Assembly: GCA_016647705.1 (NCBI GenBank) | Contig: CM028339.1 | Location: forward strand, 17,688,803 to 17,752,802 | DNA length: 64,000 nt | Direction of reading: 5' to 3' | Origin: Eucommia ulmoides | Taxonomy: Eukaryota; Streptophyta; Magnoliopsida; Garryales; Eucommiaceae | Part shown: one piece after another, positions 1 to 64,000 of the stretch | How the letters are laid out: each line of letters opens with the position of its first letter | How positions within the stretch are numbered: the first letter of the stretch is position 1 | Notes under the pieces: generated by a model | Seen by the model: only the letters and a program-made list of their open reading frames with translations | What the model was told of the DNA's origin: nothing | Database searches by the model: none | Translations under genes and position numbers: made by a program

Positions 1-515
1 GAAGGGAGAGTTGCGAAGCAACGAAGACAAATCAACCAATGGAATTGAAGATTTTAGAGCTGGCGATGTGCAAATCGAAGCGTCGTCGATGGATTTTGGA
101 GGCTGGAGTTAATAAGAGCGTTGAGAGGAGAAATGAATTGATGAAGGAGTGCCACTTAGGTTTTCAAGTCGACGATAGAGGAAAGTCTGGAATATATGGA
201 TTTGTAAAACGTATCTATGGATTTGGAGGCTGAGTAAATGAGCAAAGAGGACTGAAATGAAGGGGACGCCGCCACTAGTGAAAAGAAAATGAAGACTAAT
301 CAATCATAAACCCTAAGAGTATATATGTGTATCACGGGCGGGTCGGGTATCGTCAGGTGGATGTAATGAAAACCCGCTATCCGATCTGTCGAAGCCTCTC
401 TTCATCGGGTTATACCCGATCCAACAATGAACAGTACTCAAAACCCACCTAATTCGGGTCCAGGTCGGTCTGAAAATCGGGTAGGTCGGGTAAGGCGATT
501 ATTCTGCACAACCCT
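1..515. repeat. Partial dispersed repeat (end of a copy; second copy at 54446-55382)
   Basis: This stretch shares its order of landmarks with 54446-55382. Both have a segment containing 'gcaaatcgaagYgtcgtcgatg', then a stretch ending in 'aaaccctaRa', then several GGGTYGGGT/ACCCGA motifs, and both finish at CACAACCCTA. The window starts inside the copy. GGGTNG-rich internal motifs and a CACAACCCTA end are reminiscent of hAT-like non-autonomous elements. I could not confirm an 8-bp target duplication, so the class is a guess. The 64-66 codon ORFs inside it look like chance. Confidence 0.45.
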
Positions 516-2125
516 AAGCAACATGAAGAAGTTGGGGAGAATTCCACCACCTCTACCAATAGCTCCGGCCACCACAACCTTCACCAACATGACCAATAAG
601 AAATATTTATTGTGTTTGTGCCAATGAATATTTTATGTGGTTGGCTAATGTTTATTATTAAAAAACGTTAATTGAAGAGTATTTTTGTCCTAAAAATAAT
701 ATATTTTTTGAATTGAGATTTTCATATAAGAAAAAAAGGAAAAAGAAAAGAGTTGGGATAAATAATAGACTTTTGGGAGAAAAAATCACCCAAAAAATAA
801 ATTATATTTGCCAAAAATAATAGAGAGATTCCTCCAAAACTCCTAAAATAAAAAGAGACAACTTTTTAGGCCCTATTTTAAAAAGTTTTTGGCACAAACT
901 CCTACTAAAAAATTTGTATGACAAAAATACCCCTGCCCATCAATTAAACCTAACCTTAAATTTCTCTGACCCTCTCTCATCCTTCCCCTCTCTCTCAGCC
1001 GCCCCCTCTTTCTCACTCATCTCTCTCTCAAATGAATTCATACCATTGCCATTCGTGTTGCCGCTGCCGTCGTTGTTGTCATCGTTGTTGCCTCCCGTTG
1101 CCGCCATTACTGCTCTCCGTTGCTGCTTGCCACTGTTGTTCATCGTCGCTGATGCTCATTGTTTATTGTCACCGTTTGTCATTCTTCATTTTCGTTTGCT
1201 GCTCATGGTCGTTGCTGCCACACTGTCGTTCGTTGTTCGTCACCGCTACGCCTTTGTTCCTGCCGCCGCTGCTCATCATTCGTCGTTTTGTTACTTAGAT
1301 CTACTCAGATTTGGCCAAATCTAAGTAGATCTACCCAGATCTGGCCAAATCAAGTAGATCTAGAGTTTTCGCCACCACCACCGCTCTCTTTCACCACCAC
1401 CATCGTCTCCATTTTGGTTTGTTTTAGATTTTGTTTTATGCTACTCTATGTTGTGTTTCTCTTTTCTTTTCTTTTTTTGATTTTGTGGATCAATTGTATT
1501 CGAGTTCTCCAAATTTCATGAAAATGTGTTGATGGTTTGGTTTCTGATTTGGATATCCACTTGATTATATACAATGTAAAGGCTTGTTTATTGATGGTTT
1601 AGTTTTCTGATTGTTTCCATTATGTGGATATCCAGTTAATTATATTTAGTATATATCCACTTACATTATTTTTCATGGATTTTTACTTAATTAAGTGGAT
1701 ATCCACATTTTTAAAATTATTTTAAAGGAATTTTTAATTTAAATAGAATTTAATATTTAATTTTTTTATATTTTAAAATGTTCATAGAATATTTTTAAAA
1801 AAACTAAAATTGAAATTAAATTAAGTGAAAAATAATGTAAGTGGATATTCACTTAATGGATATCTAAATAGAAATCCACTTAATTAATTTTTAAAATTGT
1901 TTTAAAGGAATTTTTAATTCAAATAGAATTTAATATTTTTTTTATATTTTAAAATGTTCATAGAATATTTTAAAAAATAAACTAAAATTGAAATAAAATT
2001 AAGTGAAACATAATCAGTGTATTTATGATATCTTATTAAAAAAAATATTTTTTAAGAAAAATAAAATTAATTGAAATTTTTATTAAAAAATAAAATTTGA
2101 GGTAAATTTGAAAACAAGTGAAATT

Positions 2126-2127
<2 letters not shown>
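516..2127. other. Non-coding AT-rich stretch with a CT-rich block
   Basis: No gene is recognisable here. 914-1300 is pyrimidine-rich and codes only low-complexity open frames. 1310-1362 has a short duplicated 'agatctac..agat..tggccaaat' motif. 1711-2030 is a tandem duplication (listed separately). It might be intronic sequence of the minus-strand DUF4219 gene, whose first exon ends at 2334, but no further exon was found before the window start. Confidence 0.5.
1711..2030. repeat. Diverged tandem duplication, 180-bp period
   Basis: The AT-rich block beginning at 1711 (ttaaaattatttta...) recurs at 1891 with the same order of words: 'aaaggaatttttaat', 'aatagaatttaatat', 'aaaatgttcatagaatattt', 'actaaaattgaaat'. 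Two copies are visible, both also containing 'aagtgga/ccactta' motifs. No coding content is visible. Confidence 0.7.

Positions 2128-2161
<34 letters not shown>
2128..2161. repeat. (TA)n microsatellite
   Basis: About 17 uninterrupted TA dinucleotides. Confidence 0.95.
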
Positions 2162-2165
<4 letters not shown>

Positions 2166-2333
2166 TTTAGGAATATTGAAAAAAAAGAAGTCAAAATGGT
2201 ATGTAAATTTTGTAACTATTGAAGAATATTTTAGAGAAAATATATATGATGATACTTTTGAGATAAGTAAAAAAGAAATTATATTTACAAAAATGGATTT
2301 TGGGAAATATTTATGTAATGAGAACGTGGTTAC

Positions 2334-2694
2334 CATTTTCTTCGGTCATGCTCTCATCATCCAGGTAAAGCAACGTCGTCGACAGCTGCACTTTAACTGT
2401 TTTACACTTCTCCGCCAAGTATTCCCAGGCGTGACTGGCGTTGACGTGGGTTCCTTTGAACTTGGAATATATGCTGGAGCCGCAGGAGAGTTGGATCGCG
2501 TGCAAGGCCAACGCGTTCTTCCTCCTCCACTCCTCGTACTTGCCGGTCATCTTGTCGGCAGGTTTGGGCTCCATCCCGGACACGACTCCCCACAGACCAT
2601 TACCGACGAGATAGCTCTTCAGGCACCTTTTCCAGTACTCGTAGTTGTCTTCCGTCATCTCTTCCGGGACTATTTCGGTGTTTGACGTGCTCAT
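2334..2694 (-). CDS. First exon of a DUF4219 / copia-gag-like N-terminal protein (rest not in window)
   Basis: Starting at the ATG at 2694, 120 codons read as a DUF4219-type domain. The hallmark is a Tyr-Glu-Tyr-Trp motif near residues 18-21 followed by 'YLVGNGLWGVVSG', then a KYEEWRRKNALAL segment. This domain resembles the start of copia gag proteins. In plants it also forms the N-terminal exon of host genes with ankyrin/ITN1-like C-termini. The exon can end at a good donor site (AATG/GTAACC, GT at 2333-2332), where the ORF otherwise runs out within a few codons. No downstream exon was found between 2333 and 1, so the gene either continues left of the window or is truncated. A TATA box about 100 bp upstream supports a real 5' end. 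A retroelement-derived remnant is the alternative. Confidence 0.65.
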
Positions 2695-2789
2695 GGCTAC
2701 AATATATACAGCTGCTTGGATCCTTCTTCTTGAGCTCTGCGGATGATATTTGCTATTTTACTGTATTAGTAATTAAGCTGCTAACAGTG

Positions 2790-2797
2790 TATATATA
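2790..2797 (-). promoter_or_regulatory. TATA box of the DUF4219 gene
   Basis: GTATATATAC on the minus strand lies about 100 bp upstream of the ATG at 2694. A start site near 2762 would give a leader of roughly 70 nt. This is prediction from sequence only. Confidence 0.45.
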
Positions 2798-2799
2798 CT

Positions 2800-5720
2800 T
2801 GTGTTTGCCTGTCGCTTTATGGCCATAACATAAATTAATTTATGTCTTTATCAAAGGCAACAAAAGATATAATCCTAATTAGCATAGCTACTCAGCCTTG
2901 AGTCATGCTAACGTTATTCTCATTGCACAACTCTTTCATAAACTTTCCTTTATTCTTCCTGTGGCCCATATCACGTGATTCTTGTTAACAGTTCTAATCA
3001 ATAATTTGAGAAGTCCCTAATAATGCCACGTGTAAGAAGTCTGTATCAAATATACGTGATTTCCGAGCATCCTACCTTAAGACTCGTGTGAGTTCAAACT
3101 CAGCGTAGAGACTCGAGGACTCTACCCGGAATCTAAGGAGATTACACCAAGTACTCTTACATTAATGGCGAGCAGAATCTTGACGTACCCAAGGTCTTAG
3201 CTTAGGGTTATATGCAAGTGAACCATCCCCAGGATATCCGAGGATGGCTCAAACTGCATCCCCTACTTAGGCCTTGACCCTGCTCAAGAGCGGTTACTAG
3301 ATCCCATTATAAATGGAAAGGGAATCAAATATTAATTTATGTACCGGCCCATAACTCCTCAATCTCGCGAATTACATGATATTAATAGAGACTGACTACG
3401 ATTTATACTAAGGGAACTATCAGGCAACATGCACAATTTTTCATAGCTCTAACAAAGGAGTAACATTAGCAAGTCCACCGTAGAGTGTTATTTTGCAGCA
3501 ATCTAAAATTTTAGAAGGATCATATTCCGATACTGGAGAAGACCATATTTGATTAACTAATTTTTGCATCATGAGTTAATAATATGAACTAATATATAGT
3601 AATTACTGGATGGTTCAATTTGGAATATAAAAAGGGTAAATTACCTTTTGCCCCTTATATTTTAGTCTTGTTTCATTTTTACATGTCCGTTTTAAAAATC
3701 TACACATCACGACTATCCTAATATAGGGGAAAAACTCACATTATATTCCAAAAAATATAAAATGACTAAATTATTTTTTAGTTTTTAATTTAAATTCAAT
3801 ATTTAATGATAATAAAAAGGAAAAACTAATTTACTCTCTAACTCTCTTTTTCTCTCTTTCTAAATTTTAGTCTTTTATCAAAGCCAAAATAAAATTAAAA
3901 TTAAAATAAATGATAGTTTTGTCAATTACATATAAAACTTAAATGAGATATTTAATTTTACTATTTTTTTAACATATTTTTGTTAAGACAATAATAATTT
4001 TTAAAATTTTCTTATAAATAGAAGGGGGGGAAAAAAAAGTAGAATGGAGTAAAAAGCAATTAACCCAATTGGCTGCAGTAAGTGTAATTATATAAAAGAT
4101 AAAAAATCAAATAAGAAGATGGTCCAATTTAAATTCATACCTAATCCTAGATACTTATACATATACTAAAGATAAAAATCAACTTTAATATTCTATTATA
4201 TACAAAACATATTTTGAAAATATAATTTAAATCAATATCATTTTGTATTCGACTTTATAAATACGTAAAAATTATTTATTTTACCACTTGTTAAAAGAAA
4301 ATTAATCACTTTGCATGAACTATTTTGTAATTTGTTGAAAAAAAAATAATAATTACAAACCAACCCATGTCAATAAATTTTTAAAAATAAATATAATGTA
4401 GATATGGTATTTTGTCTGCCAAATAAAAATTAAAATAAAATTAATGGTAATATTATTGTGAAGTCTTCTATTTAATATTTTACATTTTTCCTATTTTACA
4501 TTAATTTATTTTTTAGTTTTTTTCAATTTAATTTTTAAGGCCTATTTGATATTAACCACAAAACTTTAAGGCTGAGTTTCAATCAAGTCACATGTTTTTT
4601 TCAAGAAAAAAAAAGTAACAAAAAATTTGAAAAAATAAATAAAAATAAATAGAAAGAGATAATAGAAGATTGTGAGAAATTCAAAATAAAAAAAATAACA
4701 TTATTTAATAAAAAAAAATTTCAAAATATGGACAATAGTATATTTTTCATATCGATATATAATCAATTTAAATTAATAAATTATTAAAAAAAATTATTAT
4801 TAATTTAATTGAAACTTCTTTAAATAGTCTCTCAAAATATAGAGGCAAAACTTATATATGTTTTTTTTTAATTAATAATTTATCAAAGAATAAAATTATT
4901 TATATTTATATATAATCTAAATATTTTAATATTATTATTAAATTTAACATTCATACATTATTTTTAAAATTTATAAATTTAAATTTATAATTAAGAACTA
5001 GTTACAGAAGTATTAAAGCTTCTTTTACTTGTTATTGAAGCTTCTTTTATTTATTATTATTTTGAGAGAGCTCTCCCACTTTCGGAACATAATCACTGTA
5101 TAAAGAATAAAGACCTCACGTTGCGCAATTAGAGGGATAGAATCCAAACACAGAAAATATAATAAATAAATAATAAAGTGATTCTGAAAAATTAAAATAT
5201 ATCCTTTAATTTGAGCTGTCGCCAGGCGGATATCATTTATTTTTTTTTTTTTTTTTTTTTTTTATATCTACGAGTGTTCCCACACTCACACAAGATAAGA
5301 GACTAATCTGATTTGAATTGTATGGTTATCCCTCTTAATAAATATTTTTTTGCAAACTCGAACTTTAACCTTATAGAGATCTCTCAACTGTATTAACTCA
5401 AGCTTGAACTACAATACGTTGATTCTAGGACGAGACCATTAAATTATACAAAAATATGGGTTGTTGCATTTTTGTTTTTTTTTTGAAGTCCCCTGCTATG
5501 TCTGATGTTTATTCTCACTTTTATTTTTTATTTTATTAAATTTTGTATTTTAAATATATGTTATTGTTTTGTCCAAAATATTCCTCATTTATTTTTTAAT
5601 AATAAATATTAATTAGCACAGAAAATATTGAATATTTTGTCACGATCACATTAAAGTATCATCATCACCACCATCACATCAAATATTCACTGAACCACTC
5701 CTACAGTCAATATTCATTAT
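2800..5720. other. Intergenic, mostly very AT-rich
   Basis: No gene was recognised. 3050-3320 is distinctly less AT-rich than its surroundings (for example 'ccatccccaggatatccgagg') and may be a fragment of an old LTR, but I found no second copy here. The remainder is A/T homopolymer-rich, with a T-run at about 5240-5262. Confidence 0.5.
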
Positions 5721-5809
5721 CACCATCAAATAAAAATTAATTAGGAATTAATTATATAGAATTAATAAAAATATCGAATTAATAGAAACATTTTTGACAA
5801 AAAAAGATA

Positions 5810-5884
5810 TTGCGGAGACAAGATTTGAAACCATGACCTCAAGGTTATGAGCCTTGCGAGCTACCAAACTACTCTACTCCGCCC
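5810..5884 (-). tRNA. trnfM-CAU: Plastid-derived trnfM-CAU copy (nuclear insert, probably a pseudogene)
   Basis: Read on the minus strand this matches the plastid initiator tRNA-Met. It has the D-arm region 'GTTTGGTAGCTCGCAAGG', the anticodon arm CTCATAACC with anticodon CAT, and 3' stem '..TGTCTCCGCAA' in slightly altered form. Several transitions are visible in the acceptor and T arms (for example GGGTT reduced to GGTTT), so a functional tRNA is unlikely. It is the left part of the plastid insert whose other part is rps14-psaB at 8675-9545, in the same order and orientation as in plastid genomes. Confidence 0.85.
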
Positions 5885-5959
5885 CGAAGAGAAGAACTGA
5901 AAACCAATAGTAATAGACAACCAAAGGTGGAATGTGCCCCCAACCATATATACAAATAT

Positions 5960-8216
5960 TGTAAAACCCTAATTTTAGCACTTACATAATTTTAGTTGCA
6001 TTTTAGAAACGTTTAGAAAATAACGGGGTGGTATGTGTTATTTTCAATTCGAAATAAAAAATTTAGGGGTGAATTTATAATTTTAAGAAATCTTAAATTT
6101 TGAATTGGGTTAAAATAAAAATTTAAAGAAAATTTAGGGGAGGATAATGTAATTTGAGAAAAGATTATATATATACTATGAGATCAACCAAATCGAGAAT
6201 AGAGAGAGGGAGAAGCGACGTGACAACAGGAGGGATTGAAGAGAAAACACTATATCCATGCATATAAATGATCCATGCAAAATCGTGATCTCAATCTCAA
6301 AAGAAGGAAATCAGAAATACAAAAACAGAAAGAGATAGAGAGGATCGGAGAGGGGTCGTCGGTGTTGTTCGTGATCGCCGGTGGTGGTGGGTTTTCGGGC
6401 ATAAGTGTGTGTGTTCGTCAGCGATCATCTAGCGATCGGGGGTTGGGTGTGTCGTCGCCATTTGGTGTGTGTCCGTCGTGCATGTGGGTGTGTGCTCTGT
6501 TCCGTTTCATCGTCATGTGTGGGGGTGTGTTCTCTGATGTTTCGGCGTGTGCATGTGTGTGGTGAGTCGAGTGTGTTCTATTATATTCCGTTGGTTGTGT
6601 GTGAGAGTTGTTCATCGTCGGTTTTGTGGGTGTGGGTGATCAGTCACTAGAGTTGGTAGAGAGAGAGAGAAGTTCGGCCAGTGGGGTGGTCCGCCGGTGA
6701 GTATTCGAAGTTCATTTGATCATCGGGAGGGTGTGTATAGTTCGTTTTGGCGTGCTCTGATTGTTGAGGGTGGTCGAACGATGAGCTGGTGAGGAGAGAG
6801 AGAAAAATGACTGTCTGAAAATTGAAGCAGAAACTGGAAACGGGAAGAAGACGATCGTCGCCGCAGCGTTGAGCTTCTGCATGCAAAACTGTTGTTGTAT
6901 CGCCGCAGCAGTGAGACCGTCGCCGCGACGGTGAAGACTTGGGCAGAAAACAGTAAACTTCAACAATTCATAAAAATGGTACAATTTCGACCGATTTCTA
7001 ATTTTGTTAAAAATTGAATTTTTTAGCGTTGAATTTCCGTAACTGTTAAAATTAATAATCGTGACAATAGTAATGCTTACAAACGTTAATTTTAAAAATA
7101 TCGTACAGTAAATCTTAATGTCGTGAATTTTGGGTAAATAGTAATTTTACGTAGTCAAATTTGGGGAACGGGGAATTTCGTAACTTAGGGTCATGCATTG
7201 TATATTAGGAGTGTTTAAAATAAAATATTAATTTAGGCCTCATTGTTACTACGTTTGTAGGCGCCAGCGTCCCAGTAAATTTTAGATAGTGACGTTTTTG
7301 TAACGCGAAAAACGAGGTGAATATATTGTCTTTTATGTAAATCTACAAAATTTATTTTCGTATAAATTGTGAAAAATGTGTTATTTAAAAATGGACAAAT
7401 GTTCAACTTATATGGAACAAGTGGTTTTGGTGTTAGAAGTGGAAAATGATTTTTGGACTAAATGGATTTTAAAGGTGATTTTTGTCCAATTATGCCATAG
7501 TTTTTCTTCTCGTTAAGTGGGTGTGACCTACGAGATGTGGATTTTCTTCTCGTTAGGCAGGTGTAACCTACGAGATGTGGATTTTATTCCCGTTAGACGG
7601 ATATAACCTACGGGATGTGGATTTTCTTCTCGTTAAGCAGATATGATCTACGAGATGTGGATTTTCTTCTCGTTAGGTAGATATGACCTACGAGATGTGG
7701 ATTTTCTTCCCGTTAGACGAATATGACCTATGGGATGTGGATTTTATTCTCTTTAGGCGGGTATGACCTACGAGATATGAATTTTTTTCTTGTCAAGAGG
7801 ATATGACCTGCGAGATGTGGACTACCTGCTAGGCAAGTCCTGCATGATGGTTTGACCCGTCAAAAGTGCAAATCTAGAGGGTGATACGGTACCATTGCAA
7901 CTCCCGATCGTGAGGTAAAAATGATCATATGCCTAGTAGGAAAGGGGTGTGGTGTATTTTACGATGAACTGTTTGGATTGATTTGGTTTAAACATATTAC
8001 TTTAAAATAGATTGTCGTATATATGTATACTATTTGTTGCACTGGTTGACTTAAAATATTTGGATTGGATGTTTTGAATATATGAGTTATTTCAGTGGTA
8101 ACGGGGAAACTGGATTTTCGTACGGTATGTGATTATATAATATTATAGTTTGAAATGTGGTATTTAAATTTTTATACTTGATTCATACAAATCGTTTTTA
8201 TTATGAAGACAGTACA

Positions 8217-8261
<45 letters not shown>

Positions 8262-8601
8262 GTTTCAGGTGTCGCAAATAGGAGTGAGTCCACTACTGGC
8301 ACTAGGTAGAGTCCGAGAAGTAGTGTCATTTTGGGAGTTGGGCCAGTTAGAGACGAACCAAGGAAGGTTCAGCATTTTCTTTTGGTGATATTTATTGTAT
8401 ATATATTTGGACGGGTGTGTTCTATATTTTTTTGAGAATGAGATTGAGGTATTATATTTGAAAAAAAAAATACTAATAGTGGTACGCGTGTGTCTGGGTA
8501 TATATATATATATTTGAGTGTGTTTGGTTGGTTGGACAATGAGTGTCATGCCGACGTCACGCCCGGCCTCGGATGACGGGCGCTCGGGATGGGGTGTGAC
8601 A
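5960..8601 (+). mobile_element. Solo LTR 1 (Ty3/Gypsy-type, TGTAA...TGACA), target duplication AATAT
   Basis: It begins TGTAAAACCCTAATTTT and ends GGGGTGTGACA, the termini typical of plant chromovirus (Tekay/Del-like) LTRs. It is flanked by a perfect 5-bp duplication AATAT (5955-5959 and 8602-8606). No internal domain or second LTR is present, so it is a solo LTR left by unequal recombination, about 2.64 kb long. It shares termini and internal landmarks ('ttaggcctc..gtttgtaggcgccagcgtcc', 'tgcaactcccgatcgtgagg') with the solo LTR at 51708-54297. It carries a 40-bp tandem array, a poly-A run (8219-8258) and a GC-rich end. It interrupts a plastid insert between trnfM and rps14. The 96- and 81-codon ORFs at 6275-6650 lie in its G/T-rich part and are probably not genes. 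Confidence 0.9.
7501..7825. repeat. 40-bp tandem repeat, about 8 copies, inside solo LTR 1
   Basis: Units start near 7501, 7541, 7581, 7621, 7661, 7701, 7741 and 7781. Each contains 'cttctcgttaggc', 'gacctacgagatgtgga' or a close variant. The related solo LTR at 51708-54297 shows only about two recognisable counterparts (around 53580-53640). Confidence 0.9.
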
Positions 8602-8674
8602 AATATAATGGCCCATTTATACAGAATGGTCAATGGGCTTCAATGATCATAGAAATAAAGATAGATTTGAATTC

Positions 8675-8977
8675 CTACCAACTTGATCTTATTGCTCCTG
8701 GCAACAAACGTGCATGAACCATTTCACGAAGTATATATACGGATAGTCCAAATTCTCGATAGTTAGCTCTCGGTCTTCCGATCAAAAAACAACATCAACG
8801 AAGGCATGTAGGTGCACTATTCCGTGGTAGGGATTGTAACTTTCCATAAATTTTCCATTTGTCACTCAACAACAAAAATTTTCTTAATTCTGTTTTTGAG
8901 GATCGATGAATCAAATGATATTTTTGTTCCAATTTTTGCCTATTTTTCTCCATATAAATCAAACTTTTACTTGCCAT
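8675..8977 (-). pseudogene. rps14: Plastid-derived rps14 pseudogene (NUPT)
   Basis: The 303-bp frame from ATG (8977-8975) to TAG (8677-8675) has the exact length of plastid rps14 (100 codons plus stop). The translation is recognisably ribosomal protein S14: N-terminal '[18 protein letters not shown]', middle '[14 protein letters not shown]', C-terminal '[13 protein letters not shown]' and a terminal Ser-Ser-Trp. An internal TGA at 8797-8795 and many missense changes show it is no longer functional. It lies downstream of a psaB fragment on the same strand, as in plastid genomes. Its downstream plastid neighbour trnfM is found 2.8 kb away, beyond a solo LTR insertion. Confidence 0.93.
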
Positions 8978-9097
8978 AATGGTTTAGTTCCTATTAGTAT
9001 CCATGATACAAGTTGAATCCTAGATTTAGAAATAGAAGAAGGCGAACCTTCTCTCCATCAAAAGAATTGAAATTCTCACAAATACAAATCCAACAAA

Positions 9098-9545
<448 letters not shown>

Positions 9546-9550
9546 CCAAC

Positions 9551-12500
9551 ACAACAAATATTCTTATTACCACTGATCGTTCTCAATTTTATACCAAATT
9601 TACACTTTTAATCTATATTTTTTATAGCCTTTTTACTAATTTTTAATTAATAATAATATAATTCATTATTTTTGTAGGTACAAACTCGAAAATAAAGAAA
9701 TGTCGAAAAAAAGAGTGAAAAAAATAGCGGAAAGAAAATTGGAGTAAAATCCTACGACCCGTGAATTGGTCCAATTCACGACCCGTGAGTTGACCCGACC
9801 CGTGGGTCAATCTTGTGTAATGGATCAATCTTGTATAATGGTTTCCATTTTAAGAATCATTACACATGAAGCTTATTGAGACAAGGCTTCAACCGTTACA
9901 CACAAAAATGGAAACGCCTAAGAGGCCTTTGATGGAATTAAAAGGAAAATTAACATTGAACCATTACAATCCAAAGGATCACATTATTTGCCTTAATTAG
10001 CCTTCATTTGTAATGGGTATTAATTGATTCGGCAGTGGGGGCACCTTGGAGTTTTAGTTTTTTTTTCCTCTTCTATTTTGAGACTTCTTGGTGTAGCTTC
10101 TTCCATCGGTTTGTGTTGAATATCTCTTGTGAAGGAGAAAAAAAAAACTGCCATGATCGGCTAAGACAATATGCTACAGGGTGGTCCCGGGAGTTCACCC
10201 AATTCAACCCTATTTTTTTTAGGACTTGAGCTTTAATTTTAAGCCTATAGACAGAATTTAGGTTTTGATTTCAGGCCCGATCAAAGTTAGGGTCAAACTT
10301 GGGCAAGGTCAAATTTCTTTAGAGTCGGTCCAATTCAGCCTGAGGACTATTAATTAAAAAAATTATATATATATATACACACACACACATCAAACAAACC
10401 CAACCCAGCCTACGAAATTATTTGAATGAGGTAATATTGGTTTGGTTTGATTTTATAGTTTAATATTTATGTTTATGTTTTAGTATTTATTTTTTGAATT
10501 AAAAAATATATAGAGTCAGGCCAGCCCTAAGGCCGGGTTTCGGGTTGATATTTTTTTTTTTTTTTTTTTTGTAGGGTCGGATTTGGGCATGAAAGTAAGG
10601 CCCAATCATAGGGTTGAGCCGAGCTAGTACCTAATATTTTTTTGTAATACCCTAACTAAAGTTCGGCCCGGCCCATGACCACCCCTAATACCGAGTTAGG
10701 TTGTATCGGTTTTAAATTATTTTAATGTAATTTTTCTTTCTTGATCTATTTTATCCGTGTGTAAGATTGTAAAATGAGGATTTGGTCTTAAACGTTTGTC
10801 TGAATAAATTTACGTTCTAAATTGTCTTATAGAAATTTAGATTTGAATATATTTATATCCATAATGTTAGATCTAATACTTGTAATTTAGATCTAAAAGA
10901 TTTACAATCTGTGCTTATTGGAATCGATTTGGTTTAATAAAATGAGTTATGCTTAGAGATTGAGATTGATTCACCTTAGATTCGTAGGAATCGAATCCCG
11001 AAGATAATCCATATCAATTAAACGATCGATTAAATGATACATTGGATATGATGAATTATACTTAGGGATTTATTCACCATAAATTAAGAACCAAATTCCG
11101 AAAATAATCCATGTCGATTAAATGATAAAACTTTCGTTGTAATTTTTCTTGTATTAAATTACTTCATTATGCGCAAAATTAAAATAGATAAAGAAATAGA
11201 ACGCATTAGGATAATTGAAAAACGAACTAATCAACACTAAATATCAAAATTATACAATCAAAAACATGAAAAATCAATATATATATATATATAAATTCTT
11301 CTTAACATAGGAAAACACAATCAATAAAATAACCGAAAAAAAAAGAAAGAAAGAAAAAATTCAACATATACAAAAAAAAAAATATAGAAATTTAAAAATT
11401 TAGAAACTTCCAAAAAAAAAAAAAAAAAACAACTACGATCTAACCAGCAACGGCCAGATCTTAGCCATCAATTCACGATTTGGACATCGTCATTTGGTCA
11501 ACGACGGCCAGAGAGAGAGAGAGAGAGAATTCGATGTTGCTTGGTGGCAGCAATTGTGGCCAGTATTCCTTGTGGAGTAGAGGCGGTGGTTGCGGCGGAG
11601 ACTGGAGAATGGTGGTGATGGTGTGGGTCTCTTTTTTTCTTTTCTTCATTTTTTTTTTTTTTTTTAATTTTTTTTACACTTTATTGAAATGTAGGATAAT
11701 TGGAGAGTTTGATTGATATAACAGGATTATTAGAGTTTTGTTTTTTGTTTTTTTTTTTAAAGTTAATTTCGTAATTTTAATTTTAATTGATGGAGTTTTT
11801 ATTTATTTATTTTTATAAATAGTGTTTTGTTAAAATAAAATAATAAATAAAATCAGACTCAAAGCTCATTTAATTTTTTTCTTTAAAATGGGGCTACCTC
11901 CAATTAAACTTTGAGAAATTTTTTGTGGGCTCCTGTTTGACCACAAAATAACTTTTTAAGGACTGAGTTTTTTTTTAGCCCAAAAGTACTACCAAATAGC
12001 TTCTACCTACTTTGCCCTTCAATAATTGCAAAATTTACAAAAATTGCCATTTGCCAAATCTGTCGATTTCACCACGCGACCACACAACAAACCCTAAAAA
12101 ACCATCGATGCGACGACCAAACAGACAAACAACCACCGAACCCTAGCTCCCGATTTCAGACGATTTTCCTCTAAAACACTGCCTAGATTTCAATTAATTT
12201 TGGTCTAAAACCTACCTAGATTCATACTAAAAACCTACCTCGATTTTAGACGATTTCGATTTCGATCGAAATCTGGCAAATACCATCGAAGACGTGCCCA
12301 AAAATCAACTAGGTCATGATTACTAACCATCGAAGACGTTCCCAAACCCACTAACCATCAAAGATTTACCCTAACCCAGTAAAAACCAGACCAGATCGTG
12401 CGTATATTTTCAGCATCTATAAAAAACAAGCAATAGTCAGCACGAGGTCGCTAGAGAAGAAGAAGAAAAAAAAACAAAAACAAAAGAAGAAGTATATTGA

Positions 12501-12640
12501 AAGATCCAAACAGTCCAAAAAACCAATGCAACCAACAGATTCGGCAAAGAAAAGGAAAGAGAAAGATAATGATCAAGAATACAAAGAGGAGGGTGCACAT
12601 GAAGGTTAGGGGACTTACACTATCCGTTATGTTAAAAAAT
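9551..12640. other. Intergenic AT-rich region with simple repeats and a possible hAT-like remnant
   Basis: No gene was recognised. 9742-9822 repeats 'gacccgtga' several times, including a short hairpin (gtgaattgg/ccaattcac). 10168-10690 has GGTGG..CGGG at the left and CCCGGCCCATGACCACCCC at the right, suggesting a decayed hAT-type element, without a confirmed target duplication. (GA)n lies at about 11510-11528. A/T homopolymers are frequent. Confidence 0.4.
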
Positions 12641-13928
12641 GATAATTCGTTATGTTCAAAATTTTAAGTGGATATCCGATAGGTGTAATTTGTCTATATA
12701 TTCTCAAACCGGTTTTGATAGTTTTCAAGTATTTTTATAGCGTTTTAATATGTTTTAATACATTTTTATTTTTTTTGTTATAAATTAGGTGTTTGGGGCG
12801 AAAATGGACGAAAATGGTCCATAAACATGCAAGTCGGTGGAAGAACGGTGGAGAAAAAAAGCAAAAAAATCAATATTCAGAACTTGCATCCACCGTTGTA
12901 GCGGTAGCGGTCAAAATGCAAAGAGTTGCTGAACTTTCCACCACTGCAGCGGTCATCCGGCAGAAAGCTGCTGACGTCCCCACCACTGCAGCGGTCTGAC
13001 ATTAGATCTTTTAGGATATTTCGGGATATTTCGGATCTTATATATATCCCCTCTTCTCCCCCAAACACTTAGAATGTTTTTTGGGAGGTCTTAAGAGCTC
13101 CAAGACCATTTAACCAACAGAAGATCACAATTCCAAGAAGGAGAAAACGATCTCGAAGCGGTTTTAGCGTCGGTTCTTCGGATAACGGCTAGTTTCCTCG
13201 TTTCTCTATTTTATTCTTAGTTTAGATGATTGTTTTATATATGTTTAGCTTGTTTCTAGTTAAAAACGTGTTTTGAATAAACCAATGTTTCGTTAATGGT
13301 TATTATATCTGATTGTGTTTACCGTTTTATTACAAGCTTGATATGCTTGTTATGGTATTAGGGTTGATTTTGAGAATACGAGATTTGATACTCGAGAGAG
13401 GTAACCCGTTCAAATATAACGTGATGATATAATAATCTGGGAGGGCGTTAGAAAGTATGCAATCCGTGAGGTTGGGGCGAGACTTATGTGACCAAAGTGT
13501 CGTATAGACGCTCAAGAGAGACTTCGGCGTTGACGCGAAATCACATATTCATTCACTTTATACTTGGGATAGGTAGTGAGTGAGATTTCAATACCTAGAT
13601 TGTTGGATAATGTGAATATTGTTAATGTAAACTAGATTGAAACGAACACGTTTAAGTGAATGAAGTTAATCCCTAGACAATTTACTCCCTTAAATATCAA
13701 TATTAGTATATTAGGTTAATTAGTTTAATTAGTTTAGTATATTAATTATATTAACAAAAATATAAATTATATCGCCTAGATAAAGTTAGGTTATAACAAT
13801 CGCGGTACTCAACGACTATCTAACCCAATCCCTGTGAATATGACAACCCCTACTCGTCCCACTATACTAAAACTTGACTCGTACACTTGCGGTGAAAGTA
13901 ACAACATAATTTTGCGCTACCAAGTTTT

Positions 13929-13946
13929 TGGCGCCATTGCCGAAAA
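13929..13946 (+). other. Primer-binding site, tRNA-Asp type (copy A)
   Basis: TGGCGCCATTGCCGAAAA lies 6 bp after the LTR end. It matches about 14 of 18 positions of the complement of the plant tRNA-Asp 3' end (TGGCGCCGTTGCCGGGGA). Confidence 0.75.
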
Positions 13947-14061
13947 TTAGTTTTTAGATTGTTGTTGATATTGTGAGTAAATAACTTGATTTTAATTTAG
14001 ACATTTATTGTGTTTATAATTTTTTCTTTGTAGTTTTGTTTCTCTTGCAAAGTACTTGAAG

Positions 14062-14883
14062 ATGTTAGATCAACAAGTGCTTTTGTATTTCTTTCAACGA
14101 GATTTCGAGCCATTTTATTGTGTTTGAGATCGATACAAGAAGTTGTTATTCCGGTTCCCCAATCATCGTTTTCCGAGGAAGTGTCAACTACTGAACTTCC
14201 ACGACGTGTTATTAGCCGCAACCAAATCATGGGTGGAAAGAGGAAACAATACCACCTCTTTCGACCAACTAACCACGAATAAAGCCTATTGGTTGTTGGA
14301 AGATATGGTCGAGTTCAATTTTCAGAATTGGAATTATTCAACAAGCTACCAACGCTTGAGGGATAGTTTCACCATTTCGGAGTCATGGATTGACACCCCG
14401 AACGAACATATGGAGTCTTCCCTCGCATTGGAAACCATGTTCGCTGAATTTATGGGGGAGACTCAGGCGTTTTGGAGGGAAACAAATGACCGGCTTTATG
14501 AGCATGAGGTTCGTCTTGACACTATTGAGACAACCTGCGTTGAAATTGATGAGACCATCAAGTCTCTTGAGACTAAAATCGGTCATCTTCTTTGCTTCGT
14601 TAAGGCTGAGTTCGAAGCGGTGGCACTAAGAGACGAACAAACCATATTTATTTGTGAAAGTCACCAGGAAGAACCAGATATAAGCGGAAGGAACTTAGGT
14701 AAGTTAAATGATTATTATTCGAATGAGACAGAAACCCAAGCATGGATCGACGATTGTGATTCTTCACCATTGAAGATCCACATTGTGATGCCACTACTGA
14801 TCCAAGAAGATCACATCTACGAGGATTCGATGTGGCTCATTTGTCCTTCGCCGCCGTTTGTAATGTTCTTTCATGCCCACTAA
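14062..14883 (+). pseudogene. gag-like ORF remnant of retroelement copy A
   Basis: The frame can start at ATG 14062 and reads as in copy B ('MLDQQVLL.FFQRDF'), then meets TGA at 14125-14127 where copy B has TGG (Trp). After that stop the same frame stays open for about 250 codons to 14883. It is hydrophilic, with a likely coiled-coil segment (residues around 'YEHEVRLDTIETT..' with heptad-like spacing) and a C-terminal 'HIYEDSMWL' block shared with copy B. I recognise no named domain. Position directly after LTR and PBS makes a gag-type product the best guess. No zinc knuckle, protease or RT was seen. Confidence 0.6.
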
Positions 14884-15113
14884 CTAAGTACATGAGCTGA
14901 TAAAAAGTCTTGTTGAAAGCTCGAGCCGATCAGAGCCAAATCTCGCCAAGCTTGAGGGCATTCAAAATCAAGACCCATATGTGGTGTTGTACGATACTTA
15001 CTATGGACGGAAGCCACTCTTTGACGAGTCTTTCTCTATGTCTGGCCGAAGGTAATAAACCAAGCGCTTCTTGGAAGGCAACCCAAGTTCAAAATAAACT
15101 AAACATTTTATTA

Positions 15114-15545
15114 AAAAGGATATAATTGTAATTTACTATTTTCTTGAAAAACTCTCCCTCATTTCCTTTATTTTCCTCCCAAATTGTTGTGGAAATAAAT
15201 TTGCTTTGGAAATTATGCATTTTTCTTTCTATTTTCTTTTTTCTCTCATTTTTCCTCCTTACAAAACAAGTTTTTTTTTATATATCATTTTTCCATCCTA
15301 TTTTCATTTTCATTTTCTTTTTCTTTTTCCATCCTTTTTCCATCCAAGTTTGGGTGGAAAACGGATGAAAAAGGAAAAAAAAAATAGGATGGAAAAAAAA
15401 TTGTTTGGTATGGATGAAAAATGAAAGGAAAAAAAAAAAACAGAAAGGAAAATACATAGCAAATTTTTATTTTTTTCCACATAAATTTGGGAGGAAAATG
15501 AAAGAAAGTGAGGAAGAATGAATAAAATTACAATAATATCCTTTA
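15114..15545. mobile_element. Fold-back/MITE-like element with long inverted repeats
   Basis: Left and right halves are inverted copies. 'AAAGGATATAATTGTAATTT' at the left mirrors 'AATTACAATAATATCCTTT' at the right. The inner arms (ctccctcatttcc..tcctcccaaa / tttgggaggaaaat..gtgagg) continue the palindrome to a centre near 15350 (ccatcc/ggatgg). No coding potential is seen, and a clear target duplication could not be fixed. The arms create opposing low-complexity ORFs. Confidence 0.7.
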
Positions 15546-16227
15546 TAATAGAATTTTTAATCTATTTTTATAATATAAGAGGATAAAATAGTAATTATAT
15601 TAAAGTGAATTATTTTTCTACCTTAACCAAATAACATTAACGAAAATATTTTTTTTTATAATGAATAAAAATATTATATTCCCGTTTTTCTTTTCTTTTT
15701 TTCTTTTGCATTCTCCCACCCAAAAGTACTCTTAACAAATTGATGGAGAAGGGTTTTAAAATAATATTTACCCTTTTTTCCAATCCAGTTTTCTTCTATT
15801 TATTTAACTTTATAAGAACTAGGGGATCATCTCGTCTTATAAAAGAGAGAGAGAGAGAGAGGACCACAAAAGGAAAGAGAAGATGCATCATACTACCATT
15901 CACTCAATTCTAAATTATCACCTTACCCATTTACATTAAGCTAAGAGAGAAGTCATTAACGGTCTATTATGTTCAATAGAATATTTGGAACTAGAGAGAG
16001 ATCTGGTTTTCAAATTTGGAGGGTGGTGGCATAGTGATTGTTGTGGCCGGTGATGATGAAAACGAGAAATTATTGTGGCTTGTGGTAGATATAAAGAGCT
16101 TAGGTTTTTTGTTTTTTTTAATTTGTATTTATAAAATATGTTTTGTTAAAAAAAAAAATGACTGTTGAGGCTCGTTTATATATCATTGTTGAAAGTGGTG
16201 TATCAAAAATCACAAAACTATGTATTT
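15546..16227. other. AT-rich intergenic DNA left of the Tat element
   Basis: No gene was seen. It has a short (GA)n run at about 15845-15862. The last five bases before the next feature (ATGTT, 16228-16232) are the left target duplication of the 20.5-kb element. Confidence 0.6.
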
Positions 16228-16232
16228 ATGTT

Positions 16233-16913
16233 TGATATAGGTAAATCTGGTAAGGAGCATCACGGGGTCAAAAGTTCACCCAATTATAGAAAAACGACCC
16301 AAACGGGGGCTAAAGAATCCCTCAGTACTGAGCTGAGGTGTCCCCCAGCCGAACTGAGGGTCGTCGCAGTGAAGAGATCAGGACTGAAGAGCTGAGGTCC
16401 GACCTCCCGAACTGACAATCTGTGGCACCCTTTGCTCGCCACCATAGCACTCGGGAGTTCGTCAGGCCGGTGTGAGGCCATGGCCCATGGGCCTCCAATG
16501 ATGGGCTCAAAAGCCAGCCCAAAGGATTAGAGGGTTGACCTGTCTGCTTATTGGTTGTCCAGCAGATTAGGCTAATTAACCTAAGCTCCTCTCCCCTAAA
16601 TTCGCGGCACTAATCAAGTGTTGGCGCCTATAAATACATTGGGGCATCCACTGCCCAAAGGTACGTGACTACTACTGAATTCAATCTACACTTTTAGCCC
16701 TCTACTTCGGAATACTTATCCTCACGCCGGAGGGACTTACTGGGAACCACCCCAGTAGGTCTTTGTGCAGGTACTGTGTGTAGAAGATTGGAGCCCTGCT
16801 CGGAGCCCGTCACCACCCCTGAACTCAGTTTGTTGTTGTCTTATCGGTCACCCTCGCCCCAGGTATTCTTCCCGGACTATACTGTTGGCCAGCACCACTT
16901 TTTGGCATCAACA
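16233..16913 (+). repeat. 5' LTR of the Tat element
   Basis: TGATATAGG...GCATCAACA. It contains a TATA box and, before it, an AT-poor U3 with several CTGAGG/CCTCAG motifs. It aligns without gaps to 36091-36771. Confidence 0.95.
16629..16636 (+). promoter_or_regulatory. LTR TATA box
   Basis: TATAAATA in 'gcgccTATAAATAca'. The same box is at 36487-36494 in the 3' LTR. Transcription would be expected to start about 30 bp downstream. Confidence 0.75.
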
Positions 16914-16916
16914 ATT

Positions 16917-16934
16917 TGGCACCGTCTGTGGGAA
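16917..16934 (+). other. Primer-binding site of the Tat element
   Basis: TGGCACCGTCTGTGGGAA begins 3 bp after the LTR end, with the TGG expected to pair with a tRNA 3' CCA. I could not assign the tRNA with certainty. Confidence 0.7.
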
Positions 16935-16984
16935 CGCACTAAAAGCTTCCCCTGGTCGTCAGTTCCTCACGAGGTTAAGATTTG

Positions 16985-17757
16985 ATGATCACAAGGTCTG
17001 GGAAGGAGATCCGCCAGGCTAATCAAGCGACCGCCACCAGTGGCAATCCACCACCCATGTCCGTGCAGGATATGTCTAGAGCTCCCAGGTCGGATCCTCC
17101 GGCGCCTCTTGCTGAGGGGATCCGCCTGTCCGCCATCCCACCTTCAGGGCTGGAAGGTCTGGCTGCCCAGCAAGCCTCCCAAGGGGGGCTTATCTCCCCC
17201 GAGCAGCGTGTTGGGCAGCCCTCAGGGGCTCCTAACGCAGCCCGCGTCGATCTTTTGGAGCGTCAGCTCGGTGAATTCCAAACCTTCTTCCAGATCGTCT
17301 TGGCCCGCTTGCCACCGGTCCCCCCGATGGATCTTCCTACAGTCCAAGTCGCGAGCAGGGAAGGTCGGGTGTTCGGGGGAGAAGAGACTATCATCCACAC
17401 CGACGGGCGTGACCCGCCTCCTCGGACTCGCCACATTTATCAGAGGACAGTGGAGGCGGCACCCCACGAGATCTTGGGATCTCTGTCTCCACCTCCGCCA
17501 CGCCGAAGGAGAGACGACCGAGCCGAATCACCTCTCGCCCATAGCGCTACCGTGTGGTCCGATCACCACCCCCACCGCTATCGGGAGGTCGACTCATATT
17601 CCCCACCACGACGGCTCCCGCCTCGGGCGGCTCCCAGTCAAGCCCAGGCCCAGCCTAGAGCTGAGGTGGTGGTGGAAAGGCGTTTAGCCGATATGGAGGC
17701 GGCCCTACAACAAATCCGGGGAGCTAGGGGCCCACCTGGACTTCCCTCGGAGGTGAG
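16985..17757 (+). pseudogene. gag: gag N-terminal part (Tat element), frameshifted
   Basis: The first ATG after the PBS is at 16985 ('MITRSGKEIRQ'). The frame runs through a Pro/Arg/Ser-rich, poorly conserved N-terminal region. Near 17750-17765 the Gag-like reading moves to another frame: the original frame runs out in a meaningless tail at 17839, while the conserved Gag continues from about 17761 in the next frame. A single-base indel in gag is the simplest explanation. Programmed frameshifting is unlikely because the shift is inside Gag, ahead of its main domain. Confidence 0.8.
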
Positions 17758-17760
17758 TCC

Positions 17761-19437
17761 CCTTTCATCAAAGAAATTCTGGAAGAGCCCTTGCCGGCGC
17801 GATACACCCACCCTCAAATGGTCCTCTATGACGGTATAACCGATCCAGCGGATCACCTATCCATCTTCAGGTCGTATATGGACCTACACACCGCATCGAT
17901 AGCCATGAGGTGTAAGGCATTCCCCCTCACCCTCACGGGGGCCGCCGGGGCTTGGTTCCGAACGTTGGCACCAGCTTCCATCTCTAATTTTCACGAGCTG
18001 GAATTACTCTTCTTGTCACGATTTGGGCGGTCGCGGCGTAGGCCAAAAACCATGGCTCACATCCTCGCACTCCAACAGTTGCCCGATGAGTCATTGGGAG
18101 ATTATGTGGAGAGGTTTTACAAAGAGATCATCGGATGTGATGAACTCAGTGACGTGGTCGCGATGAGCGCGTTCATCGACAGCCTGAAACATCGACGCCT
18201 CATGTATGACCTCTATTCTAACCCGGCTCCTACCTTGGATGCTGCCCTGGAGAGAGGCACAAGGTTCCACAACGCGGATGAGCGGGAAGCAGCGAGGAAG
18301 GACCAAGGAGGTGGTCACAAGAAGAAAGGAAAGGCAGAAGAAGGGCCAAACAAACAACATAGGTCCAAAAGGTTGCAGGCGGAAGGGAGGCTGGGTCCGT
18401 TACCCGGGGATCGGAGACTGTTTCCATCCCGGGAGAATCGCCAGCAGAACTACACGCCCCTCACTGTCTCGGTGGCCACCGTCCTGGCCGAAAATAAAGG
18501 GAGAGATTTTTTCCCTTCTCCTCCGCCACCCAACGGGAAACCGATGGGGAGGTCTATGGACAAGTATTGTGAGTTCCACAAGGACCGGGGACATTCCACC
18601 GAGAATTGTTTCCGACTTCGAGAAGAAATTGAAGCCCTCATTAGCAGAGGATACCTGGGACGTTACGTACGAAGGGACGCCCGAGCTCCCAAAGCAGAAG
18701 AACGCGATCCCCGCGAAGAACACAGGGGCCGCAGAAGAAGAAGAAATAAAAGTCACCCCCCTCCTAGGTCGGATGCAGGGAGGGGTGATGACGAGCACAG
18801 GATTGACGGCAAAATTAACGTCATCCACGGGGGATTAGGCCTTGGGGGAGAGACCCACTCCTCCAAGAAGAGGTACGAGCACAAAGCCAAAAGGAAGGCG
18901 AGCAAAGACGTTTTCGTGGTCAGCGCGGTGGACGCAGAGGAACACAATGTTATTTCGTTTAGTGAGGCAGACCTTCGGGACGTCCACGTACCCCACGATG
19001 ACGCCCTTGTCATCATGGCAATCATCCACCACTACAAGATGGGACGAATCCTGGTTAACGGTGGCAGCTCCGCTGATATTATCTTCAAATGGGCGTTCGA
19101 AAAGATGAGTGTGGATCCCAGCATGATAAAACCATCGACAGCCCCCCTAGTCGGTTTCGGAGGGGACGTTGTGAACGCCGCCGGGTGGGTCTCACTTCCT
19201 GTGATAGTCGGGGCCCATCCACGGACCTCCACTGTCTGGACCAGATTTCTGATCGTGGACAGGCCCTCGCCCTATAACGCAATCATGGGCCGGCCTACAG
19301 TGGCTGCCCTTAAAGCTGTCTGTTCCCCATACCACCAGGCGATGAAGTTCCCCACTGAAGGAGGTGTGGGAATTGTGAGGGGTGACCAGGAATCTTCCCG
19401 GTCTTGTGCGCGGAGGGCGTTGGAAAGGAAGAAATAG
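17761..19437 (+). pseudogene. gag main domain, zinc knuckle and protease (Tat element)
   Basis: The open frame begins with the retrotransposon Gag domain (about 17815-18260; conserved 'AWFRTL' and 'FLSRF'). A basic linker follows, then a single zinc-knuckle-like motif at about 18564-18606 of form C-x2-H-x4-H-x4-C, as is usual in this lineage. The aspartic protease region at about 18990-19290 contains 'NGGSSADI' at 19057-19080, where active relatives have Asp in place of the first Asn (D-G-G/D-T/S-G). The TAG at 19435-19437 ends this frame, but the same frame resumes directly as pol. The catalytic change suggests loss of protease activity. Confidence 0.85.
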
Positions 19438-21111
19438 CAATCACAGGTGGAGCCAGAGCTCGGAGGTTCCGAACTCATGGCTCTGGGCCGAGGGCTGGAG
19501 CCTGTGCCTATCGACGATCCTAGAGAGGAGGAGGCTGGTCCCCGACCTCATGAGGAACTGGAAGAGGTTTCCATACACCCAACCATCGGAGAGCGAACTG
19601 TCAGGATTGGTTCTCGTCTCCTGTCCGAACAGAGGGACGAACTCATCCAACTGCTCTGACGCAATTACGACATATTCGCCTAGTCCCATGACGAGCTACC
19701 AGGTGTTGATCCGAACGTGGCGATGCACCGCCTCCATGCTGATCCACACCATCCTCCCGTACGGCAAAAGCGACGGAAATTTCATCCGGAACGTCAGAAA
19801 TTAATTGAAGCTGAGATGGATAAATTGATCAGTTCTGGTGTTGTTGAAGAGGTCAAATTCCCGGACTGGTTGGCAAATGTGGTCCTGGCCCCCAAGGCTG
19901 GCAACAAGTGGCGCCTTTGTGTTGATTTCAAAGATCTGAATAAAGCTTGCCCGAAGGACTTCTTCCCTCTGCCCAGGATTGACATCGTCATCGACGCCAC
20001 TGCGGGACATGAGCGCCTAAGTTTCCTTAACGCTTATGCTAGGTACAATCAAATCCCACTATTCCCCCCCGATAAGAGCAAAACGTCGTTCATCACCGAT
20101 AGGGGTACATACTGCTACAAAGTAATGCCGTTCGGTTTACGCAACGCCGGAGCCACTTATCAACGGTTGGTGAACAAAATGTTCAAGGAGGAAATCGGAC
20201 GGACTATGGAGGTTTACATTGATGACATGTTGGTCAAGAGCGCAAGAGCCCTTAACCACACACAACATCTCCACGACTGCTTCGAGAAACTCCGGGTCCA
20301 CCGCATGAAGCTCAACCCAAACAAATGTATCTTTGGGGTCTCTGCAGGGAAGTTCCTGGGGTACATGGTCTCCCAGCGCGGCATCGATGCCAACCCCGAC
20401 CAACTACATGCAATCCTTGGAATGGCCTCCCCTAGGAACAAGAAGGAGGTACAGATGTTGACGGGGAGACTCGCCGCACTCAACCGCTTTATATCCCGAG
20501 CATCAGAAAAGTGTTTGCCGTTCTTCAAAGTGCTAAGGGGCAGCGGCAGTTTTGGGTGGACGGACGAGTGCGAGTCAGCTTTCCAAGCACTCAGGAACTA
20601 TTTGTCCTCTGCTCCCCTACTCAGCACACCCAAGGAGGGGGAGACCCTTTACCTGTATATCGTCGCGTCTGAGACAGCGGTGAGTGCCGCTCTTGTGAGG
20701 GATGACACCGGGGTCCAGCATCCGGTCTTTTACTCTAGCAGGGTCCTCTCGGACGCCGAAACAAGGTACACTAGGTTCGAGAAACTGGCGTACGCTCTAC
20801 TAGTGGCCTCCCAAAAATTGAAACAATATTTCCAAGCACACCAGATCGTCGTCCTCACGGATCAGCCAATAAGACAAATATTACATTCACCAGACATCTC
20901 AGGGCGATTGATGAAGTATAGCCTCGAGCTGGGTTAGTTTCATATTGAGTACCGCCCTAGGACGGCCATTAAGGGTCAAGTCCTAGCCGATTTCATCGCC
21001 GAGCTCACATTTCCTGAAGATCCCGATCCGCACACTGATCAATCCGAAGCGAGAAGGGCGGGAGAGGGGGAGCTGCAGAAGAAATCCGGCCCGGATAACG
21101 GTCTGATGACA
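19438..21111 (+). pseudogene. pol: pol: reverse transcriptase and RNase H (Tat element)
   Basis: After stops at 19657-19659 (TGA) and 19681-19683 (TAG, at a position where Tat pols have the Trp of a Phe-Ala-Trp motif), the RT domain is uninterrupted. It includes 'WRLCVDFKDLNKA', 'YKVMPFGLRNAGATYQRL' and the catalytic Y-I-D-D at 20215-20226. The RNase H domain follows ('HPVFYSSRVLSDAETRY', 'LTDQPIRQIL') and is cut by TAG at 20935-20937, after which the same frame continues ('FHIEYRPRTAIKGQ'). The first acidic position expected in a canonical RNase H is not evident, in line with the second RNase H taking over in Tat elements (family knowledge). Confidence 0.9.
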
Positions 21112-22857
21112 TAGAAGCTGTTTACCGATGGATCGTCCAACACCAACGATTGTGGGGCAGGAATGGTGCTCGTTGCCCCAAGCAACGAAGAAGTTGAGTA
21201 TGCCCTGAGACTGAGGTTTAGAGCAACTAATAACGAGGCCGAGTACGAGGCTCTGCTTGCTGGGCTTCGTATGGCCAGGGAATTTAATGTGACGACGTTG
21301 TCCGTCTTTTGTGACTCGCAACTGGTTGTCAGCCAGGTCAATGGGGATTACTTGGCAAAAGACACTAGCATGACTGCGTATCTTGAGAGAGTCAAAACGC
21401 TGATGAAGGAGTTCGAAGGAATCAATGTATCCAAAATACCGCGCGAGGAGAACAAGCATGCCGATGCTTTGGCAAACCTTGCTTCGGCAGTAGCGTCAAC
21501 CTTGAAGCGAAGTGTGCCCGTTGAATATCTCGATATTCCGAGCACAACAACGTCTGATCATATAGCTCCGATCTGTGAGCTCAATGACCGTCCCACTTGG
21601 ATGGATCCCATCCGTAAGTACCTGGAAGACGGAACGCTCCCCGACGAGCGCAACGAAGCAAGAAGGATGCGATACAGATCAGCCCGATATTGCATTCTGG
21701 ACGGAGTACTGTATCGTCGCTCCTTCTCTGGGCCATACTCACGGTGTCTGCGGCCGGAAGAGGCCGACTACGTAATGAGGGAGACCCATGAGGGAATCTG
21801 TGGCAACCACTTGGGGGGCAGAGCCTTGGCGGGCAAACTCCTCCGCCAAGGATATTTCTGGCCCAAAATGTTGGAAGATACGAGTAAGTTCGTTAAAAAA
21901 TGCGATAAGTGCCAACGCTTCAGTCCCTACCCTCATCTACCTCCAACGGCCATGGTGCCCATGGCAAGTCCGTGGCCCTTTGCCCAGTGGGGAATCGATT
22001 TGTTAGGCCCTTTTCCGCAGGCCACTGGTCAAAGAAAGTTCCTCGTGGTCGCCATCGACTACTTCACCAAGTGGGTGGAAGCCGAACCACTGGCCCGCAT
22101 TACCAAGGAAAGAATCAGGGACTTTGTCTGGAAGTCCATGGTGTGCCGATTCGAGATCCCGAGGGTGATCGTGTCCGACAACGGCACTCAATTTGACAAC
22201 GATTTGTTTACGTCTTTCTGTTCCGGCTTGGGAATCCGAACGCACTTTGCGTCCCTGGGCCATCCCCAAGCTAATGGACAGGTAGAAGTCACGAATCGGA
22301 CGGTCCTACATGGTTTAAAAACCAGGCTCGACAAAGCCAAAGGGAGATGGGTGGAGGAACTTTACCCTGTCCTTTGGGCCTACCACACCACCTCCCGGAC
22401 CCCGACTGGCGAGACACCGTTCGCAATGACATTCGGATCCGAATCCGTAATTCCTACGAAAATTGGATTACCAACCTTCCATACATCATCTAGTGGGCAG
22501 GACCAGTAGACGAACGACGCAATGCTGGCCCTTAACCTGGACCTTTTAGAAGAACGGCGGGAGAACGCTCGGGTACGCCAGGCGGTATACCAGCAACGGG
22601 CATCCCGATACTATGACAGAAGGGTACGACCACGGCATTTTGACGTGGGAGACTTTGTCCTCAGAAAGGTGACCCTCGCGACAAATGAGCCAAACGCAGG
22701 AAAGTTGGCCGCCAGCTGGGAGGGACCTTATCGCGTGATAAAAATTGCAAGGCCGGGTACGTATGAACTCGAAACTGAGGAAGGCGTTCCGCTGCGACAC
22801 CCATGGAACGCTGACCATCTCAAGCAATACCACTATCAGACAGGGGTCATTTTGTAA
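21112..22857 (+). pseudogene. pol: pol: archaeal-type RNase H and integrase (Tat element)
   Basis: TAG at 21112-21114 stands where the strand-opening Trp of the second RNase H is usual. Then come 'LFTDGSS', 'NNEAEYEALLAGL', 'FCDSQLVV' and 'KHADALANLAS', giving the D-E-D-D-type acidic residues. Integrase follows with H-H-C-C zinc finger (..HEG..GNHLGG..KKCDKCQRF) and an intact D,D(35)E triad: Asp 21997-21999, Asp 22177-22179, Glu 22285-22287. TAG at 22507-22509 separates the core from the C-terminal end ('DFVLRKV..GKLAASWEGPY'), which closes with TAA at 22855-22857. Confidence 0.92.
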
Positions 22858-23291
22858 TCTCTCATCTGTTTACCACTAAGTATCAAATATTTTGTTATTA
22901 ATATGACGACTTTGATTACTTAAACGGACTTTCCAGCACATTAGGGTGCTCTTATTGCCGGCTGGGGGGGCAGGGTGGTTGCAAACCCACCAGTTAATTA
23001 CTCATGAGGTACCATAACATCCTTACGGTTAGAAACGTTGAGAACTAAGATCCGTTAGAGCGTGACACGCATGCAGAAAGGAGGGGGTTGTATTCTATTT
23101 CTTCAAAAAACAATTGTGTTGTATTCCATTTCTTCAAAAAATCATCAAGGGCTTTACATCGGTGGGGTTCCAGCCCATATTTCAAAAAAAAAAAAAAAAA
23201 AAAAAGTGTACATACAAAGGCAGTTTAGCAAAAATAAAAAAAAAAAACCACAAAATTTTTCTAAGTCTTCAAAAAAGGCCGAGGTAAAGAT
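22858..23291. other. Spacer between convergent pol and antisense gene
   Basis: No gene was recognised. An A-run lies at about 23184-23204. The two transcription units of the element converge here, so both 3' UTRs probably lie in it. Confidence 0.6.
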
Positions 23292-25833
23292 CTATTCCTC
23301 CCCAGAAGCATCGTCGACGCCCACGACGTCTACATTGGTGTCTTCCTCGGCCTCAGCCTCAGCCTCCTCGTTGCCAACACCTTCAGCACCAACTTCGCGT
23401 GCTGGACCCTCAGTCTCCCTTGCAACAGGCTGCTCCGCCGTTAGCCCAACCTGCTGGGTAAATTACATCCCAACACCCGAACTGTCAAATTCCGGGTAGT
23501 GGCGCTGGAGGTAGAGGATCGTGGCCTGGTGCCCGTCTTCCATGAATTCGGCAGCAAGCTCGTACTTCAAATTTTCGAATTCCTCGCTGGCTTTATAGCC
23601 CTCAACAGCTTTATGCTCCGCCCGACGGATGGCCTTTCCCCTCTGTTGCTCTTCCTTTTTCAGTCTCCTCTCCAACTCCTCCACTCTCTTCTCCAGCTGT
23701 ACCTTCTGCCTCTCAGCGTCATCCCGCTCTTGGGTTATGAGGACATGCCTGGCTTGTAGGCCCTGATGAGCCTGGGCGGCAAGCTGGAGGTCATCCGTCA
23801 GACGGTTCACCTTGGCCTCAGCAGCATTCTTCTCTGACCTCAGCATGGCCTCCTCCATGGCACTCTCCGATATTCGGTCAAAAACCACGGATATTCGAAG
23901 CATGCCCTGCAAAAAACAAACAAAAAACAATGTTATCATACTTAGCAACATTTAGCTACACAATGCAGAGCAAAGAAGTGCCAGGGTGAGAACGCGTTAC
24001 CGCCAGTTGGTCGCAGATGGCCTGACGCATCAGGTTGCCAGTGCTCTCCTCCTCCATCAATGTTTTGTCGTTGGGCGGCGTCATGCGGCGGAGATAGCCC
24101 GGCATCACCTCTGGGCTCTTCAGCAGAGCACGGTCAGCCGGCAGCCCGGTATTCGCCACCCCAAAGAAGGATCCGTCAACAGTCAGCTCAGATGATGCCC
24201 CGGGCACAAACTTCGCCCTCTTCGAGGACTTGTGCTTTTATGCCTCCCCTCATGGGTTTTCCTCTTCCCCTTGTCCGAACAGAGGGGAAAAGAGTCGCCG
24301 CTCACATTCTGCACGGATTGCCGAGACCCGGATTTCGATTGGGGCGTGTCTCGGATCACAACGCCTGGCAGGGCAGGGGAGTGACTGCGGGCTGGCGTCC
24401 CGAGCGGTTGGGCGGATTCCTTCTCTACTTTTTCTACCCCGGCCGCTTCCTTTGCCTTCTTCTTCTCCAGCAGCATACGAACTGCCATTGTCTTATCCAT
24501 AGCTGCAATATTTAATAAGATTTTTAGATATTCTTCCGTCCAGGCCGGCAGCATCCGGTCCTATACAGGGATATCTGCATGAATCGAGCGCAGCACACAT
24601 AAAGATTACCAAGTACGCGCAATTGACATAGCAGGAAAGTCCTTACCGTTGTCTGAGTCGAGAAAGAAATCTGGTGAGGTGGAGACGTCCGGTGGAGAAA
24701 ATCAGAAAGCTGAGAATAGCTGCGACGCGATCAAGGTGTTTACGTCCTTGAAGGCAGTCCTCAACACCTTGTCTCTCTGCTCGCAAATCACTCGGCCCGG
24801 CTCTGGTCTTTTATTCTTCGGCGTCTCCTTAGCTGCAGGAAGTCACGGAAACAAATGTATCAGTGCATAGACCATACTAAAAACCCCCAACCGAACCCTC
24901 CCCTTACGGGGTCCCAGCCTTACCAACTCTTCTCCATTCCATCTGGAGAGGGTATCTTCCTTCTTCTTCCAGGCCGGCCTGCCAACCGCTCCCCCCGATA
25001 TAGAAGAACTGGGGCTTCCATCGATGAATGGAAGAGTCCAGGTCCTTCAAGAAAGTCGACCTGGACGAAATGTAACACCACCCAGCGCCCCGAGGGAGTG
25101 GCTTAAGGAAGAACAGAGCCTTGAAAAGATCAATGCTCGGCTCGAGTCCCTCGGCCTGGAAGATGATGTACGAAGCCACCAGGGCTCAAATACCGTTCGG
25201 AGCAATTTGTGACGGACACAAATGATACTCCTCACAGACGGCCCTGACCCACCAGTGGAGGAGAAACCGAAGACCACCCTCCAGTTGTTTCCTATAAACT
25301 GTCATAAACCCAGCTAGCGGCATACAAGCCCGGTCGTCGGGCCCAGGAACAAGTGTCGTGACCTCCTCCGGAATGAAGAACTCACTCCGACAGGAGAGCA
25401 CGGCTTCCTCGTTCATGGTTGTTTTAATTTTCCAAACCGGACTCGAGGGCGGGACCTTTACAAACAACTTCTCCGGCCCGGTATTGTGCACCTCATTTTC
25501 ACGAAGCAACTGGGGAATGGAGACAACGGTGTGGATCTCCACCACCGTGACGGGTTCGGGAGGGACGCCGACCCCAGCGTCAAGTGATGTGGAGGCCCCA
25601 CCACTCTCGTCGGCACGACTCACCACGAAGGCACGGTCCTCCAGGCATGACTGGATAGCACCGCTCGTTTCGTGGATCCTCGCCATAGCACTCGAGGAGG
25701 CGTCTCCCGGAGCGGGGCGCCTCTCCACCCTAAACTGGGGGGAGCTGGCGGACGACCGGTCCGAGGAGCCGGACTCCGATCCGTCGGAAGAACCAGAAGA
25801 GGAAAACGAAGAGTACGAAGGGGTTCCCGACAT
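23292..25833 (-). pseudogene. Antisense intron-containing gene of the Tat element ('putative gypsy type transposon' / Transposase_28-like), decayed
   Basis: Four exons fit on the minus strand: 25833-24924, 24832-24647, 24574-24001 and 23906-23292. Introns of 91, 72 and 94 bp start GTAAGG, GTAAGG and GTAACG and end TGCAG, TGCAG and TTTGCAG. Exon 1 holds an acidic Ser-rich N-terminus and a domain ('MTVYRKQLEGGLRF', 'LHWWVRAVCEEYHLCPSQ', 'GWCYISSR') that I recognise as the plant 'putative gypsy type transposon' family (PF04195-like). Exon 4 is a long coiled coil ending in an acidic Glu/Ala-rich tail. Splice phases agree through exon 2. Decay: TGA 25188-25186, TGA 24704-24702, TAG 24563-24561, a one-base frameshift near 24236, and TAA 23465-23463. 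The ATG at 25833 is preferred over 25944 because the latter overlaps the TATA box. An antisense ORF between pol and the 3' LTR is known in relatives such as maize Grande. Its function is unknown. Confidence 0.8.
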
Positions 25834-25943
25834 TCTGTTCGGACACAAGGAAGCCGAGAAAACCAAAACCGAGTACCAGTACCGGGGAGGCAGACGGGGT
25901 TCTGGAATATTCGCAAAGTTCAAATGAATGGTAGGGGCCACCA

Positions 25944-25949
25944 TTTATA
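25944..25949 (-). promoter_or_regulatory. TATA box of the antisense gene
   Basis: TATAAA on the minus strand, about 110 bp upstream of the preferred ATG (25833). It implies a start site near 25918 and a leader of about 85 nt. Confidence 0.6.
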
Positions 25950-26021
25950 AAAGCCAAAGGTGCCCAGATGAAAGGTCGCAAAGGCCAATGGCTGGGGACG
26001 CCTTGGTTTGCACGCCCCTAC

Positions 26022-26104
26022 CACGTGGCACCCATCTAACGATGGTGGAGTGACCTATCACACCACTCAGCAGATGGGGCACGTGTGCCGTGTTCTGTCA
26101 CGTG
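26022..26104. promoter_or_regulatory. Three CACGTG G-boxes upstream of the antisense TATA box
   Basis: Palindromic CACGTG occurs at 26022-26027, 26080-26085 and 26099-26104, 73-160 bp upstream of the antisense TATA box. A CCAAT motif (plus strand) lies at about 25985. G-boxes bind bZIP and bHLH factors in plants (light, ABA and stress responses). Whether these act is unknown. Confidence 0.55.
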
Positions 26105-29100
26105 GGAAGGGGAAGGCTCTCAAACTTCCCACCCTGAAAATTTTCTAAGGCACGGAAATGGCCGAGCTCATGACCCTACGGGCTCTCAGCTCGGACATAT
26201 TCAAAAGGGGAAAGACTCTCAAACTTCCCACCCTGAAAATTTTTTAAGGCATGGAAATGGCCGAGCTCACGACCCTACGGGCTCTCAGCTCGGACAAAAT
26301 TCAAAAAGGGAAGGCTCTCAAACTTCCCACCCTGAAAATTTTCTAAGGCATGGAAATGACCGAGCTCACGACCCTACGGGCTCTCAGCTCGGACAAAATT
26401 CACAAGGGGAAGGCTATCACACTTCCCACCCTAAAACTTTTCTAAGGCATGGAAATGGCCGAGCTCACGACCCTACGGGCTCTCAGCTCGGACAAAATTC
26501 AAAAGGGGAAGGCTCTCAAACTTCCCACCCTGAAAATTTTCTACGGCATGGAAATGGCCGAGCTCACGAACCTACGGGCTCTCAGCACGGACATATTCAA
26601 AAGGGGGAAGGCTCTCAAACTTCCTACCCTGAAAATTTTCTAAGGCATAGGAATGGCCGAGCTCACGACCCTACGGGCTCTCAGCTCGGACAAAATTCAC
26701 AAGGTGGAAGGCTCTCAAACTTCCCACCCTGAAAATTTTCTAAGGCGTGGTCATGGCCGAGCTCACGACCCTACGGGCTCTCAGCTCGGACAAAATTCAA
26801 AAGGGGAAGGCTCTCAAACTTCCCACCCTGAAAATTTTCCAAGGCATAGAAATGGCCGAGCTCACGACCCTACGGGCTCTCAGCTCGGACAAACTTCAAA
26901 AGGGGAAGGCTCTCAAACTTCCCACCCTGAAAATTTTCTACGGCATGGGAATGGCCGAGCTCACGACCCTACGGGCTCTCTGCTCGAACAACATCCCAAG
27001 AGGGAAGCCTCTCCACCATTCCCACACTCAAACAGTTCAGCGGCCGTGACACTGGCCGGCCTCCCGACTTGCCGGACTCTCAGCTCGGCCAACTTGCCAA
27101 AAAAAAAAAAAAAAAAAAGGGGGAAGGCTCTCAAACTTCCCACCCTGAAAATTTTCTAAGGCATGGAAATGACCGAGCTCACGACTCTACAGGCTCTCAG
27201 CTCGGACAAAATTCAAAAGGGGAAGGCTCTCAAACTTCCCACCCTGAAAATTTTCTACGGCATGGAAATGGCCGAGCTCACGACCCTACGGGCTCTCAGC
27301 TCGGACAAAATTCAAAAGCGGAAGGCTCTCAAACTTCCCACCCTGAAAATTTTCTAAGGCATGGAAATGGCCGAGCTCACGATCCTACGGGCTCCCAGCT
27401 CGGACAAAATTCAAAGGGGGAAGGCTCTCAAACTTCCCACCCTGAAAATTTTCTCAGGCATGGAAATGACCGAGCTCACGACCCTACGGGCTCTCAGCTC
27501 GGACAAAATTCACAAGGGGAAGGCTCTCAAACTTCCCACACTGAAAATTTTCTAAGGCATGGAAATTGCCGAGCTCACGACCCTACGGGCTCTCAGCTCG
27601 GACAAAATTCAAAAGGGGAAGGCTCTCAAACTTCCCACCCTGAAAATTTTCCAAGGCATGGAAATGGCCAAGCTCACGACCCTACGGGCTCTCAGCTCGG
27701 ACAAACTTCAAAAGGGGAAGGCTCTCAAACTTCCCACCCTAAAAATTTTCTACGGCATGGGAATGGCCGAGCTCACGACCCTACGGGCTCTCAGCTCGGA
27801 CAACATCCCAAGAGGGAAGCCTCTCCACAATTCCCACACTCAAATAGTTCAGCGGCCGTGACACTGGCCGGGCTCCCGACTTGCCGGACACTTAGCTCGG
27901 CCAACTTGCCAAACCAAAAAAAAAAAAAAAAAAAAGGGGAAGGCTCTCAAAATTCCCACCATGAAAATTTTCTAAGGCATGGAAATGACCGAGCTCAAGA
28001 ACCTACGGGCTCTCAGCTCGGACATATTCAAAAGGGGGAAGGCTCTCAAACTTCCCACCCTGAAAATTTTCTAAGGCATGGGAATGGCCGAGCTCACGAC
28101 CCTACGGGCTCTCAGCTCGGACAAAATTCACAAGGGGGAAGGCTCTCAAACTTCCCACCCTGAAAATTTTCTAAGGCATTGCCATGGCCGAGCTCACGAC
28201 CCTACGGGCTCTCAGCTCGGACAAAATTCAAAAGGGGAAGGCTCTCAAACTTCCCACCCTGAAAGTTTTCCAAGGCATAGAAATGGCCGAGCTCACGACC
28301 CTACGGGCTCTAAGCTCGGAAAAACTTCAAAAGGGGAAGGCTCTCAAACTTTCCACCCTGAAAATTTTCTACGGCATGGGAATGGCCGAGCTCACGACCC
28401 TACGGGCTCTCTGCTCGAACAACATCCCAAAAGGGAAGCCTCTCCACCATTCCCACACTCAAACAGTTCAGCGGCCGTGACACTGGCCGGGATCCCGACT
28501 TGCCAGACTCTCAGCTCGGCCAACTTGCCAAGAAAAAAAAAAAAGGGGGGGGGGGGGGGGAGAAGGCTCTCAAAACTTCCCACTCTGAAAATTTTCTAAG
28601 GCAAGGAAATGACCGAGCTCACGACCCTACGGGCTCTCAGCTCTGACTAAATTCACAAGGGGAAGGCTCTCACACTTCCCACCCTGAAAATTTTCTAAGG
28701 CATGGAAATGGCCGAGCTCACGACCCTACGGGCTCTCAGCTTGGACAAAATTCAAAAGGGGAAGGCTCTCAAACTTCCCACCCTGAAAATTCTCTAAGGC
28801 ATGGAAATGGCCGAACTCACGACCCTACGGGCTCTCAGCTCGGACAAAATTCAAAAGGGGAAGGCTCTCAAACTTCCCACCCTGAAAATTTTCTAAGGCA
28901 TGGAAATGGCCGAGCTCACGACCCTACGGGCTCCCAGCTCGGACAAAATTCAAAGGGGGAAGGCTCTCAAACTTCCCACCCTGAAAATTTTCTAAGGCAA
29001 GGAAATGACCGAGCTCGCGACCCTACGGGCTCTCAGCTCGGACAAAATTCAGAAGGGGAAGGCTCTCACACTTCCCACCCTGAAAATTTTCTAAGGCACG

Positions 29101-32100
29101 GAAATGTCCGAGCTCACGACCCTACGGGTTCTCAGCTAGGACAAAATTCAAAATGGGAAGACTCTTGAACTTCCCACCCTGAAAATTTTCTACGGCATGG
29201 AAATGGCCGAGCTCACGACCCTACGGGCTCTCAGCTCGGACAAAATTCAAAAGGGGAAGGCTCTCAAACTTCCCACCCTGAGAATTTTCTAAGGCATGGA
29301 AATGGCCGAGCTCACGACCCTACGGGCTCCCAGCGCGGACAAAATTCAAAGGGGGAAGGCTCTCAAACTTCCCACCCTGAAAATTTTCTAAGGCATGGAA
29401 ATGACCGAGCTCACGACCCTACGGGCTCTCAGCTCGGACAAAATTCACAAGGGGAAGGCTCTCAAACTTCCCACACTGAAAATTTTCTCAGGCGTGGAAA
29501 TGGCCGAGCTCACGACCCTACGGGCTCTCAGCTCGGACAAAATTCAAAAGGGGAAGGCTCTCAAACTTCCCACCCTGAAAATTTTCGAAGGCATGGAAAT
29601 GGCCGAGCTCACGACCCTACGGGCTCCCAGCTCGGACAAAATTCAAAAGTGGGAAGGCTCTCAAACTTCCCACCCTGAAAATTTTCTAAGGCATGGAAAT
29701 GACCGAGCTCGCGACCCTACGGGCTCTCAGCTCGGACAAACTTCAAAAGGGGAAAGCTCTCACACTTCCCACCCTGAAAATTTTCTAAGGCATGGAAATG
29801 GCCGAGCTCACGAGCCTACGGGCTCCCAGCTCGGACAAAATTCAAAGGGGGAAGGCTCTCAAACTTCCCACCCTGAAAATTTTCTAAGGCATGGAAATGG
29901 CCGAGCTCACGACCCTACGGGCTCTCAGCTCGGACAAAATTCAAAAGGGGAAGGCTCTCAAACTTCCTACCCTGAAAATTTTCTAAGGCATGGAAATGGC
30001 CGAACTCACGATCCTACGGGCTCTCAGCTCGGACAAAATTCAAAAGGGGAAGGCTCTCAAACTTCCCACCCTGAAAATTTTCTAAGGCATGGAAATGGCC
30101 GAGCTTACGACCCTACGGGCTCCCAACTCGGACAAAATTCAAAGGGGGAAGGCTCCCAAACTTCCCACCCTGAAAATTTTCTAAGGCATGGAAATGACCG
30201 AGCTCACGACCCTACGGGCTCTCAGCTCGGACAAAATTCAAAAGGGGAAGGCTCTCAAACTTCCCACCCTGAAAATTTTCGAAGGCATGGAAATGGCCGA
30301 GCTCACGACCCTACGGGCTCCCAGCTCGGACAAAATTCAAAGTGGGAAGGCTCTCAAACTTCCCACCCTGAAAATTTTCTAAGGCATGGAAATGACCGAG
30401 CTCGCGACCCTACGGGCTCTCAGCTCGGACAAAATTCAAAGGGGGAAGGCTCTCAAACTTCCCACCCTGAAAATTTTCTAAGGCATGGAAATGACCGAGC
30501 TCACGACCCTACGGGCTCTCAGCTCGGACAAAATTCACAAGGGGAAGGCTCTCAAACTTCCCACACTGAAAATTTTCTCAGGCGTGGAAATGGCCGAGCT
30601 CACGACCCTACGGGCTCTCAGCTCGGACAAAATTCAAAAGGGGAAGGCTCTCAAACTTCCCACCCTGAAAATTTTCGAAGGCATGGAAATGGCCGAGCTC
30701 ACGACCCTACGGGCTCCCAGCTCGGACAAAATTCAAAGTGGGAAGGCTCTCAAACTTCCCACCCTGAAAATTTTCTAAGGCATGGAAATGACCGAGCTCG
30801 CGACCCTACGGGCTCTCAGCTCGGACAAACTTCAAAAGGGGAAGGCTCTCACACTTCCCACCCTGAAAATTTTCTAAGGCATGGAAATGGCCGAGCTCAC
30901 GACCCTACGGGCTCCCAGCTCGGACAAAATTCAAAGGGGGAAGGCTCTCAAACTTCCCACCCTGAAAATTTTCTAAGGCATGGAAATGGCCGAGCTCACG
31001 ACCCTACGGGCTCTCAGCTCGGACAAAATTCAAAAGGGGAAGGCTCTCAAACTTCCTACCCTGAAAATTTTCTAAGGCATGGAAATGGCCGAACTCACGA
31101 CCCTACGGGCTCTCAGCTCGGACAAAATTCAAAAGGGGAAGGCTCTCAAACTTCCCACCCTGAAAATTTTCTAAGGCATGGAAATGGCCGAGCTCACGAC
31201 CCTACGGGCTCTCAGCTCGGACAAACTTCAAAAGAGGAAGGCTCCCAAACTTCCCACACTGAAAATTTTTAAGGCATGGAAATGGCCGAGCTCACGACCC
31301 TACGGGCTCTCAGCTCGGACAAAATTCAAAAGGGGAAGGCTCTCAAACTTCCCACCCTGAAAATTTTCGAAGGCATGGAAATGGCCGAGCTCACGACCCT
31401 ACGGGCTCCCAGCTCAGACAAAATTCAAAGTGGGAAGGCTCTCAAACTTCCCACCCTGAAAATTTTCTAAGGCATGGAAATGACCGAGCTCACGACCCTA
31501 CGGGCTCTCAGCTCGGACAAAATTCACAAGGGGAAGGCTTTCAAACTTCCCACATTGAAAAGTTTCTAAGGCATGGAAATGACCGAGCTAACGACCCTAC
31601 GGGCTCTCAGCTCGGACAAAATTCAAAAGGGGAAGGCTCTCAAACTTTCCACCCTAAAAATTTTCGAAGGCATGGAAATGGCCGAACTCACGACCCTACG
31701 GGCTCCCAGCTCGGACAAAATTCAAAGGGGGAAGGCTCTCAAACTTCCCATCCGGAAAATTTTCTAAGGCATGGAAATGGCCGAGCTCACGAACCTACGG
31801 GCTCTCAGCTCGGACATATTCAAAAGGGGGAAGGCTCTCAAACTTCCCACCCTGAAAATTTTCTAAGGCGTGAGAATGGCCGAGCTCACGACCCTACGGG
31901 CTCTCAGCTCGGACAAAATTCACAAGGGGGAAGGCTCTCAAACTTTCCACCCTGAAAATTTTCTAAGGCATGGCCATGGCCGAGCTCCCGACCCTACGGG
32001 CTCTCCGCTCGGACAAAATTCAAAAGGGGAAGGCTCTCAAACTTCCCACCCTGAAAATTTTCCAAGGCATAGAAATGGCCGAGCTCACGACCCTACGGGC

Positions 32101-33515
32101 TCTCAGCTCGGACAAAATTCACAAGGGGAAGGCTCTCACACTTCCCACCCTGAAAATTTTCTAAGGCATGGAAATGGCCGAGCTCACGACCCTACGGGCT
32201 CTCAGCTCGGACAAAATTCAAAAGAGGAAGACTCTCAAACTTCTCACCCTGAAAATTTTCTACGGCATGGAAATGGCCGAGCTCACGACCCTACGGGCTC
32301 TCAGCTCGGACAAAATTCACAAGGGGGAAGGCTCTCAAACTTCGCACCCTGAAAATTTTCTAAGGCATGGCCATGGCCAAGCTCACGACTTTACGGGCTC
32401 TCAGCTCAGACAAAATTCAAAAGGGGAAGGCTCTCAAACTTCCCACCCTGAAAATTTTCTAAGCCATGGAAATGGCCGAACTCACGACCCTACGGGCTCC
32501 CAACCCGGACAAAATTCAAAGGGGGAAGGCTCTCAAACTTCCCATCCTGAAAATTTTGTAAGGCATGGAAATGACCGTGCTCACGACCCTACGGGCTCTC
32601 AGCTCGGACAAAATTCACAAGGGGAAGGCTCTCAAACTTCCCACACTGAAAATTTTCTAAGGCATGGAAATGGCCGAACTCACGACCCTACGGGCTCCCA
32701 ACCCGGACAAAATTCAAAGGGGGAAGGCTCTCAAACTTCCCATCCTGAAAATTTTGTAAGGCATGGAAATGACCGAGCTCACGACCCTACGGGCTCTCAG
32801 CTCGGACAAAATTCAAAAGGGAAAGGCTCTCAAACTTCCCACCCTGAAAATTTTCTAAGGCATGGAAATGGCCGAGCTCACGACTCTACGGGCTCTCAGC
32901 TCGGACATATTCAAAAGGCGGAAGGCTCTCAAACTTCCCACCTTGAAAATTTTCTCAGGCATGGGAATGGCCGAGCTCACGACCCTACGGGCTCTCAGCT
33001 CGGACAAAATTCACAAGGGGGAAGCCCCTCAGACTTCTCACCCTGAAAATTTTCTAAGTCATGGAAATGACCGAGCTAACGACCCTATGGGCTCTCAGCT
33101 CGGACAAAATTCAAAAGGGGAAGGCTCTCAAACTTCCCACCCTAAAAATTTTCGAAGGCGTGGAAATGGCCGAGCTCACGACCCTACGGGCTCCCAGCTC
33201 GGACAAAATTCAAAAGGGGAAGGCTCTCAAACTTCCCATCCGGAAAATTTTCTAAGGCATGGAAATGGCCGAGCTCACGAACCTACGGGCACTCAGCTCG
33301 GACATATTCAAAAGGGGGAAGGCTCTCAATCTTCCCACCCTGAAAATTTTCTACGGCATGGGAATGGCCGAGCTCACGACCCTACGGGCTCTCAGCTCGG
33401 ACAACATCCCAAGAGGGAAGCCTCTCCACAATTCCCACACTCAAACAGTTCAGCGGCCGTGAGACTGGCCGGGCTCCCGACTTGCCGGACACTCAGCTCG
33501 GCCAACTTGCCAAAC

Positions 33516-33553
<38 letters not shown>

Positions 33554-34964
33554 AAGGGGAAGGCTCTCAAAATTCCCACCATGAAAATTTTCTAAGGCAT
33601 GGAAATGACCGAGCTCACGACCCTACGGGCTCTCAGCTCGGACAACATCCCAAGAGGGAAGCCTCTCTACAATTCCCACACTCAAACAGTTCAGCGGCCG
33701 TGACACTGGCCGGGCTCCCGACTTGCCGGACACTTAGCTCGGCCAACTTGCCAAACCAAAAAAAAAAAAAAAAAAAGGGGAAGGATCTCAAAATTCCCAC
33801 CATGAAAATTTTCTAAGGCATGGAAATGACCGAGCTCACGATCCTACGGGCTCTCAGCTCGGACAAAATTCACAAGGGGAAGGCTCTCAAACTTCCAACA
33901 CTGAAAATTTTATAAGGCATGGAAATGGCCGAGCTCACGACCCTACGGGCTCTCAGCTCGGACAAAATTAAAAAGGGGAAGGCTCTCAAACTTCCCACCC
34001 TGAAAATTTTCTAAGGCATGGAAATGGCCGAGCTCACGACCCTACGGGCTCCTAGCTCGGACAAAATTCAAAGGGGGCAGGCTCTCAAACTTCCCACTCT
34101 GAAAATTTTCTAAGGCATGGAAATGACCGAGCTCACGACCCTACGGGCTCTCAGCTCGGACAAAATTCACAAGGGGAAGGCTCTCAAACTTCCCACACTA
34201 AAAATTTTATAAGGCATGGAAATGGCCAAGCTCACGACCCTACGGGCTCTCAGCTCGGACAAAATTCAAAAGGGGAAGGCTCTCAAACTTCCCACCCTGA
34301 AAATTTTCTAAGGCATGGAAATGGCCGAGCTCACGACCCTACGGGCTCTCAGCTCGGACAAACTTCAAAAGAGGAAGGCTCTCAAACTTCCCACCCTGAA
34401 AATTTTCTAAGGCATGGAAATGGCCGAGCTCACGACCCTACGGGTTCTCAGCTCGGACATATTCAAAAGGGGGAAGGCTCTCAAACTTCCCACCCTGAAA
34501 ATTTTCTAAGGCATGGGAATGGCCGAGCTCACGACCCTACGGGCTCTCAGCGTAGACAAAATTCACAAGGGGGAAGGTTCTCAAATTCCCACACTGAAAA
34601 TTTTCTAAGGCATGGCCATGGCCGAGCTCACGACCCTACGGGCTCTCAGCTCGGACAAAATTCAAAAGGGAAAGGCTCTCAAACTTTCCACCCTGAAAAT
34701 TTTCCAAGGCATGGAAATGGCCAAGCTCACGACCCTACGGGCTCTCAGCTCGGACAAACTTCAAAAGGGGAAGGCTCTCAAACTTCCCACCCTGAAAATT
34801 TTCTATGGCATGGGAATGGCCGAGCTCACGACCCTACGGGCTCTCAGCTCGGACAACATCCCAAGAGGGAAGCCTCTCCACCATTCCCACACTCAAACAG
34901 CTCAGCGGCCGTGACACTGGCCGGGATCCCGACTTGCCGGACTCTCAGCTCGGCCAACTTGCCA

Positions 34965-34996
<32 letters not shown>

Positions 34997-35912
34997 GGAA
35001 GGCTTTCAAACTTCCCACCCTGAAAATTTTCTAAGGCATGGAAATGACCGAGCTCACGACCCTACAGGCTCTCAGCTCGGACTAAATTCACAAGGGGAAG
35101 GCTCTCACACTTCCCACCCTGAAAATTTTCTAAGGCATGGAAATGGCCGAGCTCACGACCCTACGGGCTCTCAGCTCGGACAAAATTCAAAAGGGGAAGG
35201 CTCTCAAACTTCCCACCCTGAAAATTTTCGAAGGCATGGAAATGGCCGAACTCACGACCCTACGGGCTCTCAGCTCGGACAAAATTCAAAAGGGGAAGGC
35301 TCTCCAACTTCCCACCCTGAAAATTTTCTAAGGCATGGAAATGGCCGAGCTCACGACCCTACGGGCTCTCAGCTCGGACATATTTAAAAGGGGGAAGGCT
35401 CTCAAACTTCCCATCTTGAAAATTTTCTAAGGCATGGGAATGGCCGAGCTCACGACCCTACGGGCTCTCAGCTCGGACAAAATTCACAAGGGGGAAGGCT
35501 CTCAAACTTCCCACCCTGAAAATTTTCTAAGGCATGGCCATGGCCGAGCTCACGACCCTACGGGCTCTCAGCTCGGACAAAATTCAAAAGGGAAAGGCTC
35601 TCAAACTTCCCACCCTGAAAATTTTCCAAGGCATGGAAATGGCCGAGCTCACGACCCGACGGGCTCTCAGCTCGGACAAACTTCAAAAGGGGAAAGCTCT
35701 CAAACTTCCCACCCTGAAAATTTTCTACGGCATGGGAATGGCCGAGCTCACGACCCTACGGGCTCTCAGCTCGGACAACATCCCAAGAGGGAAGCCTCTC
35801 CACCATTCCCACACTCAAACAGTTCAGCGGCCGTGACACTAGTCGGGATCCCGACTTGCCGGACTCTCAGCTCGGCCAACTTGCCAAAAAAAAAAAAAAA
35901 AAAAAAAAAAAA
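26105..35912. repeat. About 9.8-kb tandem array of 99-bp monomers with seven poly-A-ended variant units
   Basis: A 99-bp unit is repeated roughly 95-100 times. Landmarks in each are 'ATGGCCGAGCTCACGACCC', 'TACGGGCTCTCAGCTCGGAC', 'AAGGCTCTCAAACTTCCC' and 'CCTGAAAATTTTCTAAGGC'. Neighbours differ by a few substitutions. Seven longer variants ('aacatcccaagagggaagcctc' in place of the usual spacer, then 'cagcggccgtgacactggcc') end in A-runs at about 27101, 27917, 28532, 33518, 33757, 34966 and 35886. Because 99 is a multiple of three, long open frames (up to 625 codons) arise in two plus-strand frames. They carry no recognisable domain and are regarded as by-products. Tandem repeats in the 3' region of Tat elements are known sources of satellite DNA. 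Confidence 0.95.
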
Positions 35913-36074
35913 ACGTTTCCCAGCCTCTACTCTTTCCCTTTCGTTTTCCAGTCGCTTCTTCCCTCAGGGATCTGTGGAATCTCAGTATCATATTTTGACA
36001 CCGATATGCTCACCTCCTGCTCCTTACATCCTCCTTCAAAATCCCGAGGCCATCACGTTTCACTCCTGCCCTCG

Positions 36075-36090
36075 GGACTTGGGGGGCAAC
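36075..36090 (+). other. Polypurine tract of the Tat element
   Basis: 'GGGACTTGGGGGGCAAC' ends directly at the 3' LTR start. The G-run followed by CAAC is in the place expected for plus-strand priming. Confidence 0.75.
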
Positions 36091-36771
36091 TGATATAGGT
36101 AAATCTGGTAAGGAGCATCACGGGGTCAAACGTTCACCCAATTATAGAAAAACGACCCAAACGGGGGCTAAAGAACCCCTCAGTACTGAGCTGAGGTATC
36201 CCCCAGCCGAACTGAGGGTCGTCGCAGTGAAGAGATCAGGACTGAAGAGCTGAGGTCCGACCTCCCGAACTGACAATCTGTGGCACCCTTTGGTCGCCAC
36301 CATAGCACTTGGGAGTTTGTCAGGCCGGTGTGAGGCCATGGCCCATGGGCCTCCAGTGATGGGCTCAAAAGCCAGCCCAAAGGATTAGAGGATTGACCTG
36401 TCTGCTCATTGGTTGTCCAGCAGATTAGGCTAATTAACCTGAGCTCCTCTCCCCTAAATTCGCGGCACTAATCAAGTGCTGGCGCCTATAAATACACTGG
36501 GGCATCCACTGCCCAAAGGTACGTGACTACTACTGAATTCAATCTACACTTTTAGCCCTCCACTTCGGAATACTTATCCTCACGCCGGAGGGACTTACTG
36601 GGAACCACCCCAGTAGGTCTTTGTGCAGGTACTGTGTGTAGAAGATTGGAGCCCTGCTCGGAGCCCGTCACCACCCCTAAACTCAGTTTGTTGTTGTCTT
36701 ATCGGTCACCCTCGCCCCAGGTATTCTTCCCGGACTATACTGTTGGCCAGCACCACTTTTTGGCATCAACA
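36091..36771 (+). repeat. 3' LTR of the Tat element
   Basis: It is co-linear with 16233-16913, with 14 substitutions counted by eye and no gaps. It is followed by the target duplication ATGTT (36772-36776). Confidence 0.95.
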
Positions 36772-36776
36772 ATGTT

Positions 36777-37220
36777 ATTTCTTAATTGTTTGGGTGGGGA
36801 TAATGGAGAATAGAAAAAGAGTAGAGATACTCATAAAGTCCCATAAAAAAATGGACAATTCGTGGAAGATCCTCTATTTAAATTCTAATTGGTTAAAAAT
36901 CTTACATGCGGTAAAAACTTTTGATTTAGTCTTATCTGTTTTAAAAAGCCGAAAACCTTACTTACGTGATAGTCACGCGCTAGTTACATGTAACTAATTT
37001 CTGTGTAATATTACTGTATTAGTTACAAGTAACTAATTTTTTATTTTATTTTTTTTAGTTACATATTCCAATAATATATAACTTTTTAGTTACATGTCTT
37101 TAATATATAATTAAAAAGTTTGATATTTTTCAATTACATGTTTCAATAACATGTAATTTTTTAGTTACATGTCTCTGATATGTAACTAAAAAATTTGATA
37201 TATTTTCAGTAACGTCACAA

Positions 37221-37251
<31 letters not shown>

Positions 37252-37675
37252 ATTATAATATGTAACTAATATTATATAAGTACATGTAACTAAAATTGCC
37301 CAAATATGTATGAAAAGTAACAATTATGAAATTGTAACTAACACTAGTTACATGTAACAAAATTCACTATAAAATTCGAATGTACTCACTAAAAGGCTCC
37401 CTACAGTCCCTACAATTTCTGTAATACGGAACTAAAATACAAGTGAAATCTAATTTAAATGACTAAATCAAAATCTAATAATACAAAAAGATTTTTCACC
37501 AATTAAACTTAAAAAAATAGATTTTTCACCGATTTTTCCTGAAAAAATAGTTAAATGAGATGGACGTAATGGTTTATCATCTAAAATTATAAAGCTATAA
37601 TAATTTGGACTAAAGTGAAACCTCATAGTTATCAAATTTCTAGTGTAAAAAAAACCCTTAAAAAATCAAATGGAG
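36777..37675. other. AT-rich intergenic DNA rich in TAGTTACATGTAACTA motifs
   Basis: No gene. 36975-37360 repeats 'agttacatgtaact' and variants in both orientations (ACATGT is palindromic), with a (TA)n run at 37229-37250. It may be a decayed transposon end cluster. I could not define borders. Confidence 0.45.
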
Positions 37676-37685
37676 GGCAAACATT

Positions 37686-37955
37686 GAGTTGTTTACATTT
37701 CTAATATTTTTTAAAAAGCAAAATTACTGAAATAGTATTGTTTTGAACTTATTGACGAAACTAATGTCACCCGGAGATGTGATCCCCGGGTTCGTGGGCC
37801 CGACCATATACTCGGGGTTCGGAACCCCGGATATACAAAAAAAAAAAATTATTTTTTTCTTTTCTTTTTTTCGTTTTGGGGGGTATACCCGGGGTTCAGT
37901 ACCCTAGGTTCTAATTAGAACCCCGGGGTATTGAACCCCGGGTTTAAACCGCCCC

Positions 37956-37987
<32 letters not shown>

Positions 37988-38522
37988 AACAACGTTTTTG
38001 TCCAAGAAATTTTTAAAGTTTTCGGCAATTTTGAGTTGATTAACGGTGGTCTATCGATATTTTAAATAAATTTAATTTTTTTGTGCATAAATTACATTCA
38101 AAACACTCCATAATACTTTTACAACACTAAAAACGAACAAGTGGATAAATTTTAAAAAATCGTCAAAATTGACCAACTGAGCTGTTTCGATAACGACAGA
38201 ATTTTTTTCGACAATTTAAAATTAACAAAAGATTGCATGTCTGTAACAAAAATGAACCAAATTTTTTGTATATAAACTATGTTCATAACACTACATAACA
38301 AAACTTAGAACACTAAAAACGGACTAATGAATTTTTTTTAAATAATCGTCAAAGTTGGTCGGATGAGTTGTTTCAATGACGATATAGTTTTTTTGAAAAC
38401 TTTGAATTAACAAAAAAAGGTTGTCTATCCATAACAAAAATGAACCTGATTTTTTTTGCATACAAATTACGTTCATAACGCTAAATAATAAAATCGAGAA
38501 TACCAAAAAACAGATAAGGGTC
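37686..38522. repeat. Left terminal inverted repeat of the MULE
   Basis: It pairs with 38890-39689. It contains a GC-rich nested palindrome at about 37885-37950 (acccggggttc..gaaccccgggt) and a C-run/A-run junction at about 37958-37990. Confidence 0.85.
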
Positions 38523-38543
38523 CTCATCCGGCTCCACTTAGAG

Positions 38544-38889
38544 AAACAATACACCGCATATATGTTGTGGCGCCGAAGAGGTCAGGGTCGCTGGAAAAAG
38601 AGGACGTAGATCCTGTGAGGCGCTGGACCAAGTTCATGAAGTCGCTGACTGTAGTGTGGATGGCTTTTGGAGAGATGGAATATATGATCACCGGCTGGAA
38701 GGTGTCAGGTGGTGCTACTTCCGAAGGCGGCCGCAGCTGTAGTCTTGCTGGTGGATGGGATGGGGGGGGCGCCATCGGTGGCTTCTTGATCTTGTGGGAG
38801 TCTTTGTTGACTCTAAGTGGAGCTGGACGAGGACCCTACACTTCTTTTCTCTTCGGAGACGGCTTCTCACCGTCGAATGGATCCAGATA
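38544..38889 (-). pseudogene. Captured VQ-gene fragment inside the MULE
   Basis: Read on the minus strand it is near-identical to the VQ gene at 39909-40571, from about codon 5 to about codon 109. It includes 'KDSHKIKKPP' and the VQ core 'FMNLVQRLTG'. It lacks the start and the last half, has a TAG where the gene has CTG (around 38836-38841), and runs into unrelated sequence after 'FGATT'. A short extra piece of the same gene (about 26 bp, 38518-38543) sits in the opposite orientation at its inner end. It therefore looks like an acquired fragment, not an active gene. Confidence 0.9.
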
Positions 38890-39509
38890 AGGACCCTTAT
38901 CCGTTTTTGGTATTCTCGATTTTATTATTTAGTGTTATGAGCATAGTTTGTATGCAAAAAAATCAGGTTTATTTTTGTTACAGATAGATGACCATTTTTT
39001 GTTAACTCAAAGTTTTCAAAAAAACTACATCGTCATCGAAATAACTCATCCGACCAACTTTAACGATTATTTAAAAATTATTCACTAGTCCATTTTTAGT
39101 GTTCTAAGTTTTGTTTCTGTTACGTTACGACAAAAAAAATTGGTTCATTTCTGTTACGGACATGCAATCTTTTGTTAATTTCAAATTGCTGAAAAAATTT
39201 CCGCCGTTATCGAAACAGCACATCTGGTCAACTTTAACGATTTTTTAAAATTCATCCACTTGTCTGTTTTTAGTGTTGTAAAAAGCATTATATAATGTTT
39301 TGAATGTAATTTATGCACAAAGAAATTAGATTTATTTAAAATATCAATAGACTACCGTTAATCAACTCAAAATTGCCGAAAATTTTAAAAATTTCTTGGG
39401 TAAAAATGTTTTTTTTTTTTTGGGGGGGGCGGTAAACCCGGGGTTCAGTACCCTGGTTTCTAATTAGAACCCGGGGTACTGAACCCCCGGCTATACCCCC
39501 CCCCCCCCC

Positions 39510-39540
<31 letters not shown>

Positions 39541-39689
39541 ATTTTTTTTTGTTTTTGTTTTTGTATACCTGGGATTTCGAACTCCGGGTATAGGGCTGGG
39601 CCCACGAACGCGGGATCACATCTCTAGATTCAAAATAATGTTATTTCACTAATTTTGTTTTTTAAAAATATTCGAAACGTAAACAACTT
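38890..39689. repeat. Right terminal inverted repeat of the MULE
   Basis: Inverted copy of 37686-38522. It includes the GC-rich palindrome at about 39435-39500 and a long A-run at 39510-39537. Confidence 0.85.
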
Positions 39690-39776
39690 GGCAAACATTG
39701 TGATCCAATGTACTATTTAGACCAGGACATAATTTGGGCTATGAGGCCCACGAGAACTCCACTCAGCCGCCCCTCC

Positions 39777-39783
39777 TATAAAT
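39777..39783 (+). promoter_or_regulatory. TATA box of the VQ gene
   Basis: TATAAAT, 126 bp upstream of the ATG at 39909, followed by a pyrimidine-rich leader. It lies only about 88 bp beyond the MULE's right end, so most upstream control sequence is now MULE DNA. Confidence 0.6.
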
Positions 39784-39908
39784 TGTCATAAGGGTCTGTT
39801 CGTATACATTGGGTTACTATACATACATCTCATCTTTTTCTTGTTATCTCCAAACCCCCCCTTCTCTCTCTCATCTCAAGTCCGGTTGACAATTGACCAG
39901 GTTCCGTA

Positions 39909-40571
39909 ATGGATCCGCCGGATCCATTCGACGGCGAGAAACCGTCTCCGAGGAGAAAAGAACTGCTGGGTCCTCGTCCGGCTCCACTTAGAGTCAACAA
40001 AGACTCCCACAAGATCAAGAAGCCACCGATGGCGCCCCACCCATCCCATCCACCAGCAAGACTACCGCCGCGGCCGCCTTCGGAAGCAGCACCACCCGAC
40101 ACCCTCCAGCCGGTGATCATATATTCCGTCTCTCCGAAAGTCATCCACACCACAGTCAGCGACTTCATGAACTTGGTCCAGCGCCTCACGGGATCTACGT
40201 CCTCTTCCTCCGGCGACGCTGACCCCTTCGGCGCCACAACAAGCGGCGGCGGAGGCGGAGCTATTTCCCCGGCTGCCAGACTGGCTTCCATACAAAAGAC
40301 GAGTCCGTCGGAGAAACAGAGAGAGAGGGAAAGGGCAGCTGAATTCTCGGGAACCATAGAAGGAGTCGAAATGAGTCAGATTCCGGGGATATTATCGCCG
40401 GCTCCGGCAACTCTGCCCCCAATTCCACCGGGATTTTTCTCTCCGGCAGCGGACCCTTTCACGAATTGGAGCCAAATGTTCACACCAAGCCCTTCAACAT
40501 TATTTTCAGCTCCAATGGTTTCGCCATCTCCTTCATCTTTAGATTTCTTTAATCCATTCTTTGACTTTTAG
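39909..40571 (+). CDS. VQ motif protein of the MKS1/VQ21 type
   Basis: Intronless, 220 residues. The VQ core F-x3-V-Q-x-L-T-G is at residues 86-95 (FMNLVQRLTG). Upstream lie the conserved blocks 'GPRPAPLRVNKDSHKIKK' (21-38) and 'VIIYSVSPKVIH' (69-80). Downstream come 'SPAARLAS' (120-127), 'PGILSPAPATLP' (159-170) and an 'F-x-FFNPFFDF'-like end. This order is that of MPK4 substrate 1 (MKS1). Family knowledge: such nuclear proteins bind WRKY factors through the VQ motif and are phosphorylated by MAP kinases at Ser/Thr-Pro sites, of which there are many here, and they act in defence signalling. ATG context and a nearby TATA box support the start. It appears intact. A captured fragment of the same sequence lies just upstream in antisense. 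Confidence 0.93.
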   Translation: MDPPDPFDGEKPSPRRKELLGPRPAPLRVNKDSHKIKKPPMAPHPSHPPARLPPRPPSEAAPPDTLQPVIIYSVSPKVIHTTVSDFMNLVQRLTGSTSSSSGDADPFGATTSGGGGGAISPAARLASIQKTSPSEKQRERERAAEFSGTIEGVEMSQIPGILSPAPATLPPIPPGFFSPAADPFTNWSQMFTPSPSTLFSAPMVSPSPSSLDFFNPFFDF

Positions 40572-41541
40572 TGAATTTTTTTTCTAGAGAGAGAAGTACG
40601 AAATTTCTTACCAACATTTAAAGTCGTCTTTTTTATTTTCCTAGTGGGAAGAATTCCCAAAGGAAAGTAAAAATTTTAGATTTTTTTTTTCTTTGGGAGG
40701 AGGGTAGTTGTGGTGGTTTTAATTGGCTTAAATAATTGGTAGGACCTTGTGACATATCTTATATTCACTCATATTTGTCCCTTTTTTTCTTGCGTGTGTT
40801 TGATGTAATTTTATATTTGAAACCTTGTAATAATTGGTACATTAATTGAAAGAAAATTGAAAACTGACAAAATATTCATTTCACTTCACGAATGCTATTC
40901 CCTCGTCTTCTACCTTTCATATTTTAATTACATCCAAAAAGTGAAATTATGGAATTTGGAATAAATAAAACATCATTTTCAACGGTTAATTTATATTTTA
41001 TTAAAAAATTAGGTAGTAATTTTCAACAAAATCTCTTTTCAACCTTAATATATTTAAACTAAATTAAAAGTAATATCTTTAGTCAAGAGTGTACCTTATT
41101 TTTGTTATATATAGTAATTGCATAGAAAAATGTAAATTGAATAATTAAAGATAATCCTGATTTTAAGAAGAAAAAAAAATAGAATGACCTTGGTACTCAT
41201 TTTTTAAAAAAGAATTTATAAAAAGAATTTAATAAAATTAAAATTAGAATTCCTAAACTGTCCACTTTTAAGAAAATAAGAATAACAATTAGAGGTTTTT
41301 ATTAATAATCCTTATTTAAGAGATGAGATAGAGAAAAAAAAAAAAAAAAAAACAAACAAATAGTTGTCTTGACTTTTGATCCTTTCCGTACAACTAATAT
41401 AGTTTTTGATCCTTACAATTAAAAAAGAATAATAGATGGACAAATATACCCCCAATATATAATCAACAAAACCCGAACTTTATCTTCATTGACCAACTCT
41501 TCTCTCTCTCTCCCCTCAAATTTTCTCCCAACACCACCATT

Positions 41542-41577
<36 letters not shown>

Positions 41578-41957
41578 CCTTCAACCTCTCAAACCCTAAT
41601 ATCCAGCCGTTGTCGCCTTCACATCTCCAGCCGCTGATGCCTTCACATCTCCACTGTTCACTCTTACTCTCATCTTCACATTTTCACTCCACCACCCACT
41701 TTACCAGTGACTCATAGACGTGCCTTTCTCTCATCTTTCTTAGTGCAATAGCCGTGACTTTTCTTCCAGTTACTCGCGCTGCCCCAGTCACTTTTCTTTA
41801 TCTATACCGGTGCCTTTGTCTTCTTTGTCTTCCAGTCACTTTTGCCTCTCTACACCGGTGCCTCTCTGTTAGAGCCCTCGCCATCTTCGTTACTTGTTCG
41901 TCTGCAAGCCTAGATCTGAGTCGTCGTTCGTCCGCAAGCCTAGTTGTTTATCCGTTG
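40572..41957. other. 3' flank of the VQ gene, AT-rich, then CT-rich block
   Basis: The VQ 3' UTR probably ends before about 40870. No further gene was seen. 41500-41575 is CT-rich with a (TC)n run. 41590-41957 is pyrimidine-rich with repeated 'gccttcacatctcc' and 'cgcaagcctag' words. It is the left flank of the next retroelement. Confidence 0.55.
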
Positions 41958-41962
41958 CCTAC

Positions 41963-43379
41963 TGGTAGCGCATGAATACACCGCTACTTTTACTCACAAG
42001 TATACGAGGTCAAGTTTTAGTATAGATCTGAAGAGTGAGGGTTATCGCGTCCACAGGGATTGGTTTTGACTGTTATTGAGTATCGTGTTTATCATGACCT
42101 AATTTCATCTAGGCGAAGATAAATTGAATAAAATTAATTATATTAATCCTAGGTTAATTAATCTAATTAAATTAACTATACTAATATTAATATGAGATGG
42201 TTAAGGGAAGTTGATTGCCTAGGGATTAACTTTCGTTTACAAAAACGTGTTTGGTCTCGTTTTAGTTTATGTTAACGGCGTTCGGGTATCCGACAATCTC
42301 TGTTCGTAAACTCACTCGCCACCTCTCCCGAATGTAAGATAAGTAAATACGTGATTTCGTGTCAGCAAAGAAGTCCCCCTCAATGTCTTAACAACGCTAG
42401 GTCACGTGAGTCTCGCCCCAACGTTATTGATTGCACACTTTCTAACGCCCTCCCAGGTCGTTAGATTGTCGTGTTATGTTTAACCTAATCCGAATGGGGT
42501 TACCTCTCCCGAGTGTCAAACCCCGTATTCTCTATATATCATTCTAAGCATATAATCAATACAAGAACGATAAACAGAATCCAAAATAATAAAGAACACA
42601 CATTAACGAAACACAAACTCAAACAAATCATATTTTCATAAATATATGTTAATCCCTAAGACAATCCATGTTTAACTCATTGTCATAACCATTTATATAA
42701 TGTAAAACAAGCTAAACATTCTCAAACAACAATCCTAAGTGAAGAGATGAAGAGAAAAACGAGAGAAACTAGCCTTAATCCGAAGATTTCTCGCTAAGAA
42801 TGTTCCAAGATCGCTTCTCCTTCGTTGCTTTGTGTTCTTCTCCTTAGGAATTGATTGAGCTCCCCAAAATCCTCTCCAAATATCTTCTTAAGGTCTATGG
42901 AGGTGTGTTGGCCGAATAGAGAGGAGAAAATGGGATCAAAATATACTAAAATATATAAAATAATATCTAAACTGGCGCAGAAGTTTTGGCCACGGCAATG
43001 GGATCATAGTCGCAGCGGTGGAAATGCAGAGCCGTTACAAACTTTATGTTGTTTTACCGCCGTAGCGGTGACACGCTTTCTTGTTTTAGCTGTAACTTTA
43101 TCGTTCGAACTCCGATTTAGGTGATTTAAAAACCTGTGGAAAACTAAGAAAAAGATATATATAACTTTTATATTTTGAGTTTTCCAAAAATAGAATGGAA
43201 TCATGTTCAAAATTGTCCTTAAAGTTACAACACCTGTACCGGTTTTGCACAATTTCACCATTTTATTCAAAAATCTACCAAACAACACAAAAACATCTTA
43301 AAACAATAAAAGTGCTTAAAAACACTCAAATATTTGAATCTAAAAATACTTTATTTGTTGATAAATAAATCACTCATCA
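41963..43379 (-). repeat. 3' LTR of copy B
   Basis: On the minus strand it starts TGATGAGTGATT and ends CGCTACCA. It shares 'gtatacgaggtcaagttttagtatag' and the following block with the 5' LTR and with copy A. Confidence 0.85.
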
Positions 43380-43395
43380 AATACCCCCAAACTCA
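43380..43395 (-). other. Polypurine tract of copy B
   Basis: GAGTTTGGGGGTATT on the minus strand, immediately before the 3' LTR start. Confidence 0.75.
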
Positions 43396-44919
43396 AACAT
43401 TTGTTTGTCCTCAAGCAAAACACCCACACAATACAAGAAAATATAAAAACTAATTACGAAATTGAAAAACACAAAAAACAAATATGTGCAAGTTTTGAGT
43501 ATCATCTACCGGCCAAATGAAATATCCCTCATCAGCCCCCAATCCTATCGAATTCAGGCATAAAAACACACCATGTAATGTTCTAGAATTTCAACATTTA
43601 TAATAGTAAATGCCATTATAGATCCTACTAAAGTGTGCGTGTGTGTTTAAAACTCAAATATATAACTGTCCGTTAATCAGATTGGCTTATCCACCATATA
43701 AGCGCATGATAGAAAAAACCCGAAGGTATAGGGAATCCATAGGCTTGACCCAAGATCTCTTCTCCACTAATATAGACTTGGAAGTTCAAAAAGATCAATA
43801 GGTCTTGATTCGGTTTCGGACAAATGGCCAAGGTTAATTTTGAAAGAGAAAACGGGTTAACGTCGTTAACTTGACGTTACCCAAGACACATCACTTGACA
43901 CTCTCACACTCAAAACCCCATAGATAAATTTAAAACAAGCCTGAACATATATGAAGAATGACGTACTCACTTGTCAAAAAGAAACAAAAATAAAAACCGT
44001 ATTTACATTTGAATTTTTATTTTTTTTTCTAAATTTGTTTTCAACTAACACACCCCCAAACTTATTTGATTGTTACAATTTAAGAGGTGTGTGAAAAACG
44101 AACAAAAACGACAAGTGAGTACTCGAATACCGAACCAATCAAAAGTTCACCCTAAACCCAACCGCTTACATCAAGTAGCATTTGCAATCTACTAGCTTGA
44201 TTCTCTTAGATTGTGCTTTTAGTTTGGCAATGTAGGTTTGGAAAGAAGTTTTATCGGTCACGTGGTATTGGTTAAGTGTTCAGAATTGAAACGATTTAAA
44301 GGCTTCGACAGGGTAACGAAGGATAATGATTTAACAAGGTTAGCTTAAAAAGGCTCAAGCGGGAAAAACGAATGCCTAAATCATGTCTTCTAAACTACCT
44401 CGCCTAGGATTTCACCTCGAATTTCCCCCAAATCAAATTCTAGAAGCCCTAAAGTCTTGAATTTAGGTGTCAGATAATTGTTTTCAAATCAATTAGACGG
44501 TTATATAATGAGTTTTTGTGCTCGTGCAAGTAGGATCTATAATAACTATTACTAAAACATAACGTTGAACACATAGAACATACATACATGAGTTTTATAC
44601 TCGACCTCAATAAACAACCAGGGGACAGACTCATCATCGGATAATGGCGCAAATGACGTCAAAACTCAGCATATGCACAAAAACCACCCTAAACAAATAT
44701 GCACACGTAAAAACAGTAAAACAGAAATTATAACTAAACACATAATACTATACTAACACATCACACCTTACTCAAACAGGAAATGCCCAAAATAACCTAG
44801 TCAGCGATCTCAATGACATGATAAAGTATTATAATGAAGACTAGGGTTTAGAATACATACCTGGGAGGCGAGAGAATCTCGCCTCCGAATCAAATCAACT
44901 ATGACAAATCTAACTTATT

Positions 44920-45901
44920 TTTCCTTAGGTAGTCTCCCAAGAAACGCTTGGTTTAAGGTCGTCAGCCTGACACGCCGAAGTGCTCGTCAAAGAGTGGCTT
45001 CCACCCGTAGTACGTGTCGTACAACACTACAAACGGGTCTTGATTCAGTGCGCCCTCAAGACTGGCGAGATAAGGCTCTAATCGGGCCAAGTTTTTAACA
45101 AGATGCTCCACCGGCTCATGTACTTGGTGGGCATAGAAGAACGTTGCTAATGGCCGCGAGGGACAAGTGAGCCACATCGGATCTTCGTAAATATGATCGC
45201 CTGAGATCGATGGTGGCATCACAATTTGGATCTCCAATGGTGACGAATCACAATTTTCGATCCATACTTGGGTTTCCGGTCATTCGGATAAGTGTAGTTG
45301 AACGCTCCCAAGCTCCTTCCGCTCATTTTCGGCTCCTCACAGTGGCTTTAACTGAATATGGCTTGTGAATCTCCAGGTGCCACCGCGTTTGACTCGGCCT
45401 CAATCAAGCAGATTAGCTAACCGATTTTCATCTGAAGAGACATTACGGTCACATCGATTTTAGTGCAAATCGTCTCAATGTTGTTGAGACGATCCTCGTG
45501 CTCATTTAGCTAGTCATTCGTCTTCCTCCAAAACGTCTGAGTTTTCCCAATAAAATCAGCGAGTATTTCCTCCAGACCGGGAGAAAACTCAATGTATTGG
45601 TCCGGGTGTCAATCCATGGCGTCGTAAAATTGCAACTCTAATTATCAAAGGCCACCATGTCTTCCAATATCCAATGGGCTTCGTCCGCGATTAGTTGGTT
45701 GAAAGAGATGGTACCGTTTCCTCTTTAAACCCACATTCTAGTTGCGGCTTGTAACTCATCGAGGAAATTCTGTAGTTGACACTCCCTCGGAAATCCGTGA
45801 TTAAAAAACCGGAGTAGCAAATCCTTGTAACGATCCCAAGCACAGTAATACGGATCGAAATCCCGTTGAAAGAAACGCAAGAGCACCTGTTGATCTAGCA
45901 T
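44920..45901 (-). pseudogene. gag-like remnant of copy B
   Basis: The start is at ATG 45901-45899 ('MLDQQVLLRFFQRDF'), homologous to copy A. It is open to the TAA at about 45727-45725, then interrupted several more times. The last open part (45237-44962) contains 'DHIYEDPMWLTCP', shared with copy A. No known domain is identified. Position after LTR and PBS suggests a Gag-type product, now broken. Confidence 0.6.
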
Positions 45902-46023
45902 CTTCAAGCACCCTACAGGAAAAGAAAAACAAAAATTACAAAGAAAAAAATTATACACAAAAGAAATGTATAAAATAAAATTGGGTCAGTTACTCACAAT
46001 ATCAAAAATAACCAACAAACCAA

Positions 46024-46165
46024 TCCCCGGTAACGGCGCAAAAAACTTGGTGGGCGTTGACGAAAACTGAATCTGACAAACCAATCCCCGTCAACGGCGC
46101 CAAAAACTTGGTTGACATTGCCGGAAACTAAATCTGACAACAATCAATCCCTGGCAATGACGCCA
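46024..46165 (-). repeat. Three tandem tRNA-Asp-type primer-binding sites (copy B)
   Basis: PBS-like 18-mers at 46165-46148, 46102-46085 and 46041-46024 (minus strand) are spaced by 61-63 bp and each is preceded by a 'CCAA.TTTTT'-like word. The copy next to the LTR matches the tRNA-Asp complement at about 15 of 18 positions, and the middle copy at about 17 of 18. The unit was evidently triplicated. Confidence 0.8.
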
Positions 46166-46171
46166 AAAATT

Positions 46172-47965
46172 TGGTAGCGCGTAAATACGCCGTTACTTTC
46201 GCTCGCAAGTATACGAGGTCAAGTTTTAGTATAGATCGGAAGAGTTAGGATTATCGTGTCCATAGAGATTGGTTGTGACTATTATCGAGTACCGCAATTT
46301 TCATAACCTAATTTTATCTAGGTGTTAAAAATGGAATATAATTAAATACTAATACTAATATTAATTTAATTAATCTAATTAAATTAACTATACTAATATT
46401 AATATGAGATGGTTTAGGGAATTAGATTGCTTAGGGATTAACTTTATTTACTTAAATGCGTTTGATTTCGTTTTAGTTTATGTTAATGGCGTTCGGCGTA
46501 TCCGACAATCTCGGTTCGTAAACTTACTCGTCACCTCTCCTGAGTGTAAGACGAGTGAATACATGGCTTCGCATCAATGAAGAAGTCTTCCTCAACGTCT
46601 TAACGACATTAGGTCATGTGAGTCTCGCCCCAACGTCATTGATTGTATACTTTCTAACGCCCTTCCAGGTCGTTAGATTGTCGTGTTTTGTTTACCCTAG
46701 TCCGAATCCGAGGTTACCTCTCCCGAGTGTCAAACTCCGTATTCTCTAATTATCTAAACAAGCATAATAACATGACAACACGGTAAACACAATCGAAATT
46801 ATAAAGAACAATCATAAACGAAAATATCATGTAGGAGCATATTTTGGAAGCATTAAAGAGGCAAACACAATTGAATAAAAAATCTAGTTGGTAAATTTAG
46901 AACTTGATCACCTCCCAATTTAACAAAATTCTAAATTCCCAACTAGATTACTTAAGTGTTGATTTTCTCCTGGACTCACAACAACCTAAATTATACACTC
47001 CCAATTTCGGTTACGAACTAAATCTCTTCTGAGTTTAAAATTTACAATTTAAAATTATCTAATTCATTGGCTACATGAATCAAACACATTAAGCCTAAGA
47101 GATACATAAAATAGAATTAAATCTAACAATTAACAAAATATTCAAAACACGGTTCAAACAAGACCACATGAAACCCTAGATCTAAATATTAGCTCAACAT
47201 AGAGAAATCCATAACCAATATTTTCAATAAATTCATAAATGTAAACTTGTTTAATATAATATTACAAATACAAAATTAAATCAAGATTAGGGAGAGAGAA
47301 GGGAAAAGAAAATGTTTATTGTGGGTTTGAGCTCCAAATTTTCAACTTCAAGTGTCACCAATGGTATTTTTCCACGTCAATTTCGCATCAAATCGTCACC
47401 ATTCGGTATTTTCTCGCTCAAAATTGCTTCAAAATGATGTTTTCCTCTCCCCAAAATCGTCTCCCTCTCGTTCCTCTTTTTACTCTCTGTCAAAATAAAC
47501 CTAAATGGGTATTTATAGGGTTGGATTTAGGGTTTTTCAGGTTAAAGACGATGCAAACGGCACTGCAGCGCACTTTTGGGCGCTGCAACGTGCTCTAGGC
47601 AAAAACAAGTCAGAAACGCTGACAGAAGCGCACTACAGCACGCTTTGGGCAATGCTGACACCTGTTTTGTATTTTAGCCGTAACTTTCGCGTCTGAATTT
47701 CGATTGAAGTGATTCAAAAAGATATGGAAAAATAAGACATATATCTACAACTTTTATGTTTTGTATTTTTCCAAAATCGGATTACATTATGGTCAAAATT
47801 GGCCTTGAATTTACTGCACCTGCACTTGTTTTACACTTTTTCTTCCATTTATTTTTATTCTTACAAAATGACACAAAAACACATTAAACTAACAAAAATG
47901 CTTGAAAACACATAAATATTTTAATCAAAAAGTACTTAATTTATTGGTGAATAAACCACTAATCA
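46172..47965 (-). repeat. 5' LTR of copy B
   Basis: On the minus strand it starts TGATTAGTGG and ends CGCTACCA, 6 bp before the first PBS. Confidence 0.85.
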
Positions 47966-48462
47966 CCTATATTTGCAAGCCCAGATCTAAGTCAATTGTT
48001 CGTTCGAATAGCCAATTATTCATGATCGTCGTATGAGTTGTTGCCGTTGTCTCTCTTTCTCTCTCTGCAAGCCCAGACATTCGTGCTGATTCCCTTTGGA
48101 AGATGACGAAAAATGGCAAAGGCCCATCAGCAATAAAGATTGAGGAACACAATGTTTGACTGCTAATTACAATTTCTTCCCTCTTTTTGTTTTAGTTTTA
48201 TTTTCGGAGGTTTATTTTACATTTTTCTCCCTGATTTTTTTTTATTGTTTTGAAAAAGGTATTCAGATCTAAAATTCTTGGATCTTATTTTTCAAATCTG
48301 AATTTCTAGATCTGATTTGATTTTATCTGTGATTTTAGTAGTTTTTTCTTTGATTGGTTGATGTAGAAAAAATCAGATTTGGATTTTTTGATTTGAAATT
48401 TCAAATAAGTATTTGATTTTTATCTTGTTTAATCTATTGTTTTTCTGTGAAAATTCAGATTT

Positions 48463-48955
48463 GGATTTTCAAATTGATAATTTTACCGCATGAATGAAAA
48501 TTCAGATTTGGATTTTGTTTTTGGTTAAATTAAGTGAATATTAACCGATGTGTTTTTCTATGTTCAAACATGATATACATAAACGTTGACACAAATGTGT
48601 AAATTGAGTTCGTTGAATTAACATTTTGAGTGAATCATTATTTTGAATTTTTTTAAGTGAATTATCATACAACACATCGAGTGAACATGAATTTGAGTGA
48701 ACTTAAATAGTATTTTGATTTTTGTTTTTTTTTGTGAAAATTCAAATCTAGATTTTGGATTTTCAAATTGATAATTTTACTACGTGAATGAAAATTCAGA
48801 TTTGGGTTTTGTTCTTGGTTAATTTGCGTTATTTTTAACGTGTATGTTTTTCTATGATCGAATATTATACGTAAACATTGACGCAAATGTATAAACTGAG
48901 TTCGTTGAGTTAACTTTTGAGTGAACAATTCTTTTGAATTTTTTTTAGTGAACAT
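48463..48955. repeat. Diverged tandem duplication, about 294-bp period
   Basis: 'ggattttcaaattgataattttac' followed by 'gaatgaaaattcagatttgg' and 'gttgacRcaaatgt.taaa.tgagttcgttga' occurs at about 48463 and again at about 48757. A third, more distant relative ('gaatgttgacgcaagtgtgtaaact') is at about 55920, so this is probably a dispersed element. Confidence 0.6.
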
Positions 48956-50819
48956 TCATGCAGTATACTAAGTGAACTTGAATTTAAGTTGATTGAAATA
49001 ATATTTTTAAATATTGAGTAAACATTCACACAAAATATTTGAATAAAAATTAAGTGAATTGGAATATTGTTTTGAAATATTAAATAAACAATCACACAGA
49101 ATATTCGAATAAAAATTGAAATATTGAGTGAATATTACGTCAACATTAACATAATGAAATTTGAATTACTTTAATTATTTTTTAGCACAATATAGATATG
49201 AGATTCAAATTTAATACTATTTGAGAGTAAAATATATTTTACTTGAACATTTAAGCATAGTTAAAAGGTATTTGTTAATGAGATTCAAACTAAAAAAGTA
49301 ATATAAGGAAAAATGTATTGCTTAAACATTTACGCACATAATAGAGATGAGATCAAAACTAATATTTTTAAGAGATGGAAAGTGTATTTCTAAAGATATA
49401 TTGCTTGAACATTTATGCACAGAATAAAAACGTATCTTAATCAAACATTTACACTTTTGAAAAATGTATTACTTGAAAGTTTACGTACTATTAAAAGGTG
49501 AAATTCACATCGTAGTTGTAATATAGGCAATGTATATTACTTGAATATTTACGTTAACATTAACATCTTGCACTTCAACTAATTAAGATTTACGTTAATA
49601 TTTACGTATCATCATTTTAAAGTAGACAAAAAAAAAATATTGATTATATCATTGTGTAGATATTTTTCTGAAGGTTATTTTGATATTTTTTTTTTTGGGA
49701 TTTTTTCGATTTGTTTCATCTTTCTAAGAAAGGATTTTGCAATTGTGATATTTTTATTTCAAATATGGGAATTTCTTTTATTTTTGTCTTGCAGTAAAAG
49801 ATAAAATGACAAGATCCGTAAATATGAGTGAACAATTGGGAGTAATATTATGGACTTTTTCTACAAACTCTATGAAAATTAAAGATTTAAATAATTGGGT
49901 CAAAGGTTTCTTTTCTAATTTCACTATCTTTGAATAATTATATAATTAATTACCCAATTTTTAAAGCCTTTTATGTGAAGCATTTTTTTTCCTCTCTCTC
50001 TCACTCTCTCTCTCTTAATAATTACAATAATTTTTTAAAAGTTTTTTCTGTGAAGCACTCTCTCTCTCTCTCTCTAGTCACAATTAGATTGTCAAATATC
50101 CGGCCACAACAAATAGTGTCACTACAATCACACCACCGTTGCACCAACTCGACCATCCTTAGTGAAACCACCGCACATATTTGTTGAAACAACCACCTAA
50201 TCCTCTCTCTCTCTCTCTCTCTCTAACCAAAACACAGCCACGCCACCAATTCTAGTGGTAGCCATGTACAATCTAGCAAACACCAAATTTGGGCTGGTAG
50301 TGGTGGTAGTCCAAATCAAGTCGTCTATGGCCAGATTTGATCGTCTATGGTCAGGTCGTATTTCGTTACGCAATGATTTGGCTGTCTTTGGCCAAGTCCA
50401 GAAATTTTATGTGCCACGGCCGCCTATTATTGCCTTTTAACTTCGTCGTTCACTTGCTACCATCACATCGTTGCTCTCTCTCTCTCATATTTCTAAAAAA
50501 ATCAAGAAAATAAAAATTCAAGAAATGATGTTTTCTTTAAAACCCATCTAAAAAATTATAGATTGATTTTTATTGTTGATTTGTTTATATAATGGTGGCA
50601 AATATGTTGAGGTGGTGGTTGTTAATTGTTTGTCTGATGGCAACAAATTGTGTTTGATTTTTATTTTTTTCTATTAATATTTTGAGTCAATAAATTTATT
50701 AAACAATTACGATGTAATCATTCAACATCTAAAATTTACTATAAATGTTAATTTTAATTTGTTGAAATTTACTACAATGTTTGAATGTTGCTGAAATTTC
50801 CTCTTGAATTTTTTATTAT

Positions 50820-51230
50820 TTGTTGTGGTGGTGGTGGAGGCAATGGGCGATGGTAATAGCGAATAGTTTTTGGGGTAGTGGTGATGATAGGAGTATTTTT
50901 TGTGGTAGTGGTTGTTGTGATGGCCTCAGTAGTATAACAAATATTTGATACGGTGATGATAATTGTGATAGCGATTATTTGTTGTGGTGGTGGCGGTGAC
51001 ATGAATATTTACTATGAAGTGGTGAAGGTAATAGTAAATATTTCCTGCGGTAGTGGCCGGGGTAAGAGAAAATAATTGTTGTGATGGTAGCGGTGATAAT
51101 AGTAACTATTTCCTGTGGTGGTGGTGGTCGTGGTAATAGCGAATAATTATTGTGATGGTAGCGATAGTGATAGTAAGTGTTTCCTATGGTGGTGGTGGTG
51201 GAGGCAATGATAGCGAATGTGATGTAGTTG
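50820..51230. repeat. GTG-rich degenerate minisatellite
   Basis: Imperfect repeats of 'tgttgtggtggtggtgg', 'gtgatagcgaatatt' and 'ggtaatagtaaatatttcctgtgg' with no fixed register. Confidence 0.7.
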
Positions 51231-51707
51231 TGACGGAATAATAAATATTTTTTTGGTGGTTAATATTTATTATTAAAAAATAATTGACTGATATTTTTGT
51301 TGTAAAAAATAATATAATTTTATTATTAGATTTTTCAAAAAACAATTATGTACTTTTGGAAACCAAAAAAATCACCCTACTTTAATATTTGCATTGTTGT
51401 GTAAGGAAACCATAATTTAGGGTCATTCTATATCTACACACCCTTTTATCTTACATGTAGGTTTTTATTTAATAATCCTTATTTAAGAGTTCATCTAAGA
51501 AAAAACTCTTTTAAACAGTTGTGTTGTAATATAACGCTTTTCTAAAACATTATTAGTGTTTAGTCTCTTAACCATTGACCAATTTAGTCTCTTCACTCCT
51601 CTCTCTTTCTTTACACAACGACAGTTCCTCTCTCTCTCAGTGCCTCGCCGCCCATCCATGACTCACTGTCCGTCGTCTTCCAGTCTTCTTCTTCGACTGA
51701 GTAGCTT

Positions 51708-51975
51708 TGTAAGACTCGAATTTTTTTTTAAGTCGTATCTTAAATGTTTCAAAAATAACGGGGTAGGTGGCGTAATTTATTATTTGATTTAAAAAGTTTT
51801 GGGGTTAATTTGTAAATTTAAACAACATTCAATCCAAAATTGGCATTTAATTTTTGAATTAAAATTTTATTGGGGTGGAATTGCAATTTAAGAAAATATT
51901 AAATGTAAAATTGAGTAAAAAATGAGATTTTAAGAAAGTTGGGGGAGGAAAGGATAATTTGATTAAAAGAATTTT

Positions 51976-52017
<42 letters not shown>

Positions 52018-52330
52018 CTTACCGTATACGCCGCCGGAGACAGGGAGATCGGCAGTGGGCGACGTGGCGTGAGATGATCAAACCCAGCCATGCATATATA
52101 TATGTAATTATTGAAGGGAGGATCTCAAAAAAGAGAAATCAGAAAAATCGAGAGGGAGAGGAGAAGGTTCGGGACGGTGGGTTCGGATCGACGTCGTCGC
52201 TCCGGCATGAGTGTGTGTGTGTGTCGTCGTCGTCGATCAACCGGAGATCAACCGCGTGTGTGAGGATGGTTCGTTGTGCGTGGGTGTTGAGCTAAGGGTG
52301 TATGTGTGTGTGTGCCGGTGGATCTCAACC

Positions 52331-52378
<48 letters not shown>

Positions 52379-53819
52379 AGAGAGAGAGAGAAACGTTCGC
52401 GGGCAAGGAGGTGCCGTCCGGCGTGGGTGTGGCCCTGATCAACTTATGGGTACGTGATCGCCGTCGTTCGGTGAGTAGATGCCTGTTGTTCGCCGTCGTG
52501 GTTGCTGTGGGGGGGTGATTGAAGTGGGGTGATCGGAAAGTTAGAAAGAGAGAGGGTGGGTTCGGGTTGGTGAAGATACGTTCCGGCGTGGGTGTGCGTT
52601 GCCATGCTAGATGAAGCAGAGTAGAAAACGAAAACGGTGGTGGCTCTGTACAATGTGTGGGTGTGTGTTGATCGGCGGTGGAGGAAGGTCACCGGCGACC
52701 GGCAACTGGAACCAGACAAAACCGAGAAAGAAAAAAAAAACAAAGAAAGAAGAAAGAGGAAAAGAAAGAAAGAAAGAGAAAAAGGAAAAAAAATAAGAAG
52801 AAATTGCAGAAAACACCCTAGGAAAATCCAAAACCCATTTCGTGATCGTCAAAAGGTTCGGAACAGGTGAAATTTCAACTGATTATTAATTTTCATTAAA
52901 TTAAATTTTATTTAGCATTACAAATCCTAAAATCGTAATAATTTCGTAACGGTTAATTAATTTGAATTACATGGTACATAAAATAGTAACGATTTGAAAT
53001 ATAGGGCCTGTATTGCATGATTAGGATGTTTTAGATAATATATTAATTTAGGCTCTGCCACTATTAGGTTCGCAGGCACCGACGTCCAGATAGAGTATGG
53101 TCAGTGTTGGTTCTGCAAAATAGATATCGAGGTGAGTGTACTGTCTTCTTGCCAACCTATTTTTTTTATATATATATATATATGAGATGACTTTTGTAAT
53201 TACCTAAACTGTATGGATTTATAAACGATATGGATCAAGCAGGATTTGAATGAATTGGTAAACTGGACTTCGATAGATTTCAAAAAGAAGTTGGAAATGA
53301 ATTTCCGCTGGATTTGGTGAAAATAGACGTTGTTTTTAAAAAGAGAATAAGAAACATCTATTTTCCTAAAAATATCTGGTTTTCTAAAAATGAGGGGTGA
53401 AAAAGTGGTTTTGATAGAATCGGACGTTTTCTTTAAAAAAAGAAATGCGAAATATATTTTTGGATTTAAAAGTTGGTTTTGAGGAAAAGAGATAGACGTG
53501 GTGATTTGACGATGTTGAGTAAACAATATTTATAGAGTTAAGATTTGATGATGCTATATTTGATTTTGACGATACCATGATATTTCTCCCCGTAAGGGGT
53601 GTGGATTATATTTCTCCCCAAAAAGAGGTGTGGATATTTTGTAGGAAGGCATTCCTATGAATGTTACGGTACCGTTGCAACTCCCGATTGTGAGGTTAAA
53701 ACGTTCACTAGGGCTGACCAGCGTGTGTGTGTGTGTGTGTGTGGTATTTTGCTTATACTGGGTGATTCATTATTTATTATGGTGATTGGCATAACTCTTA
53801 TACTAAATGACCTTGCATG

Positions 53820-53862
<43 letters not shown>

Positions 53863-54297
53863 GCTTTATTCTCACTGTTAATATTAGGAAAACTTTTACA
53901 AGTTACGTGATATTTACATATTTAAGCTTGATCTATTTAGATGTTGCAGAATAAATTATTATTATCATAAAAATATTTTACTAGGAAGACAGTGCACTCG
54001 CAGATGGAATAACTAGGAGTCGATCGGTCCCCTATTGGCGCTAGATAGAGTTATGCGGGTCAGGTAAATGAGTCTTTTGGGACGAGATATCAGAAATGAA
54101 ATCTAAGAGAGGTTCAGGAAATTTGTTTGTTTGTTTTATATTCAGGACGGTGTATCCCTATCAAATGAAATTACTATATGTGTTGTATAGATTTACTATG
54201 TGGTTTGGTGACGTATTAAGGTTGGCTAGTCAAGTGGGCGGTGTCATGTCTACGTCACGCCGGCCTCACAGGATGGGTGTCCGGGTAGGGTGTGACA
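51708..54297 (+). mobile_element. Solo LTR 2 (same family as 5960-8601), target duplication AGCTT
   Basis: It begins TGTAAGACTCGAATTTTTT and ends GGGTAGGGTGTGACA, with perfect duplication AGCTT at 51703-51707 and 54298-54302. Size is 2.59 kb, with no internal domain. Shared landmarks with solo LTR 1 include 'aaataacggggt', 'ttaggctctgc..ggttcgcaggcaccgacgtcc', 'taccgttgcaactcccgattgtgagg' and the GC-rich end. It contains (TA)n runs at about 51983-52012 and 53825-53860, a poly-A run at 52331-52370 and a (GT)n run at about 53723-53741. ORFs within it are low-complexity. Confidence 0.9.
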
Positions 54298-54445
54298 AGC
54301 TTTGTCCATATTTAGAAGATCGTATTCATTCCAGTGCCCCAAACCCAGAAAAATCGCTTACCCAAAATAAATCTTATTTCGTCATGAAAGGCAAAGGCTC
54401 AAGAAACTCTGTAGACAAATGGTATTGTCTGACGTCCTCACCAAC

Positions 54446-55382
54446 TAAGGGTGTGCACGGGTCAGATGACCATATTTTTCAGTGGATCCGAGACCCAACC
54501 CGAATAAGATCGGGTCTGGAATTTCACACCCACTGCCGACCGGTGTAATGAAGATAACCGATGTTTTGTGGGTTCGAGTGATTCCAGTCGGGTTGAAGAT
54601 CATTGAATCTATGAAACAAAACACTAATTTCATAAACATATTTCTAACGATTAAAGTTAGAAATTAGAACTTAGAATTTAGAACAGAAACAAAAAGTCAG
54701 ATATTAGCGTATAAAATTAAAACAAAAACAGAAACAAATCAAACTCACCGTCACAGCGTCGCTTAACATTTTCATCGGTTCAGCATCTTCATTTACCATC
54801 GTCACATCCTTAGAGCCTCACAGGCATGCACAATGATGTATATTGAAAAGTTATATGTATTTTTGAATAAGGAAAAAGAGTAGCGGATGAAGCGAAAGGG
54901 AAGAAGAGTCGAAGACGACACGAAGATGAAGCAAGAGGTACAAATACAAGAATTTTGGAATCTGGAAATGGGAATAGGGAAGAAGACGAAAGAAGAGCTC
55001 AAGTCTGGAAGAGACGACATGAATGGAAATGGAATTGGAGAAATAAAGGTTTCGGGTTGACAATTTGCAAATCGAAGTGTCGTCGATGAAGGTTTCGGAG
55101 AATTGAAGGCTTTGGAGAATTGAAGGTTTCCACCACTGTTGAACTGATGATGAAATGAATGAAAACCCTAGAAAAACATATTTAAGTCTCCTCTTAAGTC
55201 AGTAGGATCGGGTTTGATCATATGGGTTTGGATTAAACCCGTTATCTGACTCGCTAGTCTGAAAAATTAAAAGACTTAACCCGTCATCCAACCCGATTGC
55301 CTTCTTACCTGATATGTATAGCTTCGGGTTAGGCAGTCTTCGAGGATGGGTCGGGTCCTATGGTTAATTACACAACCCTATA
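54446..55382. repeat. Dispersed repeat, copy 2 (related to 1-515)
   Basis: It runs from 'AAGGGTGTGCACGGGTC' to 'ACACAACCCTA', with GGGTYGGGTT/ACCCGA words near both ends and an A/G-rich centre (aagaagacgaaagaagagc). Layout and termini resemble a hAT-type non-autonomous element, but the 8-bp flanks match at only about 5 positions, so class and edges are tentative. Confidence 0.45.
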
Positions 55383-56919
55383 GCTAACGATTTCATCATT
55401 TGATGACCTCGCCAATGGTTTCCTCGATGACCCCCTAGCCTGAATCATCATTAGAAAAGGCATTCGCTCACTCTCTCCCTCCCTTAGATCTGGATTTTCA
55501 AATTTGATAAGAAATTTTCAGATCTACTCTGTCGTTCTTCGTCGTCGTCCAGATTCACTCTGTCATTCATCTTCATTCGCGTTATCGTTCATTGTGACTA
55601 AATCCAGATTTCAGAATTTCAAACCTGCAAATTGCATATCTAAAATTTTCAAATCTAGAAATCACCGTTCGCCGCCAAGTTTGTCATGCTCGCCATTCGC
55701 TGCTCTTTTCTCTTAGATTTGGAAATTTTGGGATTCTAGATCATTGTATTAATTTTTGTTGACTGTTGTAGATTTTTGTGAAATGCTCATACTGAATGTA
55801 GTTTGATGAATGTTCACTCCGATTGTCTTCGCTTATCGTAGAATTTGTTCAATGGTTTTTTATTTGTTTGCGTGAATGTTAACGTGTTATGACTCATTTC
55901 TAGGTTCGAATGCAATACATGAATGTTGACGCAAGTGTGTAAACTATTTTTGTAGACAGTGAACTATTGTTCTGCAATTTTTTAATGAACATTGAGAGAA
56001 CATGAATTTTGAGCGAACTGAAATAGTGTTCTGCAATATTAAGTGAAAAATAACACAAAATATATTGAGTAAAAATTGAGCGAATATAGTATTGAGTGAA
56101 TTGAAAATATTATTCTGAAATATTGAGTGAATATTCATGCAATTGCCAGAATGACACATTTCATAAATAAGAATAAACAGGGAGAGCGTTTATTGGAAAC
56201 TTTTTCTATAATTTCTTTGAAGAATATAAATTTAATTATTTGAATCAAATGTTTTTTGTTTTTGTTTTTTTCATAATTTATCTATCTTTAGAGGACTAAA
56301 CAATAAATTTCCCTAAAAATAAAATGAAAATAATTTTATTTAACTACTATTTTACTCTTCAAATTATAACACATATATCCTTTTACTTTTTATCTTTTAC
56401 ACTTTTCTCTCCCCCTCTTTCCTCCTGTCTCCTTTATTCTCTGGCAAGTACCACCACTGATGAACCTCCGACACCGGCAAATCACCCAAGGCACTTGGCC
56501 TATATAAAGTGGAAGGATGTCATTTGTTGCTCACCAAACTTAGAAATCAATACAACCTTCTCATTCTTCCAAACTCGCTTTCCATCCCTTATAAGCTTTT
56601 TAGCTTTTCTGTAATATTCTTTGTTTCTTTCTTTTCTATACTTTGCTTGGTTGATATTTTTGGCAGAGTTTACTTAGCAGCTCTAAGGGATTGGAATATA
56701 GACTAATTCTCGTACGGTAAGAGGAAAATGAGTATTTTTTTGGTTGTTACTTTTCCTTAAGTTTCTACTTCTATTACAATTTTTACAATACTAAAAATAG
56801 TAAGCTATACATTTTGGTGGAACATAGTTTTTTCCCCAAGTGCACTACATTTAAAAAAACTTACACTAAAATTTACATTTACAAAAAAAAGGTGTATACT
56901 TTTCCTTTACACGCAAATA
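55383..56919. other. Intergenic AT-rich DNA downstream of the PHD gene
   Basis: No gene was recognised. 55490-56160 resembles parts of 48250-49150 ('gaatgttgacgcaagtgtgtaaact', 'gtgaatattcatgcaat'). 56395-56620 is pyrimidine-rich with an ORF without recognisable domain. Confidence 0.5.
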
Positions 56920-59900
56920 CTAGGATTGTTGTAAGAGTCCCACGGAGATTAAATTTTTTTGAAGACCTTCACACTTGATCTTCTTTAATAGTTTACACGT
57001 AACGGAGTAACGTTTCTCCTTAAATACACCCCAAAGATAATATTTCCTCCTAAATCCTGCAAATCATTTTTTTTTAATTAAAAATCAAAATAATTTTTTC
57101 ACAAACTAAAATTTCTTGTCCAAATTATCCATGCAATTTACGTGTTACGGTAATTTTTTCAAAAGTACAAATTTACTATATATTATATAAAAGTCGTTGC
57201 AATTTTTCAGGTTAAAAATTTAGGTTGTGTTTGGGTAAAAGATTTAAGAGAGAGATTTGATTTAGGTAAAAGGGATTTCAGAGTCTTTTTTTGACAAATA
57301 CTTTGTTTGGGTATTTATGATAAATGATTTGTAAAGTCTTTTCAATTAAAAAATAGTGGTGAATGAAGGATTTGAAAATCCTTTCAAACTAAGTGTTATT
57401 TACAAATTCCTTCGATGAGGGATTTTAGATCCGACCGCTGCCGACCACCACCACCTCCGCCGGCCACCGTCACTAACCACCCCCACCTAATGCCGCCCCA
57501 ACCGCCTCCGTAGGCCAACCGTCACCGCCCACCACTGCTGGCCGCAACCGCCCCCGCCAACCACCACCACTTTCTACCGCCGACCACCCACGCCGACCAC
57601 CCCACTGTGGTGATGATGGTTATCCAAACAAAAAAATTATAAAATTACACGATCAAATTTTTCGCTTAAAATAGTTATCCAAATAAAAGATTTTGTAAAT
57701 GATGGGATTTCAAAATCTAAGATTTTGAAATCTTTTCATTTATAAATCTTTTGAATTTGTCAAATCTCTTACCCAAACGTAACTTTACAGTAATTTTTAA
57801 GTTATGCAGTGATTTTGAATTTTTGACAAAATTATTAAATTTTTTCAAAATTATTAAATTTTTTAAAAATAACGAATGGGTTGAGTGAATAGTGAATTGC
57901 AAAAAGATCACATTTTAAACTAGTGAACAAAAAAGGGTTTAACTCGCAAACTTACTCCAATGTTCCTTTGGTAAGACAAGAGAGGTGAAAATCAAGAGCT
58001 CCACATCATTGTCTAGTGTCGCCCTCATAGCAATCTTCTTCTCAATTATATTGTCAATTAAGTCATCATAAACTTTTTCATCCCTAAAATTAAATTTATT
58101 TATTTAAGAAAAAAATCATTAGTATATCTCCATGCATGCACTTATCAAGGTGTTGAAAATAATGTTTAATTTTAATCCTACCATAAAATCCAAAAATAAT
58201 CATTTTCCCTAATATATCCTTGTTTATGGTATGAAATATATGATACAAATTAGGACGATGGGCTCTCCAAACATTATTTTTTTTCTGTTGAACGTTTGAC
58301 AACAAAAAAAATTAAAGTTTCGGTTATTTTTTGCTTTTAATATTGTCTTGGAAAAACAGTATGCGACGAAGAAGCATCAAATATATAGATTACCTATCGG
58401 ATTCCGGAAAGAAATAGAGAGCGATGGTGTTGGTTGTTGGCGACGACTTTTGGAAACTAACCGGCCATGCATCTGTTTTTGGAAGAATCTCAACATCCAA
58501 AATGAAAGGCAAAGCATTTGCAGCATCAAATACCTTTGAGCAAGCTTTGCTTGATAGATGGCCTACTATTTTCACAAGGGTCTCGTTTTCTCCATTTCCA
58601 ACATTAAAGCATCCCCTATAACAAGTACAAAGGAAAATTAAATATTAACTATTCATGCAAATGCAGAAAATATCTCATATTGAATTTTGAAATATTTAAA
58701 CTTTTAAATATTATACTATAGAAAGTAAAATTTCTTAAACTTGGGATAAGGTGGTTGCCACTGTAGCCACCCTATGCACGTGCCCCCAATGAGCTCTAAG
58801 ATAATCAAATTTATGCATTCGTGTGCAGTCTTACCCCATACATGGAGATCAACCATACTACCCCAATCAAATGCTTTGATATTTTATAGATTAACCAAGC
58901 TAATTTTTGGGGATATAAACTACATCAAGCTACAAAAATACAACAAATAATAAATTAACTTTAAAAAAAATGTTTACCTCCAAATAGGTTTAATAATTGG
59001 TTGAGCTAATGCATATGCAAACTCCTTGGATTCTATGTGTGATTGAGAACTCCCAATGTCAAGAGGAATATAAGAGGTCAATGGAGTTATGTCATTGATT
59101 CCATCTTCTTCAATTGGTTTCAACTTTTCCTTCTCTTCATCATCAATCACTACCCTTCTTCTCACTCTTCTCCCCAACTCCTTATGTCTATTATCTTCAT
59201 CACAAGAAAGTGTTTTCTTCAAAGAATAATTGTCTTCTTCCTCCGTCTTCACAGAGTTTGATGTCTTCATTTCAAAAATATTGTTCTTGCTTAGTTTCTT
59301 TTTCCAACTATTTCGGATTACGGCGGCTCTTTGTTTTCTTATAATGATCCTTTCACTTTGTCTACATTGCAAACCGAACTTGGAAACCGTTGGTTTACAC
59401 TCTTCACACACCCAAGTTATGTTCTTGTCATTAGGGGAAAACCGGTCCATGCAACAACTGCGGTATACAAGTATAAGTATGTTTAAAGGCGTACACACAA
59501 ATGAAAAAAAAAAAAAAAAAAAAAAAAAAACATTAACTTTTCTTGTACCTAAGTTGTTGTTTGATGAAATTGAATAATAAGTGCTAAAAATTTGTTGAAA
59601 CCAAAATTAGTTAATTGAGGTGGCCAGAACTTCTAATTCACACAAAGAGACTCACAAGTTGAGCCTTGAAGGCTGAAAAAACGAACCGCAAGGCGCTAAC
59701 TAGAGTTTCAGTCTAGTAGCAATCCTCGAGGTCAGATGGTCTAGAACAGTGACAATGTTCACCACAATAACACAGGTAACTAGTGTAGTAAGAATATAAT
59801 TACAATAACAACAATCGTATTAATAACGAAGCCTACAAAGTGTGAAAAGTATACAATGACATGTCCTTGATAATCAACCATGTGCGAGAATAAGCACTAA

Positions 59901-62558
59901 ATAAGAATTGTTTGAAATGTTGCGCTTTGGTTGGGCATTTGAAAAAAGATAAGAAAATGAGATGTTGAAGCATAGAGATGGTTATTGGATGCTAGCAGAG
60001 CAAAAGGTACAGTAGAGAAAGATAGTAAAAGATGTGTGACGGGAGCATTATTGAAAAAAAAATTAAAAAGAAATATAGTAAGTTATAAAAATAAAGAAAC
60101 AACTGTGGGCGTATTAGGTAGTGACAAATATGATGTCGAGCAGATCTAGGAGGCTTTGTCGGCGGTTACTTCAATGTCAACTTCCCTCTTTGGGGATCAT
60201 CGTTTTGCTAATGTCTGTGTAAGTTAAATAAAGAGTGGACAAGAAAAATGAGAGAAAACTAGCTAGAGAACTGAAAGAATAGCGTTTGAGAGACGGAGGA
60301 CATTGAGATTGGAGTAGGAGAAGTTTATGTGAGGGAGCGAAAAATAAATTAAAAATAAAATAAAAAAAACAATATCATCTATATTTTTTTCTAAAAATAA
60401 TGTTATCAAATGTCAACATGTGACATTTTCGAAATCCACATGTACAACCTCAACATGCACACGAAGTATTTGACATGTATATAGAGACATGTTACGGGGG
60501 TTGAAACGTTGTTTTGAGATGGTCAATTAACTGAAAAAAGGAAAAGATCTTTGAGCCTGACTCTGATATCATATAAATGAAAAATCAAATATAAAAACAT
60601 ACCGATGCATCGCTGAATCCTTACACTTCATGCAATAAATAAGAGTATTGCCTCGACCTTTACTACCGCAAGTCAAACAAGCAATTGTCTGAAACATAAG
60701 TGAACATTATTTATTGCATATATGTTACCATGATATATATATAAAACATTAACATTCGAAAAATAGCTCAAATATACAAATTAAATGTCTTTCCATGCTT
60801 CTGCGAATGACATGAGCAACTCTTACAGCATATAACATGTCCATCTCATCCCTTATAAACTGCATGAACGAGCCTTAGACAATGATATCGTTGTTAATTC
60901 CAGGACTGAAAGCTCTAGGAAATGATAATTGTTGTTTATACGGAAAAGTTAGTTGATGAATTGAAATATCTATGATTAAATTGGGTGTGCAATGATGCCT
61001 ACAATACAAATCATTTTAACCTACATGCAACACTTATTTGGACTATAAATGACTTTCTTGGTTATGCCAATATGTCTGGGTAAAGCACATATGGATTTAA
61101 AGCATACCCTATGGATAACAACAAAGCTCCTTCAATAAGAATATGTTGCAAAACATGTTAAATATGAAACATTGTCATTTTTTGCGAGCAAACCATGATT
61201 CACGCATTAGTAAGAAATTTCATGGACTCCCAAAACCTTATCCAAAAACTAAAAGAGATGTATGGTCATGATGTGTAAAAATAGTTGTTGGGTTAATCTG
61301 GGAGTTTGAAACAAGAATAACATCCAACCAACAAAAGATAAAGTGTCACGAAGATAAAAGTAATTAGACAAAAAAGAATATTTTATTTTGATTTCCATGG
61401 TAGGTGGAACACCACCAGCTGTCACGGAGCAAGAGAGCTTAGGAGAATGAGAAGTTTCTTGTATTGTTATTCCCAACTAGGTGAGGAGCAAATGAACATT
61501 CTCCTTTTTATATAGACCAAAGCCTTACAACAGACGACTAAAAATATATATATATATATATAATAATGTTATTGGGACATTGGTCAGCATAAGAGGGTAA
61601 GAATAGAGATACAGTAAAAGCATAGACGAAATTAGTTAACATAGAAATAAAAACCGAGTTAAACCTAGAAAAGCACAATGATTCATATATGAAGCCTTCC
61701 GCTTGGCACACATTGTCAAAGATTGAGGGAGAAGGATTTTGTGAGTTTTTGGAGTTTATTCAATACCCTAATAGTAATGCAGTGCGTATCTCACGACGTG
61801 TGAGCGTTGAGGATGGTAAAGTATTTCTAAACCCAAAATAATATAAGACTAAGTATGTATTACTTGAAAGAGGACGTGCCTATTGGAAGCTCATGGTACA
61901 GTATCACCCACTTTCTAATGGTTCATAATTAATTAAAACAACCAAAGATATTGTTTTCACAAAAATTAATGATTTTAATTATACATTCTTCTTGTCATAT
62001 TATTGGCTATTTTGCACTCTTAACTTTCTAAAACATTAAAAAATATATATATATATATATATAAGTCGTAAACGTTAAACCACCATCAATCACTATCACC
62101 ACTAACTGATACACACCACCACAAACGACAGAACCATTAGACCACCAATTGTTGCCATTGTCAACTCAGAACCCCCCGTCAACGACCAACTAACCACCGA
62201 TAATTACCGATATTATTTATTTTTTTTATTTTACAGTAAAGAGTGTCAGGACTAACTTATATGCATCATGAATTATTATATCACCAGACGATTATAAAGG
62301 TACATTCCTCACATCAGCCTAATGCATTCAATATTAAATCCAAAAAATAATGTTTGCAATTCTTTCTAGAAAAGTAAAACCTAATTAAAGAAAGAATGAG
62401 ACAATTAAAATGTTATGTCTGCCGGTAAATTAATCTTGTAATACACCATACAGTTCAACGACAGCAAAAACATTCAAACATAACCTGCAAAGATTTCGTT
62501 AGTCAAAGGGGGGGAAAAAAACTTGGTACGAAGTAAACAAACGTACCTTGGAGGCCAT
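56920..62558 (-). CDS. PHD-finger protein of the AIPP2-like family, six exons, complete
   Basis: Exons: 62558-62547, 60688-60603, 59457-58978, 58615-58394, 58083-57956 and 57056-56920 (TAG). All introns are GT-AG, and phases agree throughout (1065 nt, 354 residues). A complete C4HC3 PHD finger uses C8, C11, C23, C26, H32, C35, C50 and C53. A basic/acidic linker follows, then 'PIWRG' at the exon 3/4 junction and the blocks 'HLSSKACSKV', 'DAWPVSFQKSSPT..IALYFFP', 'VYDDLI', 'ELLIFTS..LP' and 'YYLWGVFKEKR', in the order of plant AIPP2/At1g43770-type proteins. In Arabidopsis AIPP2 joins BAH- and CPL2-containing repressive complexes at chromatin; the role of this short member is an inference. Exon 1 holds only four codons before a 1.86-kb intron. 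Intron 5 carries a MITE, and a PIF-like element lies about 415 bp upstream of the ATG. Confidence 0.9.
57223..57784. mobile_element. PIF/Harbinger-type MITE in intron 5 of the PHD gene
   Basis: Terminal inverted repeats GGTTGTGTTTGGGTAAAAGA (left) and, on the opposite strand from the right, AGTTACGTTTGGGTAAGAGA, flanked by TTA at 57220-57222 and 57785-57787. It is 562 bp with no coding capacity and a C-rich centre (57430-57600). Its right end is closely similar for about 150 bp to the start of the element at 62974. Confidence 0.8.
59503..59530. repeat. Poly-A run in intron 2 of the PHD gene
   Basis: Uninterrupted A-run of about 28 bases on the plus strand (poly-T in the transcript sense). 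Confidence 0.9.
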
Positions 62559-62637
62559 GTTGTCGCTTGCGGAAAAGAAAAGAAAAAGAGCACGAAGGTT
62601 GTAAATTTAGTACAAACAGTTGCCTTTGCAATGTGTG

Positions 62638-62645
62638 TATATATA
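62638..62645 (-). promoter_or_regulatory. TATA box of the PHD gene
   Basis: TATATATA on the minus strand, about 80 bp upstream of the ATG at 62558. Confidence 0.5.
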
Positions 62646-63362
62646 GTGGTAGAAAGGGACGGCGGTTACGCTAATTTATTATTATTTTCGAATTTTAATA
62701 TTTATTTATGGTAACAAAAAGGCGGTGCCACCTTTCAACTTCCCTTAGAATTGGAAAGTAAGGGCAAAGGATGTACAGGTTCGAAACACGTTTTGATACG
62801 ATACGGGGCATGGGGATTTGCGCGTCGTGTGAAAACGCTGCATTTAATGGGCCAACAGATGCGGGAATTTCGTTAACCGATTCCAATTACAATTTGATAA
62901 ATCTCTAATTATTAAAAGGGTTAATACTATTTATACCCCTCAAATATTTATCAGAATCACCAAAATTCTCTTAGGTTGCGTTTGGGTAAGGGATTTGATA
63001 AATTTAAGGGATTTGTGAAATGGAGGGATTTTAAAATCCTGAATTTTGAAATCCCTTCATTTCACAAATCCTTTATTTGGATAGCTGTTTGAGATGAAGT
63101 ATTTGAACGTGTAATTTGCAATTCCCTTGTTTGGATAGATAAAATATTTGTAAACAGAATTTACATGTTTATCGATTTTTAAGCTTATATAAATATTTAA
63201 CAGCATGTTAATATTAATTCAAAATAATAAATTCAACATAAAGGTTTTCCAAATCTAAATTACACACGATTTGTCCACAAAAACAAAATTGAACATAGTT
63301 ATCCACAATTGACACATTGTCCCCAAAAACAACTTAAAAACAAGTTAAGAAATATAGTCCTC

Positions 63363-63475
63363 AAAATTAAACATAGTTGTCCACAATTAGACATATTGTC
63401 CCCAAAATTAAACATAGTTGTCTACAATTAGACATATTGTCCCCAAAATTAAACATAGTTGTCTACAATTAAACA
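63363..63475. repeat. 41-bp tandem repeat, about 2.7 copies
   Basis: 'acatagttgtcYacaatta' followed by 'gacatattgtccccaaaatta' recurs at 63371, 63412 and 63453. A diverged earlier copy is at about 63293. It lies just past the stop codon of the Myb/SANT-like ORF, so it would be 3' UTR. Confidence 0.85.
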
Positions 63476-63487
63476 TAACCCATAAAT

Positions 63488-64000
63488 CTATTGTTTAGGC
63501 AAACAATTTAAGAGGTAAGTTTTTTTGTACTCGTCCGGGAGTCTTTTAAGTGTGTCAAACTTCTGCTCATCTTCTTGAAGCAAATTCAATGCACGGCAAA
63601 GGATTTCTTTGTCAAGCCCTGGAATCGCAGTAAGAACTTCAAAAACTTCCGGAAACTTCGATGAGGGGGTCGAGGGGGTTGAGATCTTTATTTTAAAATA
63701 AGATTCTACAGCATCAGCCAACCTCGCAATCGCATCGTCTGTCTTATCCTTCTTTCCTCCTCTTTTCTTTGGTGGAGATGTAGCAGATGATGCTAAATTT
63801 TCACGATTTTTTCGTTTAGAACTGTTAGTTCCGTGATTAGTAGATTCTACATGGTCGTCATCACCAATTGCATCCTCCATAGACATGATATCATCTACAT
63901 CAAATGCAGTTTCAGCACCTTCTCCCGTAGCTCGGTCTTTTGCACACAAGTCAACTATGTCATCCCAATTAGGTATGACTTTCCAACGAAATTGTTTCGC
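63488..64000 (-). CDS. Myb/SANT-like domain protein, 3' part (partial; probably PIF/Harbinger ORF1)
   Basis: 170 codons are open from the window edge to the stop at 63490-63488. The start is outside the window. The first residues (RWKVIPNWDDIVDLCAKDRA) are the end of the plant Myb/SANT-like domain, with its typical 'W-x-x-I/V-P-x-W-x-D' pattern and 'CAKDRATGEGAE' tail. Then follow an acidic stretch, a Lys/Arg-rich nuclear-localisation-like stretch ('SPPKKRGGKKDK'), 'DAIARLADAVE', and a C-terminal helical region with 'EVFEVLTAIPGL' and 'EEYKK'-like motifs. This family includes host proteins and the DNA-binding partner protein of PIF/Harbinger transposases. Its position about 500 bp inside a PIF-like end favours the transposon origin. 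It appears intact as far as seen. Confidence 0.8.
   Translation of the reverse strand, partial: AKQFRWKVIPNWDDIVDLCAKDRATGEGAETAFDVDDIMSMEDAIGDDDHVESTNHGTNSSKRKNRENLASSATSPPKKRGGKKDKTDDAIARLADAVESYFKIKISTPSTPSSKFPEVFEVLTAIPGLDKEILCRALNLLQEDEQKFDTLKRLPDEYKKTYLLNCLPKQ

Follow-up and report, generated by a model that had tools for sequence, protein, structure and literature searches.

A predicted spliced antisense gene with its own TATA box in a Retand-like retrotransposon of Eucommia ulmoides

The element and its antisense gene

The window analyzed here, a stretch of 64,000 nucleotides from Eucommia ulmoides, harbors a long Ty3/gypsy retrotransposon flanked by target-site duplicates, and an antisense gene is located between pol and the 3′ LTR of this element, on the strand opposite to gag-pol (Table 1). 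Gag, reverse transcriptase, RNase H, a second RNase H, and integrase are all present, with broken frames. Alignment of the two LTRs over 681 bases shows 14 differences (12 transitions and 2 transversions; K80 0.021), and at an assumed substitution rate of 1.3e-8 per site and year, the insertion would be approximately 0.8 million years old. The RVT_3-type second RNase H (73.9 bits) precedes the Integrase_H2C2 and rve domains, in agreement with the Tat retrotransposon named in the original prediction. According to the available sections of the literature, a second, archaeal-type RNase H in this position, after the first and ahead of integrase, is shared by Ogre and Retand, and TRP28 is a Retand feature (PMC6317226). 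An antisense TRP28 open reading frame (ORF) between pol and the 3′ LTR, characteristic of Retand, was also found, exon 1 of a sibling copy scoring above the domain cut-off. By its domain order and its antisense TRP28, the sequence thus places the element in the Tat clade, as Retand-like.

Table 1. Features of the retrotransposon and of its antisense gene (positions in the window; copy counts refer to 30 aligned family copies)
Feature	Position	Strand	Remarks
Ty3/gypsy element, Tat clade, Retand-like	16233-36771	+ (gag-pol)	20,539 bp
5′ LTR	16233-16913	+	target-site duplicate ATGTT at 16228-16232
gag frame	17728-19437	+	PF03732
reverse transcriptase and RNase H frame	19684-20937	+	domain matches
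second RNase H (RVT_3 type), then integrase	21115-22509	+	domain matches
exon 4, long helical part, acidic tail, final stop	23292-23906	-	premature stop in window copy
intron 3, 94 bp, phase 0	23907-24000	-	GT 29/30, AG 29/30
exon 3, basic NLS-like stretch	24001-24502	-	1 base shorter here than in 27/30 copies
intron 2, 144 bp after correction, phase 1	24503-24646	-	GT 30/30, AG 29/30
exon 2	24647-24832	-	frame and dN/dS
intron 1, 91 bp, phase 1	24833-24923	-	GT 30/30, AG 30/30
exon 1 (coding part), TRP28/PF04195 domain	24924-25833	-	stop interrupts window copy
TATA box TATAAAT	25943-25949	-	present in 30/30 copies
three CACGTG (G-box) sites	26022-26104	-	starts 26104, 26085, 26027; putative role
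array of 99-bp unit, ~91 units	26107-35819		directly upstream of antisense gene
3′ LTR	36091-36771	+	target-site duplicate ATGTT at 36772-36776

The gene had been predicted to comprise four minus-strand exons joined by three GT-AG introns of 91, 72, and 94 bp. GT and AG occur at all three pairs of ends; the architecture and introns 1 and 3 are retained, whereas intron 2 ends elsewhere. With this one correction, the sequence bears out the earlier observation as real. The window copy itself is broken, a point that the original prediction did not make clear: premature stops interrupt exons 1, 2, and 4, and this copy is, as are most others, a pseudogene, a dead member whose insertion carries LTRs differing by 2%.

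The predicted TATA box is present and is followed upstream by G-boxes, lying between it and the tandem array, of which 18 of the 30 aligned copies have three and 12 have two. In the copies, too, array sequence is found on the upstream side of the gene, the 9-mer density to one window unit reaching at least 0.5 in 28 of 30, with 0.34 in L039 and 0.14 in L051 as exceptions, and the array and G-box region may drive the antisense transcription. The array (9 kb) stretches the region from pol to the 3′ LTR to 13.2 kb; this length and the number of units exceed the 2.9-6.6 kb and the 85 units given for recent Retand elements in the available part of PMC11963269. Long open frames in the array, e.g., 29395-31272, need not be genes because 99 is a multiple of three.

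Intron positions in family copies and in other TRP28 loci

The genome of the window (947 Mb in 391 contigs) was searched for copies of the gene, and at least 40 scored matches among 664 candidates, the window copy included, are 88-100% identical over essentially the whole gene; 30 of the 40 were aligned, one (L061) was taken separately, and nine were left out. All 30 aligned copies contain the introns, with 91 and 144 bp for introns 1 and 2 in every copy and 85 to 128 bp for intron 3, and each splice dinucleotide is kept in 29-30 of them. Family copies with coding intron regions or unconserved exon frames, which would speak against the original prediction, were sought among the 30 and were not found: the unspliced frame is stopped by codon 335 at the latest in every copy. 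One exon is off by a single base in five copies including that of the window, and five further copies show length differences between 3 and 18 bases, all divisible by three.

Beyond this family, PF04195 was found at a minimum of 150 places scored among 2445 candidates in the genome, and the best 30 loci, among which only one pair (L024-L027) is more than 80% alike, were surveyed for the best donor-like site 120-240 nt after the domain. A GT donor of intron 1 lies 178-183 nt after PF04195 in 13 of the 30 against 1.5 expected (binomial 6.5e-10), the band having been fixed after inspection and the expectation assuming uniform placement; two loci with a donor-like site lacking GT in this band (L001 and L023) are excluded from the 13, and the other 15 have no donor at that place. 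Since its donor keeps the same spacing to the TRP28 domain across these loci, intron 1 is old. Intron 3 lies at the same place in one other family (L028), and only candidate donors for it were found elsewhere. Furthermore, TATAAA is found 610-680 nt before PF04195 in 8 of the 30 loci compared with 16 of 570 other upstream windows (Fisher p = 6e-6), and 6 of these 8 are among the 13 that have the donor of intron 1; the distance from TATA box to domain in the window family is 653.

The end of intron 2 required a choice among several acceptors. The acceptor at 24575, which had given the originally predicted intron of 72 bp, is rejected, for it is followed in frame by a stop at 24563-24561 in all 30 copies (28 TAG and 2 TAA), and the original exon set is open in none of them. 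The TAG at 24561, when itself taken as the acceptor, leaves exon 3 with stops in all 28 copies that have this AG. By contrast, acceptor 24503 keeps the frame, and with it three of the 30 natural copies are open through four exons for 737 codons, the other 27 having stops or frame changes. Exon 3 is stop-free in 21 of 30 copies with acceptor 24533, in 21 of 30 with 24482, and in 20 of 29 with 24503, and 24503 is preferred over the other two only because it matches other TRP28 loci. Its counterpart occurs in 9 of the 13 loci sharing the intron 1 donor, all in alignable TRP28 families (L010-L013, L020, L022, L024, L028, and L030). The pattern, defined after the loci had been inspected, consists of an AG and, two bases further on, an ATG-like codon, at the point where exon 3 begins; it is present in 9 of 9 loci readable downstream, compared with a mean of 0.6 and a maximum of 4 of 9 in 1000 runs of Markov resampling of the same stretches, and in 2 of the remaining 17 PF04195 loci. 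An intron 2 donor fitting the donor pattern used was found in 5 of the 9. The four other loci with the intron 1 donor (L003, L008, L009, and L017) constitute a very divergent TRP28 group, and none of them has a counterpart of the intron 2 acceptor within 1500 bases on each side of PF04195. The AG of acceptor 24503 is lost in one of the 30 copies and, among seven sequences of close relatives, in L061 and L065; other splice sites are also gone in some decayed copies among these seven.

The 72 bp between the two acceptors (24574-24503, minus strand) contain the stop in all 30 copies, and behind it an ATG opens a conserved in-frame peptide. Fifty-one bases of this stretch reach 98% identity in L061, where their 17 codons show no silent change and conservation exceeds that of silent exon sites; in L028 the identity of these 51 bases is 73%, and 8 of the changes are silent and 6 are not. 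The stretch may represent an alternative isoform, a second ORF, or a splice signal, and a regulated alternative acceptor would be the simplest guess for its conservation. Both acceptors would then be used as a switch, 24575 yielding a short TRP28-only protein ending at 24563-24561 and 24503 yielding the full protein, a rather unlikely but coherent arrangement that modifies the explanation preferred below and does not replace it. The AG at 24575 and the stop behind it, each kept in 30 of 30 copies, and the unusual conservation of the 72 bp in L061 and L028 argue for it. Against this, the conserved stop reads CAG in L064, intron 2 is shorter and lacks the stretch in other loci, and the conservation may reflect just branch-point and acceptor signals.

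Selection on the spliced frames and origin of the gene

The exon frames were further examined for traces of selection, read with intron 2 ending at 24503. Among the aligned copies, alignment columns were counted separately for the first, second, and third codon position: those with the minor base in at least four copies number 14, 8, and 48, those with the minor base in two or three copies 58, 43, and 59, and singleton columns 143, 113, and 175. The bias to position 3 is thus stronger among the changes shared by four or more copies (48 of 70) than among singletons (175 of 431; Fisher p = 1.5e-5), and older changes therefore show selection on the protein more than private ones. The dN/dS comparison proposed with the original prediction points in the same direction, with values of 0.07-0.26 in the spliced frames of all four exons: 0.19, 0.22, 0.26, and 0.24 for exons 1-4 against L028, another family with exons 58-67% identical and only 77 codons compared in exon 4, and 0.20, 0.07, 0.11, and 0.18 against L061, whose exons are 86-93% identical. 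Off-frame values in the same comparisons, the only two on which dN/dS rests, are 0.67-4.02. Introns 1-3 are 59, 51, and 45% identical to those of L028 and 92, 83, and 76% identical to those of L061, so that in the latter intron 1 shows no lower similarity than the exons do. Taken together, these patterns indicate purifying selection on the protein in the lineages that spread.

The antisense RNA rather than the protein might be what matters, pairing with the sense RNA and feeding or dampening silencing, the frames being by-products. Double-stranded RNA is raised as a possible role in the available text of a 2020 review (PMC7264820), yet low dN/dS in the spliced frames and not off frame, in the two comparisons made, indicates selection on the protein and renders an RNA-only function improbable; the RNA may have a role in addition to the protein.

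Introns and a TATA box of its own make the gene resemble a host gene, and it could have been captured from the host recently, with introns and promoter included. We regard such a recent capture as very improbable, given that TRP28 occurs at no fewer than 150 genomic places, in families below 80% similarity save for one pair among the 30 best loci, that the same intron 1 donor recurs in 13 of these 30, and that, according to Vicient in the available part of PMC11963269, TRP28 has no similarity outside the elements. An ancient capture may have taken place.

Finally, short GT-AG pairs are easy to find and the window copy is full of stops, but a chance pattern in decayed sequence is hardly credible in view of the dN/dS values confined to spliced frames, the codon-position bias, the conservation of splice dinucleotides, the donor recurrence, and the acceptor counterparts, by which the structure exceeds chance at the sequence level.

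The predicted product and its relation to known antisense genes

A stop inside the domain holds the PF04195 score of the window copy to 12.9 bits (E 0.13), below the cut-off of 26.2, and the predicted domain is instead recovered in exon 1 of a sibling copy with 30.8 bits. With this sibling exon as query, no relative was found at E 0.001 among 5.8 billion predicted proteins. In an open natural copy, exon 3 encodes a basic NLS-like stretch, KRKTHEGRHKKHKSSKRAKF, which by eye is largely kept in L028. A coiled coil had also been predicted: a single-sequence model of the uninterrupted part of the window's exon 4 (mean pLDDT 85; pTM 0.45) consists of two helices, of 104 and 29 residues, which agrees with a long helix, whereas heptad periodicity is not significant (P 0.063).

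The evidence supports a spliced antisense gene with a TATA box in a Tat-clade element; conservation and selection back the predicted structure, and splicing and promoter activity are deduced from the sequence. We consider it probable that this Retand-like element carries an old spliced antisense accessory gene under purifying selection, with a putative nuclear regulatory product. The gene would be transcribed on the minus strand from its own TATA promoter, and removal of three introns in phases 1, 1, and 0 would give a product of 737 codons combining the TRP28 domain of exon 1, the basic stretch of exon 3, and the long helix of exon 4. Such a protein could be nuclear, DNA-binding, and self-associating, and might regulate transcription or chromatin of the element itself, by analogy with HBZ of HTLV-1. 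The introns would persist because new copies arise from sense RNA, in which the splice signals are reversed. As the split gene is old and preserved by selection, it probably helps the element.

Several of these characteristics have precedents. In the available part of Vicient 2025 (PMC11963269), recent Retand clusters all have antisense ORFs, 97% of them have TRP28, about half of the elements have tandem arrays, and Smc and similar (helical) domains are described in antisense ORFs distinct from that of TRP28. The gene in the window is similar in its orientation, its location between pol and the 3′ LTR, its TRP28 domain, and its tandem array; however, the ORFs are listed singly there, from ORF Finder, whereas here they are exons of one predicted gene, and a word search of the main text of that article did not find the word "intron". 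Maize Grande gene23, likewise antisense between pol and the 3′ LTR, is transcribed from its own promoter and has a nuclear product, and the present gene is likened to it by description (PMC7264820, available text); the same review asks that spliced antisense transcripts be sought. HBZ is also a spliced antisense gene of a retroelement, with a nuclear product as proposed here, but it starts in the 3′ LTR whereas the present TATA box is internal, and no sequence relation is claimed (PMC10186651, available text). Ogre provides an intron in a Tat-clade element (PMC6317226 and PMC12786077, available sections), and the 2025 review, as far as its available text goes, describes plant LTR elements as generally intron-free, Ogre and EVADE being the exceptions named (PMC12786077).

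Therefore, the gene is less unusual for a retroelement than originally supposed, antisense TRP28 ORFs and an own promoter having been described in Retand and Grande (PMC11963269 and PMC7264820, available parts), and the conserved introns remain as its distinctive trait. The antisense TRP28 gene type, the own promoter, and the tandem arrays are already published for this group in the sources covered. Introns in this gene were not found in the literature searched, which includes PMC3091746 and PMC12477314 and covers the field partially, so that an earlier report is possible; as far as this literature shows, a conserved multi-intron gene joining TRP28 and helical parts is new. A broader reading, plausible but held with somewhat less than even confidence, is that the single antisense ORFs published for Retand (TRP28 and Smc-type helical) all belong, as exons, to one spliced gene of ancient origin, with phases 1-1-0 and a TATA promoter of its own. 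Such a gene would be the plant equivalent of the spliced antisense regulators of retroviruses, and a conserved alternative acceptor might switch it between a TRP28-only and a full-length protein.

Almost all recently active Retand elements encode antisense TRP28 proteins, which have so far been recorded as individual ORFs. Should the gene be spliced, the ORF maps in print would show it in fragments and a cloned single ORF would provide an incomplete protein, and splice-junction reads would give a strand-specific read-out of when the elements express it. The gene would furthermore be a clear case of introns surviving retrotransposition through lying antisense to the genomic RNA.

Other repeats occur in the window as well. 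Large inverted repeats at 37687-40241, with arms such as 38563-38884 and 39920-40241 that are 93% complementary, point to an element of the foldback type close to the 3′ side of the retrotransposon. Two inverted copies of another repeat, approximately 72% identical, flank the region at a distance (13300-15097 and 44915-46804), and a tRNA-Met (CAT) gene is predicted on the minus strand at 5811-5882.
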